Below are positions 1 through 64,000 of a stretch of 64,000 nt of DNA, piece after piece. The stretch lies in assembly GCA_019359095.1 (NCBI GenBank), contig JAHHHZ010000024.1, positions 124,001 through 188,000 of the forward strand, in the 5' to 3' direction. The position numbers were made by a program, and so were the translations under genes. Positions within the stretch are counted from its first letter, which is position 1; every line of letters begins with the position of its first letter. The stretch is from Pleurocapsa minor HA4230-MV1. Its GTDB lineage: Bacteria > Cyanobacteriota > Cyanobacteriia > Cyanobacteriales > Xenococcaceae. Below the pieces are notes generated by a model. The model made no database searches, had not been told where the DNA came from, and saw only the letters and a list, made by a program, of their open reading frames with translations.

Positions 1-528
1 GATAATGAGTTTGGCGATGGTACTCGTCGGCTACGAATGGTAGAGCTTTACAACAGTTCGTCTCAGCTGGAGAGAGTAGTGCTGATTAGAGAAAAACTGC
101 CTCATAGCAATGTGCCAGAAAGACCAACTTTAACTGTAGATAGCTTAATCGGCGAATGGCAGGGAAAAGCCGTAACTTTATATGCAGATCTCAGTCAGCC
201 GACAGAATTTTCCACTCATTTAGCAATTAAACAAAAGGATAGCAATCAGCTAGAACAGAGTTTATCTTTTGGCGATCGCACAATTAGTTCAACTGCGAAA
301 ATAGAAGGCTCAAGATTATTATTTGACAACAGTGATTTTCCCACTCAGGTAATGTTATTTCCTGATGGTGCATCCTGTAGTTGCCCTTTAAAAGTAGGTT
401 TAGGTCATAATTTCGTTTTAGAAATGGGCTGGCTATTGCAACCTAATCTTAGACAAAGGATTATGCGTAGCTATAACGAAAAAGGTAATTGGGTTAGCTG
501 TACCTTAGTGACAGAAAATAGGAAATAG
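1..528 (+). CDS. DUF3598 family protein, 5' end outside the window
   Basis: The reading frame is open from base 1 (DNEFGDGTRRLRMVELY...) through the ATG at 37 to the TAG at 526-528, so this is the C-terminal part of a longer gene. From memory of the family, the segments ERPTLTVDSLIGEWQGKAVTLY, LLFPDGASCSCPLKV and GWLLQPNLRQRIMRSYN-like blocks match cyanobacterial DUF3598 proteins, which are predicted lipocalin-like beta barrels related to CpeS/CpcS-type bilin lyases. The function is not established. The final codons ENRK-stop are encoded by the first units of a GGAAATA tandem repeat, so the extreme C-terminus may have been altered by repeat growth. The protein was probably about twice this length. 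Confidence 0.75.
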   Translation, partial: DNEFGDGTRRLRMVELYNSSSQLERVVLIREKLPHSNVPERPTLTVDSLIGEWQGKAVTLYADLSQPTEFSTHLAIKQKDSNQLEQSLSFGDRTISSTAKIEGSRLLFDNSDFPTQVMLFPDGASCSCPLKVGLGHNFVLEMGWLLQPNLRQRIMRSYNEKGNWVSCTLVTENRK

Positions 529-570
529 GAAATAGGAAATAGGAAATAGGAAATAGGAAGTAGGAAGTAG
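517..570. repeat. Heptanucleotide tandem repeat (STRR), unit GGAAATA/GGAAGTA
   Basis: About seven head-to-tail copies of GGAAATA, the last two changed to GGAAGTA. The tract begins inside the last codons of the DUF3598 gene and supplies its TAG stop. The same unit on the opposite strand recurs at 3017-3072 and, in 7/8-bp form, at 10761-10803. Confidence 0.9.
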
Positions 571-941
571 TATTTTAAAGATGTTCTAACGTTTTTACGT
601 TGAGCTATATATTTTGTTTGATAATTATTTTACTTTAAATTAAGTATATTTACATATAATCTAAAATACTTTTTTAATCAATTTTATAAATATTTTAGGT
701 AATTATATGCAGTTTAGATAGTTTCGAAAATATTAGATATCAAGGTTCTTTTGCTATTCTTCCGTAAATATACGCTAAGCAAGTTATAAATTTACATTGT
801 TTTTTCTTGAGGTTATACTTTGTAGATTACAGGGTAGATTATATTTTAAAACTAAAACTAGTTTAATTTAGTTCGAGACTGATATTCAATCAAAACTAAC
901 TAATATTTATTACTCATAATAGCTATGGCTATTTTCTTCAG
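571..941. other. AT-rich intergenic spacer with no recognised gene
   Basis: Very AT-rich sequence between the DUF3598 gene and the response regulator. I see no convincing ORF, tRNA or strong hairpin. It presumably carries the promoter of the gene at 942, but I cannot define one. Confidence 0.5.
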
Positions 942-2765
942 ATGGTAACTAATAAATCTCAAACTAATATTCTCATAGTTGAAGATGAATTACTAATCGC
1001 TAAAAACACAGCTAAAAAACTAACTAACTTTGGTTATAACGTAATCAAGATTGTGTCTAATGGTCAAGCTGCAATTGATTGTGTAAATCTTGAACAGCCA
1101 GATTTAGTGTTGATGGACATTGCTATTAAAGGAGAAATTGACGGTATTGAAACGGCATCTCAGATTAAATCTATTTCTGATGTGCCGATAATTTTTACAA
1201 CAGCCTATGCCAATAATGAAACTCTCGATCGCGCTGCGGAAACAGGCTGTTATGGTTATTTAATTAAGCCCTATAAAGAAGAAGAACTTAAGGCTACGGT
1301 TAAAATGACTTTGAGTAAGCATTTGGAACAGTCTACAATTCAACGAACTTTACAGTCTTCAATCAGTGAGTATTCGTCAGAGTACGATAATATTTATCAA
1401 GATCAGCTGACTGGGTTGCCAAATAAACTCTTTTTAAGAGATTTGTTTGAATATTTATTATCATTAATTGCCGATCGCAATCCAGAACAATCTAGTAGCT
1501 TACTAAAATCTCATCAACAGGATATAGCACAAGAATCTCAGCTAAATATTATCGGTGTATTTAATCTTAACTTAGATAGATTTGAGAAGATTAGTAGCTT
1601 TTTAAATAAACAGGAACAAGATTCCTTATTAAAAGAAATTGCTCAACGGTTGGTTGATTGCGTCAAGAATTTTACTGCTCATGGCGAAGTAGTTTATTTA
1701 ACCCCCGATAACTTTGTAGTGTTGCTGGCAATAGATAGTCGAATCACAGGTAGTAAATATGGACAGTCTATCCTCAATGTTCTGCAACAAAATTATGTGA
1801 TCGGCGATCGCGAAATATATCTCTCGCCTAATATTGGCATGGCTTTTTGTCCCAGTGACAGTCAAGATATTACCGAATTGTTAGAACAAAGCGATAAAGC
1901 GATCGAGTATGGCAAAAGTCAGGGAGGAAATCGCTGTCAAGCCTATACAGTAGCTTTTAATATTAAGAATTCTAAAGTTACTGGCGATTTCAGGCTGGAA
2001 TCGGAATTACACCATGCTTTAGAGCGACAAGAATTGGAGCTGTACTATCAGCCAAAATTAGATCTTAAAACGAATTTGATTATCGGCTCAGAAGCTTTGT
2101 TGCGCTGGAATCACCCCAAAATGGGGAGAATTAATGCCGATAAGTTTGTTCCCATAGCAGAAGAGATCGGCTTAATTAAACCAATCGGCGAATGGGTTTT
2201 AACAACTGCTTGTCGCCAGATGCAGGCGTGGCTAGATGCAGGATTTAAAAACCACAAAATCAGCGTCAATTTATCAGGAGCGCAGTTTAAACAATCAGAT
2301 TTGTTTCATCAAATAACTCAAATTCTGTTTAAGACATCATTAGAACCTCAGTTTTTGGAACTAGAATTAACCGAAACTATTTTAGTAGAAAATATTAGAA
2401 CTAATGTTCAAAGATTAAATATGCTGAAGAAGTTAGGCATTCAAATCTGCTTGGATGATTTTGGCACAGGATATTCTTCTTTAGGCTATTTACAGCAATT
2501 TCCTTTTGACATTTTGAAAATAGATGCCTGCTTTATTCGTGATATTAATCATAATCAGGTTAATGCGGTGATTACTAAAAATGTGATGGAAATGGCACAT
2601 CAATTAGGTTTGAAAGTTGTCGCCGAAGGAGTTGAAACTACTGCCGAGCTAGATTTTCTCAAAAATATTCAATGCGATGCCATCCAAGGATTTTTGTTTA
2701 GTCGTCCTTTATCAGCGCAAGAGTTTCAAAAACTAGTAAGAAAGCAGCTGCATTTACCCAGTTAA
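942..2765 (+). CDS. Response regulator with receiver, degenerate GGDEF and intact EAL domains (c-di-GMP phosphodiesterase)
   Basis: A 607-residue cytosolic signalling protein. Residues 8-125 form a CheY-like receiver with acidic pocket (VEDE), phospho-acceptor D59 (LMDI), T86/T87 and K109. Residues about 140-325 are a GGDEF-like domain (DQLTGLPNKLFLRD), but the signature position reads TPDNF (254-258), so cyclase activity is unlikely. Residues about 345-600 are an EAL domain with E384 (EALLRW), the NLS asparagine, ELTET, D505-D506 (DDFGTGYSSL), KID and E562 (AEGVET), as in active phosphodiesterases. A phosphorylation-controlled c-di-GMP hydrolase is inferred. No partner kinase is adjacent unless the giant hybrid kinase downstream (same strand) serves. 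Start: ATG, without an evident strong Shine-Dalgarno. Confidence 0.88.
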   Translation: MVTNKSQTNILIVEDELLIAKNTAKKLTNFGYNVIKIVSNGQAAIDCVNLEQPDLVLMDIAIKGEIDGIETASQIKSISDVPIIFTTAYANNETLDRAAETGCYGYLIKPYKEEELKATVKMTLSKHLEQSTIQRTLQSSISEYSSEYDNIYQDQLTGLPNKLFLRDLFEYLLSLIADRNPEQSSSLLKSHQQDIAQESQLNIIGVFNLNLDRFEKISSFLNKQEQDSLLKEIAQRLVDCVKNFTAHGEVVYLTPDNFVVLLAIDSRITGSKYGQSILNVLQQNYVIGDREIYLSPNIGMAFCPSDSQDITELLEQSDKAIEYGKSQGGNRCQAYTVAFNIKNSKVTGDFRLESELHHALERQELELYYQPKLDLKTNLIIGSEALLRWNHPKMGRINADKFVPIAEEIGLIKPIGEWVLTTACRQMQAWLDAGFKNHKISVNLSGAQFKQSDLFHQITQILFKTSLEPQFLELELTETILVENIRTNVQRLNMLKKLGIQICLDDFGTGYSSLGYLQQFPFDILKIDACFIRDINHNQVNAVITKNVMEMAHQLGLKVVAEGVETTAELDFLKNIQCDAIQGFLFSRPLSAQEFQKLVRKQLHLPS

Positions 2766-2840
2766 AAACTAGGACTATTTCATCCTTGGAGAAACTTTAA
2801 AATATGAGACTAATTGTCATCATGACTAATAGTGGTGATA

Positions 2841-2974
2841 CAGGGCTATTTCGTTCTAACTGTAGTGAACCAAGAAATAAATTTCTTGGCTGAAAATTAA
2901 AGTCCGTTTAAACGGACTTAATATACTTAGACAAAGAATTTATTCTCTGGATATATGAGAATGAAATAGCCCTG
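2841..2974. mobile_element. 134-bp MITE-like element with 17-bp terminal inverted repeats and 9-bp target duplication
   Basis: Left end CAGGGCTATTTCGTTCT (2841-2857) and right end (2958-2974) are inverted repeats with one mismatch. The 9 bp GTGGTGATA lies immediately outside both ends (2832-2840 and 2975-2983), as expected of a target-site duplication. The interior holds a perfect 20-bp palindrome centred on GTTTAAAC (about 2900-2919) and the near-palindrome CCAAGAAATAAATTTCTTGG. There is no ORF, so it would need a transposase in trans. I cannot name the parent IS. Confidence 0.82.
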
Positions 2975-3016
2975 GTGGTGATAAATGGTTATTAAACAAT
3001 AACTAAAATTATTAGT

Positions 3017-3072
3017 ATTTCCTACTTCCTATTTCCTATTTCCTATTTCCTATTTCCTATTTCCTATTTCCC
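3017..3072. repeat. Heptanucleotide tandem repeat (STRR), unit TTTCCTA
   Basis: About seven copies of TTTCCTA, one as CTTCCTA. It is the reverse complement of the tract at 517-570 and ends some 10 bp before the ribosome-binding site of the giant kinase gene, so it lies in that gene's 5' leader. Confidence 0.9.
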
Positions 3073-3091
3073 TAATTCTTAGGTGGTAATA

Positions 3092-6000
3092 ATGAGCTGG
3101 TTTTCTAGTGATAGCTTGATCGAGCTATATAGTGATGCTCGATTTAAAATTGAACGAATGATTGCTGAATCTGAGCAAAATTTAGTCTTAATTAAAACGA
3201 TTAATGCTAATTTTTCCAGAGTTGAGGTTAAAGAAAGCTTAAGCAAAGAGTATGCTTTACTCAGAAAATTTCAGGCAAAAAGTATTATCAAGCCTCATCG
3301 ATTAGAAAATCAGTCAAATCAGCTGATTTTAAGCTTAGAAAATTTTGAGGGACAAAGTTTAGTTCAGTTTTTGCAAGCTCAAAGTGTTTCATTGTCTGCT
3401 TTTTCAGCGATTAGGCTTCGCCTATGCTTCGCGATCGCCATTCAGCTAACGGAAGCGCTTCAAGCAATACATCGTCAGGGCATAATTCACCAAAACCTAC
3501 AGCCTGGCTGCATTTTAATTAATCCCCACAGTTTTGAACTCAAGATCATTGACTTTTCTTTTGCTACTGCTATTAAGACAAATTCAGCGACTAAAGTGGC
3601 AGCACTATTGTCAGGCTCAAATATAGCCTACATTGCCCCAGAGCAGACAGGGAGAATGAAGATTGCTCTCGATCATCGTGCTGATTTTTATTCCTTGGGA
3701 ATTCTGCTCTATCAAATTTTAACTGGCGTATTGCCTTATGATACTCAAGATCCCCTAGAGTTAATCCACTGCCATCTAGCTCAAACTCCCCCAGCACCTC
3801 ATCTTGTAGACGATCGCATTCCTCAAGTAATCTCAGCGATTATTTTAAAGCTGCTGGCTAAAAATCCAGATGAACGATATCAAAGTGCTTCAGCAATTAA
3901 AGCCGACTTGGAAAATTGCCAAACACAGTATGTTAACTTCGAGGTAATTGAGGACTTTGAATTAGGTACATTAGACCAACGTAGTCAATTTAAGCTTTCT
4001 CCCCAACTTTATGGTCGTTCAAGCGAGTTAAAAGCGATCGCCGAATCAATCGCCAGAATTAACTCACCACAAGCGCCAGTGGAACTCTTGCTGCTGACGG
4101 GTGACTCGGGAATGGGTAAAACGGCTTTAATGAGCCAAGTTCCCACCATAATTGGCAGAAAAGGTTACTTTGTGAAGGGCAATTTTGAACAGCTCAACAG
4201 CATCCCATACCAAGGAATAACTCAAGCGCTACGGGAATTAATCCAGCAGTTGCTAACTGAAACTGTAGCCAGTCGTCAACTTTGGCAGCAAAAAATCCAA
4301 ATGGCGATCGCTAATAACGGTCAGGTAATTACCAATATACTGCCAGAACTAGAGCTGCTCATTGGTTCTCAGCCAGATATACCCAAGCTACCGCCTCTAG
4401 AAAATCAAAATCGGTTTAACACTGTTTTCACTAAATTCTTGCAGGTTTTTGCTCAACCAGAATGCCCCTTAATTTTGTTTTTGGACAATCTACAATGGGC
4501 TGATGTTAGCTGTTTGAAATTAATTGAGCTATTGCTAGAAGATTATCAAAGCCAATGTTTATTAGTAGTGGGAGCTTATCGCGATCGCGAGGTAGATACA
4601 GATCATCCTTTAGAGCAAGCGATCGCCAAAATCTCGCAAACAGTTCAGGTTAAGCAGATTGCCCTGCAACCATTAGCGATCGAAGAAATAAATTGTCTGC
4701 TGGTTGATACTCTAGACTGCGATCCCAAAGCATCATTACCTCTGGCGGAATTATTGCTTCAGCGTACTCGCGGTAATCCTTTTTTACTTAATCTGCTCTT
4801 GCAATCTTTTTATCGAGAGCAGCTATTAACTTTTAACTTTGCCTCTTTAAGCTGGCAGTGGTCTCTTGCCCAAATTCGCACTACTTCCATTGCCAACCAT
4901 AATATCTTGGAATTAGTCTGTGGCAATTTAAATCAACTCCCTGATACCTGTCTACAAATCTTAAAACTTGCTGCCTGTATTGGTAATCGGTTTGATCTAA
5001 CACTATTAACTAATGTTTGGTACAAGACAGTAAAATCGGCCGATCTTAATACCGTAACTTTTAATCAAGATGCGATGCAGCGCGGTCTTGGGGTTTTCCA
5101 CCCAACTAAGCGGCGCAAGCCCCATGAGCAACTGCATCAAGATGCAATCGCTCAAGAGCTAAACTATGCTCTCCAAGCAGGAATTATTATCTTTGAGCAT
5201 CCACAATCAACATCCTCTTATCAATTTTTACACGATCGCGTTTATCAAACGGTTTATTCACTGCTGAAAGAAGCGGAATTAAGCCGACTGCATTTGATCA
5301 TTGGTCAATTTCTCCTACAGCAGAAACCATCGGTAGAGATTGAGGAAAAAATCTTTGTCATAGTTCATCATTTAAATCTTGCCAGAACATTATTAATCGA
5401 TCAGCCAGATAAAGACCGTTTGGTTAAATTAAATTTAGCTGCGAGCAAAAAAGCTAAAGCTACTAACGCTTATGAAGTTGCAGCCAATTATCTAGATATA
5501 GCGCTGAACCTGTTGCCAACATCGGCTTGGCAAAATAACTATGCTCTAATGTTAGCTGTTTATCAACAAGCTGCTGAAGTTCAATATCTGCACGGTAATT
5601 TCATTCATGCCGAACAGCTAGGAAATATCTTACTAACTCAGGCAGAAACTATATTAGATCGGATTCCCGTCTACAAAACTAAAATTCATACCCATATTGC
5701 TCAAAATCAAATGCAATTAGCGGTAGAGGTAGGTCTATATGTCCTAAAATTATTAGATATCCACTTGCCCAATGATTTTACGGAAAATCCAGAATATACT
5801 CTCCGTTTAGATATCAATCAGCAAAATCTTAAATCGTTAAAAAATCTGCCGATTATGAAAGATTGCTCTGGGATTAGAGCAATGGAAATATTAACGATTA
5901 TTATTCCTCCCGTCTATATTGTGCAACCGCAACTATTTCCCGTCGTAGTTGCCAAAATGCTCGATCTTTGTGTGCAACATGGTAATTGTTCTCTATCTGC

Positions 6001-8299
6001 CTATGCCTATGCTCTCTATGGATTGCTGCTGTGTGCTTCAGGCAATATCGAGACAGGATATCAATTGGGCGAATTAGCTTTAGAACTACAAGAGAAATTT
6101 GATGCTCAAGACATTAAATCCAAAGTTAATTTCATATTCAATAACATGATTCGTCATTGGCGCGAACCAGCAATTACTACTCTGGAACATTTTCTCCAAG
6201 GAATTCAAACTGGTATCGAGGTAGGAGATGTCGAACACGCTTGTTTTCATGCCATGCGTTATTGTGTTCACCTGTTCTATGTTGGCGAACCTTTGTCTGC
6301 TGCTAAGAAAAAATCTTCAACTCAAATTAATTTAATAAATTCCTTCAAACAGGATTTTCAGTTAAATTATGCTCGAATGTGGCATCAACTAAATCTCAAT
6401 TTACAGGGGCTATCTGAAAACAAGTTTTTACTCATAGGTAATAGTTTTGATGAAACAAAAATCCTGAACTCATGGCTTGAAACGAACAATGCCATGTCTA
6501 TCTTTGGTTTATATTTAGTTAAATTAATTCTCTGCTATTTTTTCCAGGATTATCAACAAGCAATTATTTATGCTTGTAAGGGAAAACAATACTTGCCAGC
6601 CACCACGGGCTTAATGGAATTTGCTGCTTATCATTTTTATTATTCTTTGGCAATGTTGGCTATCTGCTCTGAGGATCCAAATCATCAGTCAACATATTTT
6701 CCCGAAATATTGTCTTGTCAAAAACAAATAAAACAATGGTCACAACATGCTCCTGATAATTATTTACATAAGCATGAGTTAATAGCCGCAGAAATAGCCA
6801 AAGTCTTAGGAGAAAATGAACAAGCAGCAGAATATTATGATCGGGCAATTGCCGAGGCTACCAAAGCAGGATATTTGCAGGAAGCTGCATTGGCAGAAGA
6901 ATTAGCAGGAGAGTTTTATTTATCCAGAGGTAGAACCAAAATAGCTAGTTACTATTTAACCGATGCTTACCAAGAATATTTGCGTTGGGGTGCTGTTGCT
7001 AAAGTACGAGAGTTGGAATCTAAGCATTTGACCTTGTTAAACTATATTCCTAAACAGGAATCGATCGCTAACCAAAATCATCAGGATACAGAACCTGAAA
7101 CCTCTAGCCATCAATCCTCCTCAAATTTGGCTAATTTAGATCTTTTTTCCATCATTAAGGCATCACAAGCAATATCTTCGGAAATTGTTTTGGATAACTT
7201 ACTAGCTAAAATGATGGCAATTGTCATGGAGAATGCAGGAGCGCAAAAAAGTATTTTACTACTCCAACAAAGTTCTAATTGGGTAGTCGCAGCTTCCGCG
7301 TCTATAGATTCAGTAATAATTGATTTACCTTGTGTCTCAATAACTGACTATCAGGATTTACCCAGCTCGATCATTAACTATGTTCAAAGTACTCGCAGTA
7401 CAGTGATTTTAGAGCAAGCTGATCGAGAAGGACTATTCATCAATGATCCCTACATTATTAAGCATCAAGCTAAATCTATATTATGTTGCCCCATGATTTA
7501 TCAGGATCAACTCCAGGGAATTATTTATTTAGAAAATAGTTTAATTAAGGGTGCTTTTACCGAACAAAAATTAGAGGTTTTGCAGGCTTTACTATCTCAA
7601 GTATCAATTTCAATTGCCAACGCTCAGTTATATAAAGATCTTAAAGATCATGCTTCGGTGCAAAAGTCTCTCAAACAAAAAGAAGTACTACTCAAAGAAA
7701 TTCATCATCGAGTTAAAAACAATTTATTTGTTGTTTCTACTCTGTTAGATTTTCAGAGCAATTATGTAGACGATCCCAAAGTAATTAAACTGTTGGAAGA
7801 CTGTCAGAATCGTATTACAGCCATGGCAATGGTTCATCAACATCTTTATGGTAATAGTGAGCTTAACAAAATTAATTTTGCTAACTATATTGAATCTTTG
7901 CTCGACAATTTAGCTTACTCTCAAGCTAGTAAAGAGAGAAATATTAATTTGATTCTCAATCTTGAACCAATTGAACTTAATATTGAAAGCGCCAATCCTT
8001 GCGGTTTAATTGTTAATGAATTGATTTCCAATGCGATCGAACATGGTTTTAGCGATCGCAGTAGTGGTAATATTTGGCTAAAGCTAAAACTTGATTCCGC
8101 AAGTCAAGTCGTGTTGACAATTCAAGACGATGGAGTGGGCTTTAAACCAGGTTTGGATTTATATAATAGTGATTCTTTGGGACTAGAATTAGTCTGTACT
8201 TTAGTTGAACAGTTAGAGGGTGAAATAAAACTCGACCAAACGCAAGGTACTAAAATTGAGATTGCTTTTAACGAACTAAATTACGGTAGCAGAATTTAG
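3092..8299 (+). CDS. Giant hybrid sensor: pseudokinase, AAA/AAA16-type ATPase, helical repeats, GAF and HisKA_2 histidine kinase
   Basis: A 1735-residue protein of the cyanobacterial Ser/Thr-kinase/ATPase/histidine-kinase class. I start it at ATG 3092, preceded by AGGTGG, rather than the GTG nine bases upstream. The N-terminal kinase fold (about 10-280) reads HQNLQP at 133-138 where HRDLKP is expected (catalytic Asp replaced by N135), and DFS (154-156) instead of DFG, so phosphotransfer is unlikely. The ATPase has Walker A GDSGMGKT (337-344) and Walker B ending at D465. TPR-like helices follow to about 1310, then GAF (about 1346-1510), the HisKA_2 box HHRVKNN (1538-1544) and an HATPase domain with NELISNAIEHGF. 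It probably signals to response regulators. Two repeat sequences are inserted in frame (residues about 107-114 and 661-684). Several domains share the protein, so the substrate or ligand is unknown. Confidence 0.85.
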   Translation: MSWFSSDSLIELYSDARFKIERMIAESEQNLVLIKTINANFSRVEVKESLSKEYALLRKFQAKSIIKPHRLENQSNQLILSLENFEGQSLVQFLQAQSVSLSAFSAIRLRLCFAIAIQLTEALQAIHRQGIIHQNLQPGCILINPHSFELKIIDFSFATAIKTNSATKVAALLSGSNIAYIAPEQTGRMKIALDHRADFYSLGILLYQILTGVLPYDTQDPLELIHCHLAQTPPAPHLVDDRIPQVISAIILKLLAKNPDERYQSASAIKADLENCQTQYVNFEVIEDFELGTLDQRSQFKLSPQLYGRSSELKAIAESIARINSPQAPVELLLLTGDSGMGKTALMSQVPTIIGRKGYFVKGNFEQLNSIPYQGITQALRELIQQLLTETVASRQLWQQKIQMAIANNGQVITNILPELELLIGSQPDIPKLPPLENQNRFNTVFTKFLQVFAQPECPLILFLDNLQWADVSCLKLIELLLEDYQSQCLLVVGAYRDREVDTDHPLEQAIAKISQTVQVKQIALQPLAIEEINCLLVDTLDCDPKASLPLAELLLQRTRGNPFLLNLLLQSFYREQLLTFNFASLSWQWSLAQIRTTSIANHNILELVCGNLNQLPDTCLQILKLAACIGNRFDLTLLTNVWYKTVKSADLNTVTFNQDAMQRGLGVFHPTKRRKPHEQLHQDAIAQELNYALQAGIIIFEHPQSTSSYQFLHDRVYQTVYSLLKEAELSRLHLIIGQFLLQQKPSVEIEEKIFVIVHHLNLARTLLIDQPDKDRLVKLNLAASKKAKATNAYEVAANYLDIALNLLPTSAWQNNYALMLAVYQQAAEVQYLHGNFIHAEQLGNILLTQAETILDRIPVYKTKIHTHIAQNQMQLAVEVGLYVLKLLDIHLPNDFTENPEYTLRLDINQQNLKSLKNLPIMKDCSGIRAMEILTIIIPPVYIVQPQLFPVVVAKMLDLCVQHGNCSLSAYAYALYGLLLCASGNIETGYQLGELALELQEKFDAQDIKSKVNFIFNNMIRHWREPAITTLEHFLQGIQTGIEVGDVEHACFHAMRYCVHLFYVGEPLSAAKKKSSTQINLINSFKQDFQLNYARMWHQLNLNLQGLSENKFLLIGNSFDETKILNSWLETNNAMSIFGLYLVKLILCYFFQDYQQAIIYACKGKQYLPATTGLMEFAAYHFYYSLAMLAICSEDPNHQSTYFPEILSCQKQIKQWSQHAPDNYLHKHELIAAEIAKVLGENEQAAEYYDRAIAEATKAGYLQEAALAEELAGEFYLSRGRTKIASYYLTDAYQEYLRWGAVAKVRELESKHLTLLNYIPKQESIANQNHQDTEPETSSHQSSSNLANLDLFSIIKASQAISSEIVLDNLLAKMMAIVMENAGAQKSILLLQQSSNWVVAASASIDSVIIDLPCVSITDYQDLPSSIINYVQSTRSTVILEQADREGLFINDPYIIKHQAKSILCCPMIYQDQLQGIIYLENSLIKGAFTEQKLEVLQALLSQVSISIANAQLYKDLKDHASVQKSLKQKEVLLKEIHHRVKNNLFVVSTLLDFQSNYVDDPKVIKLLEDCQNRITAMAMVHQHLYGNSELNKINFANYIESLLDNLAYSQASKERNINLILNLEPIELNIESANPCGLIVNELISNAIEHGFSDRSSGNIWLKLKLDSASQVVLTIQDDGVGFKPGLDLYNSDSLGLELVCTLVEQLEGEIKLDQTQGTKIEIAFNELNYGSRI
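3412..3435 (+). repeat. 24-nt repeat inserted in frame in the kinase-domain coding sequence
   Basis: The sequence GCGAT occurs just before and at the end of this 24-nt block. Removing the block restores TCAGCGATCGCCATTCAG, a HIP1 site encoding FSAIAIQL, which matches the usual spacing of this family before the HRD region. The block adds eight codons (part of SAIRLRLCFAIAIQL) and is itself partly palindromic around GGCTTCGCC. Confidence 0.65.
5074..5135 (+). mobile_element. 62-bp hairpin repeat inserted in frame, with 10-bp direct repeats
   Basis: ATCAAGATGC occurs at 5064-5073 and again at 5136-5145, directly flanking a 62-bp block whose central part (GGTCTTGGGG...GCCCCATGAG) can fold back. 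62+10 = 72 nt, so exactly 24 codons are added: NQDA is followed by extra residues ending in HQDA before IAQELNYALQ resumes. The GCAG...CTGC ends resemble the hairpin inserted at 41904-41948. Confidence 0.72.
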
Positions 8300-8414
8300 A
8301 CATTAAGAACCCACGGTTGAGCATTTTAAGCAAAATACTCAACACAATGAGAGTAATTATCTTAGTGATAGAAATTGAACTCGATCAAAAAGTTGTGATT
8401 TAACTTGTTTATGT

Positions 8415-9197
8415 TTATGCTGCATTTAAAATAAAATCTCTTTCTAACTGTTGTTCAAATGGTTGAGAGACTTGATGATTTTGAGCAAAACTTAGTAGCT
8501 CATTAGTCCATTCAGTAAATAGCTCAAATACTTTTTCCACTAAAGATATACTGTTTTCTCTGGCTGGTAATGGAATTTGAATATCCTTAATAAATTGTCT
8601 AGCATCTTTGGAGTTGGTATTATGGTCATGTTCAGCATCACAATGACTAGAACCAAAATACTCGTATTTTTGATGAGTAATTAACTTTAATTCTTCAGTA
8701 ATCTGCTTAGTTGTAGACAACAAAACATCAGCAGTTGATTCCATTGCCTCCATTATGATTAACTTATCTACAGCTTCAGCATGAATAATAAGGCTATGTA
8801 ATTCATGAGTTAATAAGCGAGATACTTTTGTTTGATCGCTCCATAAAAACTGGATTGCATCGTTTAAAGAAAGAGAACAGTTGAAACCTAGCGTTTCCAA
8901 ATCCTTGATAAACCATTGCCAATGAAAATCATCTTCGTAAGTGTGCTGATTTAAAATCATTTGAATTTTGTCATTAGTTGGTTCTTGACGAAGAGAATAT
9001 TTACATAGGTCAGAAAATCCCATAATAAATGGTACAGCACAAGGAGCAAAAGCTAATCTTTTTACAGGATCAATACTCTGGTCTTTCATAAAGTGAAATA
9101 GAGGAGACTGAGCATAAACTTTCTGTTTTGATTCAATCAAAGCTAGGATACTTTTCATTTCGAGCAAATAATTATTGGGTAGTTTGATATTAGGCAA
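8415..9197 (-). CDS. Haem-oxygenase-like diiron (iron-containing redox enzyme) family protein
   Basis: A 260-residue, mainly helical protein. The potential metal ligands follow the pattern of the haem-oxygenase-like diiron fold: H85, E88/D89 and H92 in HTYEDDFHW, E150/E153 in the EAMEST helix, and H185/E189/H190 in SSHCDAEHDH. Known members of this fold oxidise small molecules, for example in fatty-acid decarboxylation, pterin-independent pABA formation or N-oxygenation; I cannot predict the substrate here. The listed start is a TTG; an in-frame ATG at 9158 (MKSILALIE) is an alternative and neither has a good ribosome-binding site. It stands alone and is not in an obvious operon. Confidence 0.55.
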   Translation of the reverse strand: MPNIKLPNNYLLEMKSILALIESKQKVYAQSPLFHFMKDQSIDPVKRLAFAPCAVPFIMGFSDLCKYSLRQEPTNDKIQMILNQHTYEDDFHWQWFIKDLETLGFNCSLSLNDAIQFLWSDQTKVSRLLTHELHSLIIHAEAVDKLIIMEAMESTADVLLSTTKQITEELKLITHQKYEYFGSSHCDAEHDHNTNSKDARQFIKDIQIPLPARENSISLVEKVFELFTEWTNELLSFAQNHQVSQPFEQQLERDFILNAA

Positions 9198-9430
9198 CCT
9201 AAAATTTGGGTATAAGAATCGTCTAATTCATCCACCCAAGAAATCGCCTATTAATAGAGAAGTTTTCAGCAATAAGGATAAACTTTGTCTGAACACCTTT
9301 TAATTTAATCTATCATATTAAGCGCTTAAAATAAGCGAATAAAAAACATTATGAAGAAAATATTAAAAAGTTAAAAATTAACACTCAGAGAAATCTAATT
9401 AGATTAAAATTTGGTATAATGGCTGGCAAC
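9198..9430. other. Intergenic spacer, AT-rich
   Basis: Promoter side of the minus-strand diiron gene and downstream side of the antiporter. It contains the palindrome TTAAGCGCTTAA (about 9319) and a TATAAT on the plus strand (about 9413) with no gene behind it. Nothing else is recognised. Confidence 0.4.
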
Positions 9431-9470
9431 AAAAAAGGCAGAAATAAGATGTTAATCTTGTTCCTACCTT
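9431..9470 (-). terminator. Rho-independent terminator of the Ca2+/H+ antiporter gene
   Basis: Read on the minus strand, a ~16-bp imperfect stem (AAGGTAGGAACAAGAT paired with ATCTTATTTCTGCCTT) with loop TAAC is followed directly by a run of T. It begins about 29 bp after the stop of the antiporter gene. Confidence 0.8.
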
Positions 9471-9498
9471 GATGAAGATAAATACCTATTGATCTTGT

Positions 9499-10590
9499 TT
9501 AAATCATCCCTTCAACGACAGGATGGAAAAAGAAAGCGATCGCCACTACTGCATAAGTCGCCAATAACAAACTGCCTTCAAGCCAGTTAGACTCACCATC
9601 AGAACTAATCGAGTTAGCAATCAACACTGCCACCGTTACGGCAACTAGTTCAAACGGATTGAAGTTGAGATCCATTGGTTGACCCATAATCCAGCCAGCA
9701 ATTACCAATACGGGGGCAACAAATAATGCAATCTGCATACTTGAACCTACCGCCACAGAGACAGAAAGATCCATCTTGTTTTTCATCGCTACTGTTACTG
9801 CCGTTGCGTGTTCCGCTGCGTTACCAATGATTGGCAGCAAGATTACCCCAGTAAACAAGGCGCTTAAACCTAATTCAGACGTAGCCACCTCTAGAGAATC
9901 CACCAGGAGTTCTGATTCAAATGCTACTGCCAGGGTGACAACTAATAGAATAAAAATCCAAAAAGTTAAGTTAACTTTGGGTTCGCCTTCTCCTCCCTCT
10001 TCTAAATCTATATCTGCTACTTCACAAAGATAGGCATGAGTTTTCATCGAAAAGAGTAAGGTTAGCCCGTAGACTAAAATTAAAATCCCCGCCACGGCTA
10101 CGGATAAATTTTGCAGCGTTTGTTCTTCAATCCCTGTGGAAGTATACTGCACTGCTGTCGGTAACAGTAAAGCGACTACTGCTAAATTCATCGTCGAAGC
10201 ATTGAGTCGGGCTACGGTTGACTGAAACTTTTGCTCTTTGAATTTCAAACCGCCTAACAGCATGGCAAATCCCATGACCAACAGCAGGTTACTGACAATT
10301 GAGCCAGTAATAGTCGCCTTAACCACACCGACTAAACCACCTTTGAGGGCAATAAAAGCCAGAATTAATTCCGTCGCATTGCCAAAAGTTGCATTGAGTA
10401 AACCACCGATGTTGGGCCCTGTAACTACAGCGATTTCTTCGGTAGCTTTACCCATAAAAGAAGCCAGAGGAACAATACCCATAGCAGCGGTGATAAAGAC
10501 AACTGTTTCACCCCATTCCAGAAAATGTGCTGCAATCGATACGGGAACAAACACTAGTAAAATTAAGAAAAATGTATCTTTTTTGAACAT
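9499..10590 (-). CDS. cax: Calcium/proton antiporter, CaCA superfamily (CAX type)
   Basis: Integral membrane exchanger expected to move Ca2+ out of the cytosol against H+. It has two homologous halves with the alpha-repeat signatures GNATELILAF in the N half and GNAAEHATAV in the C half, about 11 hydrophobic segments, and an acidic loop (DIDLEEGGEGEP) between the halves, all typical of CAX proteins. I chose the ATG at 10590 (MFKKDTFFLIL) because the longer frame starts at a TTG that adds only eight hydrophilic residues. Final length is 363 residues, normal for bacterial CAX. It is monocistronic, with its own terminator downstream. Confidence 0.9.
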   Translation of the reverse strand: MFKKDTFFLILLVFVPVSIAAHFLEWGETVVFITAAMGIVPLASFMGKATEEIAVVTGPNIGGLLNATFGNATELILAFIALKGGLVGVVKATITGSIVSNLLLVMGFAMLLGGLKFKEQKFQSTVARLNASTMNLAVVALLLPTAVQYTSTGIEEQTLQNLSVAVAGILILVYGLTLLFSMKTHAYLCEVADIDLEEGGEGEPKVNLTFWIFILLVVTLAVAFESELLVDSLEVATSELGLSALFTGVILLPIIGNAAEHATAVTVAMKNKMDLSVSVAVGSSMQIALFVAPVLVIAGWIMGQPMDLNFNPFELVAVTVAVLIANSISSDGESNWLEGSLLLATYAVVAIAFFFHPVVEGMI

Positions 10591-10760
10591 ATTTTTAAAT
10601 CTGCAATTCCTCAAGCTAATGATTTAACTGTAATAGCACGTCAGCTAATATTAGTCTTCCTTGGGAAGGAACGGCTTGAGAATTAGGTATTTTTCAATGT
10701 TGTTTGGTTAACGATTGTTATTCGAGACATAGGGAATTGGCACTTGGGGCAACAATTATC

Positions 10761-10803
10761 TCCCTATTTCCCTATTTCCCTATTTCCTACTTCCTACTTC
10801 CCC
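10761..10803. repeat. Short tandem repeat tract (CCCTATTT then CCTACTT units)
   Basis: Several head-to-tail 7-8 bp units, closely related to the TTTCCTA tract at 3017-3072, in the spacer between the divergent antiporter and ccdA genes. Confidence 0.85.
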
Positions 10804-10877
10804 ATCTATCACCACTATATTGATAGAATCTAGACAGGAAAAGCCCTTGGCTAGACTTATTATCATCAACTTTTTTA

Positions 10878-11624
10878 ATGCTGGAATTTTTACAAACGCA
10901 ATTATATTTACTAGAACGATTTGCCGATCGCCTTGTCTCAACTCAACTCGATCATCTCAGTCTGGTCAGTATAGGCATTATTTTTTTGGCAGGACTGGTT
11001 ACTAGCCTCACCCCCTGTATGCTGTCGATGTTGCCCATTACCGTGGGCTATATTGGCGGTTATGAATCCGAGGGGAGACTACAGGCAGCAGTGCAGTCTA
11101 GCTGGTTTGCCTTGGGCTTAGCGACAACTCTAGCTATCTTAGGTATTGTTGCCACTTCCATTGGTAAGGTATACGGGCAAATTGGGGTGGGTTTACCCAT
11201 TGTCGTTAGTTTAGTGGCGATCGCCATGGGACTCAACCTCTTGGAAATTTTGCCGTTGCGTTTTCCTTCTTTGGGTTCAACAGACTGGATTAGTAATGAT
11301 TTACCCCGTGGAGTTCGTTCCTATTTACTCGGTCTTACTTTTGGCTTAATTGCTTCCCCTTGCAGTACTCCAGTGCTAGCGACTCTTTTAACTTGGGTGG
11401 CAACTACGCAAAATTTAGTTTTAGGTGCAGGTTTATTAGTGGCATATGCGATCGGCTATGTTACGCCATTGGTCATTGCTGGAACTTTCACCGCCTCAAT
11501 CAAAAAGATTCTAGAATTGCGCCGTTGGTCTAGCTGGATTAATCCCGTTAGTGGCGCTTTATTGTTAGGATTTGGTCTTTTTTCTTTACTGTCTCGGCTG
11601 CCAGCTATCAGTTATAGGCTATAG
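10878..11624 (+). CDS. ccdA: CcdA-type thiol-disulfide transporter for cytochrome c biogenesis
   Basis: A 248-residue polytopic membrane protein with about six membrane segments. CcdA passes reducing equivalents across the membrane to apocytochrome c haem-attachment sites in the System II (Ccs) route used by cyanobacteria. The two redox cysteines expected of the family are visible: C47 in TSLTPCMLSMLP and C162 in LIASPCSTPVL. The N-terminus has a short leader before the first membrane helix. It stands alone between the repeat tract and hemC; the partner Ccs1/CcsA genes are not in the window. Confidence 0.9.
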   Translation: MLEFLQTQLYLLERFADRLVSTQLDHLSLVSIGIIFLAGLVTSLTPCMLSMLPITVGYIGGYESEGRLQAAVQSSWFALGLATTLAILGIVATSIGKVYGQIGVGLPIVVSLVAIAMGLNLLEILPLRFPSLGSTDWISNDLPRGVRSYLLGLTFGLIASPCSTPVLATLLTWVATTQNLVLGAGLLVAYAIGYVTPLVIAGTFTASIKKILELRRWSSWINPVSGALLLGFGLFSLLSRLPAISYRL

Positions 11625-11767
11625 GTTTCAGAATAGTGTTCAATACTCTGCTCGTAAAGCGTCAAGAAGACCAGAAACAAACAAAAATTAATCAATACCC
11701 ATCGTGAATTACGATACCCTAGATTGAGTATCGAGTAGATTATTTAATTTTTTTTAAGTTACTTCCT

Positions 11768-12736
11768 ATGACATCTTCCGTGGAAACTGAGAAGCGTACT
11801 GTTCGTATTGGTACTCGCAAAAGCCAGCTTGCTTTAGTACAAACTTACTGGGTAAAAGCTGAGCTAGAAAAGCACTTTCCTGATATCAGTTTTGAGGTTG
11901 AGGAGATGAGTACTAAAGGAGATAAAATTCTGGATGTTCCCTTGGCAAAAATTGGTGATAAAGGTCTATTTACCAAAGAGTTAGAAGTGGGAATGCTCAA
12001 TAACACCACTGATTTTGCGGTGCATTCCCTCAAAGATCTACCGACTAACCTCCCAGAAGGTTTGATGCTGGGTTGCGTTACCAAAAGAGTCAATCCTGCT
12101 GATGCGTTAGTAGTTAATCAAAAGTATCAAGACAAGCAGTTAGAAACCTTGCCAGCAGGCTCAGTAATTGGCACTTCTTCCCTCAGACGTTTGGCACAGC
12201 TACGTCACCATTTTCCCCAGCTAGAATTTAAAGATATTCGGGGTAATGTTAATACTCGTTTAGCCAAACTTGATGCAGGAGAGTATGATGCAATTATTCT
12301 GGCAGTGGCAGGATTACAGCGATTAGATATGGGCGATCGCATTCACCAACATATTTCCTCAGATATCTCTCTACATGCAGTAGGACAGGGTGCATTGGGC
12401 ATTGAATGTCGTGCAGGCGATCGAGAAATCCTAGAGATTTTGCAAGTTTTGTCAGATGCCGATAGTTGCGATCGCGCTTTGGCAGAAAGAGCTTTTCTTA
12501 GAGAGCTAGAAGGTGGTTGCCAAGTTCCTATAGGTGTAAATACTCAGGTCGAAAATGACCAGCTTACTTTAATTGGGATGGTTGCTAGTCTGGATGGACA
12601 ACAATTACTTAAAGACTCTGTAAGCGGTAATAAAAGTGAGTCAGAAAAACTAGGAGTAGAGCTAGCAGGAAAACTAAAGGAACAGGGAGCAGGAGAAATA
12701 TTAGCGAAAATCTTTGCCGAGGTAGGACGTGGTTAA
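11768..12736 (+). CDS. hemC: Porphobilinogen deaminase (hydroxymethylbilane synthase)
   Basis: Cytosolic enzyme that joins four porphobilinogens into hydroxymethylbilane for haem, chlorophyll and bilin synthesis. Family motifs are present: [39 protein letters not shown]-type N domain, [25 protein letters not shown], and the [17 protein letters not shown] segment, whose C251 carries the dipyrromethane cofactor. The 322-residue length is normal. The ATG at 11768 follows a long, T-rich leader, with no operon partner on this strand. Confidence 0.97.
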
Positions 12737-12845
12737 GTAAAACTAAATCTAATTAATTTCATCAAAAATGTAGAATTGCTTTGACTGTAAACAAATTATC
12801 GAGTATCAAGTAGTAGTCTAATTACATTTTTTTGAATCTTTCTCC

Positions 12846-13175
12846 ATGATGAATATCAAAATCAAAACTCTGGCTGTTCCCGCATTTGTCGCTCTGTCTT
12901 TATTGTTTACTGGTTGTGCAGGCGAGCAGGTTGAAACTCCTCCAGCTGATGACGCAGCTGGTCAAGTCCAAGAAGGCACTGAAGATGCTGCTGGTGATGT
13001 CCAAGAAAGCACTGAAGATGCTGCTGATGATGTCCAAGACGCTGCTGGTGATGCTGCTGATGATGTCCAAGATGCTGCTGGTGATGCTGCTGATGATGTC
13101 CAAGATGCTGCTGGTGATGTCCAAGAAGGTGCTGAAGGTGCTGCTGAAGACGCTCAAGACGCTGTTGGTCAATAG
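12846..13175 (+). CDS. Small repetitive acidic lipoprotein
   Basis: A 109-residue exported protein. Residues 1-23 form a signal peptide with lipobox LFTGC (C24), so it is probably lipid-anchored in a cell-envelope membrane. The mature part is almost entirely an Ala/Asp/Gln repeat: 11-residue units close to AADDVQDAAGD, mirrored by direct DNA repeats (about 12960-13140). Such 11-mers favour an extended amphipathic helix, as in LEA-like or Lpp-like proteins; the function is unknown. Two adjacent ATG codons (12846, 12849) are possible starts. The overlapping open frames on both strands are products of the low-complexity DNA. Confidence 0.8.
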   Translation: MMNIKIKTLAVPAFVALSLLFTGCAGEQVETPPADDAAGQVQEGTEDAAGDVQESTEDAADDVQDAAGDAADDVQDAAGDAADDVQDAAGDVQEGAEGAAEDAQDAVGQ

Positions 13176-13337
13176 ACACTGTAATTTAATTATTTATAAT
13201 TTTTGCTGACCTAAACAATTTAGACAGCACAATTAATCACAATTAATATTATCCTGGAAACTAGGGGTTGGATAGGTAAAACTACCAATTTCTAGTTTTT
13301 TTTTAGGGCAAATTTGCTTAATTCTTAGAGATTTTAA

Positions 13338-13850
13338 ATGATCGATCTTTTTACCTGTGCCAAATGGTTGGGAATTGCTACTGTTGTTTCTCTGGTGGTA
13401 GCAATTGTAGCGTTTGTCCTCGGCTGGGGTTTTCGTTTCCGCTTAGTAGGTGTTACCAGCTTTATGGGAGTATTGACTGCTGGTTTTTTCGCTTTAGGTT
13501 TAGGTCTATTTCCCCATGCTAAGATTCCTGGCGCTGCTCATTATGCTCTAATTTACGATAATGGAGCTAATCAAGCCGTAGTAGCCGTATCTCCTAAGAT
13601 AGAGAAATCCGCCATTGAGCCAACCTTAATCCAAGCAGCAACAGATCTATACTCATATGGAAGAACGGGAACAGCAGGTAACGACCAGTTTACAATTAAG
13701 CTGAGAACTGTCTTACATCCTCAACCTGGAATATCTCAACCTTTATTTTTGGGAACGGCGAAGCGCTCAATTACTGCGCGCAGCAGTGAAGATATCAAAA
13801 TTGAAGTTTTTGAGCAAAATGTAGCACAATTACCTGTTTCTTTAAGCTAA
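13338..13850 (+). CDS. ycf51: Ycf51 family protein (DUF2518)
   Basis: A 170-residue protein conserved in cyanobacteria and some algal plastids, function unknown. It has two N-terminal hydrophobic segments (about 9-30 and 38-58, around FRFRLVGVTSFMGVLTAGFF-like sequence), then a soluble domain with YALIYDNGANQAVVAV and YSYGRTGTAGNDQFTIKLRTV, all matching the Ycf51 pattern as I remember it. The stop is only a few bases from the start of the following dehydrogenase gene, so the two are probably co-transcribed. Confidence 0.88.
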   Translation: MIDLFTCAKWLGIATVVSLVVAIVAFVLGWGFRFRLVGVTSFMGVLTAGFFALGLGLFPHAKIPGAAHYALIYDNGANQAVVAVSPKIEKSAIEPTLIQAATDLYSYGRTGTAGNDQFTIKLRTVLHPQPGISQPLFLGTAKRSITARSSEDIKIEVFEQNVAQLPVSLS

Positions 13851-13854
13851 AGTA

Positions 13855-15027
13855 ATGCCATCCAAGAATATGACTAAGCAAGCCACCACAGCATCAAACA
13901 CCAAGACAACCAAGTATAGTCCTTTGGCGATCGCTCCCGCTAGAGTGTTACGAGGCGATCATTGTCTGGCTAATTCAGGTCAAGAAATTGCAGCCTTGGG
14001 TGTTCGACCTTTAATAATCGGTGGGAATCAAACCTTAAAAGTAGTCACAGCTTTTCTACAGCCTGCACTTAAAGCAGCCAAGCTGACTAGTGAGACAGCC
14101 AGCTATACCCCCGACTGTGCCGAGTCCTCTCTCCTGCGACTTAAGGAAACAGTTAAACAGCATCAGGCCGATCTAATCATTGGTGTTGGTGGTGGTAAGG
14201 CTTTAGACATGGCAAAATTAGTTGCTTACCAGTGCGGTTTACCAATAGTCACGATTCCCACTTCGGGAGCTACCTGTGCAGCTTGGACGGCTCTATCTAA
14301 TGTTTATTCTGAGGCGGGAGCATTTCAATATGATGTTACTTTAAATCGCTGTCCCGATCTATTGATTCTTGACTATGGATTAGTCCGTACTGCCCCTCAA
14401 CGTACTTTAATAGCGGGAATTGGTGATGCGATCGCTAAATGGTATGAAGCCTCAGTTAGTAGTGGTGATGCCACCGCTACCTTGCTAATTTCAGCGGTAC
14501 AGCAGGCGCGGGTGTTGCGGGATATCTTGTTCCAGAAATCAGCGATCGCCTTAGAAAATACTGAAAGTGATGCTTGGCGTGAAGTAGTTGATGCCACCGT
14601 ATTATTAGCGGGAGTCATTGGCGGGGTTGGTGGGGCAGACTGTCGGACAGTGGCTGCTCATGCGGTGCATAATGGTTTGACTCATCTGCTAGAAGCTCAT
14701 GACGTACTTCACGGCGAAAAAGTAGCCTACGGCATCTTAGTCCAGCTACGCCTAGAAGAAATGGTTCAGGGTAATCAGCTAGCAGCATCAGCACGCCAGC
14801 AGTTACTTAAGTTTTATAGTGAAATTGGCTTACCCAAGTCCTTAGAAGATTTAGGATTGGGTGAAATTACTCTAGCTCAACTGCGTCAGGTAACGGCGAT
14901 CGCCACTCAACCCCAGTCTGATATTCACCGACTACCCTTTACTGTATCCACCGAACAGCTAGCAGCAGCAATGGTATCCACCGTAGCGGAAACTAGTAGG
15001 GGCGATTCGCGAATCGCCCCTATATAA
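13855..15027 (+). CDS. Iron-containing alcohol dehydrogenase family (glycerol dehydrogenase-like)
   Basis: A 390-residue NAD(P)-dependent oxidoreductase. The dinucleotide-binding motif GVGGGKALDMAK, the metal-ligand region GIGDAIAKWYEA (Asp) and two histidines in HAVHNGLTHLLEAHDVLHGEK correspond to the GldA/Fe-ADH fold. The substrate is not predictable; close relatives are usually annotated only at family level. ATG 13855 is listed, but ATG 13870 is possible. The gene follows ycf51 by four bases. The last residues (GDSRIAPI) are encoded by a perfect palindrome that looks like an inserted repeat, so the original C-terminus has probably been replaced. Confidence 0.82.
   Translation: MPSKNMTKQATTASNTKTTKYSPLAIAPARVLRGDHCLANSGQEIAALGVRPLIIGGNQTLKVVTAFLQPALKAAKLTSETASYTPDCAESSLLRLKETVKQHQADLIIGVGGGKALDMAKLVAYQCGLPIVTIPTSGATCAAWTALSNVYSEAGAFQYDVTLNRCPDLLILDYGLVRTAPQRTLIAGIGDAIAKWYEASVSSGDATATLLISAVQQARVLRDILFQKSAIALENTESDAWREVVDATVLLAGVIGGVGGADCRTVAAHAVHNGLTHLLEAHDVLHGEKVAYGILVQLRLEEMVQGNQLAASARQQLLKFYSEIGLPKSLEDLGLGEITLAQLRQVTAIATQPQSDIHRLPFTVSTEQLAAAMVSTVAETSRGDSRIAPI
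14997..15022. repeat. Perfect 26-bp palindrome at the end of the dehydrogenase gene
   Basis: Self-complementary over 26 bases around GATTCGCGAATC, flanked by GGGGC/GCCCC arms. It lies between two convergent genes, encodes the last eight residues of the plus-strand gene, and may act as a bidirectional hairpin. No T-run follows. Confidence 0.85.
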
Positions 15028-15050
15028 ATTACAAAGTTGTGGTTAAATAA

Positions 15051-15968
15051 TTATTCCAGAAATGGCGTAGATTTTAGCCAGTCTAATAACAGGGCATTGA
15101 ACTGTTCAGGATATTCATCATGGGGACAATGCCCCGCATTTTCCAATTCAATTAACTTTAAATTAGTATTTAACTCGGCGATCGCTCTTGCTTGACTAGA
15201 AGGAATCATTCTATCTTGTAAACCCCAAATCAATAGCATGGGGATGTTAATTGGGGGCAATAGATCCCTGACTGAATCGGCAAAACTAGCTTTCCTCACG
15301 CTCCTAGAGAGACGCAATAGGGTTTGCTCTGCACCATCATCATAAGCAGGACTAGATAATATTTCGATCAGCTCGTCGGTAATCGCGTCTTGATTAGGAT
15401 AGGCAATTCCCGCCCATTTACGGATTACGTTTGGTCTTCTAACTACCTTCAGTAGGTTTTTGATTAACAATGGAGACGCAAATAGGTTTTCAATCCCCGT
15501 CACGATTGGACGAACTGAGGGTGGTAACAGATCCTCTCTTACTGATACATCTGGTAAACTCAACATCACTAAACCTTGAACCATTTCGGGATAGACAGCC
15601 GTGACGTTTAAACAAACCAATGAACCAATGGAATTGCCCACCAGAATTACAGGAACACCAATAAAAGTTTGCCAAAAATCATGAACTTGCTCTGTCCATA
15701 AAGCAGCACTATATTCTGTATCAGCTTTTCTTGATGCGCCAAAACCCAACAGATCCAAAGCATATACTGTGTGGTGTTGACTTATGACAGGTAGATTATG
15801 GCGCCAATGTTCGATACTTGCCCCAAAACCATGAATAAAGATGATTGGGAATTGCTTACCATCTAACTTCTGTCTTGCCCTCAGGTAACTATAGCGAGTT
15901 TGCCATCCTCGCCAAACCCAGTCTCTTTGATTGCCGATGCGCTCTTGCCAAGATTGGTTTGTAGTCAA
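15051..15968 (-). CDS. Alpha/beta hydrolase
   Basis: A 305-residue soluble hydrolase. Oxyanion segment HGFGAS, nucleophile elbow VGNSIGSL (S113), acid in GLQDRMIPSS and histidine in NAGHCPHDEYPE form a normal catalytic triad. The N-terminal GNQRDWVWRGWQTRY segment is shared with a cyanobacterial/plastid subgroup of hydrolases of uncertain substrate. The frame begins with TTG; no later ATG would keep this conserved N-terminus, so I accept TTG. It is convergent with the dehydrogenase gene. Confidence 0.85.
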   Translation of the reverse strand: MTTNQSWQERIGNQRDWVWRGWQTRYSYLRARQKLDGKQFPIIFIHGFGASIEHWRHNLPVISQHHTVYALDLLGFGASRKADTEYSAALWTEQVHDFWQTFIGVPVILVGNSIGSLVCLNVTAVYPEMVQGLVMLSLPDVSVREDLLPPSVRPIVTGIENLFASPLLIKNLLKVVRRPNVIRKWAGIAYPNQDAITDELIEILSSPAYDDGAEQTLLRLSRSVRKASFADSVRDLLPPINIPMLLIWGLQDRMIPSSQARAIAELNTNLKLIELENAGHCPHDEYPEQFNALLLDWLKSTPFLE

Positions 15969-16177
15969 GTTAATTACTTAAAAAATATTTACACAATAGC
16001 TCGTGATGATGCAAAGCGTATCTGTTGCTGGTTCGGTCATACGCCTGAATTAAAGATAAAATTAACTTAACATTCCATTAATAATAAGATCGGTAAGATG
16101 GTAGATGATATCAGTTTTTATCATCATATTTTTGGTTCACAATATTACCAATATAAAAGGAAAGAATAAGTACGCCT

Positions 16178-16714
16178 GTGAGAGATAGAAGACGCAGTAA
16201 CACCAGTCGCGATTTAACCAAAACCAACGAAAGAATTCGCTTCCCCGAAATTCGCGTTATCGACTCTGAAGGAGAGCAGCTAGGAATCATTACGCCCAAA
16301 GAAGCTCTCGCTAGAGCGCAAGAACAAGGCTTAGATTTAGTCCTAGTCAGCGAAACCGCTAAACCCCCAGTCTGTAAAATCATGGACTATGGGAAATATA
16401 AATACGAGCAAGACAAAAAACTTAAAGAAGCGAAGAAAAAGCAGCATAACGCTGACGTTAAGGAAGTCAAAATGCGCTACAAAATTGAAGAGCATGATTA
16501 TAATGTGCGCGTCAAGAATGCTATACGCTTCCTCAAGTCAGGAGATAAGGTTAAAGCTACCATCAGCTTTCGCGGTCGAGAGATCCAGCACTCTAGATTA
16601 GCGGAAGATTTACTGCGTCAAATGGCAAAAGATTTGGAAGAATATGCCGAAGTGCAGCAGTTTCCTAAACGAGAAGGACGCAACATGATGATGATGTTGT
16701 CACCAAAAAAGTAG
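16178..16714 (+). CDS. infC: Translation initiation factor IF-3
   Basis: A 178-residue factor that binds the 30S subunit and checks initiator tRNA pairing. Motifs are intact: [54 protein letters not shown] and [13 protein letters not shown]. The start is GTG (16178) preceded at about 12 nt by AAAGGAAAG. Non-ATG starts are a known feature of infC autoregulation in other bacteria; whether that applies here is inference. No rpmI/rplT follow, unlike in many other bacteria. A terminator follows at 16746. Confidence 0.96.
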
Positions 16715-16745
16715 ATTAATCCAACACCGCATTTAGACAGACGAG

Positions 16746-16777
16746 AGAGAAGGGCAAATGATCCTTCTCTTTTTTTA
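16746..16777 (+). terminator. Rho-independent terminator of infC
   Basis: Stem AGAGAAGG/CCTTCTCT with a 9-base loop followed by seven T, 31 bp after the infC stop and between convergent genes. Confidence 0.85.
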
Positions 16778-16805
16778 GGTTTTGTCTGGTGTCACTTGCT
16801 CCAAC

Positions 16806-17012
16806 CTAACTTTGGTTTGCTTTAGTATCCTGTACCGCTACCCAAAATAAAATTGCCGTCAGGGGAATACTCGCAGCCAGAATTAAGCCTGTTACGGTGC
16901 TACCTAATTCAGGAGTACCAGAAGACAGTTCAAAGACAGAACCCACAGCAGCGATCGCCGTAATACAACACAACAGTAGGCAAATTCCGCTTTTTGGGGT
17001 CATGGAAATCAT
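16806..17012 (-). CDS. Small two-helix membrane protein, unknown function
   Basis: A 68-residue protein with two hydrophobic helices (about 9-28 and 38-60) joined by ELSSGTPELGS. It lies 21 bp after def on the same strand, so it is likely in a def operon. The start at 17012 is supported by AAGGAG nine bases upstream; an internal ATG (residue 4) has worse spacing. I recognise no domain; proteins of this size and layout occur next to other cyanobacterial genes as hypothetical proteins. Confidence 0.7.
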   Translation of the reverse strand: MISMTPKSGICLLLCCITAIAAVGSVFELSSGTPELGSTVTGLILAASIPLTAILFWVAVQDTKANQS

Positions 17013-17033
17013 AATTATTAACTCCTTGATTGA

Positions 17034-17600
17034 TTATTTTCTTACTGGCTTGACTGCACTGGTAGCAAAACCTCTTTTCTTTAATTCTTCATTAAGGGCA
17101 AGATTGTTCTCCACTCGATCTACAAACATCACTCCGTTAAGGTGATCCATTTCATGCTGAATAGCACGAGCTAGTAAACCAGTAGCTTCTAGTTTACAGG
17201 GTTTTCCCTGCTCATTTTTATAGGACACTTCAATCGCTTCAGGACGAGTGACTTCTAAATAAACCCCAGGGATGCTCAAGCAACCTTCTTCCGAACTACA
17301 AAGGTTCATTCCTGACTTGGTAATTTTCGGATTAATTAAGACCAAAGGAGGCTCATCAGGTCGATCCAAGGCAAGATCGATGACAATTAGCTGCTTGTGG
17401 ATACCGACTTGAGGTGCTGCCAAACCAATACCGTCAGCACTGTACATTGTTTGCAGCATTTCTTTAATAGTTTGGCGAAGATTGTCGTCAACTTTGCTTA
17501 TGCGTTTAGCAGGCTGACGTAAAACGCGATCGCCCAGAAAATGAATATCTAAGGGTGGTTGCTCAAGCTTTTTCTTTTCTACTGCTGTCGCCGTGATCAT
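17034..17600 (-). CDS. def: Peptide deformylase
   Basis: A 188-residue metalloenzyme that removes the N-formyl group from nascent proteins. All three family motifs are present: GIGLAAPQVG (57-66), EEGCLS with metal ligand C107, and QHEMDH with H149, E150 and H153. The N-terminal extension before LDIHFLGDRVLRQPA is typical of cyanobacterial type 1B enzymes. The ATG is at 17600, and the small membrane-protein gene follows. Confidence 0.96.
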   Translation of the reverse strand: MITATAVEKKKLEQPPLDIHFLGDRVLRQPAKRISKVDDNLRQTIKEMLQTMYSADGIGLAAPQVGIHKQLIVIDLALDRPDEPPLVLINPKITKSGMNLCSSEEGCLSIPGVYLEVTRPEAIEVSYKNEQGKPCKLEATGLLARAIQHEMDHLNGVMFVDRVENNLALNEELKKRGFATSAVKPVRK

Positions 17601-17748
17601 ATATCTATATCTAAAGTTTAATAGCGTCTTACAAAATTTGATTTTTGATTACTATATTATTTTATCGTTTTCTTAGCTATCAGTTTCTCAATCCTCGGTG
17701 ATGAAAATACGCAGCAGCGATCGCACTTTGGTAAAGCTTGGGGCTATG

Positions 17749-17910
17749 CAATACTTCTCGTTTAACAAATGCGGATTAATCTATGAGGCTAGAAAAGTAA
17801 CGAGTAACAAGTAACGCTACCTACTATTCTCTACCTATATGCGAAGCGGTATCCTTTAGGACTACCTACTACTTAACTAATCAATAACAAAGCTTAAACG
17901 AGAAGTATTG
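17749..17910. mobile_element. 162-bp MITE-like element with 17-bp perfect terminal inverted repeats and 10-bp target duplication
   Basis: CAATACTTCTCGTTTAA (17749-17765) is repeated as its exact reverse complement at 17894-17910. TGGGGCTATG occurs immediately outside both ends (17739-17748, 17911-17920). The interior has no ORF but contains GTAACGA/GTAACAA tandem units (17797-17819) and the 24-nt module at 17838-17862, so other repeats seem to have landed inside it. It fills most of the 355-bp spacer between def and the aminopeptidase gene. Confidence 0.85.
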
Positions 17911-17955
17911 TGGGGCTATGATGTTGATTGGTATGCTGATTAACTGCTGACTAAA

Positions 17956-18903
17956 ATGAGAGATTTATATCCAGCCATTGAACCTTACAACCAAGGAAAG
18001 CTAAAAGTTTCTGAATTACACACCATTCACTATGAAGAGTCAGGAAATCCTCAAGGAAAGCCAGTCATCTTTCTCCATGGTGGCCCTGGTGGTGGCATAT
18101 CTCCCATCTATCGCCAGTATTTTGATCCCCAGCAGTGGCGGATTATAATTTTTGACCAGCGAGGCTGCGGACAGAGTACTCCCTATGCAGAATTGCGTGA
18201 AAATACCACTTGGGATTTAGTTCAAGATATCGAGCAGCTACGACAGCAGTTTAAAATTGACAAGTGGGTCGTATTTGGCGGGAGTTGGGGCAGCACTTTG
18301 GCTTTAGCCTATGCACAAACTCATCCCGATCGCTGCAAAGGGCTGATTTTAAGGGGCATTTTTATGCTGCGTCCTTCAGAAATTCGCTGGTTTTATCAAG
18401 AGGGGGCAAACTATATTTATCCTGATGCTTGGCAAGAATATCTCAAGCCAATTCCCCTTGAGGAAAGAGATGATTTACTCACGGCTTTCTACCAAAGATT
18501 AACCAGTGAAGATCGCCAAGTCCGACTAGAGGCAGCCCGTGCTTGGTCGGTATGGGAAGCAAGCACCAGTAAGTTAATTCCTTCCACCATTAGCCAACAG
18601 AGTTTTGCTAGAGCAGAGTTCGCTGAAGCCTTCGCTCGGATTGAATGTCACTACTTTGTCAATCGGGGATTTTTTACCCAAGAAAATCAGCTATTACAAA
18701 ATATCGAGCAGATTCGTCATTTACCAGGTGTAATCGTTCAGGGTAGATATGATGTGGTGTGTCCGATGATCAGTGCCTGGGAGTTACATCAAGCTTGGCA
18801 GTCAGCAGAATTTATTGTGATTAATGATGCTGGTCATTCAGTCTCCGAGCCAGGAATTAAAGATGCTCTCATCCGAGCTAGCGATCGTTTTGCTGCGTTA
18901 TAA
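17956..18903 (+). CDS. pip: Proline iminopeptidase (S33 family)
   Basis: A 315-residue cytosolic serine peptidase removing N-terminal proline. HGGPGGG oxyanion loop, DQRGCGQS, nucleophile S110 in GGSWGS, Asp in GRYDVVCP and His in DAGHSVSEPG are all present. Length and motif order are normal. The RBS is weak and no operon partner is evident, although the ABC1 kinase gene begins 33 bp downstream and could be co-transcribed. Confidence 0.95.
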   Translation: MRDLYPAIEPYNQGKLKVSELHTIHYEESGNPQGKPVIFLHGGPGGGISPIYRQYFDPQQWRIIIFDQRGCGQSTPYAELRENTTWDLVQDIEQLRQQFKIDKWVVFGGSWGSTLALAYAQTHPDRCKGLILRGIFMLRPSEIRWFYQEGANYIYPDAWQEYLKPIPLEERDDLLTAFYQRLTSEDRQVRLEAARAWSVWEASTSKLIPSTISQQSFARAEFAEAFARIECHYFVNRGFFTQENQLLQNIEQIRHLPGVIVQGRYDVVCPMISAWELHQAWQSAEFIVINDAGHSVSEPGIKDALIRASDRFAAL

Positions 18904-18936
18904 CTAAGAAAATAGACTGTCTATTTTTATACCTAA

Positions 18937-20586
18937 ATGTTTGCTTTAACCAAAAACACTTCTCGCCAGAGAGAAATCGCTGAAGTAGTATTTCGTAACG
19001 GTTGGGATTATGCTCGTGGGTTATTAACTGGGGATAAGTCTGATGAACCCCGTCTTCCTTCTCCTGAAGTTCTGCGCAATGTTTTGATTGAGCTTGGCCC
19101 CGTGTACGTCAAGTTGGGTCAGTTATTATCTACTCGTCCCGATCTCTTGTCTGCTCGCTATGTAGAAACTCTTACCGACCTTCAGACCAATGTTCCCCCC
19201 GTACCTTGGGGACAGGTAGAGTCATTGATTCAACAAGAATTGGGTCAACCCATAGAAGCCGTATTTAGCGAAATTGACCGTAATGCGATCGCTGCTGGTT
19301 CCATCGGTCAGGTATACAGTGCTGTTTTAGTCAGTGGGCAGCAAGTAGCCTTAAAAGTTCAGCGTCCAGGAATTGATGTCGTGGTGGATCGAGATATCTC
19401 TTTAATTAAAAGCTTGGCAGAGTTAGTGTCCCGTACTGAATTTGGTAAGAACTTTGACATTGTCGGTTTGGCAGAAGAATTTAGTAACGCTATAGTGGCA
19501 GAATTAGACTTCACCAGTGAAGCGGAATATACCGAACAACTTAGACAAAACCTAACTAATACGAAATTATTTGACACTCAGCAGTTAGTTATTCCGCAAA
19601 TATTTAATGATTTAACAACGAAGAAGCTCTTAACAATTGAATGGCTGGATGGGCTGCCAATTTTACAGGCAAAACTACCTCCAATGAGAGCCAACAAAGA
19701 TGAGGCAACTCAGCGTAGTGAGATCACCACCGTTTTGTTTCGGGCCTTTTTTAAGCAGGTTTATATTGATGGCTTTTTTCATGCCGATCCTCATCCAGGT
19801 AATATTTTTTACCTCCAGGATGGTCGGATCGCCTTGCTAGACTGCGGGATGGTGGGTCGTCTCGATCCCCGTACTCAGCAAATTTTGACCGAGATGTTAT
19901 TAGCTATTGTCGATCTTGATGGTCGTCGCTGTAGCCAGTTGACCCTCGAATTAGCTGAAGGCGGTCAACAAGTAAACCTCAATCAATTGACTAGTGACTA
20001 CGACATTATGCTGCGCAAATATTACAACCGCAGTATTTCCCAGATTAATTTTAGCGAGGTTATCTATGAATTATTACAGGTATCTCGCAACAATAAAATC
20101 AGGCTACCAAGCAACATGGGGCTATATGCGAAAACTCTTGCCAACTTAGAAGGAGTCACCAGAGGTTTTTATCCCCAGGTTAATTTACTAGATGAGATCC
20201 GACCCTTGATGGCTGATGTATTTCGTCGTCAACTATTAGGTGAAAGACCAGAAGAAACACTGTTACGGATTGGTTTGGACTTTAAAAGTTTGTCTTTGCG
20301 ATCGCCCCGTTTAGTTGAGTTGCTTTTAGACCGCATAACCTCGGAAACTCTCAAGTGGAACGTCAATATCCCTCGTCTAGATGTTCTGGCGGTAAGCTTG
20401 GAAGATTCAGCCAACCGTCTTTCCTTTAGTATTCTAGTTGGTTCTCTAATTATGGGTGCGGCAATTATTGCTACTGGCTCCCCTACCAGCCAAGTTTCTG
20501 TGATCAGTAATGTTTTATTTGCTGCGGCTAGTCTTTTAGGGTTATGGCTAATTTTAAGTATTTTGCGATCGGGAAAACTCAAATAA
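18937..20586 (+). CDS. ABC1/UbiB (AarF) atypical kinase family protein
   Basis: A 549-residue protein with KLGQLLSTRPDLL (the KxGQ motif that blocks the active site in UbiB-type kinases), Ala-rich loop AAGSIGQVY, lysine in VALKVQRPG, FHADPHPGNIF and metal motif LLDCGMVG (DCG for DFG). Two hydrophobic helices at the C-terminus (about 495-545) anchor it in a membrane. ABC1 kinases support isoprenoid quinone metabolism and, in plastids and cyanobacteria, plastoquinone/tocopherol homeostasis. The specific role cannot be assigned because cyanobacteria carry several paralogues. Confidence 0.92.
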   Translation: MFALTKNTSRQREIAEVVFRNGWDYARGLLTGDKSDEPRLPSPEVLRNVLIELGPVYVKLGQLLSTRPDLLSARYVETLTDLQTNVPPVPWGQVESLIQQELGQPIEAVFSEIDRNAIAAGSIGQVYSAVLVSGQQVALKVQRPGIDVVVDRDISLIKSLAELVSRTEFGKNFDIVGLAEEFSNAIVAELDFTSEAEYTEQLRQNLTNTKLFDTQQLVIPQIFNDLTTKKLLTIEWLDGLPILQAKLPPMRANKDEATQRSEITTVLFRAFFKQVYIDGFFHADPHPGNIFYLQDGRIALLDCGMVGRLDPRTQQILTEMLLAIVDLDGRRCSQLTLELAEGGQQVNLNQLTSDYDIMLRKYYNRSISQINFSEVIYELLQVSRNNKIRLPSNMGLYAKTLANLEGVTRGFYPQVNLLDEIRPLMADVFRRQLLGERPEETLLRIGLDFKSLSLRSPRLVELLLDRITSETLKWNVNIPRLDVLAVSLEDSANRLSFSILVGSLIMGAAIIATGSPTSQVSVISNVLFAAASLLGLWLILSILRSGKLK

Positions 20587-20619
20587 AAATTTCTGTATCA
20601 AGATCGGTGATAATCAATT

Positions 20620-20645
20620 AATCGCTTAAACTAAGCGATTTTTTA
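20620..20645 (+). terminator. Rho-independent terminator after the ABC1 kinase gene
   Basis: Perfect 9-bp stem AATCGCTTA/TAAGCGATT with loop AAC, followed by a T run, about 34 bp after the stop. Confidence 0.85.
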
Positions 20646-21230
20646 CTGCTTCATCTGAATTTCATCATTTATTCGCAAAGTTTACTAACACTTCACACTT
20701 TAATTTTTCCACTTATATAACTAGTTTTTAAGAGCTATTAAATCGACTTTAATTCCTGTAATAGTAATCATTACTAGGTGTCGAGAAAACACTTGAATTG
20801 AGCTAATATTTTTAGTTAGTTAGAAAAAATTTGCAATAACACTAATAGTATGCGCCTACGTATCTTCAGAAATCGCTAATTAGTATTATGATTATAGTCA
20901 TCACTGCCTACAGGACGTTTTAAAATTCAAGTATAAATTTTGGAACATAACCAATTAAATACTTAATTCTCTAGTCCTTTGTGACTTAAAATAATAGCTA
21001 TTAATAAAGCACGATTTACTTTGGTCTAGTTTTTGTACTAGCAGATAAAAGTTTGTCTATTTGAGGAGTATTCTCTGCCTTAGCTGATGATATATAAGTA
21101 ATTTATATTCTGACAATTTATCAAAATTATAGTCCTACGTTTAGTCTTTATTTTAGATTAGCAATGCTTATATTGATCGAATTATCTAATTTAATTTACT
21201 TACTTTAAAAGATTTAATTAGGATGAAAAA
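20646..21230. other. Long AT-rich leader of the polysaccharide locus
   Basis: 585 bp without a convincing ORF or RNA gene upstream of the dehydratase-EAL gene. The length is unusual for this window and may hold regulatory sites, but I can point to no specific motif. The ribosome-binding site is weak (TTAGGATGAAAAA before ATG). Confidence 0.4.
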
Positions 21231-24125
21231 ATGAGATTTAAAAAGCTAAATTTAGAACGAATAACCATTGATAGAAAATTGCTTAATCTTAATAACCGAC
21301 ACTTTTTTCTACTGGATGGGCTGGTTTTTTGTCTAACACCTATGATGGCGATGGTTTTACGTCTCGATCACCTAGATCTTTTACAGAAATACTATCAAGG
21401 CTTGTTCGTTGCAACCATCATCTTTTCTATAGTTAAGTCAATCACGTTTATCATCGGCGGATTTTATAAGCGCTATTGGAAATATGCCAGTATTGATGAG
21501 TTAATTGAGATTGCTGCTTTAACCACAACCGCTGTGGTGGTCGAGATTATTTTATTGGGTATTTTGCAATACGTAATTGGGAATGATACTAACCATTATT
21601 TAGTGCCTCGTTCTTTACCCTTACTTGATGGTATTCTCACTTTTATTTTAATCGGCGGAATTCGCTTCAGCGTCAGAGCCGCAGAACGTAAAAATCAGCA
21701 ACGTAAAAACTTTTATAAACGCGATCGTGTCTTAATTGTCGGAGCAGGAGATGCAGGAGTCTCAATTCTGCAAGAAATGCGCCGTAATCTAAAGCTAGGA
21801 CTAAATCCTGTTGCATTTGTCGATGATGATCCTAAAAAGCTAGGATTAAATATCCAGGGATTACCTGTAGTGGGTAACCGTTACCGTATTCCAGAAATTA
21901 TTTCCGCGCAAAATATTCGCCAGGTAGTTATTGCTATGCCTACGACTGCGGGCAAAACTCTTCGCGAGATCGTAGATGTGTGTCAGGCGATGGGTATATC
22001 CGTCAATACCCTCCCTTCAGCCAATGAAATACTCGACCAAGGTAATCAAGTAACTATTCTTAGGGAAGTTAAAATTGAAGACCTCTTACGACGAGAACCG
22101 ATTCAAACCGATGCTCAGGCAGTTTCTCAACTTTTAACAGGAAAAACCGTACTGATAACTGGTGCTGGTGGATCGATTGGTAGTGAATTATGTCGTCAAA
22201 TCTTTCGCTGTCGTCCCGCTAAAATAATCTTATTAGGACACGGTGAGAACTCTGTGTTTAACATCCAAGAAGAACTACAGCAGGTACTGCAAATTCTCCA
22301 GCAGGAAAACTCCGATCAACAGCTTACTCAGCTTATTCCCTATATTGCTGATTTAAGAATTAAACCTAGGTTGGAAGATGCGTTTAGAGTTCATCAACCC
22401 GATATCGTATTTCATGCCGCAGCTCACAAACACGTGCCTCTAATGGAGTTAAATCCTCCAGAGGCAATCACTAATAATGTCTTAGGAACTAAAAACTTAT
22501 TAGATCTAGCAATCACTTATGATGTCGGCAATTTTGTCATGATCTCAACCGACAAGGCAGTTAAGCCGACCAACGTTATGGGAGCGAGTAAGCGCACAGC
22601 AGAAATGCTGGTACTAAAAGCAGCTAGAACTAGTGGAAGACCTTATGCGGTAGTTCGTTTTGGTAATGTTTTGGGTAGCCGTGGTAGCGTAGTGCCAACC
22701 TTCAAAAGACAGATTGCTAAAGGTGGGCCAGTTACCATCACTCACCCTGAAATTACTCGATACTTTATGACTATTCCTGAAGCTGTTCAGTTGGTTCTCC
22801 AAGCCTCTGTTTTAAGCAGCCAAAACAGCCAAGGTCAAATCTTCATGCTCAATATGGGTCAACCAATTAAAATTGTCGATCTGGCTAAAGATTTAATTAA
22901 GTTATCAGGCTATGAGGTTGGTCAGGATATTGATATTGTGTTTACTGGATTAAGACCAGGAGAAAAGCTATATGAAGAACTTTTAGTAGAAGGAGAAGAG
23001 TATGAATCGACTGCCCACGAAAAAGTATTAGTAGTCAAAAACGCTAGTCGCATCATCCCGCCCAATTTAGACACAACCATTAATGTTTTGTGTCAAGCAG
23101 CAAAGCGCAATGATATTAATCTAATTATCTTTCTACTCGATCGTCTCGTATTAGGCTATACCAGCAAATATCAACAAATAGATGTGGAACAAGCTCAAAA
23201 TAGTCTCGAACAAATTATTAGCGAGACTCATGAGCTTAATTCAGTTACCGTCGGTCTACAACCAGAATTTATGCCTCGTCTTAGTCTACCTAGTTTTAAC
23301 TATGTAACCCGTCTTACTCCTATTGAGCTACAACGTGGACTTAAACAAGCCTTAGAGAATGAAGAGTTTAGCCTTTACTACCAACCAGTAATGAGCTTGA
23401 TTACGGGAGAAATTTGCGAGCTTGAAGCTTTGTTACGCTGGCATCATCCCTATTTAGGGTTAATTTCTCCTCAAAAATTTATGGCGACGGCAGAAGAATC
23501 GGGGTTAATTGTTCCTTTGCAGAGATGGATCATTGAAGCTGTATGCGTCCAACTAAAACGTTGGCAGCAAGACCCTAATTTCAATAGTCAGATTGGGGTA
23601 AGCATTAATATCCCCAGTCTCCAGCTATTTCAACCAAGTTTAGTCAAACATCTCAAATTCAATTTAGAGCAATACCAAATTGACTCTCATTTGATTACTT
23701 GGGAAATATCCGAATATTTAATTGGTGAAAATCCGCAAGCAGCAAGGGTCATTTTGCCTCAATTAAAACAATTGGGAATTCAGTTGCAAATTGATAATTT
23801 TGGCAGGGTAGCTTCTATTTATGGTCATGTTAAACCCAACTTACTTTATCAAGAATTTGAACGAGTGAAAATTGATCGCCACTTAGTTAGCTTAATTGAA
23901 CGAGAGCAGCAACCTTGGGATGTGTTTAAAAAAATTGTTCTCGATCTCAAAAAACAGGGTTTTAATGTGACTATCACTGGTATTGAAAATCTATCTCAGT
24001 TGAATAAAGTCAAAGAAATTTCAGAAGATTATGGTCAAGGCAACCTTCTCTCTCGACCTTTGAATGTTGAAGAAGTAACTAAGCTCGTCAAGAGTAACCA
24101 GAGGATGTCTGAAAAGTTAAAATAA
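21231..24125 (+). CDS. Membrane nucleotide-sugar 4,6-dehydratase (CapD/WbpM/FlaA1 class) fused to a C-terminal EAL domain
   Basis: A 964-residue protein. Residues about 25-150 contain four to five membrane helices, and 160-290 a Rossmann-like sensor domain (VGAGDAGVSILQEM). Residues 300-620 form the SDR dehydratase with TGAGGSIGSE (about 308), STDKAVKPTNVMGASKR (about 439) in the catalytic region and LRPGEKLYEELL, as in UDP-GlcNAc 4,6-dehydratases that start sugar modification for capsule/O-antigen. WbpM homologues normally end near 620-640. Here residues about 698-955 are an EAL domain with E732 (EALLRW), SINIPS, WEISEYL, KIDRHLV and QGNLLSRPL, but DDFG reads DNFG (D855, N856) and AEGVET reads ITGIEN. 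Catalysis is therefore doubtful and c-di-GMP binding is a reasonable inference. It is the first gene of the polysaccharide locus. Confidence 0.9.
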   Translation: MRFKKLNLERITIDRKLLNLNNRHFFLLDGLVFCLTPMMAMVLRLDHLDLLQKYYQGLFVATIIFSIVKSITFIIGGFYKRYWKYASIDELIEIAALTTTAVVVEIILLGILQYVIGNDTNHYLVPRSLPLLDGILTFILIGGIRFSVRAAERKNQQRKNFYKRDRVLIVGAGDAGVSILQEMRRNLKLGLNPVAFVDDDPKKLGLNIQGLPVVGNRYRIPEIISAQNIRQVVIAMPTTAGKTLREIVDVCQAMGISVNTLPSANEILDQGNQVTILREVKIEDLLRREPIQTDAQAVSQLLTGKTVLITGAGGSIGSELCRQIFRCRPAKIILLGHGENSVFNIQEELQQVLQILQQENSDQQLTQLIPYIADLRIKPRLEDAFRVHQPDIVFHAAAHKHVPLMELNPPEAITNNVLGTKNLLDLAITYDVGNFVMISTDKAVKPTNVMGASKRTAEMLVLKAARTSGRPYAVVRFGNVLGSRGSVVPTFKRQIAKGGPVTITHPEITRYFMTIPEAVQLVLQASVLSSQNSQGQIFMLNMGQPIKIVDLAKDLIKLSGYEVGQDIDIVFTGLRPGEKLYEELLVEGEEYESTAHEKVLVVKNASRIIPPNLDTTINVLCQAAKRNDINLIIFLLDRLVLGYTSKYQQIDVEQAQNSLEQIISETHELNSVTVGLQPEFMPRLSLPSFNYVTRLTPIELQRGLKQALENEEFSLYYQPVMSLITGEICELEALLRWHHPYLGLISPQKFMATAEESGLIVPLQRWIIEAVCVQLKRWQQDPNFNSQIGVSINIPSLQLFQPSLVKHLKFNLEQYQIDSHLITWEISEYLIGENPQAARVILPQLKQLGIQLQIDNFGRVASIYGHVKPNLLYQEFERVKIDRHLVSLIEREQQPWDVFKKIVLDLKKQGFNVTITGIENLSQLNKVKEISEDYGQGNLLSRPLNVEEVTKLVKSNQRMSEKLK

Positions 24126-24236
24126 TTGCGATTAAACTTCGCCTAATCACGTCCCTTAAATCAGAAAAAATTTCTCTACATAATGTTATGGTAATATGCT
24201 GGAAAAACATACTAATTTACACACTTTTAAATAATA

Positions 24237-25220
24237 ATGTTAAAGGCAAAACATGATTGGTTAAAACGCTTTCCTTATGCAAAAATATCTGCTTACATAG
24301 TAGATGATTTCATCAAAGGTCTTAAATTATCAGTAGGACAAATAAGCTCTGGTTCTGGATCAGTGCATTTGCGAACTCAATCGGAAGTAGAATCAGTTGC
24401 TTATATCGAAAGTATTTTAAAAGACTACAAAAAACTTGGTGGCATCGAGAAATTTTCTGGAAAAGTTGCCGAGTTAGGTCCAGGAGATAGTGCTGGGGTA
24501 GCGATGTTGCTTAGAGGAGAAGGTTGCACCCAAGTAGATTTAATCGATCGCTATTATAGCGATCGCAATTTACAACAGCAAAGTAAAATTTATCAACTTT
24601 TGGCAGATAAATATGATTTAAATCATTTCAAGACTACGGATATATGGGATGAAAAAGCAATTTCTGGGGTTAATTGGAAAATTGGCATAGCCGCAGAAAA
24701 TTACTTTAAACAGTGCGCTCAAACAGATGAAACAATGTACGATTACATAATTTCCTGTGCTGTGTTAGAGCATCTATACGATCCTTTAGATTGTATAGTT
24801 CAAATGGTGAAATGTCTTAAGCCTGGGGGACAGATGTTTCACTTCATTGATTTTCGCGATCATGGTATGTTCACTCCTGAAAATCCAGAGCTTTGTTATC
24901 TCCAAATTCCTTCTTTTGCTTATACTCTTGCTACTAAAAACAATGCCAGACCAAATCGAATTTTGACACATCGATATCGAGAGATTCTTGAAGCACTCAA
25001 GCAAAAAGATTTAATTGACTATTCGATTTTAGTACAGCGCCTAGTGGAAGTTGATGAGATTAATCCTCCTCAACAATATGCAGACATTAATCCAGATAAA
25101 TTAAAACAAGCGAATGATTTTGTCGATCAATATCGTTATAAATTTGCCTCAGAGTTTGCCAATGTAAACAGTAGTGATCTGGCAATTTCCAATATATTTC
25201 TCAAGGTAATTAAAAAATAG
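24237..25220 (+). CDS. Class I SAM-dependent methyltransferase
   Basis: A 327-residue cytosolic protein. SAM-binding motif I is AELGPGDSAGVAML with the acidic partner LIDRYY; later motifs are YDYIISCAVLEHLYDP and CLKPGGQMFHFIDF, typical of Methyltransf_11/23-type enzymes. Its place between the dehydratase-EAL gene and a DUF4091 gene suggests O- or N-methylation of a sugar in the exported polysaccharide. The acceptor is unknown. Confidence 0.82.
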   Translation: MLKAKHDWLKRFPYAKISAYIVDDFIKGLKLSVGQISSGSGSVHLRTQSEVESVAYIESILKDYKKLGGIEKFSGKVAELGPGDSAGVAMLLRGEGCTQVDLIDRYYSDRNLQQQSKIYQLLADKYDLNHFKTTDIWDEKAISGVNWKIGIAAENYFKQCAQTDETMYDYIISCAVLEHLYDPLDCIVQMVKCLKPGGQMFHFIDFRDHGMFTPENPELCYLQIPSFAYTLATKNNARPNRILTHRYREILEALKQKDLIDYSILVQRLVEVDEINPPQQYADINPDKLKQANDFVDQYRYKFASEFANVNSSDLAISNIFLKVIKK

Positions 25221-25492
25221 TTTTTTGAGCGAACTATAACTTGGCGATTTAAATTTAAAATACAATTGTATTGGCTTGACAGAGGAGTAGTGGAAAACAA
25301 TTGAGACGACAATTTTACCTGCAAAAGCGGGTAATTGTCTTGAAACAGCCGACCTGAAAAAGTAATTAATAGAATCTTTATGTTGTAGTAGCAGAAATTG
25401 TTTTGCTATCTATTGTTTTAGATCTTGCCTAGATTGAAAACAACAGGTTTAATTTTTTTCTCAATTTTTACTAAATCGAGTGAGGTACTTCA

Positions 25493-27154
25493 TTGCTAAA
25501 AATTATTGTATTAGTATTATTTGCTCTGCTAACTGTATTGTTTACTAATAAGACAACTCAGAGTAATAGTAATCTAGAGAGTAGCTTTCAAGTTTTCATC
25601 AAACCATCTTTAGAGCGAATTAGTCAAAAGATTGATAATCAACAGTTTAACCTTAATCTTTTTAACCAAAACAATAGAGATAATAATTCTACAGAAAATA
25701 ATCTGCAATTATACGCAGCTAAAGGTGAGTATGAATCATTACAAATAGTAATCCAGTCCCCTAAAGGGAGAAATTTGCAAGGTGTTAATGTAGTTGTTGC
25801 CGATTTACAAAATAATAATCAAGATCTTATTTCTAGCCAAAATATTACTTTGTATCGTGAACATTATGTATACGTTGATACACCTAGTCCGAATAACTTG
25901 AGGGGTAATCCTACTTTAGGTCAGGGTTGGTATCCTGATGGTTTAATCCCCTTTGTCAATCCCAATACAGGTCTGGATTTAGAAGGAGCTAAGTTAGATG
26001 CTGCTCCCTTTAATGTGTTAGAAAACGAAAATCAATCTATTTGGTTAGATATTTATGTACCTAGAGATACAAAGCCTGGAGAATATCAAGGTTCATACAC
26101 TGTAACAACTGACCACCAAGGAGAGAAAAGAGGGAAAATTAACCTAACTGTCTGGGATTTTGAGTTACCTCTCAAACCGACGATGCATTCCCATTTTATT
26201 CCTTGGCAAGAGCGAGGAGAAAATTTAACCGAGGAATTGCTCAAACACAAAGTTGTTACAGGACTGCACGTTAGACCTGAGCAACAACAAGAGTTAATTA
26301 ATCAATGGGGATTAAACTCTGTTCGCTTACCTTTTTGGAGCGGGGCAAATTATACTAACTGTCAAATGAGTCCTGCTCCTAGTGTCATAGAAATTAAACA
26401 AGCCGCAGATGTATATGATGATAGTTTATTAAAATATATTTATTCTGCTGATGAGATTGATGAATGCAAAAACCTAATCTCACCTCTTAAGCAGTGGGCG
26501 GATAATATTCATGAAGCTGGGATTAAACATCTGGTCGTCATGAAACCTCGACCTGAACTATATGAAGATGTAGATATATGGGTTATACAACCCAATATGT
26601 ACGAGACTGGGGACGCAGAAATTACTGAAGCGATGAAACAAGGAGATCAAGTTTGGTTTTATTCTGGATACCATACAGATTATTCTCCTCAATGGACAAT
26701 CGATGCATTGCCAATTAATTTTCGTATTCCTCAAGGGTTCATAGCTCCCAATTTGGGCTTAACAGGGATTTTATACTTTAGAATTGATGCCTGGGGTCAT
26801 GATCCTAATAAAATTACTGCAAATCCTAGTGTTCCTTGGTATAGACTTCCAGTTTATCAATATAGTAATGAGCGTAGTTTTCCTGGAGATGGCGCGCTAA
26901 TTTATCCTGGCGAAGAAGTTGGACTGAAAGAGGTTGTTCCTTCTTTACGATTAAAAAGAATTAGGGACGGTATGGAAGATTATGAATATATAGCTATTCT
27001 CAAGAACTTCGGTGAAGAGGCATGGGCGTTAAAAACAATTCAACCTGTAGCAAGCAATTGGCATAATTGGACTAAAGAGCCTCAAGTACTGGAAGAAACC
27101 CGAGTAAAATTAGGTAATCGAATTCAGGAATTAATGCACAATTATCATAAATAG
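25493..27154 (+). CDS. Exported DUF4091 domain protein, glycoside hydrolase-like (copy 1)
   Basis: A 553-residue protein starting at TTG 25493, with GAGGT about nine bases upstream. Residues 1-18 are a hydrophobic signal/anchor, followed by a polar, Asn-rich linker. The rest matches the DUF4091 architecture: a beta-sandwich-like N part (AAKGEYESLQIVIQ, YREHYVYVD) and a barrel-like part with PFWSGANYTNCQMSPAPS, SADEIDECKNL, LVVMKPRPELYE, VWFYSGYHTDYSP and the terminal LRLKRIRDGMEDYEY. DUF4091 proteins are related to glycoside hydrolases, but activity is not established for most. A paralogue lies at 34170, suggesting two related extracytoplasmic steps such as trimming of the locus's glycan. Confidence 0.78.
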   Translation: MLKIIVLVLFALLTVLFTNKTTQSNSNLESSFQVFIKPSLERISQKIDNQQFNLNLFNQNNRDNNSTENNLQLYAAKGEYESLQIVIQSPKGRNLQGVNVVVADLQNNNQDLISSQNITLYREHYVYVDTPSPNNLRGNPTLGQGWYPDGLIPFVNPNTGLDLEGAKLDAAPFNVLENENQSIWLDIYVPRDTKPGEYQGSYTVTTDHQGEKRGKINLTVWDFELPLKPTMHSHFIPWQERGENLTEELLKHKVVTGLHVRPEQQQELINQWGLNSVRLPFWSGANYTNCQMSPAPSVIEIKQAADVYDDSLLKYIYSADEIDECKNLISPLKQWADNIHEAGIKHLVVMKPRPELYEDVDIWVIQPNMYETGDAEITEAMKQGDQVWFYSGYHTDYSPQWTIDALPINFRIPQGFIAPNLGLTGILYFRIDAWGHDPNKITANPSVPWYRLPVYQYSNERSFPGDGALIYPGEEVGLKEVVPSLRLKRIRDGMEDYEYIAILKNFGEEAWALKTIQPVASNWHNWTKEPQVLEETRVKLGNRIQELMHNYHK

Positions 27155-27643
27155 TTTTCAAAATAACGGAGCAAAATTATAAATTTTCACTATATTTTTG
27201 CGAAAACTTTATCAAAATATTATTAGAAAAACAATAAAATGACTGTATACTACCTACAGATAGAATCAAGTTAACAAATAATAAAATTATTGAGTTTGTC
27301 CGCAAATATAATGATTAACTCTGATTAGCTTTTATCTAATATTAATAAAAATCTAAATTACCAATCAATAACTCTTGTTGAACATGAGCTATTTTCAACT
27401 AAAAAATATTTCTCAAATTGAACATTCTCGTCATTGATCGCGACGCGACGTAAGGAGCTAGTCCTCTAGGACTGTTAATTTTTGCGTTAATGTCCTTTGC
27501 AGATTGATTGCTTACTGCCATCAACCTAAGAAATCTAGCCTTTATCTTGATTGGTTTTTTACCTCAATCTGCTTAACCCGAACTCAGGTTAATATAATAT
27601 AATCTGACTTAATATTTAGTAAACCGAGCTATCAATAAGAAAA
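27155..27643. other. Intergenic spacer with a fragment of a palindromic repeat
   Basis: AT-rich and without genes. At about 27438-27476 there is a GC-richer patch (GCGACGCGACGTAAGGAGC followed by AGTCCTCTAGGACT) that resembles the CTTTAGGAC repeat module found elsewhere in the window. A TATAATATAAT stretch lies about 45 bp before the next gene. Confidence 0.5.
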
Positions 27644-28498
27644 GTGATTAAGAAATTAAAGAAAAGTGATCATGGAACTCCAGAACAAATTGTTGAACAT
27701 TACCAATTAGAGAAAAAATTGGCAGATAAATTACGCAATAGTAGTAGAGAAGAGCGAGCAGAGTTATATACAGAGGTTTATGATGAATTATTTACTAATA
27801 TCCCCTATCATTCTCAGCTAACTCGCAAAGCTGATGATAAATCTCGCCAAATATCAGTTTATAAAAAACTACAGTTACTTAAACATTACCTTAAACCTGA
27901 TTCTACCTTCCTAGAAGTTGGGCCCGGTGACTGTAGTTTATCGTTAGCTGTTTGCCAACAAGTTAAGCAAGTCTATGCGGTAGATGTTTCTTCGGAAGTC
28001 ACCGAAAATAACCATCATCCAGAAAACTTCAAGTTAATTATTTCTGATGGTGTAAGCATTCCTGTTGCAACCAATAGTGTAACCATTGCCTACAGCGATC
28101 AATTAATGGAACATTTGCATCCTGATGATGCTTTTTTACAGCTCCAAAACATTTATCAATCATTAGCTGAATCGGGAATTTATATTTGTATCACTCCTAA
28201 TCGACTAAGTGGTCCCCATGATGTCTCTAAATATTTTGATGAAACTGCCACGTGCTTTCACCTTAAAGAGTATACTGTGACAGAGTTAATTAATTTATTT
28301 AGTCAAGTGGGATTTATTAATATTAAAGTTAGTTTTGGTTTTCGTGGAGTTTATTTACAACCACCTTTGTTTATCTATCAGTGGACAGAAAATTTTTTAA
28401 ATGCTGTACCGTTTGTTATTAGAAATAAACTTACTTCTAATATTTTAGTAAACAATTTTTTGGGCATTACAATTATTGCCAAAAAGAAGAATAAGTAG
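27644..28498 (+). CDS. Class I SAM-dependent methyltransferase
   Basis: A 284-residue protein starting at GTG 27644. Motif I FLEVGPGDCSLSLAV, acidic loop VYAVDVS, and YSDQLMEHLHPDDAFLQLQ with GIYICITPNRLSGPHDVS define a Methyltransf_11/25-type fold. A C-terminal hydrophobic stretch (LFIYQWTENFLNAVPFVI) could contact the membrane. Located within the polysaccharide locus, it probably methylates a glycan intermediate; this is inference from context. Confidence 0.8.
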   Translation: MIKKLKKSDHGTPEQIVEHYQLEKKLADKLRNSSREERAELYTEVYDELFTNIPYHSQLTRKADDKSRQISVYKKLQLLKHYLKPDSTFLEVGPGDCSLSLAVCQQVKQVYAVDVSSEVTENNHHPENFKLIISDGVSIPVATNSVTIAYSDQLMEHLHPDDAFLQLQNIYQSLAESGIYICITPNRLSGPHDVSKYFDETATCFHLKEYTVTELINLFSQVGFINIKVSFGFRGVYLQPPLFIYQWTENFLNAVPFVIRNKLTSNILVNNFLGITIIAKKKNK

Positions 28499-29164
28499 AT
28501 AGGCGTAATTAATTATAAATGGAGCAAAGCAGGGGAGCAGGGGGAGAAATAGAACGTTCTTATTTTATATTTAATTCTACCCACCTACTTAGTTGAAAAA
28601 TTAACTATAAAGATTAGACTATAGCAGTCCTATTTGATTTATGAAACTACATTGATTGGTTTTTAGGTAGTCCTAAAAGATAAGCTTCGCAAATGAGACC
28701 GAAGGGAATCCTTTAGGGCTTTAGCATAAGCTTCGTGACCAGAGGTAATCCTTTAGGGCAAATAGTTAGTAGGTAATAGAAATTTCTCATTTTATTTAGG
28801 ATTGCTATATGGCTTCAGAAAATTTGATATCTTAGCTGCTAATTAAGGATTTAGGTCATATAAAATTGTTCAAGCCTTTATATAAAAAGAAATTTTCAGC
28901 AATTAGCATAAAACGTTATTCTCAATAAACATAGCTGAAATGCTTTTTTTCGTAATTATTGCTAATACGGTTAGCAGTTTGCCATGCTCAGTAATTCTGA
29001 AAGCTTTTCTTTAACTTGAGTTGAGGTACCTGAATCCTTACACTGCTAAAGCTGGTGGTCATCCTCGAATTGTGGACACGAGAGGAGTAATGAATAGTAT
29101 TTGTTAGTAGCTGAATGTACTTAGTTTTTGTTGCCATAGAGCTTTACGAACAGACTGGATAGTA
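28499..29164. other. Long spacer carrying several repeat fragments
   Basis: 666 bp with no gene. It holds an AGGGGAGCAGGGGGAG purine tract (about 28525-28545), the right end of the 124-bp element family (28567-28591, compare 54775-54798), and two tandem, diverged copies of the CTTCGC...ATCCTTTAGGGC module (28673-28761). A GAGGAGTAATGAATAG near 29083 looks like a start signal but opens no useful frame. Confidence 0.6.
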
Positions 29165-30541
29165 ATGATGAAAATTAACGGAAAAATAACAAAATATCTA
29201 GATATATGGCGTGATTTTGCCAAAGGTTCAATTAATCGTCAAATTTTTACAGCAACTATTATCATCGGTTTAGTAACTGGGTTAAGCAAGTTTGCTTCTG
29301 TCGGCAAGGAATTAGTGGTTGCCTGGCGATTCGGGACGGGAGACCAGATTGACTCTTTTGTTATGGCATTAGTAATCCCTGCCTTTGTTACGACTGTAGT
29401 AGCGAATTCCTTAAGTACTGCTTTTATTCCCACCTATATCAAGGTCAAAGAGGAGAGTCCAAAGGCAGCACAACAATTATTCTCTGGGATTATGACAAGG
29501 GCAATCGGGTTACTTGTCGTAATAACGATTGTGATCGCAGTTACTGCTCCCCTCTATTTACCCCTAATGGCATCGGGATTTTCTGCCGCCAAGCTAGACT
29601 TAACGAATCGTTTACTTTGGTCGATTTCCCCTTCAATACTACTCTATGGAGTTATCAATATTTTGGGTGGAGTAATGAACGCTGGAGAAAAATTTGCTCT
29701 TGTTGCTTTTTCTCCAGTGCTTACCCCTTTAGCTACGGTTATTATGTTACTCGCTTTTCCTGATTGGGGAATTTACGCGTTGGCGGGGGGACTAATTTGT
29801 GGCTCTTTGAGCGAGATGATTGTTTTAGGTATAGCCTTGCTTAGACAGGGAATTGATTTACGACCTCAGTGGTTGAAAGATAATGCCAATTTAGATCTAG
29901 TGTTCAAAGAATATTTTCCTGTAATAGTTGGCTCTTTCTTAATGTGTAGTACCAATTTAGTAGATCAATCTATGGCGGGAATGTTATCGCCTGGAAGTGT
30001 TGCAGCATTGGGCTATGCCAATCGTGTCATTGCTCTTCCCTTGAGTTTAGTTACCATAGCCTTGGGAACCGCGGTAGTTCCTTACTTTTCTCAAACTATT
30101 GCTCAAAAAGATTGGCGCAAGATAAATCATACTTTTAAATATTATTTAAGACTGATTTTCATTACTATGATTCCTTTGACACTATTATTTATTTTAGCTT
30201 CCAAACTAATTGTTCAAATTCTTTTTGAGCGAGGATCTTTTACTACTGAAAATACACAGTTAGTATCTCAAATTCAAATATTTTATGCTCTACAAATTCC
30301 TTTTTATATTGCATCAATTTTTGTAGTTAGACTAATTAATTCGCTAGGAATAAATTATTATTTAGCCTGGGGATCAGCAATTAACTTAATAGCAAATATA
30401 ATCGGAAATTATGTGTTTTCTTTTTGGCTTGGAGTTGCTGGACTAGCCTTGTCTACTAGTTTAGTACATCTTATTTCGTTTGTTTTTTTGTATACCTTAA
30501 CCAACAAACACTTGCAAAAAATATTATTAGAAAGTAATTAA
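29165..30541 (+). CDS. MurJ/MviN-family lipid-linked oligosaccharide flippase
   Basis: A 458-residue polytopic protein of the MOP superfamily with about 13-14 hydrophobic segments. N-terminal TATIIIGLVTGLSKFASVGKELVVAWRFGTGDQIDSF, ANSLSTAFIPTY and NRVIALPLSLVTIALGTAVVPYFS are MurJ/MviN signatures. The true MurJ flips lipid II; a copy inside a polysaccharide locus between glycosyltransferases probably serves as the Wzx-like flippase of this pathway. No separate Wzx is seen. ATG 29165 and 29168 are both possible. Translation runs into the next GT with a 12-bp gap. Confidence 0.88.
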   Translation: MMKINGKITKYLDIWRDFAKGSINRQIFTATIIIGLVTGLSKFASVGKELVVAWRFGTGDQIDSFVMALVIPAFVTTVVANSLSTAFIPTYIKVKEESPKAAQQLFSGIMTRAIGLLVVITIVIAVTAPLYLPLMASGFSAAKLDLTNRLLWSISPSILLYGVINILGGVMNAGEKFALVAFSPVLTPLATVIMLLAFPDWGIYALAGGLICGSLSEMIVLGIALLRQGIDLRPQWLKDNANLDLVFKEYFPVIVGSFLMCSTNLVDQSMAGMLSPGSVAALGYANRVIALPLSLVTIALGTAVVPYFSQTIAQKDWRKINHTFKYYLRLIFITMIPLTLLFILASKLIVQILFERGSFTTENTQLVSQIQIFYALQIPFYIASIFVVRLINSLGINYYLAWGSAINLIANIIGNYVFSFWLGVAGLALSTSLVHLISFVFLYTLTNKHLQKILLESN

Positions 30542-30553
30542 ATAAATTTAGCC

Positions 30554-31660
30554 ATGAAAATAGCTTTAGTAATTTCAAGCCTTAGCTGTGGAGGAGCCGA
30601 AAGAGTTTTAGTCTCGATGGCACAAGGATTTATCCAGCGGGGGCATAATGTAAAGGTTGTCACCTTGTCTGAGAAAAACAGTGACTTTTATGAATTACCT
30701 AGTGAATGCTCTCGAATTGCTCTCGGGGTTTTAAGTTCATCGACAGGACTAATAACGGCGCTCAAAAGCAATACTGGACGTATAACTGCAACCAGAGAAG
30801 CTCTTCAGTCTAGTACTCCTGATGTTGTCATTTCTTTCCTCCGTATTACCAACGTCACTACTATACTTGCTCTACTCGGGACAAAGTATCCTCTAATCAT
30901 AACGGAACATAATGATGCTAGAGTTTTTTCTTATGGACTTTTATGGGAAACTTTAAGGCGCTTGACATATCCCTTTTGTTCTTGTGTTGTTAGCGTTAGT
31001 CAAGGGGTTGATTTGGGTTTTGCCTCACTGCCAAAGAGTAAAAGAGCCGTAATTTATAACCCGATTATGGTTAAAGACAATGAGCAGGCGGATCAACTAC
31101 CTCCACAAGTTGATCCGCAAAAAAACTGGTTAGTTAGTATGGGTCGATTAACAGAACAAAAAGGATTTGATCTGTTACTACAAGCTTTTGCGAAAATTGC
31201 CTCTAAATCTCCAAACTGGCAATTGCTGATTTTGGGCAAGGGAGAATTACGCGAACAGTTGTCACAAATGAAAGATGATTTAGGCTTGTCCAGCCAAGTT
31301 GTTTTCACGGGAGCTTTGAGTAATCCTTTTGCAGTACTAAAAAGAGCCAAAATATTTGTCATGGCTTCAAGAAATGAAGGGTTTCCCATGGCTCATGGAG
31401 AAGCTTTAGCCTGCGGTTTGCCCGTGGTTTGCACAGATTGTCCCAGTGGTCCTAGTGAAATGGTTCGTCAGGATATTGATGGCATTTTGGTTCCTAATCA
31501 AGACGTAGCTGCTCTGGCAGCAGCGATGGAAAATTTAATGTCTGATGAAGCCCTAAGAGAAAAACTTGCTCATAACGCTCCTCAAGTATTGGAAAGATTT
31601 GGTTTGGATGCCATAGTGACAGAATGGGAAACTTTAATGAATAAATTATTGGAGGCATAA
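30554..31660 (+). CDS. Glycosyltransferase family 4
   Basis: A 368-residue GT-B enzyme. N-terminal LVISSLSCGGAERVLVSMAQGF, and C-terminal SMGRLTEQKGFDLLLQAF and FVMASRNEGFPMAHGEALACGLPVVCTDCPSGPSEMV, contain the EX7E nucleotide-sugar-binding motif (E...E) of GT4. Twelve bases separate it from the flippase gene and five from the next GT, so this is a tight operon. The sugar donor is unknown. Confidence 0.9.
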   Translation: MKIALVISSLSCGGAERVLVSMAQGFIQRGHNVKVVTLSEKNSDFYELPSECSRIALGVLSSSTGLITALKSNTGRITATREALQSSTPDVVISFLRITNVTTILALLGTKYPLIITEHNDARVFSYGLLWETLRRLTYPFCSCVVSVSQGVDLGFASLPKSKRAVIYNPIMVKDNEQADQLPPQVDPQKNWLVSMGRLTEQKGFDLLLQAFAKIASKSPNWQLLILGKGELREQLSQMKDDLGLSSQVVFTGALSNPFAVLKRAKIFVMASRNEGFPMAHGEALACGLPVVCTDCPSGPSEMVRQDIDGILVPNQDVAALAAAMENLMSDEALREKLAHNAPQVLERFGLDAIVTEWETLMNKLLEA

Positions 31661-31665
31661 ATTTA

Positions 31666-32769
31666 ATGACTGATAGGAAACGCATTACTTTTTTTCTTGA
31701 CGCCCTCCATGGTGGTGGTGCCGAAAAGGCAGTAGTTAATTTACTTAAAGGCTTAGCTCAACGAGATGAATTTGACCTAGATTTAGTTCTCGCTACTAAA
31801 GAGGGCCCTTATTTAGATTTAGTCCCCCCAGAAGTAAGAATTGTTGACCTGAATAGTGGTCGAGCAATCAAAGCCACCTTACCTTTGATCAGCTACCTGA
31901 AGGAAAATCATCCTTGGGCGGTGATTGGTAATATGGGTCATGTTAATGTCGTAGCTTCAATCGCTAAAGAATTATCAGGAATCAAGACTAAGCTAGTTTT
32001 GGTCGAACAGAATACATTATCTACCTCTAAAAGTAAGCTCAAGCGGGCGAAACTAGTTGAACTATTGATGAAATGGTTATATCCTCGTGCTGATGCAGTG
32101 GCAGGAGTTTCCGTAGGTGTTGCTCGTGATTTAGAACAACAGTTAAAACTAAAGAAAGAAACAGTTAGGGTACTTAATAATCCTGTAGTTAATGAAGATT
32201 TAATTAGTAAAAGCCAAGCTAGTTTAGAACACTCTTGGTTTACTGTCGATGCGCCACCAGTATTTTTAGCGGTGGGCAGATTAAATTCACAGAAAGATTT
32301 TCCTAATTTGTTGAATGCTTTTGCTCAGGTAAGAAAACAGCAAGTAGCCCGTTTAATTATTTTAGGAGAAGGGGAAGAGCGTCAAGCCTTAGAAGCAATT
32401 ATTGGTAATTTGGGTATTGGTGAGGATGTTTTATTACCTGGTTTTGTTAAAAATCCCTATGTCTATATGAAACACGCCAGTTGCTTTGTTCTCTCCTCTC
32501 AAGCAGAGGGATTACCTACGGTACTGATTGAAGCGATGGCTTGTGGTTGTCCCGTTGTGTCTACAGACTGTCCTAGTGGACCAGAAGAAATTTTAGATCG
32601 CGGAACTTATGGCTTGTTGGTTCCGAGCAAAAATTCTGAAGCTTTAGGGGAAGCAATGGGCAAAACTCTCAACAATCCTCTTAAACAGGAAATTTTAATC
32701 CAGCGTGCCAATGAATATTCTACTGAAAGAGTCGTAGCAGCATATTTATCTTTGCTCAACGAACTATAA
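31666..32769 (+). CDS. Glycosyltransferase family 4
   Basis: A 367-residue GT-B enzyme similar to its upstream neighbour: FFLDALHGGGAEKAVVNLLKGL, FLAVGRLNSQKDFPNLLNAFAQV, and SSQAEGLPTVLIEAMACGCPVVSTDCPSGPEEIL with both glutamates of the EX7E motif. The start lies five bases after the previous stop (GGAGGCATAAATTTAATG supplies a good GGAGG). The two probably arose by duplication and add successive sugars. Confidence 0.9.
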   Translation: MTDRKRITFFLDALHGGGAEKAVVNLLKGLAQRDEFDLDLVLATKEGPYLDLVPPEVRIVDLNSGRAIKATLPLISYLKENHPWAVIGNMGHVNVVASIAKELSGIKTKLVLVEQNTLSTSKSKLKRAKLVELLMKWLYPRADAVAGVSVGVARDLEQQLKLKKETVRVLNNPVVNEDLISKSQASLEHSWFTVDAPPVFLAVGRLNSQKDFPNLLNAFAQVRKQQVARLIILGEGEERQALEAIIGNLGIGEDVLLPGFVKNPYVYMKHASCFVLSSQAEGLPTVLIEAMACGCPVVSTDCPSGPEEILDRGTYGLLVPSKNSEALGEAMGKTLNNPLKQEILIQRANEYSTERVVAAYLSLLNEL

Positions 32770-32843
32770 AGGGCAAATTACAATCTTGATCGAGACAAGG
32801 TTCAAATATCAATCACTTTTTTAGCTTTTATACTAAAGAATCA

Positions 32844-34097
32844 ATGATTAGTTCAACCGAATCAAAAAATCAGACAAAAGCTACCTTCATAACTTATTAT
32901 CAAGGATTTTTGGCGATCGCATCTACCCTAGTATTTTTTACTAGATCAGATGTATATTTTAATAATCATCATGGGTTGCCCATTCCTTTAGTTTGGATGT
33001 TAGGGTTTTTGGTGGCATCTGTCCCCCTCTTTATCTCTTTGCTAAGTAGACTTCAAGATTTGTCCAGACCTCTGGTAATTTGGTCTGGCTTCTATATTGC
33101 AGCATCATTTATTTCAATTTTAATACAACCAGTGCTTCCCAAGCAGCAGTATTTAGAAGATCAATATCGCACAATTATCTTTTTGATTATGATGCTAGGG
33201 ATTTTTGCTTATCATCCTCTAGTAACCAAATGGGTTAAGCAGACAATTCTATTTGTAACTTTGTGTAATATATTATTATATATTTATGAATTTTTTTATC
33301 CCTTGGCTTTCTATGTAGAACAACGGGCTCCAGGAAGATCATCTGGAGTTTATGAAGATTCTAATGTCGCTGGGATTGCACTGGTTGTGGGAATGATTTC
33401 CACTATTGACATAATTAAACCTAGATACCGTTTATTTTATGCTCTATTAATATTTGTTGGCATTACACCAACTTTTTCTCGAGGTTCAATTGCTGGGTGG
33501 TTTGTAGTCATGGGTTTTTTAATTATCAAGAAAATCATTCCTCGCCACCAAATGCCTCTTTTAATAGTATTTTTTATGGTCACAATTTCGATTTTATCGA
33601 CTCAACTTGGTCAACTTAAATATTTAAAAGGTTCTGATGGTAAAACTTTATTTAACAAAGATTCCCTGGCAAGGGTGGAATTTTTGCTCAATCCTTTAGA
33701 ACAAAAAGATGGCTCTAAAGCCTCTCGTGAAGATCATGTCAAGGTTGCTTGGGAAAAATTCTCGAGGCATCCTTTTATTGGTAATGGCTTGGGTTCTGGA
33801 GAAAATACTGCCACCCTCTCCACCACAGGAGTGGCTCAAAGAAGTCACAATACCTATTTAGATCAGATGGTAGAATTTGGCTTTTTAGGCGCTTTTTTTT
33901 TCCCTTCCTTACTCTTAGCATCTGTTTGGCAAGCAGAAGGAGAATTCAAAAAACAAGGGGCAGCTTTTGTGGTTTTTATTATGTTTCAGGGATTTTTTAG
34001 CCATACCCTGATGAATGAATTCTGCTCATTAATTTTTTACGCTATTATGGCAAACCTAGCTAAACACAGTAGTGAAACCAGTATTCTTAATAGTTAA
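32844..34097 (+). CDS. O-antigen ligase/polymerase family membrane protein (Wzy/WaaL-like)
   Basis: A 417-residue protein with about ten to twelve membrane helices and a large extracytoplasmic loop containing REDHVKVAWEKFSRHPFIGNGLGS and RSHNTYLDQMVEFGFLGA. The HPFIGxGxGS...HNTYL signature defines the O-antigen ligase (PF04932) family. Family members either polymerise repeat units (Wzy) or attach glycans to a lipid or protein (WaaL, PglL); sequence alone does not separate these. It fits as the polymerase of this locus. Confidence 0.85.
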   Translation: MISSTESKNQTKATFITYYQGFLAIASTLVFFTRSDVYFNNHHGLPIPLVWMLGFLVASVPLFISLLSRLQDLSRPLVIWSGFYIAASFISILIQPVLPKQQYLEDQYRTIIFLIMMLGIFAYHPLVTKWVKQTILFVTLCNILLYIYEFFYPLAFYVEQRAPGRSSGVYEDSNVAGIALVVGMISTIDIIKPRYRLFYALLIFVGITPTFSRGSIAGWFVVMGFLIIKKIIPRHQMPLLIVFFMVTISILSTQLGQLKYLKGSDGKTLFNKDSLARVEFLLNPLEQKDGSKASREDHVKVAWEKFSRHPFIGNGLGSGENTATLSTTGVAQRSHNTYLDQMVEFGFLGAFFFPSLLLASVWQAEGEFKKQGAAFVVFIMFQGFFSHTLMNEFCSLIFYAIMANLAKHSSETSILNS

Positions 34098-34169
34098 AGA
34101 ATTTGAACTATTAGATCAACCTTGCTTTTGTGACTCAAAGTCTTAAATTGGCACAAACTTAACTGTAGT

Positions 34170-35777
34170 ATGTTTAACTTTTCCACTAACATCGCGAAGA
34201 CCGTCATCTTAATATTTTTAACCATGATTGCTGTGTTGAGTAATTCGGCAATTAGCGAGAGTGAGATTAAAACCGATCCTTTGTTTTGGACTGCTTCAGC
34301 TATGGAAGCTGTTGAACTCAATCAACCTAGTCCAATCTTGACAGATGATGATTTGGCGAGGTTAAGAAAAATAAACTTAAAAGCAGCCAAAGGAGAATAC
34401 GAAGCGTTTCAAATTGTCGTTCAAGCTCCACCAGGAAATCTGAGTAACGTTAATCTTACTGTGTCTGACTTAAAAAACTCTCAAGGAGAATTAATTAGCA
34501 AAGATAACATTACTCTCTATCGAGAACACTATATAAAACTCGATCGCCCTAGTTATTCAGGATGGCCAGCTAATCCCACTCGTGGTCAGGGATGGTATGC
34601 AGATGCTCTAATTCCCTTTGTCGATCCCAATACAGGTAAAGATATTCAAAATGCGCCATTGGATGCCGTGCCTTTTAATTTAGCAGCGGGAACAAATCAA
34701 CCGATTTGGGTTGATATTTTTGTACCACCATCTACTGCTCCTGGAGAATATCAAGGAAAATTTACGATTGAAAGCGATCGCGGTATCTCCGAAGGTCAGA
34801 TTGATTTAACAGTCTGGAATTTTACTCTACCCGTACAGCCATCAATAGATTCTTACTTTAATATTTGGGAAAACAGGGGAATTGAAGCACAAACATTGCT
34901 ACTTGAACATAGATTAATGCCTAGTCAAAGAATTAAGTATCCAGATCAGCAAGATGCTTTTAAGAGATTGGGTGTCAAATCGGTGAATTTGCCTTTTTGG
35001 AGTGGAGCTAACTATCACACCTGCCAAATGGATCCTGCTCCCTCAGTAAATAAACTCAAAGAAGCTTCAGCTCAATATCCATCGAACTTATTGAAATACG
35101 TATTTTCGGTAGATGAAATCGATCTATGTAAAAATTTGGAAACCCCGTTAAAACAATGGGCAAAAAATATTCATCAAGCAGGATTGAAACATCTTGCCGT
35201 CATGAAACCCAGAGCAGATTTATACGATCAGATAGATATTTGGGTTGTAAATCCTTTAATGCATGAGGAAGCAAAATTTGAAATTCAGGAAGTAAAAAAG
35301 CAAGGAGATGAGATTTGGTTTTATACAGGATATAGTACAGATTATTCTCCTCTATGGCATTTGGATTCCCCACCGATTAATTTCCGTATTCCTCAAGGAT
35401 GGATTGCCCAAAGTTTGAATTTAAAAGGTGTTCTTCTTGCACGAGTAGATACTTGGACAGAAAATCCTTGGCAAGAAGTACCGATTTATGTACAGGGGGA
35501 TATAGATTATCCTGGCATAGAGATGTTGTTCTATCCAGGGGACAAAGTAGGTTTAAATCAGGTTGTTCCTTCCATTCGGCTTAAACGGATTAGAGAAGGA
35601 ATGGAAGATTATGAATATACCGAAATCTTAAAAGAGCTTGGATATCAAGATTGGGCTATGAAAATTGTCAGAAATGTGGGAGCAAATTGGACAAATTGGA
35701 CAAAAGACACTAATAGTTTAGATTTAGCTAGACAAAAATTAGGCACAAAAATTCATCAATTATCTCAGTCAAGTTAA
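34170..35777 (+). CDS. Exported DUF4091 domain protein, glycoside hydrolase-like (copy 2)
   Basis: A 535-residue paralogue of the protein at 25493. The N-terminal hydrophobic segment (about 9-27) is a signal peptide. Shared blocks include AAKGEYEAFQIVVQ, YREHYIKLD, NPTRGQGWYADALIPFVDPNTG, PFWSGANYHTCQMDPAPS, SVDEIDLCKNLETPLKQWAKNIHQAG, FYTGYSTDYSPLWH and RLKRIREGMEDYEY. The conserved glutamate in (A/V)DEID is a candidate catalytic acid, by inference only. This copy lacks the Asn-rich linker of copy 1. Lying just after the ligase/polymerase gene, it may act on the polymer outside the cytoplasm. Confidence 0.8.
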   Translation: MFNFSTNIAKTVILIFLTMIAVLSNSAISESEIKTDPLFWTASAMEAVELNQPSPILTDDDLARLRKINLKAAKGEYEAFQIVVQAPPGNLSNVNLTVSDLKNSQGELISKDNITLYREHYIKLDRPSYSGWPANPTRGQGWYADALIPFVDPNTGKDIQNAPLDAVPFNLAAGTNQPIWVDIFVPPSTAPGEYQGKFTIESDRGISEGQIDLTVWNFTLPVQPSIDSYFNIWENRGIEAQTLLLEHRLMPSQRIKYPDQQDAFKRLGVKSVNLPFWSGANYHTCQMDPAPSVNKLKEASAQYPSNLLKYVFSVDEIDLCKNLETPLKQWAKNIHQAGLKHLAVMKPRADLYDQIDIWVVNPLMHEEAKFEIQEVKKQGDEIWFYTGYSTDYSPLWHLDSPPINFRIPQGWIAQSLNLKGVLLARVDTWTENPWQEVPIYVQGDIDYPGIEMLFYPGDKVGLNQVVPSIRLKRIREGMEDYEYTEILKELGYQDWAMKIVRNVGANWTNWTKDTNSLDLARQKLGTKIHQLSQSS

Positions 35778-35896
35778 TCTCAATAATGAGGATAAAAAAT
35801 TTCTATGTGAGCATTAAAATATTAAAATTGGGATTAAAAAATAAACTTTTTTTATTGTTTAATTTGTTTAATTAATTTTTCAGGATGATTAAATAG

Positions 35897-37096
35897 ATGA
35901 AGTTAGATTCAAATCACACAGCGATTGACAATGCTGTAGAAGACAAAATTAGTAAAATTAAAATATTATTTATTATTACTGGGTTGGCATCTGGGGGAGC
36001 AGAGGTGATGCTTCTTAGTCTATTATCCAGTATCAATCGCGATCGCTTTGAACCAACTGTGATTTCCTTGATGGATAAAGGAATATATGGAGAAAAAATT
36101 GAGCAGCTAGAAATTCCCGTGTACTGTGTCAAAATGTTAGAGGGAAAACCGACCATCAACTCAGCTAGACGCATGACTGAATTAATTAAACAAGTTAAGC
36201 CAGACATGATTCAGGGTTGGATGTATCATGCTAACTTAGCCGCGCAATTTTTCAATTTTTTTATTAATCGGCAGACTCCTGTATTATGGAGTATTCATCA
36301 CTCTCTCCATGCTATATCTTCGGAAAAACCTCTCACTCAAGGAATAATTCGCTTTGGTAGTTGGTCTTCTAAGTATGTGGATCGAGTTGCTTTTGTTTCG
36401 GAAAAAAGCCAAGCTCAACATCAAAAAATTGGCTATTCTAAAGCTAATAGCTGCGTTATTCCTAACGGTTTTGATACCTCTAAATTTAAGCCTTCAGCTG
36501 AGATTAGGCAGAAATTTCGTCAAGAATTAAATATTGCCGAGCGTATTTTTCTCATTGGCTCTGTTGCTCGATATCATGCGATGAAAGATCATGCTAACTT
36601 TTTGCGGGCAGCTCAGCTGCTTTTGATCGAACATCCTGAAACTAAATTCGTGATGGTCGGTACAAACGTTGATGAGCAAAACCAAGCCTTAACTAGCTTG
36701 ATTGATACATTGGGCATTGGTGATAGTGTATATCTTTTAGGGCAACGTAGTGATATTCCGCAAATCACACCTGCTTTGGACATATTAACTTCTTCCTCAG
36801 CTTATGGAGAAGCTTTTCCTTTGGTACTTGGTGAGGCTATGTCCTGTGAAGTACCCTGTGTAGTGACAGACATTGGTGATTCTGCTTGGATTGTCGGCGA
36901 CACGGGCAAAGTTGTACCGCCAAAAAATCCCACTGCACTTGCTCAAGCTTGGCAAGAAGTAATTACGATGGATACATCTGCCAAAGCAGATTTAGGTAAA
37001 ATTGCTCGCCGTAGAATTATCGATAAGTTCTCTTTAACTTCAATAGTCGCTCAATATGAAGATCTTTATCAAAGCATAATTGAGCGGCAAAATTAG
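35897..37096 (+). CDS. Glycosyltransferase family 4
   Basis: A 399-residue GT-B enzyme. LFIITGLASGGAEVMLLSLL, GWMYHANLAAQFF, VIPNGFDTSKFKPS, GSVARYHAMKDHANFLRAAQLL and SSAYGEAFPLVLGEAMSCEVPCVVTDIGDSAWIVG carry the GT4 donor-binding features. It is more distant from the two tandem GT4s than they are from each other. It is convergent with galE. Confidence 0.9.
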   Translation: MKLDSNHTAIDNAVEDKISKIKILFIITGLASGGAEVMLLSLLSSINRDRFEPTVISLMDKGIYGEKIEQLEIPVYCVKMLEGKPTINSARRMTELIKQVKPDMIQGWMYHANLAAQFFNFFINRQTPVLWSIHHSLHAISSEKPLTQGIIRFGSWSSKYVDRVAFVSEKSQAQHQKIGYSKANSCVIPNGFDTSKFKPSAEIRQKFRQELNIAERIFLIGSVARYHAMKDHANFLRAAQLLLIEHPETKFVMVGTNVDEQNQALTSLIDTLGIGDSVYLLGQRSDIPQITPALDILTSSSAYGEAFPLVLGEAMSCEVPCVVTDIGDSAWIVGDTGKVVPPKNPTALAQAWQEVITMDTSAKADLGKIARRRIIDKFSLTSIVAQYEDLYQSIIERQN

Positions 37097-37180
37097 CTCT
37101 CAAGACAGCTGGTATAGGTTATCCTAAACACAACGCAACAATCAAGCAATTGAGAATTTTACTCTGTGATGAATTTCTGT

Positions 37181-38164
37181 TTATTGATGCCGCTTTTGGT
37201 GCCATTGCCAAGCATGGGAGATAATATCATCTAAATTGGAGTAGGCAGGCTGCCAGCCTAAAATTTTATTAGCTTTTGCCCCACTTCCTACTAGTGAGGG
37301 AGGATCTCCTGGACGGCGATCGCTTAATTCAACTTTTATTTCTTTACTTGTAATTTTACGCGCTGTTTCGATTACTTCCTTAACGGAAAAACCACTGCCA
37401 TTACCCAGATTGAAAACGTCTGTTGCACCGTCATCGATCAAATATTCTAAAGCGAGAATATGAGCCTGGGCAATGTCCAAAACATGAATATAGTCTCGGA
37501 TACAACTACCATCGGGGGTGTCATAGTCTGTACCAAAGATGGAAACTGATTCGCGATGACCTAAAGCAGTCTGTAAAACTAAGGGAATTAGATGAGTTTC
37601 AGGATGATGATCTTCCCCCAAATTACCTTCAGGATCTGCTCCCGCAGCGTTAAAATAACGTAGACAGACGGAACGAAAATCATAAGCTTGATTAAAGTCT
37701 TGGAGGATTCTTTCCACCATCAACTTAGTTGCACCATAAGGATTAATGGGATTTTGCGACTGGTCTTCTGTAATGGGTACGGAATCTGGTACACCATAGG
37801 TGGCACAGGTGGAGGAGAAGACAAACTGATGAATATTTGCTTCTAACATGGCTTCTAAAAGAGTTAGCGTACCAACCACGTTATTGTTGTAATATTTTGC
37901 TGGCTGGGTAACGGATTCTCCAACATATGCATAGGCTGCAAAGTGCATCACAGCATCAATTTGGTGGGTGGCGAAGATTTCTCGTAGTAAAGAGCGATCG
38001 CAAGTACTGCCGACAATCAACTTAACTTTTAAAACCGTCTCTACTAGGTCTTGATGACCATAGACAAGGTTATCCAGTACAATTACTTCGTAGCCCGCTT
38101 TTTGTAGTGTTAGTACGGAATGAGAGCCGATGTATCCTGCTCCTCCTGTGACGAGAATAGCCAT
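37181..38164 (-). CDS. galE: UDP-glucose 4-epimerase
   Basis: A 327-residue SDR enzyme interconverting UDP-glucose and UDP-galactose. TGGAGYIGSH NAD motif, SSTCATYG (Ser), NPYGATK (YxxxK), RYFNAAGADPEGNLGED and TPDGSCIRDYIHVLDIAQAH are diagnostic of GalE. It is on the opposite strand to the rest of the locus but in its middle, so it probably supplies UDP-galactose for the polysaccharide. The ATG is at 38164. Confidence 0.95.
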   Translation of the reverse strand: MAILVTGGAGYIGSHSVLTLQKAGYEVIVLDNLVYGHQDLVETVLKVKLIVGSTCDRSLLREIFATHQIDAVMHFAAYAYVGESVTQPAKYYNNNVVGTLTLLEAMLEANIHQFVFSSTCATYGVPDSVPITEDQSQNPINPYGATKLMVERILQDFNQAYDFRSVCLRYFNAAGADPEGNLGEDHHPETHLIPLVLQTALGHRESVSIFGTDYDTPDGSCIRDYIHVLDIAQAHILALEYLIDDGATDVFNLGNGSGFSVKEVIETARKITSKEIKVELSDRRPGDPPSLVGSGAKANKILGWQPAYSNLDDIISHAWQWHQKRHQ

Positions 38165-38348
38165 TATAAATGAGATTCTAAAATTTTTTAGATTACAAAG
38201 CTAAATATATCAGTAAATTAAACTTTTAAAGATAACTTAGAATACCAGATTGTTTTTTTCGACGTTTTACTTAAAAATAGCAATAATCTTGTAACATCCA
38301 AGAAAATTTGCTTAAGCCATACTTACATATAATTTATATTTATTAATA

Positions 38349-39503
38349 ATGACCCGCAAAATGTTGATCGTCGCGACAATCGCGGGGATGATTGAAGATT
38401 TTATTTTACCTTTTGTAGATTATTATCGTAATTCAGGTTGGCAGGTGGATGGGGTGGCCGTAGATATTACCAGCAACTCAGCCTGTGTTAGCTCATTTAA
38501 CTCCGTCTGGGATGTACCGTGGTCTCGCAATCCTCTAGATCCGCGTAATTTAATTAATGCCGTACCCCGCATTCAAGAAATTGTGATTCAGGGTAATTAT
38601 GACTTGGTTCATATCCATAGTCCTGTAGCAGCTTTTGTGACTCGCTATGCTTTGGGACAACTAAAAACCAAGCAGAAGCCTCAAGTTATTTATACGGCTC
38701 ACGGTTTCCATTTTCATCAACAAGGACATCCCGTAACAAATTTTATCTTTTTAAATCTTGAACGGTTTGCAGGACGGTGGACTGACTATCTAATTACGAT
38801 TAATCGCGAAGATGAAGCTGCTGCTAGGAAACATCATCTTTTACCTGATGACAAAATTTTTTATACTCCTGGGATTGGACTAGAACTGAATAAATACGAT
38901 CGCCATCAGGTTAGTCAGTCGCAAATTCAAGCAATCCGTCAGGAATTGCAGCTCCAGCCTGAAAATGTTTTGCTATTAACTGTTGCCGAGTTCACTCCCA
39001 ACAAGCGCCATCGCGATCAGCTATTAGCCCTCAAGCTGCTTAATCGTCCTGAAGTACACCTAGCTTTAGCAGGAGATGGTGATGCCCGACCAGAAATAGA
39101 GCAGTTAGCCCAGGAGTTGAAACTATCAAAACAAGTCCATTGCTTAGGTTTTCGCCATGATATACCTGCTTTAATTTGCGCCAGTAAAGCTCTGCTGCTG
39201 ACATCTGGGCGAGAAGGTCTACCTCGCAGTATTATGGAAGCTTTTTGTGCTGCCACCCCCGTAATCGGCACCAAAATTCGTGGTATTCAAGATCTACTGG
39301 CAGATGACTGCGGTTTACTAGTAGAGGTGGGAGATATTACAGCTTTAAGTCAGGCGATCGCCCAGATGCTCGATCATCCCCAACAGGCAGCTAAAATGGG
39401 TGCCAATGGTCGTCAGAAAATGGCAATGTATGATGTGCAGAATATTATTGAGCAATATACTCAAATTTACGATCGAGCATTAGCAAGACAAACTACCAAT
39501 TAA
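38349..39503 (+). CDS. Glycosyltransferase family 4
   Basis: A 384-residue GT-B enzyme of the EpsD/CapM-like type: DLVHIHSPVAAFVTRYA, YTAHGFHFHQQGHPVTNFIF, AEFTPNKRHRDQL, and TSGREGLPRSIMEAFCAATPVIGTKIRGIQDLL, where HGFHFH and the EX7E-like segment are typical. It directly precedes two phosphoglycosyl transferases (19-bp gap), an arrangement common in exopolysaccharide loci where this GT adds the second sugar onto the lipid-linked first one. Confidence 0.9.
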   Translation: MTRKMLIVATIAGMIEDFILPFVDYYRNSGWQVDGVAVDITSNSACVSSFNSVWDVPWSRNPLDPRNLINAVPRIQEIVIQGNYDLVHIHSPVAAFVTRYALGQLKTKQKPQVIYTAHGFHFHQQGHPVTNFIFLNLERFAGRWTDYLITINREDEAAARKHHLLPDDKIFYTPGIGLELNKYDRHQVSQSQIQAIRQELQLQPENVLLLTVAEFTPNKRHRDQLLALKLLNRPEVHLALAGDGDARPEIEQLAQELKLSKQVHCLGFRHDIPALICASKALLLTSGREGLPRSIMEAFCAATPVIGTKIRGIQDLLADDCGLLVEVGDITALSQAIAQMLDHPQQAAKMGANGRQKMAMYDVQNIIEQYTQIYDRALARQTTN

Positions 39504-39522
39504 CTACCAATTAATTTTTAAG

Positions 39523-40137
39523 ATGGCTAAATTAATCAAAACTATTGCCGATCGCTTAGTGGCAGCCTTGGCTTTATCGATTCTTGCTCCTGTAATTTTA
39601 CTGGTGGCGATCGCCGTGAGAATCCAGATGGGTACGCCAATTCTCTTTACCCAAGCTCGCCCAGGTAAAAATGGTCGCGTGTTTCAATTTTGTAAATTCC
39701 GCACCATGACTGATGCTCGAAATAGTGAGGGAGAATTGTTAAGCGATGACGAGCGCCTGACTAAAATTGGCAAACTATTGCGTAAGACTAGTTTAGATGA
39801 GCTACCACAACTCTGGCATGTCCTTAAGGGTGAAATGAGCATTGTTGGCCCCCGCCCACTGTTAGTACGCTATTTAAAGCTATACAACGAAGAACAAGCC
39901 CGTCGTCATGATGTATTGCCAGGAATTACGGGCTGGGCGCAGGTTAATGGTCGGCGTAACTTAGATGGAGACTTTATTAAAAAGTTTGAACTAGATGTCT
40001 GGTATGTCGATAATTGGAGTTTGGGGTTGGATCTGAAAATTATTTGGCTGACGATATTAGCAGTAGTGGCGCAAAAAGACATCGATCAAGAAGGTTATAC
40101 CACTGGTGGAGGAGAGTTTTTAGGCAACGATCGCTGA
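39523..40137 (+). CDS. Monotopic phosphoglycosyl transferase (bacterial sugar transferase), copy 1
   Basis: A 204-residue short-form enzyme with one N-terminal re-entrant hydrophobic segment (about 9-33), then [32 protein letters not shown] (the DE catalytic pair in LDELPQ) and [13 protein letters not shown]. Such enzymes put a sugar-1-phosphate on undecaprenyl phosphate to start glycan assembly. It lacks the extra N-terminal helices of WcaJ/WbaP, so it is PglC-like in size. The next gene is a close paralogue. Confidence 0.92.
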
Positions 40138-40232
40138 ACTTGCTGAATAGTTTAAAAGTCACCATAATATCTAGATAAATATAGATAAATAGAAATTCTG
40201 CTCAAACTTTGCTTGAAAAATGAAATTTCCCG

Positions 40233-40847
40233 ATGCTTAGTAGACTGATCAAATCTTTATTGGACAGATTGTTAGCAGCGATCGCCTTAACTCTCCTCTC
40301 ACCATTTTTGGCTATTTTAGCGATCGCGATTTACTTAAACATGGGTAGCCCAGTTGTTTTTTCTCAGTTGAGAGGAGGCAAAAATAATAGCATCTTTACT
40401 TTTTATAAATTTCGCACCATGACTGACCAGCGAGATCGTGATGGTAAATTGCTACCTGATATGCAGCGTTTAACTCCTCTGGGTAAATTCTTACGCCAAA
40501 CCAGTTTAGATGAATTACCTCAACTCTGGAATGTGTTGCTGGGCAATATGAGCTTAATCGGGCCACGTCCTCTAATTGCTGCTTATCTCGAACGCTATAC
40601 GCCAGAACAGGCTCGTCGTCATGCAGTTGCTCCTGGCATTACAGGCTGGGCGCAAATTAACGGTCGCAATTCTATTAGCTGGGAAGAAAAGTTTCAGCTA
40701 GACCTCTGGTATATTGACCATTGGAGTCTGTGGCTGGATCTGAAAATCCTCTTACAGACTGTAATTAAAATTGTCTCTAAAGAAGGAATAGACGAAGATC
40801 AAAATACTACTTCCACTGAGTTTATGGGAACTGCATCCAAGCAGTAA
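40233..40847 (+). CDS. Monotopic phosphoglycosyl transferase (bacterial sugar transferase), copy 2
   Basis: A 204-residue tandem paralogue of the preceding gene: the same length and layout, with [32 protein letters not shown] and [13 protein letters not shown]. Copy 2 differs in the loop after NGRN (SISWEEKF in place of [10 protein letters not shown]) and at the C-terminus (EDQNTTSTEFMG). The two may use different sugar nucleotides and so start two glycans, or be redundant. Both keep the catalytic Asp-Glu pair. Confidence 0.92.
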   Translation: MLSRLIKSLLDRLLAAIALTLLSPFLAILAIAIYLNMGSPVVFSQLRGGKNNSIFTFYKFRTMTDQRDRDGKLLPDMQRLTPLGKFLRQTSLDELPQLWNVLLGNMSLIGPRPLIAAYLERYTPEQARRHAVAPGITGWAQINGRNSISWEEKFQLDLWYIDHWSLWLDLKILLQTVIKIVSKEGIDEDQNTTSTEFMGTASKQ

Positions 40848-41010
40848 TATCAGGTTCGGATGAACAGTTAAATGTTTTAATTTAGGGACTTGGGGACTTG
40901 GGAAATTACTCTATTTAAAGTCATTATCCATACTTGCTATAACTTGTGGTTAAAAGTCTCAAAAGTCACAAGCTAATCTCAAACCGATTTATTGTTTCAG
41001 GTTCAATGGC

Positions 41011-41259
41011 ATGACTATAAAACTATCTAAAGTAACAAAACAGCAGTTAATTAAATCAATCAAACGATACTTTGAACAAGAACTTGATGAAGACATTGGC
41101 GATCTCAAAGCTTCACGATTTCTCGACTTTTGTTTACAAGAAATCTGTCCCAGTGTTTATAATCGAGCAATTATCGATGCACGATCCTTTATGGAGAATA
41201 AATTAAGCGATCTTGAAGATACTTGCTATGAACCAGAGTTTGGTTATTGGGAAAAGTAA
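41011..41259 (+). CDS. DUF2164 family protein
   Basis: An 82-residue soluble protein with IKRYFEQELDEDIGDLKASRFLDFCLQEICPSVYNRAIIDA and a C-terminal CYEPEFGYW, the conserved pattern of DUF2164, a small bacterial family of unknown function. It stands alone after the polysaccharide locus. The HIP1-like CGATC sites and codon use do not differ from its neighbours. Confidence 0.8.
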   Translation: MTIKLSKVTKQQLIKSIKRYFEQELDEDIGDLKASRFLDFCLQEICPSVYNRAIIDARSFMENKLSDLEDTCYEPEFGYWEK

Positions 41260-41398
41260 AGTTAACTATTTTTTCTTACTTGGTTAATTACTGCCGATTC
41301 AGCTTAAGCCAAAAGAAGCGATCGCCATACTTTCAACAGTATTGTAGAATCAATTAGCTGATTTAAGTAAAGACCTTTTTTGCTCAGGCTAGAGCCAA

Positions 41399-41767
41399 TC
41401 AATCTTCATCTAAAGGCAACCCAAATCTAACTCTACCTCTGGCAAAATAGCGACCAAACTGCATTTGATATACTTCATCTTCAGCTTGGGTTTCTACCTC
41501 TAAATCAGAACGAGGATAACTAACACAGAGCAAAGCATAACCCCGCTCTTTTAGTTTGGGAGATAAACCCATTGCCTCTGGTTGAGCTAGCTCTCCCGCA
41601 ATAACCTTCACAGCACAGCTCGTACAAGCACCATTACGGCAGAGAAAAGGTAACTTAGCATCTTGCTCTTCGGCAGTTTGGAGAATATATTGATCTTCGG
41701 GAACTTCGACGATGTATTGTCTTCCCGTAGTGCGATCGTGAACTTTGACAATATGGGTTTTAGTCAT
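41399..41767 (-). CDS. Plant-type [2Fe-2S] ferredoxin with C-terminal extension
   Basis: A 122-residue electron carrier. Cluster ligands C43, C48, C51 and C81 (LCRNGACTSC... LLCVSY) have the CX4CX2CX29C spacing of photosynthetic-type ferredoxins. The C-terminus extends about 20 residues past the usual end (YQMQFGRYFARGRVRFGLPLDED), as in the FdC2-like minor ferredoxins of cyanobacteria and plastids rather than PetF1. The partner is unknown. A MITE-like element sits just upstream (41801). Confidence 0.88.
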   Translation of the reverse strand: MTKTHIVKVHDRTTGRQYIVEVPEDQYILQTAEEQDAKLPFLCRNGACTSCAVKVIAGELAQPEAMGLSPKLKERGYALLCVSYPRSDLEVETQAEDEVYQMQFGRYFARGRVRFGLPLDED

Positions 41768-41800
41768 TTAAGTCAAAAATATTTAGTGATTAATGCTTAA

Positions 41801-42005
41801 AGGATATCTGAAAAGTCTAATTGCTACGTTTCCAGTGGGTAGATCCCCCTAAATTCCCCTTGTTAAGGGGGACTTTGATTCCGATTCCCCCCTTGTTAAG
41901 GGGAGGCAGCGCGTTGCGGAGGTTTCCTCCGTTGTAGCGACTGCCGTGGGCTAGGGGGGATCTGCTAGGGTCTAAGCATAACAGAATTGAGTTCTCAGAC
42001 ATCCT
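41801..42005. mobile_element. 160-bp MITE-like element (copy 1), core inverted relative to copy 2 and interrupted by a 45-bp hairpin
   Basis: The ends AGGATATCTGAAAA and (reverse complement) AGGATGTCTGAGAA are terminal inverted repeats. CTTAA flanks both sides (41796-41800, 42006-42010). The outer arms match the element at 62211-62370 in the same orientation. The central block from AGATCCCCC to GGGGGGATCT is the reverse complement of the copy-2 core and carries an extra 45 bp at 41904-41948. Length without the insert is exactly 160 bp. The minus-strand open frame inside it is not a gene. Confidence 0.88.
41904..41948. repeat. 45-bp hairpin repeat nested inside the MITE-like element
   Basis: Present in copy 1 and absent from the otherwise matching copy 2. 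The GGCAG...CTGCC ends and GGAGG/CCTCC centre can fold into a stem. It resembles the 62-bp insert in the giant kinase gene (GCAGCGCGG...CTGC). Confidence 0.8.
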
Positions 42006-42092
42006 CTTAATTTGTAGTCTACAGTAAAAAAGAAGTTCAAAAGTTTTGACAGTAGCAACTAAGCATGTATAATTATAGTTCGTGAGTCATCT

Positions 42093-42179
42093 GGAGAGGT
42101 GGCCGAGTGGTCGAAGGCGCAGCATTGGAAATGCTGTAACGGGGTGACTTGTTCGAGGGTTCGAATCCCTCCCTCTCCG
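42093..42179 (+). tRNA. tRNA-Ser (anticodon GGA)
   Basis: Acceptor stem GGAGAGG/CCTCTCC with discriminator G. The D-arm is GTGGCCGAGTGGTCGAAGGC, the anticodon stem CAGCA/TGCTG with loop TTGGAAA (GGA reads UCC/UCU), then a long class II variable arm and the T-loop GTTCGAATC. CCA is not encoded. 87 nt. Confidence 0.97.
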
Positions 42180-42315
42180 TTTTAAGTTAATGCTTGGGGT
42201 TTGATAACTTTTTGCCCAGAGCAATTCAAGCTGGTTAGCAGAATTTTATTTTTTTGCTTGTCTGTGGTCAATCATTTAAGTTAAGTTGCTTATTTTGACC
42301 ATTTTGACCAATTCT

Positions 42316-44124
42316 ATGACTAAATTTTTGCTACTTAAGCTATTGACATCAAGCTTACTGTCGATTTTGCTCTTACTGCCACTTTATTATGTGTTGGGCT
42401 ATAGTACTTTAAGTGTGGTTAATAGCCTTTGGCATTTACGGTTTAATCAAAATCATCGTTTCAAGTTTGAAGATATTTTGGTTGCGTCGATCGCAACTTT
42501 ATCCTTGATTATTACTAGTTGTAAAGTTGTTGGGGTTTTCCCTCAAGTCCAACTGATTTTAAAGCTATCAACAGTAGTTTCAATTATCTGCTTACTATTT
42601 AGCTTTTGTTATGCTCATTTTTCAGGAATTAAAAAGCAATTTACGCTTCCTTTACCTAACTGGAAATATGCTTTGGTCTGGCTCTTATTATTCAGTAATT
42701 ATTTACTTAGAGCAGCAATTAAAGCAAGCTCTTTAGTCGAAGCGCAATATATTCCCTCTGGCTTTAATACTGATATTTTTCTTTATATCAGACGCAGTAT
42801 TATTTTCTTAGGTGACGCAACTCGAATACAGTTAGAGAATAATCAAAAGATACTTGATATTCTTTATAATTCTCCCAAACTATTAAGCACTTTTATTTAT
42901 GCAACTTTTGCTTATGTTAGTCGGGATGTGGGTATTGCAGCGACTATTGTTACTTCTTTAATTTTAGCTGGAATTATTTTAAAATATTTAATTTTAATTC
43001 AAACAGAGTCAAATTTAAATTCTTCATTAAATTATTCAATTGCCACGATCGCTTTAATTATTTTGATTGTCTTTCAGCCTGTTTGGTGCTGGCTACAAGA
43101 TCAATTTTATTGGTCGAATTTATTATGTGTCTATTTATTAGTTTATGCTCTTGAAGATTTACTAACTTCTCAAAAAATTAGCAATATTTATCTAGTTAAA
43201 TTTGCGATCGCTATTATTGCTCTAGCGGGATTTTATCCTTCTCAGATACCCTTTATAATGATTGCAGTTATGAGTGGTATCGTCTTTAATTCTAGTTTAG
43301 ATCGTCAAAGTCGCTATAAATATCTGCTACGAATTTTTCTGATTACTTCCTTTGTAGTTTGTCTCTTTATTTCTCAGTATTTGGATACTAGTGAGGTAGT
43401 AAAGCATTTTGATATTTCTGATGCTGAACATGGACAAAAGTTAAACTATATCCCTTTTTGGTCATTTTTAGACTTTATGCCCAGAACGGGCGGAACTCCC
43501 AAAGATTTTGGCGCAATGCTCTTAATTACCGCTTCTTTGATAGTTGGATTTACTACTATTAAATACTGTATTAAAGCTAGTCCCCAAAATGCCAACTGGT
43601 TTAAATTATTAATTAGTCTTTATAGTATTTACTCTGTTTCATATCTAATCTTACCTGGAGAATATCGCCAAAGTAAGTTTTTTTTCACCTATATTGTCCC
43701 TCTAATTATATTTTGTGTTATTAAAATATTCGCGCAAGTTAATTTTAGTAGCAAGAAAGCTTTCAAGATTTTATTATCAATATTAGCCATTTACGTTGTA
43801 GCAAAATCTTTTCTTAAACCTTATAAACTCCATGTAAGTAGTAAAATATCTTCAGCCATAGAAGCTGTAACTCTGATTAATCAACCTGCATTAATCTATA
43901 TGAATGAAGGAAGTATTACTCACGGATATTATTATTTTGCTTATCAAATCAGGAATTTAGATTTTCAATTAATTTCAGGATGTCCTCAAGCATCAGAAGT
44001 CAATTCTCTCGATCATGCTAAAACCCTGGTGATCGCTAGTTCTTGCCCTGATATCACTGTGGAAGCTAAATTACAAACTAAAATTATCTACACTGATATT
44101 AACGGACAAGAGAATATTCCTTAA
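42316..44124 (+). CDS. Large polytopic membrane protein, family not recognised
   Basis: About 602 residues with some twelve to fourteen strongly hydrophobic segments and short polar loops. I start it at ATG 42316 (MTKFLLLKLL), because the longer frame begins with a TTG and adds only a few residues. The largest extracytoplasmic-looking region is the C-terminus (about 510-602), with a repeat-free NEGSITHGYYYFAYQ segment. The overall layout, many helices plus a C-terminal soluble tail, resembles lipid-linked-sugar glycosyltransferases (GT-C) or polymer ligases, but I see no diagnostic motif. It is near, though not within, the polysaccharide locus. Confidence 0.6.
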   Translation: MTKFLLLKLLTSSLLSILLLLPLYYVLGYSTLSVVNSLWHLRFNQNHRFKFEDILVASIATLSLIITSCKVVGVFPQVQLILKLSTVVSIICLLFSFCYAHFSGIKKQFTLPLPNWKYALVWLLLFSNYLLRAAIKASSLVEAQYIPSGFNTDIFLYIRRSIIFLGDATRIQLENNQKILDILYNSPKLLSTFIYATFAYVSRDVGIAATIVTSLILAGIILKYLILIQTESNLNSSLNYSIATIALIILIVFQPVWCWLQDQFYWSNLLCVYLLVYALEDLLTSQKISNIYLVKFAIAIIALAGFYPSQIPFIMIAVMSGIVFNSSLDRQSRYKYLLRIFLITSFVVCLFISQYLDTSEVVKHFDISDAEHGQKLNYIPFWSFLDFMPRTGGTPKDFGAMLLITASLIVGFTTIKYCIKASPQNANWFKLLISLYSIYSVSYLILPGEYRQSKFFFTYIVPLIIFCVIKIFAQVNFSSKKAFKILLSILAIYVVAKSFLKPYKLHVSSKISSAIEAVTLINQPALIYMNEGSITHGYYYFAYQIRNLDFQLISGCPQASEVNSLDHAKTLVIASSCPDITVEAKLQTKIIYTDINGQENIP

Positions 44125-44146
44125 TTAATAACTGATTGCAGAGTAA

Positions 44147-45052
44147 TTATTCAACTTTGGTTTTATATTTGTTGTAAATTAGTAATTCATTGATTCTGCC
44201 TCTTTTTGAGGCGACTACATTAATCGCTCTAGTGGCTTTAACTTCGATTACTTCATATCGCGGATCGTCGTAAAGAGATTTAATTAATGGGGAAGCTGAA
44301 TTGCTAGCTAATACCTGACAACCTCTATCGGTTAAGCGATCGCAAAGTTTTTTTAATCTAATTTGTTCTTGCTCCCCAAAGCCGTTCATACTATAACCAG
44401 TGAAAGATGAGGTGTCGCTCATGGGATGATATGGGGGATCAAAATAGATGAATGCGCCCTTTTTAGCCGTGGCTACTGCTTGCTCAAAGTCTCCGTTAAG
44501 GATGCGACACCTAGCTTGATTAAGATAGGTGCTAATAGCTTGAATTACCGCAGGCTCAGCGATAATTGGGTTTTTATACTTGCCATAGGGAACATTAAAT
44601 TGGCTGCTACTGTTGACTCTAAATAAACCATTGAAACAGGTTTTATTCAGATAGATGATCCTTGCTGCACGTTCTACGGCGGTACGTTGATTGAAGTCAT
44701 CCTGGCGATCTTGTGCGCGTAATTGGTAATAATACTCAGAGGTGTTATTGGCTTGATGTTTTTGGCAGAGTTCTAGTAACTCCTGTGGTCGATCTTTAAT
44801 TACCTGGTAACAATTAATAAGCTGCGCGTTGATATCACTTAATGTCGCCTTTTTTGGCTGTAAGGAAAATAGTAGCGCTCCTGCGCCAATGAATGGTTCG
44901 TAGTATTCAGTATATTTTGCAGGTAAATATTCTTTGATTACAGGTAAAAGTTGCCTTTTGCCACCCGCCCATTTAAGAAATGGTTTTGCTTGAGCTTGAT
45001 GAGGTAATTGTTCAGAAAATGCGGTTTCTGGGGGAGAAATATTTTCTGACAT
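44147..45052 (-). CDS. dam: Dam-type DNA adenine-N6 methyltransferase
   Basis: About 301 residues. KPFLKWAGGKRQLLP, the YYEPFIGAGALLFSL SAM motif, catalytic FIYFDPPYHPMS (DPPY) and NKTCFNGLFRVNS are the signature blocks of the D12/Dam family that methylates GATC. I use the ATG at 45052 (MSENISPP). The longer frame begins inside the repeat element at 45068-45191, so those extra 21 residues are probably not translated. GATC lies in every HIP1 octamer, so the enzyme may modify thousands of HIP1 sites in this genome; its specificity is inferred from the family only. Confidence 0.88.
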   Translation of the reverse strand: MSENISPPETAFSEQLPHQAQAKPFLKWAGGKRQLLPVIKEYLPAKYTEYYEPFIGAGALLFSLQPKKATLSDINAQLINCYQVIKDRPQELLELCQKHQANNTSEYYYQLRAQDRQDDFNQRTAVERAARIIYLNKTCFNGLFRVNSSSQFNVPYGKYKNPIIAEPAVIQAISTYLNQARCRILNGDFEQAVATAKKGAFIYFDPPYHPMSDTSSFTGYSMNGFGEQEQIRLKKLCDRLTDRGCQVLASNSASPLIKSLYDDPRYEVIEVKATRAINVVASKRGRINELLIYNKYKTKVE

Positions 45053-45067
45053 GGTGAATTTACTTTG

Positions 45068-45191
45068 TAAGTAGGTGGGTGTAATTAAATTGGAAATGAG
45101 GTTAGGGAGTAACAAGTAACAAGTAACGAGTAACGAGTAACAAATAGCTCTAAGGGTAGGGGTTTGAGCAATTATTTTGCCTACCTACTTA
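45068..45191. mobile_element. 124-bp repeat element, copy A
   Basis: The ends TAAGTAGGTGGG and (reverse complement) TAAGTAGGTAGG are imperfect inverted repeats. The interior contains five GTAACAA/GTAACGA tandem units. The element is the reverse complement of 54658-54798 over its whole length, apart from one extra GTAACAA unit here and a 24-nt module there. It sits directly upstream of the dam coding region. Confidence 0.85.
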
Positions 45192-45216
45192 TGAATTGAC
45201 TTGATGATTTTTAAAC

Positions 45217-47046
45217 TTAGTTATTTTTGTATTCTTCGAGCAATTTAGGCAGATAATCATAGCCATCAACGCCAATTAAGCTGATAATTGGCGATCGCTG
45301 TTGTCCCAAGATATTGTTAAATTCTTCACCAATTTGTCCTTGCAAGATAGAGAGTAAACCCGCTACCTGTCGCCATTCTACAGAATTAATTTGATTAAGT
45401 AGATACATCCCTAAACCGCCGTAGGTAATCGCTGCTGCACGATCTTCGATGCTGTAATAGGCTTCGGCGAGATAGGAAAAGCTTAATCCTTGAAGATAGA
45501 CATCACGGGAATACTGGGCTAATTCTGCACCTTTAGTTAAAGAAGCGATCGCCGAAGTGGGCTGTTCTAAGACGACATAAGCAATACCCAGGCTCGTATT
45601 ACCAAAAGCTTGACTTTGAGAATCTCCCTGTTTTTGGGCTAGCTCAACTCCCTGTTCTAGATAGCGTACTGCTTCGCTATAATCTTCTGCTGCCATACTA
45701 TCAAGCTGTCGGGCTGCAAATACTTTGGCATAACCTAAGTTAACCGATGCATTTGCCTCACCTAATTTGTCACCCACCTGTCGGGCTGCAATTAAAGCTC
45801 TTTGACTGTAGTTGATTGCTTCGCTGTAATTTTTTAGGTTTACATTGGTGCGACTAAGGTGATTGAGGCTGGCAATTTCGCAAGCATAATCGTTAGCTGC
45901 GATCGCAATTTCTAGGGCTTCTTCATGGAAAGCGATCGCCTTTTCATAATCTCCTGCCGTGCGCTGAGAATAGCCCAACAAAGTCAGGATACGGGCTTTA
46001 TCTTCTGTTCCCTCTACCTCTTTTAAAGGCTCATCAAAGTAATCGAGAGTATCCTGGAGATAATCTCCTGAGAACGAGGCGAATACACCGCTGTACAAAG
46101 GAAAATCTTCTCTTTGGGCAAAAGTACGTAATATTTGCAGCATCACCAGAAAACAGCCATCAGCAAGAGCAGGTTGACTTATCACAAATGCCTGCCATAG
46201 CTCGCACCAAATTGAGGCAAAAGTCAGCAAGGTGCTATAGGAAAGTTCTTTACCAAACTTAGAGTTATAAGGCTGCTGATCGTACCAGGTGACTAATCCC
46301 CGCTGGAGATATTGCAGTAAAATTGCTAACTCAATCCAGGCTCGTAATTCTAAATTATTAGCGACTCTAGCAAAATCTATGGCTGATTGTTGCTGTGCCA
46401 TAGTTTGAAATAACTGCTTAGGCAGAGGACTAGTGACTTTTTGCGCCCAAATCCGCCAAGGATTCGGTCTTTGCGCCCCAAACCCCGAGAAATTGCTCCC
46501 CGAACCATACATCCAACTGACTAAATCTCCCTCCAAGGTGGTAAATGACTCTAAGCCTGCGGTAATGCCTGTGGCTAGCTGTTGCCAATCTTGAGCTAAC
46601 TCAGCATCCTCTTGGGTTTTGGCAGCAGCCTGAAGATTTTCTGCTAGCTGGCTTAATTCATCAATACTTAAAGGGTTTTCTTGATTAGGATCGAGAACAT
46701 CCACTGTTCGGAGAAAATAATCTTCAGGATCTCCCGTAATAATCATCTGGGCGGTTTCTGAGATTTCTGCTGCTACTAAATTTTCTTCTTGCCAGCGCAG
46801 CCATTGCTTCTCAATAGTTTGTAAAGCTCTCAGTATTCTAGCTGCCTTAAGTTTAGTGTCCAACTGTGCCTCTGCGGTGTCGAGACGTTGACTCAAACAG
46901 CGTTCAAAAATTTCCCCTGTGCCAGTTTCCACTTGTTCCACGAGTATTCCGTAAACTCGCTCAACAGAACTTATTTTCCCTTGTAGAGTAAGTTCGACAA
47001 TCTGGTCAATGAGGGCAAAATAGCGATCGCTTAATGATTCGGACAC
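45217..47046 (-). CDS. Tetratricopeptide-repeat protein
   Basis: A 609-residue soluble protein beginning at GTG 47046. The C-terminal third (about 345-555) has five or six TPR units: DYEKAIAFHEEALEIAIA, NYSEAINYSQRALIAARQ, DYSEAVRYLEQGVELAQK and PTSAIASLTKGAELAQY are the helix-B parts. The N-terminal half is helical, rich in Q/E/L, with no domain I recognise. It is divergently transcribed from the DUF3685 gene (170-bp spacer), so the two may be regulated together. It is probably a protein-binding scaffold; function unknown. Confidence 0.75.
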   Translation of the reverse strand: MSESLSDRYFALIDQIVELTLQGKISSVERVYGILVEQVETGTGEIFERCLSQRLDTAEAQLDTKLKAARILRALQTIEKQWLRWQEENLVAAEISETAQMIITGDPEDYFLRTVDVLDPNQENPLSIDELSQLAENLQAAAKTQEDAELAQDWQQLATGITAGLESFTTLEGDLVSWMYGSGSNFSGFGAQRPNPWRIWAQKVTSPLPKQLFQTMAQQQSAIDFARVANNLELRAWIELAILLQYLQRGLVTWYDQQPYNSKFGKELSYSTLLTFASIWCELWQAFVISQPALADGCFLVMLQILRTFAQREDFPLYSGVFASFSGDYLQDTLDYFDEPLKEVEGTEDKARILTLLGYSQRTAGDYEKAIAFHEEALEIAIAANDYACEIASLNHLSRTNVNLKNYSEAINYSQRALIAARQVGDKLGEANASVNLGYAKVFAARQLDSMAAEDYSEAVRYLEQGVELAQKQGDSQSQAFGNTSLGIAYVVLEQPTSAIASLTKGAELAQYSRDVYLQGLSFSYLAEAYYSIEDRAAAITYGGLGMYLLNQINSVEWRQVAGLLSILQGQIGEEFNNILGQQRSPIISLIGVDGYDYLPKLLEEYKNN

Positions 47047-47216
47047 AATAAATATTTAGTGAGTCAAAAAAATATTATACCGTCTTGAGATGTGGCACTG
47101 AGTAAACATAACTAGAAATTACGGAAATTAGCCAACAGACTAGTTCAATGCTTAGATGAACCATATAATTGATTGTTACCGTCAAGTTATACGGTTAAAT
47201 CCGCCATCGGCTAGAA

Positions 47217-48863
47217 ATGACCCAAGCTAAAATCAAATTGTTTATTGTCGATCATGACTCCATTTTTCGTTTGGGGTTACGCACGGCGATCGCTCAATAT
47301 GCTGATTTTGAAATTGTAGGGGAGGGCAACCTGAGTGAAGATACCCTGAGAGAGCTTACTCAAGGGATGGTGCTGAATGTTTTAGTGCTGGGCATTAGTT
47401 ATACAGAGGCAGAGATTTCGAGTCTGGAGTTGACTCGGCAATTAAGACAGTTATATCCCCAGCTACCGTTGTTTTTATTGACTCCTAACTTTACGACGAA
47501 GCAAATAGCCAAGCTTAAGTCTTGGGGGGTTAAAGGTAATTGCGATCGCGGTGCCAGTATTAATAGTATTGTGGAGGGTTTGCACACCGTCGCCTATGGC
47601 AATACTTATTGGTCAACTGATGATGTTAGCCCCAAGCTTTGGCAACAGGCGTTAGCGAAAATTAGCAAGACAGGTAGAATTGAATTAGAACAAACGCTAC
47701 AAGAAATAGAGCAAAAATTAGCTAATCCTTATCTATCTGATTGGGAACGAGTTTTTTTAGTAGGGCGTAAACGGGAATTACAGTCTGCGCGCTGGTTATC
47801 TAGTCGTTTAGTTGCGGAAGAAATTGTCTTACAAGAGGATTCAGCTACTATTGAGCCTGTTGCGGGCGCGATTGTACCAATTACCCCCACAGAGTTAGCA
47901 CCCCTACCAGAATTTGCTGATTCTGCTAACAAAGCTATTTTTGAACGGGTAGTAACGGATATTCAGCTTGGGTTAAATAATCGCACCAAAATTCTCTTAG
48001 AAATCGATCTGCTTCAGCCCAAAATAGCCAAGAGTCTTTGTCATTTAATTCTGCAACGTCTGAGTGAAACTATTGCCCAAATACCGATCGCCTATACCTT
48101 AGATCGAGATTATACTGTTTATCTACAAGATCTCTGGCAATGGTCTACAGATAATTTTTTTGGGCAGCATTATGGGCAGTCAAATGAACAACCCCAGCTA
48201 GGGGAAATCTATGCACAAGAATTTGCTCTAGTTCAGCAAAATATCTTCAACGATCTCTATGGTATTCCCGAACTATTTGACTATCTCTTGGGTAAACCAG
48301 AGTTAATCATCGATAACGTTGTCTATCAATCAGATGATGCAGAAGCGATCGCCCGAATTGAATTTCTACTCCACAATTTAATTATTCATCTGGCTAACGG
48401 GGTGATGCAGGTAATCCTAAATAATTTTTACGATCTAGAAATTTTTAAATATCGGCTCTATCAAGCCGAGTACCGTAGCGATCGCGAACTAGCTCGATTT
48501 CGTAATCAACTATCTTGGCGATACCGTCAGGAGAATTATTTTACCCACCCGCAAAACATTTTTGAAAGTCGTCATCGTCTATTTGTGATTAACGCTGGGG
48601 CGATTAGAATTACTTATGTTTATGCTCCCCGTAAGGCTGAACTTGAAGAACTGACAGGCATCCCTTGGTTATCCACGATCATCATTGAAATTCGCGATGC
48701 GATCGCCCCTCTAGTACGTAAATTAATTGCTTTAGTAGGCAGTGGAGTAGTCTTTGTCCTAACTCAGGTAATTGGCAAAGGCTTAGGCTTAGTGGGTAAA
48801 GGTATCATTCAAGGAATTGGTAGCACGATCAAAGATGTTCCCCGCAAACAGAAAAAACCCTGA
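47217..48863 (+). CDS. DUF3685 protein with an N-terminal receiver lacking the phospho-acceptor
   Basis: A 548-residue cyanobacterial protein. Residues 6-125 look like a NarL-type receiver (KLFIVDHDSIFRLGLRTAI, LLTPNFTTKQI), but the position of the phosphorylated Asp reads VLVLGISY, and the usual KGYLLK lysine region reads KGNCDRG. The domain therefore cannot be phosphorylated in the normal way. Residues about 190-545 correspond to DUF3685 and end in a hydrophobic, Gly-rich segment (LIALVGSGVVFVLTQVIGKGLGLVGKGIIQGIG) that may associate with a membrane. The family has no assigned function. Confidence 0.8.
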   Translation: MTQAKIKLFIVDHDSIFRLGLRTAIAQYADFEIVGEGNLSEDTLRELTQGMVLNVLVLGISYTEAEISSLELTRQLRQLYPQLPLFLLTPNFTTKQIAKLKSWGVKGNCDRGASINSIVEGLHTVAYGNTYWSTDDVSPKLWQQALAKISKTGRIELEQTLQEIEQKLANPYLSDWERVFLVGRKRELQSARWLSSRLVAEEIVLQEDSATIEPVAGAIVPITPTELAPLPEFADSANKAIFERVVTDIQLGLNNRTKILLEIDLLQPKIAKSLCHLILQRLSETIAQIPIAYTLDRDYTVYLQDLWQWSTDNFFGQHYGQSNEQPQLGEIYAQEFALVQQNIFNDLYGIPELFDYLLGKPELIIDNVVYQSDDAEAIARIEFLLHNLIIHLANGVMQVILNNFYDLEIFKYRLYQAEYRSDRELARFRNQLSWRYRQENYFTHPQNIFESRHRLFVINAGAIRITYVYAPRKAELEELTGIPWLSTIIIEIRDAIAPLVRKLIALVGSGVVFVLTQVIGKGLGLVGKGIIQGIGSTIKDVPRKQKKP

Positions 48864-48888
48864 CCTAGATTAATTTGGTACAGGGTTT
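48851..48888 (-). terminator. Rho-independent terminator of the large minus-strand gene
   Basis: On the minus strand, AAACCCTG pairs with CAGGGTTT and runs into TTTTCTG. The stem overlaps the stop codon of the convergent DUF3685 gene. The plus-strand side has no T run. Confidence 0.75.
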
Positions 48889-48927
48889 GGTTAAATATCT
48901 TAGATAAATAACTCTGACATGCAAAAA

Positions 48928-51900
48928 CTATTGATTATTGCGATTAGGATCGGAATCTCGATCTAATAAATCTTCTAGGAATTGGAAAGAAATTTCATCT
49001 GTCTCGTTGGTAGTTGTTTCTAGATTTAAGCTGTCCCGATCGGCATTAGGATCGTCACGGAAACTATCTTTGTCTAGAGTATCTAACCATTCAGAAATAT
49101 TGTCAGTGTCTTGATTAGGAGTTTCCAAACTATCTAACCATTCAGAGATATTGTTCATATCGTTAGATTGATCTGGCAAACTGGTAATTTCTGCCGTATT
49201 ATCACTTAATAAATCGAAATCAGCAGTATTAGCTGGATCGGTATCCTCAAAACCTAAATCATCGAGATTTATCTCCTCATCAAGCTCATTCTGCTCAGTA
49301 TCGCTGACAAAACTACGTCTAGAAACTTGAGTATCCTCAAAGGTAATATCTTCTAGGTTTAAGTCGCTTGTAGCAGCATCATCAAAAGTGATTTCTTCGA
49401 CAGTGGAACTAGTTGTGCGATCGCTGTCTACATCGTTAAGAGTAATCTCATCGAGAGTAAGATCGCTTGTATCAGTGGCATCATCAAAGGTGATCTCTTC
49501 AAGAGTGGCATTGATATTACTATCGAAATCGTCGAGGGTGAACCGATCGAAGGTCAAATCTTCGGTAGCAGTCGCATCATCAAAAGTAATTACTTCGAGA
49601 CTTTCATTATCATCTATATTGATGTCATCTAGATTAATATCATCCCGATTCGCCAGATTATCTAGGGTAATTCCTTCTAAACTATTAACCTCATCAACGG
49701 AGGTGGCTTCAGCATCAGTACTTACATTATCAGTAACATTAGTGGGAGTAGTATCCTCTGAAAAATCGAAAGAGGTTTCAAAAGTTTCAAATTCTTGAAT
49801 ATCAGAAGTTGGTTGGTTATCTCGATCAAACATTCTTGACGCTGCTGCGCCACCCAAGGCTGCTGCACCTCCTGCTTGAGCTACGCCATGAATATTAGGA
49901 TCTACATCAGTATCAGTTGATAAGTCAACATCAGGATTGGTTATCTCTGTGGTATCCGTAAAGCTTACCCAGGTATCAAGATCATCTGCGCGATCGCCAG
50001 TATTTAAATCAGTCTCTTGACTAAAATCAGTTGTCTCAAACTCAGGAGTGGTGATCTCTGTGGTATCTGCGAAACTTACTGAGCTATCCAGCTCCTCTAC
50101 GCGATCGCCAGTGTTTAAATCAGTCTCTTGGCTAAAATCAGCTGTTTCAACTTCAGGAGTAGTGATCTCTGTGGTATCTGCGAAACTTACCGAGCTATCC
50201 AGCTCCTCTACGCGATCGCCAGTATTTAAATCAGTCTCTTGACTAAAATCAGTTGTCTCAAACTCAGGAGTAGTGATCTCTGTGGTATCTGCGAAACTTA
50301 CTGAGCTATCCAGCTCCTCTACGCGATCGCCAGTGTTTAAATCAGTCTCTTGACTAAAATCAGCTGTTTCAACTTCAGGAGTAGTGATCTCTGTGGTATC
50401 TGCGAAACTTACCGAGCTAGCCTGCTCCTCTACGCGATCGCCAGTGTTTAAATCAGTCTCTTGACTAAAATCAGCTACATTGATTTCTGTATCTTCTGTA
50501 GTGCTATCTCCACGGTTAAACATTCCTAATGCTGCTGCACCACCAAGGGCTGCTGCACCGCCTGCTAGAGTCACGCCATCAATGCCACTGCTATCAATAT
50601 TAGGATCTACATCAGTATCAGTTGATAAGTCAACATCAGGAATAGTTACATCTCCCACTGAATCGGGAAAAGCTACAGATGTATTATTTACCTGCGCACC
50701 TACATTTAAATCAGTATCCTGACTTAAATCTGGCATATTAACATCAGGCTCGACAGTATTAGATAAATCGAAATCACCACTAGTTACATCTCTATTAGTA
50801 GCGACTTCATCAGGTACGGTTATATCTCTTGCTTCCTCTTGAAGAACAAAATCACCTGGAAATTCTCTGCCGATATTTGCTTGAGTAGTTGCTGAATCGG
50901 TTTCTACTGTTGGTGTAGTCAATCCAGAAACACTGGTGTCTAAATTTGCTACATCAGGGCGTTCGACAACAGGATCGATCGCAGTTTCATTTTCTAATTC
51001 ATGTTCTGAGTCTGGGAATCTTGAAACTGCTGCTCCACCTAGGGATATGTTGTCAATGCCTTGAGAATCAACATCATCATCATCTATTTGTAGATTGGTT
51101 GATTGATCGCCAACCTGCAATCTAGTTTCTTGTCCTGTGAACTCGCTAACAGGGTTAGAGGGTATTTCTTCAACTGAAGTTGATTCAGCCAAATCTAGAT
51201 CTAAATCTAGATCTAAATCAGGATCGGCGACGTTTTCAGTTCTATTTCTTCTCCCTGCAAGGTTTGCTGCCACACCTCCTGCCAAAGCTGCACCGCCCGC
51301 TGTCATCCCAGCCATACCCATATTAGAAGAAGTATTTGCTGTATTCTCGGCAAGATTATTTACTACGTTGCCTGAGCTATTGACACCGACAGGAGGAACT
51401 CCACCACCAGGCGAACCTGGAGGATTAGGATTAGGCCCGCTATCTAGATTATTGATGTTAGAAATGTCGTTAAGAGCTGGTTCTCGATCGCTTTTCTTAC
51501 GTCGGCCCAAAATGGCTGCTGCTATTAGAAAGATTCCCAGAATTGGCAGTAGCCACCACCACCAGTTACTTTTTTGGTTCTCTGCGTTTGTGCCTCGATC
51601 TACTTCTGCTTGGGCAATAGGAGCAACGGCTTCCCCATCAGCATTATTTTTTGAGGATAGAGATTCCCCACTTTGTTGAATGTTAGGGTTAACTTCCCCA
51701 CTACCATTGACATTAGGGTTAACTTCCCCGCTTTGTTGAATGTTAGGGTTGACTTCCCCACTGGCATTAAGATCAGGGTTAACTTCCCCACTTTGTTGAA
51801 CGTCAGGGTTAACTTCCCCACTGGCCTTGAGAGCAGGATTAGCTTCCCCACTTTGCTGAAGGTTAGGATTGACATCAGCATTGGCTGTGACGTTTTTGTC

Positions 51901-53013
51901 TACTCCATTTACCCCAACATCAGGCTTGCCTGCATTACCCAGAGATTCTACACCCAGGCTCCCAGCGATCGCCTTGGGAGCATTTTTAACAGTAGCTGTT
52001 TTAGTAGTTTGTAAAGCTACATTTTTACTGTCGGCGATCGCGCTATTCTTTTTACCCTCTACATCAGCTTCAAGTGAAGGTATAGCTGTATTTTTGCTAG
52101 CTAGATCGGACGCTGCTTTTGGGGCAATTGATGTTACCGCAGCCGCTGAGATTGAACCAACTCGATTAGCAATTACTTGTTTTCCGCCTTGAGTAGTGGC
52201 AAATCCTAGATATGCTTGCGCTGCTGTACTGGGAGTACCTTGATAAATTAGATTAAACGGTTCAGAGAAGGGATATCTGGGATCATCAGGCTGAGTTTGA
52301 TGCATTGTGATGACTTTGACATCATCTCGTTTGATGACATCGTTAGCTACTGCATAACCAATACCATTTGTACCCAATTTGGCAATCATCGCCTCGATAC
52401 TATCTTGCTTTAATTGATTTGCAGTCGAACCTGTCTTAAATTCTCCTGACTGAAACACAGGGTAGTTAGGAAAAGCTTGTCTAGTATCATTAATATTAGG
52501 AGCATCTATCAGCTGAATTGTGCCAGGAGTTCCGCCAATTTGCGCCCAATCAGTAATCTCACCTCTAAAAATTTGGGCAAACTGATCGATTGTTAAATTG
52601 CCATTGAACGGATTGTTGTTAGAGACGACGATCGCAATTTTTTCTCTACTAATAGGAACAGAGATAAATCCTTGTGCTTTTTCTGCTGTTGTTAAGACTC
52701 GACCTATTGCAGCGAGGTCAGCTTGACCTTCAGAAAGGCTTTTTAGCGCCGAAACAGAATCCTGGGTCTTAATATTAACTTTGGCTTGAGGATATTTAGC
52801 CGTAAAACTTTCCTTTAAACTAGTGCTAATACCATTAATACTATTAGAGGCAGCAATCTTGATTGTATCTTGGGGTAATTTGTCTGGCACAGCAAATGTA
52901 TTCGGTGCCGAATCAGATTGAGCCAAGAGAAAAGCTTTGGCTGGTTCTGAAACACCTACCAAACTTAATAATATTGCTAATGTAGCTACAGAGTTATGTC
53001 TTTTATGTAACAT
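48928..53013 (-). CDS. PstS-like substrate-binding domain anchored by one membrane helix to a long acidic repetitive region
   Basis: A 1361-residue protein. Residues 1-27 form a signal peptide (cleavage after AKA). Residues about 45-300 are a PBP_like_2/PstS-type periplasmic binding domain (IKIAASNSINGISTSLKESF, LAAIGRVLTTAEKAQGF, FAQIFRGEITDWAQIGG, QAYLGFATTQGGKQVI). Residues about 378-451 contain seven 10-residue repeats SGEVNP(N/D)xxx. A membrane helix follows at about 479-500 (WWWWLLPILGIFLIAAAILG then RRKK, predicting a cytoplasmic C side). The remaining ~860 residues are acidic, Thr/Asp-rich and probably disordered: Gly/Ala-rich segments, a 37-residue repeat present five times (about 845-1026) and EEITFDD-type repeats near the end. 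The ligand, perhaps phosphate or another anion, is unknown. It is not next to pstCAB. Confidence 0.78.
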   Translation of the reverse strand: MLHKRHNSVATLAILLSLVGVSEPAKAFLLAQSDSAPNTFAVPDKLPQDTIKIAASNSINGISTSLKESFTAKYPQAKVNIKTQDSVSALKSLSEGQADLAAIGRVLTTAEKAQGFISVPISREKIAIVVSNNNPFNGNLTIDQFAQIFRGEITDWAQIGGTPGTIQLIDAPNINDTRQAFPNYPVFQSGEFKTGSTANQLKQDSIEAMIAKLGTNGIGYAVANDVIKRDDVKVITMHQTQPDDPRYPFSEPFNLIYQGTPSTAAQAYLGFATTQGGKQVIANRVGSISAAAVTSIAPKAASDLASKNTAIPSLEADVEGKKNSAIADSKNVALQTTKTATVKNAPKAIAGSLGVESLGNAGKPDVGVNGVDKNVTANADVNPNLQQSGEANPALKASGEVNPDVQQSGEVNPDLNASGEVNPNIQQSGEVNPNVNGSGEVNPNIQQSGESLSSKNNADGEAVAPIAQAEVDRGTNAENQKSNWWWWLLPILGIFLIAAAILGRRKKSDREPALNDISNINNLDSGPNPNPPGSPGGGVPPVGVNSSGNVVNNLAENTANTSSNMGMAGMTAGGAALAGGVAANLAGRRNRTENVADPDLDLDLDLDLAESTSVEEIPSNPVSEFTGQETRLQVGDQSTNLQIDDDDVDSQGIDNISLGGAAVSRFPDSEHELENETAIDPVVERPDVANLDTSVSGLTTPTVETDSATTQANIGREFPGDFVLQEEARDITVPDEVATNRDVTSGDFDLSNTVEPDVNMPDLSQDTDLNVGAQVNNTSVAFPDSVGDVTIPDVDLSTDTDVDPNIDSSGIDGVTLAGGAAALGGAAALGMFNRGDSTTEDTEINVADFSQETDLNTGDRVEEQASSVSFADTTEITTPEVETADFSQETDLNTGDRVEELDSSVSFADTTEITTPEFETTDFSQETDLNTGDRVEELDSSVSFADTTEITTPEVETADFSQETDLNTGDRVEELDSSVSFADTTEITTPEFETTDFSQETDLNTGDRADDLDTWVSFTDTTEITNPDVDLSTDTDVDPNIHGVAQAGGAAALGGAAASRMFDRDNQPTSDIQEFETFETSFDFSEDTTPTNVTDNVSTDAEATSVDEVNSLEGITLDNLANRDDINLDDINIDDNESLEVITFDDATATEDLTFDRFTLDDFDSNINATLEEITFDDATDTSDLTLDEITLNDVDSDRTTSSTVEEITFDDAATSDLNLEDITFEDTQVSRRSFVSDTEQNELDEEINLDDLGFEDTDPANTADFDLLSDNTAEITSLPDQSNDMNNISEWLDSLETPNQDTDNISEWLDTLDKDSFRDDPNADRDSLNLETTTNETDEISFQFLEDLLDRDSDPNRNNQ
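49935..50480 (-). repeat. Five tandem 111-bp coding repeats, each with a HIP1 site
   Basis: GCGATCGC occurs at 49990, 50101, 50212, 50323 and 50434, an exact 111-bp period, and each unit encodes FSQETDLNTGDRVEE... The high DNA identity of neighbouring units points to recent duplication within the gene. Confidence 0.92.
51668..51880 (-). repeat. 30-bp coding repeats (SGEVNP decapeptides)
   Basis: Seven units of about 30 bp with the shared AACTTCCCCACT core on the plus strand, encoding SGEVNPxxxx in frame just before the membrane helix. The regular spacing superficially resembles a CRISPR array. Confidence 0.9.
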
Positions 53014-53389
53014 TTTTATGTCTAAATTCTATCTAATTATTTGGTAATTAACTATAAAGGGCGAGTACCCTAGATCTGCATAGGAGTTATGTTCTTTTAA
53101 GTATTTCTAGTTAAATAAAAATACTCAGGCTATTTTAGCTAATTCATACTACCAAAAACCTTAAATTAATTCCAGAACTGTCAAATTTTGGCAGTAAATC
53201 TTTAAGAAAAACTTCTGAGCAACAATTATTATTTTCTGCAATTAATTTGACCCTGTAACCAGAATACATAACAGATTGGATTTTGCTTTTTGAGTTATAT
53301 CGAATAACTCTGGTCGTCTTGAAAAGATAGGCTGCATGACGAACTATACTAAACTTAAGAATTAGTCAGCACAATTGCAATTAATCATT
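53014..53389. other. Divergent intergenic region between the PstS-like gene and ndhO
   Basis: 376 bp, AT-rich and without an ORF or RNA that I recognise. It must contain the promoters of both divergent genes. Confidence 0.45.
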
Positions 53390-53605
53390 ATGCCAGCCAT
53401 TAAGAAAGGATCGTTAGTCAAAGTAGTTAAAGAAAAGCTAGAAGGTAGTGCAGAAGCTAAAGCAAGTGATACACGCTTCCCCTCATATTTATTTGACAGT
53501 AAAGGACAGATTTTAGAGCTGAGTGACGATTATGCTCTAGTCCAGTTTTATGTACCAACGCCTAATGTCTGGCTACGCTTGGATCAGCTAGAAGAAGCAA
53601 AATAG
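53390..53605 (+). CDS. ndhO: NAD(P)H-quinone oxidoreductase (NDH-1) subunit O
   Basis: A 71-residue subunit of the oxygenic-photosynthesis-specific part of the NDH-1 complex, on the cytoplasmic side of the thylakoid membrane, involved in cyclic electron flow and respiration. MPAIKKGSLVKVVKEKLEGSAEAKASDTRFPSYLFDSKGQ and the ending YVPTPNVWLRLDQLEE match NdhO. I choose ATG 53390 (MPAIKKG) over the TTG five codons upstream. It is monocistronic. Confidence 0.95.
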   Translation: MPAIKKGSLVKVVKEKLEGSAEAKASDTRFPSYLFDSKGQILELSDDYALVQFYVPTPNVWLRLDQLEEAK

Positions 53606-53656
53606 GGTATTGAGTAAAAATAACTAGATCTTCAATTTTTAGCCAAACAAGCTAAT

Positions 53657-54553
53657 TTAATCCTGTTTTTGACGATCGGGCATGATAGTTGCGGTAAATA
53701 TTGCCTTGTCAAAAATTGTATCTTCAATATCTGCATCTGTCAGATTAGTGTGGCTGAGATTAGCATTTTGCAAGTTAGCCCCTCGAAGATCTGCTCCTGA
53801 CAGGTTTGCCCTGGTTAGATTTGCTCTGGTTAGATTTGCTCCTCTTAACTTTGCCTGCTGCAAGTCTGCGCCCTGAAGATCGGTGTAGCTTAAGTTTGAC
53901 CAGCGTAGGTCACAGCCAATTAAACTAGCTTCAATCAAATTACTACCAAGAAAATAACCATGGCTTACATGAGTAGCGATCGCCTTGAGCCGATATAGGT
54001 TAGCCTGATAAAAACTGGCAGACTGTAATTCGGCTTCAAAAAAATTAGCTCCCGACAGATCCGCCCGATCGAAACTAGCCTTAACTAGATTAGTTTCGCT
54101 GAGATTAGCACGATTGAGCTGGGCTTGGGAAAAGTTGACTTGGGGTAATATTGCCTGTCTGATCGATGAACCAATGAGGTTTGCCTGACTAAAGTTTGCC
54201 CCTGGGCCTCGAACCAATCTTAGATCTGAGCCGATTAGATTAGCCTGATAAAAATCCGCATCAATTAAACAAGCCGACTGTAAGTTAACTCCAGTTAAAT
54301 TCGCCTGCTTCAGGTCAGCATCAAGCAATTTTGCACCCGTTAAATTAGCCCCAGTCAGATTGGCTTGATTCAACTGTACGGCGGTTAAATCTGAACCCGC
54401 TAAACTGGCTTTAACCAAATAAGCCTTCGCTAGATTGACACCCCGAAGATCGGCATTAATCAAATCAATATTTGGCTGATGATGATTGTCTAACCAATTC
54501 ATCCAACTTACTGCACCCTGTCTTAAATTAGTTAGATGCTCAATATTTGCCAC
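53657..54553 (-). CDS. Pentapeptide-repeat protein
   Basis: A 298-residue protein starting at GTG 54553. After an N-terminal helical cap (LRQGAVSWMNWLDNHH), it consists of about 45 pentapeptides of the A(D/N)Lxx type, for example ANLTGANLTGAKLLDADLKQANLTG, which fold as a right-handed quadrilateral beta-helix. Cyanobacterial genomes carry many such proteins; their functions are mostly unknown. No signal peptide or membrane helix is visible, so it is probably cytosolic. Confidence 0.9.
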   Translation of the reverse strand: MANIEHLTNLRQGAVSWMNWLDNHHQPNIDLINADLRGVNLAKAYLVKASLAGSDLTAVQLNQANLTGANLTGAKLLDADLKQANLTGVNLQSACLIDADFYQANLIGSDLRLVRGPGANFSQANLIGSSIRQAILPQVNFSQAQLNRANLSETNLVKASFDRADLSGANFFEAELQSASFYQANLYRLKAIATHVSHGYFLGSNLIEASLIGCDLRWSNLSYTDLQGADLQQAKLRGANLTRANLTRANLSGADLRGANLQNANLSHTNLTDADIEDTIFDKAIFTATIMPDRQKQD

Positions 54554-54657
54554 GTCAAACTTACCTGCGATCGCTATCGTTTAAATTTCCTTAACTATTA
54601 TCGCTGCTTTGTTACCAGTGACCAAGGTTAAAACTAAGATTAAAAATTTGGTTGACT

Positions 54658-54798
54658 TAAGTAGGTAGGCAAAATAATTGATCAAACCCCTACCCTTAGA
54701 GCTATTTGTCCTAAAGGATACCGCTCCGCATATTACTCGTTACTCGTTACTTGTTACTCCCTAACCTCATTTCCAATTTAATTACACCCACCTACTTA
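54658..54798. mobile_element. 124-bp repeat element, copy B, carrying a 24-nt module
   Basis: Reverse complement of the element at 45068-45191, with one fewer GTAACGA unit and an additional module at about 54708-54732 (CCTAAAGGATACCGCTCCGC). The module lies between GAGTAA and CAAATAG, which are adjacent in copy A. The element ends one base from the TAG stop of ccmP. Confidence 0.85.
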
Positions 54799-54799
54799 G

Positions 54800-55438
54800 C
54801 TACTCTTTTTTCTGCTGTAAAATCTCTCTGCCAGAAATACTTTCCAAGGCTGCTAAAGCTGCTGATGAGCCTGCAATAATGTCTCTTTCTTCTCCTCCTA
54901 GATATAAACGACCAAAACTACCAATGGACGTAACCTTAAGAATATTAATCAATGCTGCTTTCTCAGCTTCGTTAGCAGCTAGGGATGCATAGGCAGCAGG
55001 CTGCACTTCCAACACATATAAAGTTTGTCCTGCGAGTAACATCTGTCCACGACAGTCACGGTTAATTAGCTGGGCTTGGTAGGCATCTATATTGCGAATA
55101 ATTTGGCTGGAGACAACGTTAGGTTTAAGACTATCCTGCTGTTTAACTCCCAAAGTTTCTAAAATTGCTCTCCCTGCCGCTTTTACTTCTCCCTGTCTGT
55201 TGGCATGAATTTCTAACAGTCCATATAGTCTTTCGACAAATTGAACTCCAGGGCGAACTACCGCCGACTTTAACGCTACATCTGTAATGCGATTAATCTC
55301 AATGCCAGGAGATATTTCAATCCACAAAGAAGCATCTCCTGGAAGGGGTAAAAATCCTGATGCCACCGTGCCAATATATGCTGCGTGCTGTAATTGCAGG
55401 CGATCTAAGTAGACATAACTGCGAAGTTCTACACCCAA
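54800..55438 (-). CDS. ccmP: Carboxysome shell protein CcmP (tandem BMC domains)
   Basis: A 212-residue shell protein. [39 protein letters not shown] and [27 protein letters not shown], in two BMC-like halves, match my memory of cyanobacterial CcmP, whose trimers stack into a gated double-layered pore, presumably for larger metabolites. The start is TTG with AGAGGA about eight bases upstream; no ATG fits the conserved N-terminus. Genes for CcmP are known to lie away from the main ccm operon, as here. A repeat element abuts the stop codon. Confidence 0.88.
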
Positions 55439-55696
55439 AATCTCATTCCTCTTGTGACCATAAAATTATTACTTAAACCACCCTCCAGCTAACCAGTTTG
55501 TGTCCGCAGTTGTAAAGATAATTGAGCAGAAGTTGTAGAATTGGCTGGCACGACAAGCCATAATTGTTAAATTAAACACTTTTTTGTCCCCCGCCAATCA
55601 AAAAGACTTTTCGATTTGTGGATTAGAGTGTTTAGATAGTTATGTGTTTAAGTTTAAATCCTGAGATCAATAATCCAAATTTGCCAGATTTTAGAT

Positions 55697-56443
55697 ATGA
55701 ATCCTTTTTTATTTGTAACTGATTTAGATAATACTTTAGTTGGTGATGACGCTGCGTTAGTAGAGCTTAACCAAAAACTAGCTGCCCATCGTCAACAGCA
55801 TAACAGTAAAATTGTCTATGCTACTGGGCGATCGCTTTATCTCTATCGTTTATTAGCCGAAGCAAAATCATTACTCCCTCCAGACGCGCTAATTACTGCG
55901 GTGGGGACAGAAATGTATTTTGATCGGCAAGAGTCACAGTATGACCAAGAATGGGCAGATATTCTGGCTCAGGGATGGAATCGCCCAGAGATAGTAGCGA
56001 TCGCCAGCCAGTTTATCGATTTACAGTTGCAGCCAAATTCTGAACAAAATCCGTTTAAAATTAGCTATTATCTGGCAGAAGCAGCAGCAGAATCTACCCT
56101 GACGAAACTACAAGCAGCCTTAGAGCAACAAGGTTTTGACATCAAGCTAATCTACAGTGCTGGTCAAGATTTAGATTTGTTACCCAAAAATGGTGACAAG
56201 GGTTTGGCAGTTCAGTTTCTCCGCCGTAGATGGCAAATTGCACCAGAACAAACGATAGTCTGTGGGGATTCTGGTAATGATATTTCCATGTTTGAAGGTC
56301 AAGAGAAAAGCTTGCTGGTAGCCAATGCCAAACCAGAGTTGTTGAAATGGTATGCAGCAAATAAAAATGATAATAATTATTTAGCTAAATCTGACTGTGC
56401 TGGAGGAATTATTGAAGGGTTGAAACACTTTGGTTTTATCTAA
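55697..56443 (+). CDS. spp: Sucrose-6-phosphate phosphatase
   Basis: A 248-residue HAD-superfamily (Cof/IIB) enzyme that dephosphorylates sucrose-6-phosphate, the last step of sucrose (osmolyte) synthesis. FVTDLDNTLVGDD has D9 and D11 in the catalytic DxD; ATGRS, the lysine in the GDKGLAV segment and VCGDSGNDISMF form the remaining motifs, and AVGTEMYF is typical for SPP. Length matches free-standing SPP. The sucrose-phosphate synthase gene is not in the window. Confidence 0.9.
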   Translation: MNPFLFVTDLDNTLVGDDAALVELNQKLAAHRQQHNSKIVYATGRSLYLYRLLAEAKSLLPPDALITAVGTEMYFDRQESQYDQEWADILAQGWNRPEIVAIASQFIDLQLQPNSEQNPFKISYYLAEAAAESTLTKLQAALEQQGFDIKLIYSAGQDLDLLPKNGDKGLAVQFLRRRWQIAPEQTIVCGDSGNDISMFEGQEKSLLVANAKPELLKWYAANKNDNNYLAKSDCAGGIIEGLKHFGFI

Positions 56444-56469
56444 AATCTCTGTTCAGGAGTAATTACCGC

Positions 56470-56538
56470 TCTACCTACTACTTACTGTCTTCTACCTACT
56501 ACCTACTACCTCCTACCTCCTACCTCTTACCTCCTATC
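56470..56538. repeat. Heptanucleotide tandem repeat (CTACCTA/CTACCTC)
   Basis: About nine imperfect 7-bp units between two convergent genes. On the minus strand the tract provides the TAG stop of the TVP38-family gene. Confidence 0.85.
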
Positions 56539-57205
56539 TTTTAGCTTTTTCTCTTTTCTCAGCCTTGGATGATTGTGGCAAATCAGGTTTAGTTGGTTGA
56601 GTCGATTTAGGAATTAGAGTTCCGTACATGAGCTTGGTGGTGTAGGCGATCGCCATTAAAGACGTTATTAAGCCAATAATGGAAGCGGTAATCTGTTTTG
56701 GGTCATTGTTATCGCCTGACAGTAAATTAGTGCCGACAGAGGCTAAATAGACGTAGAGAGCAATGACAGGCAGCATTGCTAGCCAGGACACAAATAGATA
56801 TTGCCAAAAGTTAATTTTAGTTAGGCTAAAGCCGTAGTTGAGTACATTAGAAGGGACGAGCGGTGATAGACGAGTTAAAAATACAATTTTCCAACCTTTT
56901 TTTGCTACTGCACGATCGAACTCCCTCCATTGAGGACGTTGAGCAACCCATTGGCTGATTTTCTTACGGGCTACTGTCCTCCCTAACTGATAGCAGACGG
57001 CAACGCTTAAGGTATCAGCTAAAGATACTAAAATTAAGCCAGGAATAAAGCCAAATAAGCTTCCCGCAGCCAAAAAAAGAAAAATTGCTGGTAAACCAAC
57101 TAAGGTTGCTGCTAAATAAATACTAATAAAAGCGGGATACGCTAGGTATCCCAAAGAACTAAGCCAATGATGAGCTTGAGAAAGCCATTCTTGCCAAATA
57201 ACCAT
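56534..57205 (-). CDS. TVP38/TMEM64 (DedA-like) family membrane protein
   Basis: A 223-residue protein with about five hydrophobic segments. LVGLPAIFLFLAAGSLFGFIPGLILVSLADTLSVAVCYQLGR and FLTRLSPLVPSNVLNYGFSLTKINFWQYL are the hallmarks of the SNARE-associated/VTT domain. Family members are thought to be lipid scramblase- or DedA-like membrane homeostasis proteins; the specific role is unknown. A basic tail (KAEKREKAKR) ends at the repeat-derived stop. Confidence 0.9.
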   Translation of the reverse strand: MVIWQEWLSQAHHWLSSLGYLAYPAFISIYLAATLVGLPAIFLFLAAGSLFGFIPGLILVSLADTLSVAVCYQLGRTVARKKISQWVAQRPQWREFDRAVAKKGWKIVFLTRLSPLVPSNVLNYGFSLTKINFWQYLFVSWLAMLPVIALYVYLASVGTNLLSGDNNDPKQITASIIGLITSLMAIAYTTKLMYGTLIPKSTQPTKPDLPQSSKAEKREKAKR

Positions 57206-57423
57206 AAGATTTTAAGATAATTGCTGCCTGACTATAAGTTAAAGCAGATCATGAAATTTAAAAATTGCTCGCAAGACATAATACAAGTTTTGGCAACAGT
57301 TGCAATAGTTGGTTGTGAACACTCGGAGTTTAACTTAAGAACAGGAATTTCTCAACGGTGTGACTTACCTACTTACTAATTAGGTAAGAGTACAATTTTT
57401 GGGAAACCTATAGATCTGTAAGC

Positions 57424-58686
57424 ATGAAAATTCTCATTTTAAGCGCCAGAGATCTTCGCGGAGGCGCTGCCCGTGCTGCCTATCGTCTACATCAAGGCTT
57501 GTTGGCAAAGCAAGTAGACTCACAGATGTTAGTGCAGAATAAACTCAGCGACTGCCAGAGCGTCATTGCCCCTAAAAGCAAAATTCAACGGGGAATTGCT
57601 GCCACTAAGCCAGCCTTAGATCAGCTACCCCTCAATTTATATCGTCATCGCGATCGCGCAATCAATATCTATTCTTCTCAGTGGCTGCCCAATCAGATTG
57701 TCGCGCAAATTGAACAGATAAATCCTGATGTAATTAACCTGCACTGGGTTAATGGTGGTTTTGTCCCCATTGAAGCCTTAAGCAAACTTAAGCAACCGTT
57801 GGTTTGGACTCTACATGATATGTGGGCTTTTACTGGAGGATGTCACTATAGTGGCACATGCGATCGCTATATGCAGTCTTGTGGTGCTTGTCCTCAGTTG
57901 GGTAGCGATCGTCACTGGGATTTATCTCACTGGAATTGGCGACGTAAAACAAAAGCTTGGCAAAATTTAAACTTAACCGTGGTTACTCCTAGCAACTGGT
58001 TAGCTAGCTGTGCTAAATCTAGTTCTCTGTTCCAAAACTTCCCAGTGCAAGTTATTGGTAACGGCATCGATCCCCAGCTTTATCAGCCTCACGATCCCCT
58101 ATTCGCGAGAAAAGTTTTTAACCTACCCACAGACAAAAAAATTATTCTGTTTGGTGCTTTAAACAGCACCCAAGATCGGCGGAAAGGATTTACTCTCTTG
58201 TTGTCTGCCTTAGAATACCTCAAATCTGCTCAACAGGCAGATCAAATCGAGCTAGTAATTTTTGGTGCATCTGAGCCATCTCAACCGATCGACTTTGGTT
58301 TTAAGACCCATTATATTGGACAATTAAGCGACGATGTGGCTTTATCTCTGCTGTATGCCTCAGCCGATGTTTTTGTCGCCCCTTCGATCCAAGACAATTT
58401 ACCCAACACGGTTTTAGAAGCCTTGTTTTGTGCCACTCCTTGTGCTGCATTTAAGATTGGCGGGATGAGCGATCTCATTGAACATCAACAAAACGGATAT
58501 CTTGCCCAGCCTGAACAGCCTCAAGATTTAGCCCAAGGAATTGACTGGATTTTAGCAGATGACACTAGGCATCAACACCTAAGAAAAAATAGTAGAGCTA
58601 AAGCGATCGCCAATTTTCAGCTGGAACAACAAACTCAAAAATACTTACAAGTTTTTACTGATTTACGTAGTAAGCTAGCACCATAA
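57424..58686 (+). CDS. Glycosyltransferase family 4 (WcaC-like)
   Basis: A 420-residue GT-B enzyme. LSARDLRGGAARAAYRLHQGL, LHDMWAFTGGCHYSGTCDRYMQSCGACPQLG (a cysteine-rich insert typical of this subgroup), NSTQDRRKGFTLLL and SIQDNLPNTVLEALFCATPCAAFKIGGMSDLI are present. It begins a three-gene glycosyltransferase run (57.4-60.8 kb) separate from the main polysaccharide locus. The donor sugar is unknown. Confidence 0.88.
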   Translation: MKILILSARDLRGGAARAAYRLHQGLLAKQVDSQMLVQNKLSDCQSVIAPKSKIQRGIAATKPALDQLPLNLYRHRDRAINIYSSQWLPNQIVAQIEQINPDVINLHWVNGGFVPIEALSKLKQPLVWTLHDMWAFTGGCHYSGTCDRYMQSCGACPQLGSDRHWDLSHWNWRRKTKAWQNLNLTVVTPSNWLASCAKSSSLFQNFPVQVIGNGIDPQLYQPHDPLFARKVFNLPTDKKIILFGALNSTQDRRKGFTLLLSALEYLKSAQQADQIELVIFGASEPSQPIDFGFKTHYIGQLSDDVALSLLYASADVFVAPSIQDNLPNTVLEALFCATPCAAFKIGGMSDLIEHQQNGYLAQPEQPQDLAQGIDWILADDTRHQHLRKNSRAKAIANFQLEQQTQKYLQVFTDLRSKLAP

Positions 58687-58717
58687 TCCATATACAGACT
58701 AATTATATTAATGGCTA

Positions 58718-59491
58718 ATGTTTAGTAGTATTTCTGTAGATATAGTCACAATTACTGCCAAAATTGACAACGCTCTGTTTGCTACCTTGAGTAACGTCAG
58801 TCAACAGAAGTATTACGCCATCAACCACATTGTGATTTACCATCATGCCAGTGATGTAGAGTTAAAGCGCTTACAAGCCTATAGTCATCGCCATAATTTT
58901 GCTTATTATCCCCAGGTAGGTTCAGGAATTGCTTCAGCTTTTAATGAGGGTATTCAGCACAGTCAAGGAACATTAATTTTGTTTCTTAACTCAGGAGATA
59001 CTTTGATTACCGATGATGTAACTCAACGAGTAGTAGATTCTTACGCTCAAGATAAGTGGCTATGGGCAACGGGAGAAACTATCTCCCTCAGTCGCAATAA
59101 ATATCTCAAAAGACACTGCAAGCAGCCGCAGGTTTGGCGCGAGACTTCATTCTGGTATGGTAATCCAGTTTGTCACCAGTCAACTTTCTATTCTCGACAA
59201 CTGGTCGAAAAGATGGGACTGTATCGAGAAGATTTATCAATGGGCATGGATTATGAATACAATATCAGAGCTAATCTAATTGCTCATCCCACTTTGTTAC
59301 ATTTTCCTATAGCTTATTACGATACTACTGGTGTCTCATCCATCAAAGTTTTTCAGCAGTTTACTCATCACCGTCGTATACGCGATCATTATTTTAAGTT
59401 ATCCTGGTTTAAGCGCTTAAAAGCGGATATTTATTGTCTGCTTAAATCTCTTTACCGATTAGCAATGATTCCAGCGAAGCTACTACTGTAA
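58718..59491 (+). CDS. Glycosyltransferase family 2
   Basis: A 257-residue GT-A enzyme. The N-terminal part VDIVTITAKIDNALFATLSNVSQQ, the ASAFNEGIQHSQGTLILFLNSGDTL segment (the NSGD takes the DXD role) and GNPVCHQSTFYSRQLVEKMGLYREDLSMGMDYEY match WcaA/WcaE-type GT2 enzymes. A short amphipathic C-terminal segment (LKSLYRLAMIPAKLLL) may touch the membrane. The gene is 31 bp after the GT4, hence probably one operon. Confidence 0.88.
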   Translation: MFSSISVDIVTITAKIDNALFATLSNVSQQKYYAINHIVIYHHASDVELKRLQAYSHRHNFAYYPQVGSGIASAFNEGIQHSQGTLILFLNSGDTLITDDVTQRVVDSYAQDKWLWATGETISLSRNKYLKRHCKQPQVWRETSFWYGNPVCHQSTFYSRQLVEKMGLYREDLSMGMDYEYNIRANLIAHPTLLHFPIAYYDTTGVSSIKVFQQFTHHRRIRDHYFKLSWFKRLKADIYCLLKSLYRLAMIPAKLLL

Positions 59492-59712
59492 AAATTAAGC
59501 AGATTACCAATCAAGGTAAGGCTATTTTTTATCCTAGTAAATTACAGAATGCTACTTTGGTTAGAGAAAGAAAAGTCATGAGAAATAGTTAAATACAACT
59601 AGACAACAGATATAAATTTAGATATTTAACTGCTTTATGTGATTTATGGTGCTTTTGCGACAAATTTACTTACTAATGCTAAAAATATAAACTACCCCAG
59701 ACCAGAATCAAT

Positions 59713-60837
59713 ATGAGTGTGAGCAAAAACCCATCTGTTTCGATCATCATTCCTACTTATAACGAAACTGACAATATAGAAGCAGTTGTCCAAAAATTTT
59801 TAGACTCGAAGTATCCTCACTTACTAGAAATAATAATTGTAGATGGAACTAGCACAGATGGAACACAAGGTAAGATTGAAAAATTATCTCGGATTCATCC
59901 TCAGATTAAGCTTTTAGATAATCCTCAGCGTATTCAGTCAGCAGCACTTAATATAGCTCTTAAAGCCTGCAAGGGTGATATCTATCTGCGGGCAGATGCT
60001 CATTGTAACTATGCTCCAGACTATATCGAGCAGTGTGTTGACGCTTTACAAAAATCTCAGGCAGTTAATGTTGGTGGTGCGCAACGCTTTGTGGCTGCCA
60101 ATACTTTTCAAGCAGGAGTGGCTTTAGCTTCCCGCAGTCTCCTCGGCAGTGGCGGTGCTAGATATCGCAATCCTCACTACGATGGCTATGCCGAAACAGT
60201 TTTTCTGGGGTGTTTTTGGCGTTCAGTACTAGCGGATATTGGTGGTTATGAAGTTACGCGTAAAGAAGATTCTGAGCTAAACTTTCGTTTACTCAAGGCT
60301 TACGGTGAAAAAGCTATTTACATTAGCTCTCAAATAAAGGTTTGGTATTTTCCTCGGCGCAATTGGCTCGGACTATGGAGGCAATATATCAAATATGGTC
60401 GAGGTAGCTGTATTATGTCTGCTAGATATGCCGACACCTTACCTTTAAGAAACAAAATTCCCTTTTTTGGGATTATGGTGTTAACTACAGCTTTGATTGC
60501 TGATTTAATCATTTTCCACGGTGCTTTACACACTATTCCCGCAATTTTCTTGGGTATTTGCCTAATTGCTTTAGAAGCAGCTCGTGTAACTGCTAAGTAT
60601 CATACTGGTTTCCGCGAAAAATTTTGGTCGAACCCGAAACAAGCAGCGCCTAATTTTATTAGTCGTTGGTTTTGGTGTACGATCGCGATCGCAACTATGC
60701 CAATCGCCCACTTTGTAGGGTTTGGCTATCAGCTTTATCTACGGAAAATTTTAGGCAATCAAGATAATTGCTTTTTTGAGTCAAAAAGTAGTATTCCTCG
60801 CAGTAATTCTCGTGCGAAACAGAAAATAAAGGCATAA
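59713..60837 (+). CDS. Membrane-bound glycosyltransferase family 2 (ExoA-like)
   Basis: A 374-residue protein with GT-A domain VSIIIPTYNETDNIEAVVQKFL, VDGTSTDGT, LRADAHCNY (DXD-type RADAH) and YAETVFLGCFWRSV, then RKEDSELNFRLLKAYG and GLWRQYIKYGRGS, followed by two or three membrane helices (about 250-290 and 320-340). The layout resembles succinoglycan-type ExoA transferases. The gap to the next gene, sqdB, is about 140 bp and contains a hairpin. Confidence 0.88.
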   Translation: MSVSKNPSVSIIIPTYNETDNIEAVVQKFLDSKYPHLLEIIIVDGTSTDGTQGKIEKLSRIHPQIKLLDNPQRIQSAALNIALKACKGDIYLRADAHCNYAPDYIEQCVDALQKSQAVNVGGAQRFVAANTFQAGVALASRSLLGSGGARYRNPHYDGYAETVFLGCFWRSVLADIGGYEVTRKEDSELNFRLLKAYGEKAIYISSQIKVWYFPRRNWLGLWRQYIKYGRGSCIMSARYADTLPLRNKIPFFGIMVLTTALIADLIIFHGALHTIPAIFLGICLIALEAARVTAKYHTGFREKFWSNPKQAAPNFISRWFWCTIAIATMPIAHFVGFGYQLYLRKILGNQDNCFFESKSSIPRSNSRAKQKIKA

Positions 60838-60900
60838 AGTTTGCTTAAATGATCTAATGTTAGTGTCTTAGCGATTCAATTCAACAACTCGATTGGGTAT

Positions 60901-60917
60901 GCTGGGGAAACCCCAGC
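60901..60917. repeat. Short hairpin GCTGGGG-AAA-CCCCAGC
   Basis: Perfect 7-bp stem with a three-base loop in the spacer before sqdB. No T run follows, so it is more likely a repeat remnant or mRNA hairpin than a terminator. Confidence 0.6.
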
Positions 60918-60977
60918 ACCCCTCTCGTTCAAAGCAAGGGTCGTTGGACTGCAAATCTTAATAGTTGGGAGAAAATT

Positions 60978-62198
60978 ATGAAAGTTATTATCTTAGGAGG
61001 AGACGGTTTTTGTGGCTGGCCTACCTCACTGCACTTATCAAATCTCAACTTTGAGGTGATCATTGTTGATAATTTATCCAGAAGAAATATAGACAATGAA
61101 TTAGAAGTTAGCTCTTTAACACCAATTGCACCTATTGGACAAAGATTGTCTACCTGGAAAAATATTACAGGCAAAGAAATTAAATTTTATAATCTAGACA
61201 TTGCTGAGGAATACGATCGCCTGTTGAGTCTAATCTCTAGCGAAAAGCCTGATGCGATCGTTCACTTTGCCGAACAACGAGCAGCGCCCTATTCGATGAA
61301 GTCTTCTAAGCATAAGCGCTATACGGTTAACAATAACCTCAACGCTACCAATAACCTGCTTTGCGCCATTGTGGAATCTGGGCTAGATATTCATTTAGTC
61401 CACCTAGGTACGATGGGAGTTTACGGTTACGGTACAGCAGGAATGAAGATTCCCGAAGGCTATTTGGATGTAGAAGTTGTGACCGATAGTGGCGATCGCA
61501 TTCAGCAAGAAATTCTTTATCCAGCAAATCCTGGTAGCGTCTATCACATGACCAAAACCCAGGATCAACTATTTTTTTATTACTACAATAAGAACGACGA
61601 TATTCGCGTTACCGACCTCCACCAAGGAATTGTTTGGGGAACTAACACTCCTGAAACTTTGATGGATGAAAAGTTAGTCAACCGCTTTGACTACGATGGA
61701 GACTACGGCACAGTTTTAAATCGTTTTCTGATGCAGGCTGCTATTGGTTATCCTCTAACAGTTCATGGTACTGGAGGACAGACTAGAGCTTTTATTCATA
61801 TTAAAGATACAGTTCGCTGTGTCCAGTTAGCAATTGAAAATCCCCCACAAAAAGGCGAGCGAGTCCGAATTCTCAACCAAATGACAGAGACTCATCGGGT
61901 AATCGATTTAGCTAAAATGGTCGCCCAAATGACGGGTGGAGAAATAGCCTATCTGGAAAATCCACGAAATGAGGCAGTCGAAAACGAACTATTTGTGAAA
62001 AACCAGCGTTTTATCGATCTAGGATTAGAACCCACTACCCTGAGTCAAGGATTACTGAAAGAAGTAACAGAGGTAGCTGGAAAATATACTCATCGTTGCG
62101 ACAAGAGCAAAATTCCCTGCACTTCTTTATGGATTCAAAAACAAAAAGCAAAATCCTCAAGTAATGGTCTAGAAGCTGCTGAAACTACTAAAGTTTAG
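60978..62198 (+). CDS. sqdB: UDP-sulfoquinovose synthase
   Basis: A 406-residue SDR enzyme making UDP-sulfoquinovose from UDP-glucose and sulfite for the thylakoid sulfolipid SQDG. VIILGGDGFCGWPTSLHLS, DNLSRRNIDNELEVSSLTPI, HFAEQRAAPYSMKS, LGTMGVYGYG and YHMTKTQDQ (YxxxK) are diagnostic. The start has GGGAGA upstream. The glycosyltransferase SqdX is not adjacent; instead three sugar transferases precede the gene. A 160-bp element is inserted just after the stop, before the terminator. Confidence 0.95.
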   Translation: MKVIILGGDGFCGWPTSLHLSNLNFEVIIVDNLSRRNIDNELEVSSLTPIAPIGQRLSTWKNITGKEIKFYNLDIAEEYDRLLSLISSEKPDAIVHFAEQRAAPYSMKSSKHKRYTVNNNLNATNNLLCAIVESGLDIHLVHLGTMGVYGYGTAGMKIPEGYLDVEVVTDSGDRIQQEILYPANPGSVYHMTKTQDQLFFYYYNKNDDIRVTDLHQGIVWGTNTPETLMDEKLVNRFDYDGDYGTVLNRFLMQAAIGYPLTVHGTGGQTRAFIHIKDTVRCVQLAIENPPQKGERVRILNQMTETHRVIDLAKMVAQMTGGEIAYLENPRNEAVENELFVKNQRFIDLGLEPTTLSQGLLKEVTEVAGKYTHRCDKSKIPCTSLWIQKQKAKSSSNGLEAAETTKV

Positions 62199-62210
62199 TC
62201 AACACTTGAG

Positions 62211-62370
62211 AGGATATCTGAAAAGTCTAATTGCTACGTTTCCAGTGGGTAGATCCCCCCTAGCCCCCCTTAACAAGGGGGGAATCGGAATCAAAGTCCC
62301 CCTTAACAAGGGGGATTTAGGGGGATCTGCTAGGGTCTAAGCATAACAGAATTGAGTTCTCAGACATCCT
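62211..62370. mobile_element. 160-bp MITE-like element, copy 2
   Basis: Same outer arms as 41801-42005 in the same orientation (AGGATATCTGAAAA... and ...TTCTCAGACATCCT). The core AGATCCCCCCTAGCCCC...GGGGGATCT is reverse-complemented relative to copy 1. The flanks TTGAG and CTGAG are a near-match 5-bp duplication. It lies between the sqdB stop and its terminator. Confidence 0.85.
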
Positions 62371-62386
62371 CTGAGGGTAATTCTGA

Positions 62387-62416
62387 GGGTGAGCAACATT
62401 GCTCACCCTTTTTTTT
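62387..62416 (+). terminator. Rho-independent terminator of sqdB
   Basis: Perfect 10-bp stem GGGTGAGCAA/TTGCTCACCC with a two-base loop, followed by eight T. Confidence 0.92.
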
Positions 62417-62653
62417 GGTTGATTTTGGAGTAGATACGCTTTTTCTAGAGCAGGATTATCAGATGACGATCATCGATTTATTGATGAGTTTTCTATGAGT
62501 TTTTTCATGAGTTTCTCATGAGATTTATTAGTATTAAGTCAAACTAATATCTAATGAGCAAACCCAATTTGATTTTGTTCAAAACTTAGACGACATCAAT
62601 CGCGATCGCCCTCAGAAATTGGTAGATCGTTTATAAAGTAACCAACAAAAGCC

Positions 62654-63985
62654 ATGTCTGATGTGATACTTCATGCCTTTAATTGGCAGTACCGAGAAAT
62701 TATTGATCGCATTGAAGAAATACGCGAAGCTGGCTATGGTGCGATTCTCATCCCACCACCTCTGTATTCCGATCCTAATAATGAACAGTGGTGGCAACGT
62801 TATCAACCTAAGGATTACCGAGTTCTTTTATCCTATTTAGGAGGTAAATCAGAACTGCAAGAATTGATTGAGAGATGTCATCAGACTGAGCCAATAATTC
62901 GAGTTTATGCCGATATTATCATCAACCACATGGCGAATGAAAATCGAGAGGATCGCTTGAATTTCCCAGGAGCAGCTGAACTAGAAAGATATCGACAAAA
63001 TGCCGCTTTGTTTGAGGAAAATCGTCTCTATGGAGATTTAAGTGAGGGATTATTTTCACCAGATGATTTTAATCAGTCAGGGGATATTAGTGATTGGTTA
63101 GATCGCAATCAAGTACAATTCTACGATTTATCAGGATTGCCCGATCTTAGAGATTCTCCTAGGGTACTGTCCCAGCAACGAGAAATGTTTGCTGCTTTGG
63201 TTCAAATGGGCTTTGATGGATTTCGCATTGATGCAATTAAACACATGAGTGAGGGGATGATTGATAATTTCGCCGATCGCGATTTTATGGCTGATAAATA
63301 TTTATTTGGCGAGATCTTTACTGGTAGCGATCGCGAGGAAGAGATCTTTTTAGACCCTTTTCTGGTAGAAACTTGGATCCCCGCCTATGATTTTCCTTTA
63401 TTTCAAACAATGCGCGCAGCATTTAGCTTTGGTGGTTCTCTGAGGAGTCTTGCCCGTCCTGAAATCGAAGGTAATGCCTTGCCGTGGAATCGAGCGCTGA
63501 CTTTCGCGGTTAACCATGACATTCCTTATAATGATTCTTTTCGCTACTTGCTGCTAGATCGACAGGACGAGAATTTAGCTTACGTCTACATTTTAGGCAG
63601 AGACGGGGGTGTTCCTTTATTATTATGCGATCGCAATGAATCAGCAGTTAATCACCCTGAAGATCGCGATCGCTGGGCTAATGTCATCCAACGAGAAGAT
63701 CTTAAAAGCGCGATTCAATTTCATAATGCCGTTCAGGGGCAACCCATGGCAATCTTGTATGAAAGCGATGTTGTACTGGTTTTTCGTCGCGGGAATTTAG
63801 GTATCGTAGCCATCAATAAAAGTGGAACAGAAACTTGGGTTGAATTTAGTACTTTCGGCTTAACCAATCCAGGTGTATATCAAGACCTAATTCATCAACA
63901 CGAGATGGAGCTTTCCCAAAATCTTTTCACTCTCTACATTCCACCCAGGACGGCTCAAATGTGGTTGTTAGTGGTTAGTAGTTAG
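62654..63985 (+). CDS. GH13 alpha-amylase family glycoside hydrolase
   Basis: A 443-residue enzyme without signal peptide. VILHAFNWQYREI opens the barrel, ADIIINHM is region I, GFRIDAIKHM holds nucleophile D193, YLFGEIFTG acid E220, and TFAVNHDIPYND D289 (transition-state stabiliser), so the triad is complete. Length is that of a small cytosolic or periplasmic amylase; maltooligosaccharides or glycogen are plausible substrates, but specificity is unknown. The ATG is at 62654. It ends 15 bp before the window end. Confidence 0.9.
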   Translation: MSDVILHAFNWQYREIIDRIEEIREAGYGAILIPPPLYSDPNNEQWWQRYQPKDYRVLLSYLGGKSELQELIERCHQTEPIIRVYADIIINHMANENREDRLNFPGAAELERYRQNAALFEENRLYGDLSEGLFSPDDFNQSGDISDWLDRNQVQFYDLSGLPDLRDSPRVLSQQREMFAALVQMGFDGFRIDAIKHMSEGMIDNFADRDFMADKYLFGEIFTGSDREEEIFLDPFLVETWIPAYDFPLFQTMRAAFSFGGSLRSLARPEIEGNALPWNRALTFAVNHDIPYNDSFRYLLLDRQDENLAYVYILGRDGGVPLLLCDRNESAVNHPEDRDRWANVIQREDLKSAIQFHNAVQGQPMAILYESDVVLVFRRGNLGIVAINKSGTETWVEFSTFGLTNPGVYQDLIHQHEMELSQNLFTLYIPPRTAQMWLLVVSS

Positions 63986-64000
63986 TCAAGTTATTAATCA

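Follow-up and report, generated by a model that had tools for sequence, protein, structure and literature searches.

A cyanobacterial nucleotide-sugar dehydratase fused to a degenerate EAL domain, a putative c-di-GMP receptor

The window, a stretch of 64,000 nt from Pleurocapsa minor HA4230-MV1 (host order Cyanobacteriales, host family Xenococcaceae), encodes a single chain in which a nucleotide-sugar dehydratase is followed by an EAL domain. We read this protein, with a probability of about 0.6, as a WbpM/PglF-type dehydratase whose EAL domain, by origin a c-di-GMP phosphodiesterase, became a putative c-di-GMP receptor, because a retained ligand pocket, lost hydrolysis and an intact precursor-forming enzyme occur together in one chain.

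The fused gene and its distribution

The gene and its parts lie as follows:
21231..24125 (+): dehydratase-EAL fusion gene (P0001), 964 aa, a single open frame without internal stop
21300..21674 (+): four hydrophobic segments, residues 24-45, 56-79, 90-119 and 130-148, a probable membrane anchor (Kyte-Doolittle, window 19)
21510..22007 (+): CoA_binding_3, residues 94-259 (Pfam)
22149..23039 (+): Polysacc_synt_2 (PF02719) dehydratase domain, residues 307-603 (Pfam, 388 bits)
22548..22592 (+): TDK(x)nMx3K signature of WbpM/PglF type, T440, D441, K442, M450 and K454 (from the signature table in the available part of PMC8987622)
23040..23339 (+): C-terminal tail of the dehydratase and linker, residues 604-703 (between the Pfam domains; pair comparison)
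23340..24059 (+): EAL domain (PF00563), residues 704-943, catalytically degenerate (Pfam, 176.3 bits against a cut-off of 31.3)
23793..23798 (+): D855, kept (RocR D295), and N856, which replaces an aspartate (RocR D296) (alignment of EAL tails)
23976..23978 (+): T916, which replaces the AEG glutamate (RocR E352) (alignment of EAL tails)

The uninterrupted frame, with both Pfam domains matched, bears out the original prediction that a dehydratase and a recognizable C-terminal EAL domain share one chain. The two motif changes that it named, DDFG to DNFG (D855, N856) and AEGVET to ITGIEN (glutamate to T916), are both as claimed.

Judged from its sequence, the enzyme is a probable nucleotide-sugar 4,6-dehydratase of the WbpM/PglF type, with UDP-GlcNAc as putative substrate. 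The TDK(x)nMx3K active-site signature, which replaces Yx3K, is present in the fused protein and is listed for WbpM and PglF in the available sections of a dehydratase review (PMC8987622). Residues S439, T440, D441, K442, M450 and K454 are intact in 35/35 fused proteins. The same sections describe WbpM with an N-terminal membrane anchor (PMC8987622). In a test for such an anchor, the Kyte-Doolittle profile gave four hydropathy peaks above 1.6, and the dehydratase is probably membrane-anchored.

The window's genome contains 21 matches to PF02719, of which the fused protein scores 392 bits and the other 20 at most 69 bits. With one full-length high-scoring match, the fused protein is by this measure the sole dehydratase of its type there. 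The possibility that a separate plain copy renders the fusion redundant was rejected, since none was found among the 20 other matches of this genome. Across the host family, 14 of 27 genomes carry such a protein, and fused and plain copies occur together in none. No second protein at E ≤ 1e-120 was found in any of the 14; in G249, both matches belong to a single interrupted gene.

For the host order, 291 genomes were drawn evenly from a larger group and searched with the dehydratase part (E ≤ 1e-120). Matches were obtained in 73 of the 291 genomes and comprised 55 close orthologues (at least 54% identity) and 18 distant proteins (41-48% identity, frames of 636-730 aa). All 55 close loci were read for an EAL domain: 31, including that of the window, are one-frame fusions, two are interrupted (L041 and L119), one is split (L117), two hold a remnant, and 19 have none. 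In L117, a 655-aa dehydratase gene is followed directly by a 265-aa EAL gene. The two frames lie 13 bases apart (5975-5989) and the same acids are lost, which could mean that the gene is naturally split or that its frame is broken. In L097 and L098 (796 and 799 aa), a shortened, further decayed partial EAL domain follows the dehydratase.

A second sample covered 388 genomes of the class at E ≤ 1e-150 and gave matches in 36, of which 21 lie outside the host order. For these 21, 15 loci and G422 were inspected for a tail, and for the remaining five only the length of the open frame (506-721 aa) was used; five of the 21 are fused (L140, L147, L148, L149 and L150, the last being the same gene as in G422). 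Across both samples, eight family codes within the class contain the fusion. The plasmid that carries L150 (5962-8814; annotated as a polysaccharide biosynthesis protein) belongs to Pseudanabaena sp. ABRG5-3 and is 110.6 kb long; the gene is flanked there by a tyrosine autokinase gene on one side and polyketide/nonribosomal peptide genes on the other. The protein had matches at E ≤ 1e-30 in 493 plasmid records; among the matches listed (25 of 493), coverage of at least 80% in one place was seen in the Pseudanabaena plasmid only. A scan of genome contigs found one distant EAL domain as well as three relatives with the fusion.

The check proposed with the original prediction, namely the spread of chains combining PF02719 and EAL and their presence in related genomes, was thus run in the order and class samples and returned 31 of the 55 close orthologues and five proteins outside the order. 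Because the same uninterrupted frame recurs in other genomes, the fusion is no chance join. A sequencing error, assembly artefact or frameshift join was rejected, the frame being uninterrupted in 30 further genomes of the order and five outside it.

Residues lost and retained in the EAL domain

Residue counts refer to 38 complete EAL tails plus L150 (39 in total), with the remnants L097 and L098 left out; the tails are partly near-copies, and L087 and L088 are identical. The reference is a non-random set of 22 ordinary cyanobacterial EAL domains, made up of the eight best-scoring others of the window's genome and 14 of the best ordinary matches to the query elsewhere. Equivalences with RocR, FimX and LapD were assigned by motif.

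The second aspartate of DDFG (RocR D296) is missing in all 39 tails; among the 38 it is replaced by N (28), H (4), R (2), Q (2) or K (2). The AEG glutamate (RocR E352) is likewise missing in 39/39, with T in 29 of the 38, A in three, V in two, and S, I, M and L in one each. Both acids are intact in 22/22 ordinary EAL domains, versus 0/39 tails. Q718, E732, R736, N793, E825 and D855 (RocR Q161, E175, R179, N233, E265 and D295) are kept in 39/39 tails, as are E919, Q936 and P943. The ligand-pocket residues Q718, R736, E919 and Q936, with equivalences by motif, are thus retained in every tail, and the pocket is invariant across the eight family codes. K880 is retained in 35/38 tails, D882 in 34/38 and E828 in 36/38. 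Loop 6 is rebuilt, with T859 present in 0/38. The listed pocket residues are all intact in the 22 ordinary EAL domains. The window's genome encodes 12 EAL domains, among which that of the fusion scores lowest; both aspartates are present in 10 of the other 11, and an AEG-type glutamate in all 11.

The roles of these positions are known from characterized enzymes. In the available sections of PMC7911125, RocR Q161 and R179 are assigned to substrate binding and E175, N233, E265, D295, D296 and E352 to metal coordination; those of PMC9993111 name D295, N233, E265 and E175 as the Mg ligands of RocR. T916 occupies the position, matched by motif, of the first glutamate of ExxE in TBD1265 (E703), whose alanine mutant is inactive and which is called essential in the accessible text of PMC12943098. 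Given these roles of the lost and kept residues in RocR and TBD1265, hydrolysis appears very unlikely, with the ligand and first-metal sites remaining. Hydrolytic activity of the EAL domain has very probably been lost.

Modeled alone, the EAL domain reached a pLDDT of 86.2 (five sequences). The best PDB match of the model was 3n3t, the complex of a Thiobacillus denitrificans EAL domain with c-di-GMP, at TM 0.86. A full-length AlphaFold model (three sequences) had a pLDDT of 40.8, too poor to tell whether the domains touch.

With the acids gone in 39/39 tails and a confident model closest to a c-di-GMP complex, the original prediction of a domain that lost catalysis and kept its fold holds as very probable. 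Its further claim, that the domain follows the pattern of receptor-type EAL domains, stands in part. The loss of acids with a kept fold agrees with it; the type of decay does not. The EAL motif reads KVL in LapD and AFL in X. citri FimX, so that both lack its glutamate; in P. aeruginosa FimX it reads EVL, and four of ten catalytic residues remain (available sections of PMC3032553, PMC7288161 and PMC3527489). The tails, which retain the EAL glutamate in 39/39, do not show the decay of LapD or X. citri FimX.

Evolution, locus and signaling context

A tree of the 39 tails and 22 ordinary EAL domains places the tails on one side of a branch with support of 100/100, recovered in all of 200 bootstrap trees; some long branches in it were flagged by the program. 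A dehydratase tree was built from 69 rows by a quick method (LG+G4), leaving out L142, which duplicates L118, as well as the interrupted L041 and L119. This tree requires six changes between the presence and absence of the tail. In it, the plain proteins L099 and L100 adjoin the fused L058 and L060, with SH-aLRT values of 99 and 100. Since 19 of the 55 orthologues have no EAL domain and two plain proteins stand beside fused ones, the domain can be lost. Counts of changes alone cannot separate gain from loss; what favors loss is the existence of remnants and of a split gene, together with the single grouping of the EAL tails. One old fusion followed by several later losses would fit these sequences best.

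Selection was assessed in pairs of fused genes, and the dN/dS estimates rest on the pair with L039, dS being at or near saturation in the other four pairs. For the EAL domain, dN was 0.098 and dS 0.849 (dN/dS ~0.12); for the dehydratase, dN was 0.032 and dS 0.866 (dN/dS ~0.04). These low ratios indicate that both domains are under purifying selection. In four of the five pairs, the linker shows lower conservation than either domain; in the L039 pair it is intermediate.

Downstream of the fusion lie:
24237..40847 (+): polysaccharide locus with two methyltransferases, two GH123-like proteins, a MurJ/Wzx-type flippase, four GT4 transferases, a Wzy_C protein and two phosphoglycosyl transferases (gene calls and Pfam)
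37181-38164 (opposite strand): epimerase gene within the polysaccharide locus

This gene set marks a Wzx/Wzy-type polysaccharide locus, and the fusion heads it, as had been predicted. The two GH123-like proteins (25493-27154 and 34170-35777) have modest Pfam matches. Beyond the phosphoglycosyl transferases, a 612-aa frame (42286-44124) has no Pfam match.

A similar setting recurs at other fused loci. In 24 of 30, the first or second downstream gene on the same strand falls in one of four flippase/GT4/DUF4832 clusters, which are named from single annotated representatives (two flippases, one GT4 and one DUF4832 protein). The six fused loci without a polysaccharide gene at these positions are L055, L061, L087, L088, L091 and L093. 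Upstream of the fusion, a cluster with a Wzc-like representative is found in 8 of the 30. Plain loci have the same downstream clusters about as often as fused ones (15 of 20, one being the distant L120). The polysaccharide setting therefore belongs to the enzyme, fused or plain, and says nothing about the EAL domain.

All 36 genomes with an uninterrupted fusion that were searched encode at least seven GGDEF domains. We compared these 36 with 30 plain genomes (19/19 of the order and 11/16 outside it), leaving out genomes with interrupted, split or remnant copies. Six or fewer GGDEF domains occur in 0/36 fused and 8/30 plain genomes, and seven of these eight come from one family code. The idea that the fusion is tied to richer c-di-GMP signaling was unsupported (GGDEF counts, fused versus plain, p = 0.18).

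Two further proteins of the window's genome carry EAL domains of interest. At 942-2765 (+), 18 kb upstream of the fusion, a 607-aa protein has a response-regulator-like start and a GGDEF-like middle, both recognized by eye, and an intact EAL domain with DD and AEG kept. A second, different degenerate EAL domain is found in L151 (C30), an 868-aa frame with an FHA-like start, again by eye; here DD is changed to DG and the metal-binding asparagine to serine, and the AEG glutamate is kept.

Candidate function and comparison with known systems

Control of the dehydratase by c-di-GMP through the EAL domain, as the original prediction proposed, is the best reading that we infer from these sequences. 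The EAL domain would still bind c-di-GMP; because the four Mg ligands named for RocR are kept, a single metal ion would probably take part. The bound nucleotide would stay in place and change how the dehydratase is oriented or oligomerized. High c-di-GMP could then lead to more deoxy-amino sugar and hence to more initiation of polysaccharide synthesis. That the effect would be activation is an assumption, based on the general association between c-di-GMP and exopolysaccharide. Counted against a receptor are the missing EAL domain in 19 of the 55 orthologues, the losses of K880, D882 and E828, and the GGDEF comparison (p = 0.18). The wider proposal is about evenly balanced: a cyanobacterial receptor class, of an age that would explain its spread over eight family codes, may put a precursor-forming sugar dehydratase under direct c-di-GMP control, upstream of polymerization and export, the steps at which known receptors act.

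Degenerate EAL domains of the YdiV and CsrD kind serve as docking modules, and the tail might similarly be a protein-interaction module without nucleotide binding, for example one that docks to the polysaccharide complex or to a diguanylate cyclase. The rebuilt loop 6 (T859 in 0/38), the loss of K880 as well in three tails, and the mere remnant of the domain in L097 and L098 are consistent with such a module. A pure docking surface would not need Q718, E732, R736, N793, E825 and D855, which are invariant in 39/39, and we consider this explanation unlikely.

Another nucleotide, either pGpG or a nucleotide sugar, might instead occupy the EAL domain and exert product or feedback control; a degenerate FimX EAL domain was also crystallized with pGpG bound (available sections of PMC3527489). 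It is the c-di-GMP pocket whose residues are conserved, and GGDEF domains occur in all 36 fused genomes searched, which makes this option improbable.

We give still less credence to the EAL domain as a slow phosphodiesterase, a second enzyme in the chain. The EAL glutamate, the asparagine, the EIxE glutamate and the first aspartate are kept in 39/39 tails and the lysine in 35/38, as such an enzyme would require; the equivalent of TBD1265 E703, whose alanine mutant is inactive in the accessible part of PMC12943098, and the second aspartate are gone in 39/39.

An assembly artefact or a decaying passenger domain without function, to which the interrupted L041 and L119, the split L117, the two remnants and the 19 orthologues without EAL might point, is very unlikely: the relatives refute the artefact, 31 frames of the order sample are uninterrupted, the pocket is invariant over eight family codes, and dN/dS is low in the L039 pair, the sole pair with dS not near saturation.

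If the putative c-di-GMP receptor is real, the supply of a dedicated sugar, instead of polymerization, would be a new control point. The route from c-di-GMP to cyanobacterial slime and biofilm is known through few receptors, and the fusion is a candidate direct link in many species. It also suggests an evolutionary route from phosphodiesterase to putative receptor, in which the same two acids are gone in all 39 complete tails and the remaining pocket is kept. In the available sections of PMC5871770, all Thermosynechococcus EAL domains appear active by alignment, and the first cyanobacterial c-di-GMP receptor to be demonstrated is said to be the cellulose synthase Tll0007; CdgR is another described one (available sections of PMC13075795). 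Among the matches listed from the open-licence literature, cyanobacterial c-di-GMP papers included, the available portions held no description of a dehydratase-EAL architecture, and the word "allosteric" is absent from the available text of the dehydratase review (PMC8987622). What appears new here is a candidate receptor of the degenerate-EAL kind, with a different decay pattern and on a new partner.

The fused protein resembles several known systems in part. With the WbpM and PglF UDP-GlcNAc 4,6-dehydratases it shares N-terminal hydrophobic segments, Polysacc_synt_2 and the TDK(x)nMx3K signature. WbpM and PglF proteins normally stop after the dehydratase, as do the 19 plain orthologues of the host order, whereas the fused protein carries an EAL domain beyond it. 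The closest fold to that domain is the EAL phosphodiesterase of T. denitrificans (2r6o, 3n3t), which we take to be TBD1265 (TM 0.86, 30-31% identity); unlike the fusion EAL, it has both the DDFG and the AEG acids. The FimX and LapD receptors likewise combine an EAL fold with lost catalytic residues and a partly kept ligand pocket. The fusion differs in keeping the EAL glutamate (39/39) and losing the second aspartate, the AEG glutamate and loop 6, and its partner is a sugar enzyme rather than a signaling protein. In the proposed view, it would share with PelD, BcsA, Alg44 and BcsE the direct control of polysaccharide production by c-di-GMP, which these systems exert through a fused or partner receptor domain (available sections of PMC8461298). 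The receptors described there are PilZ or degenerate GGDEF folds that act on synthase complexes (PMC8461298); here, in contrast, the receptor would be an EAL domain, and it would act on an enzyme that makes the precursor.
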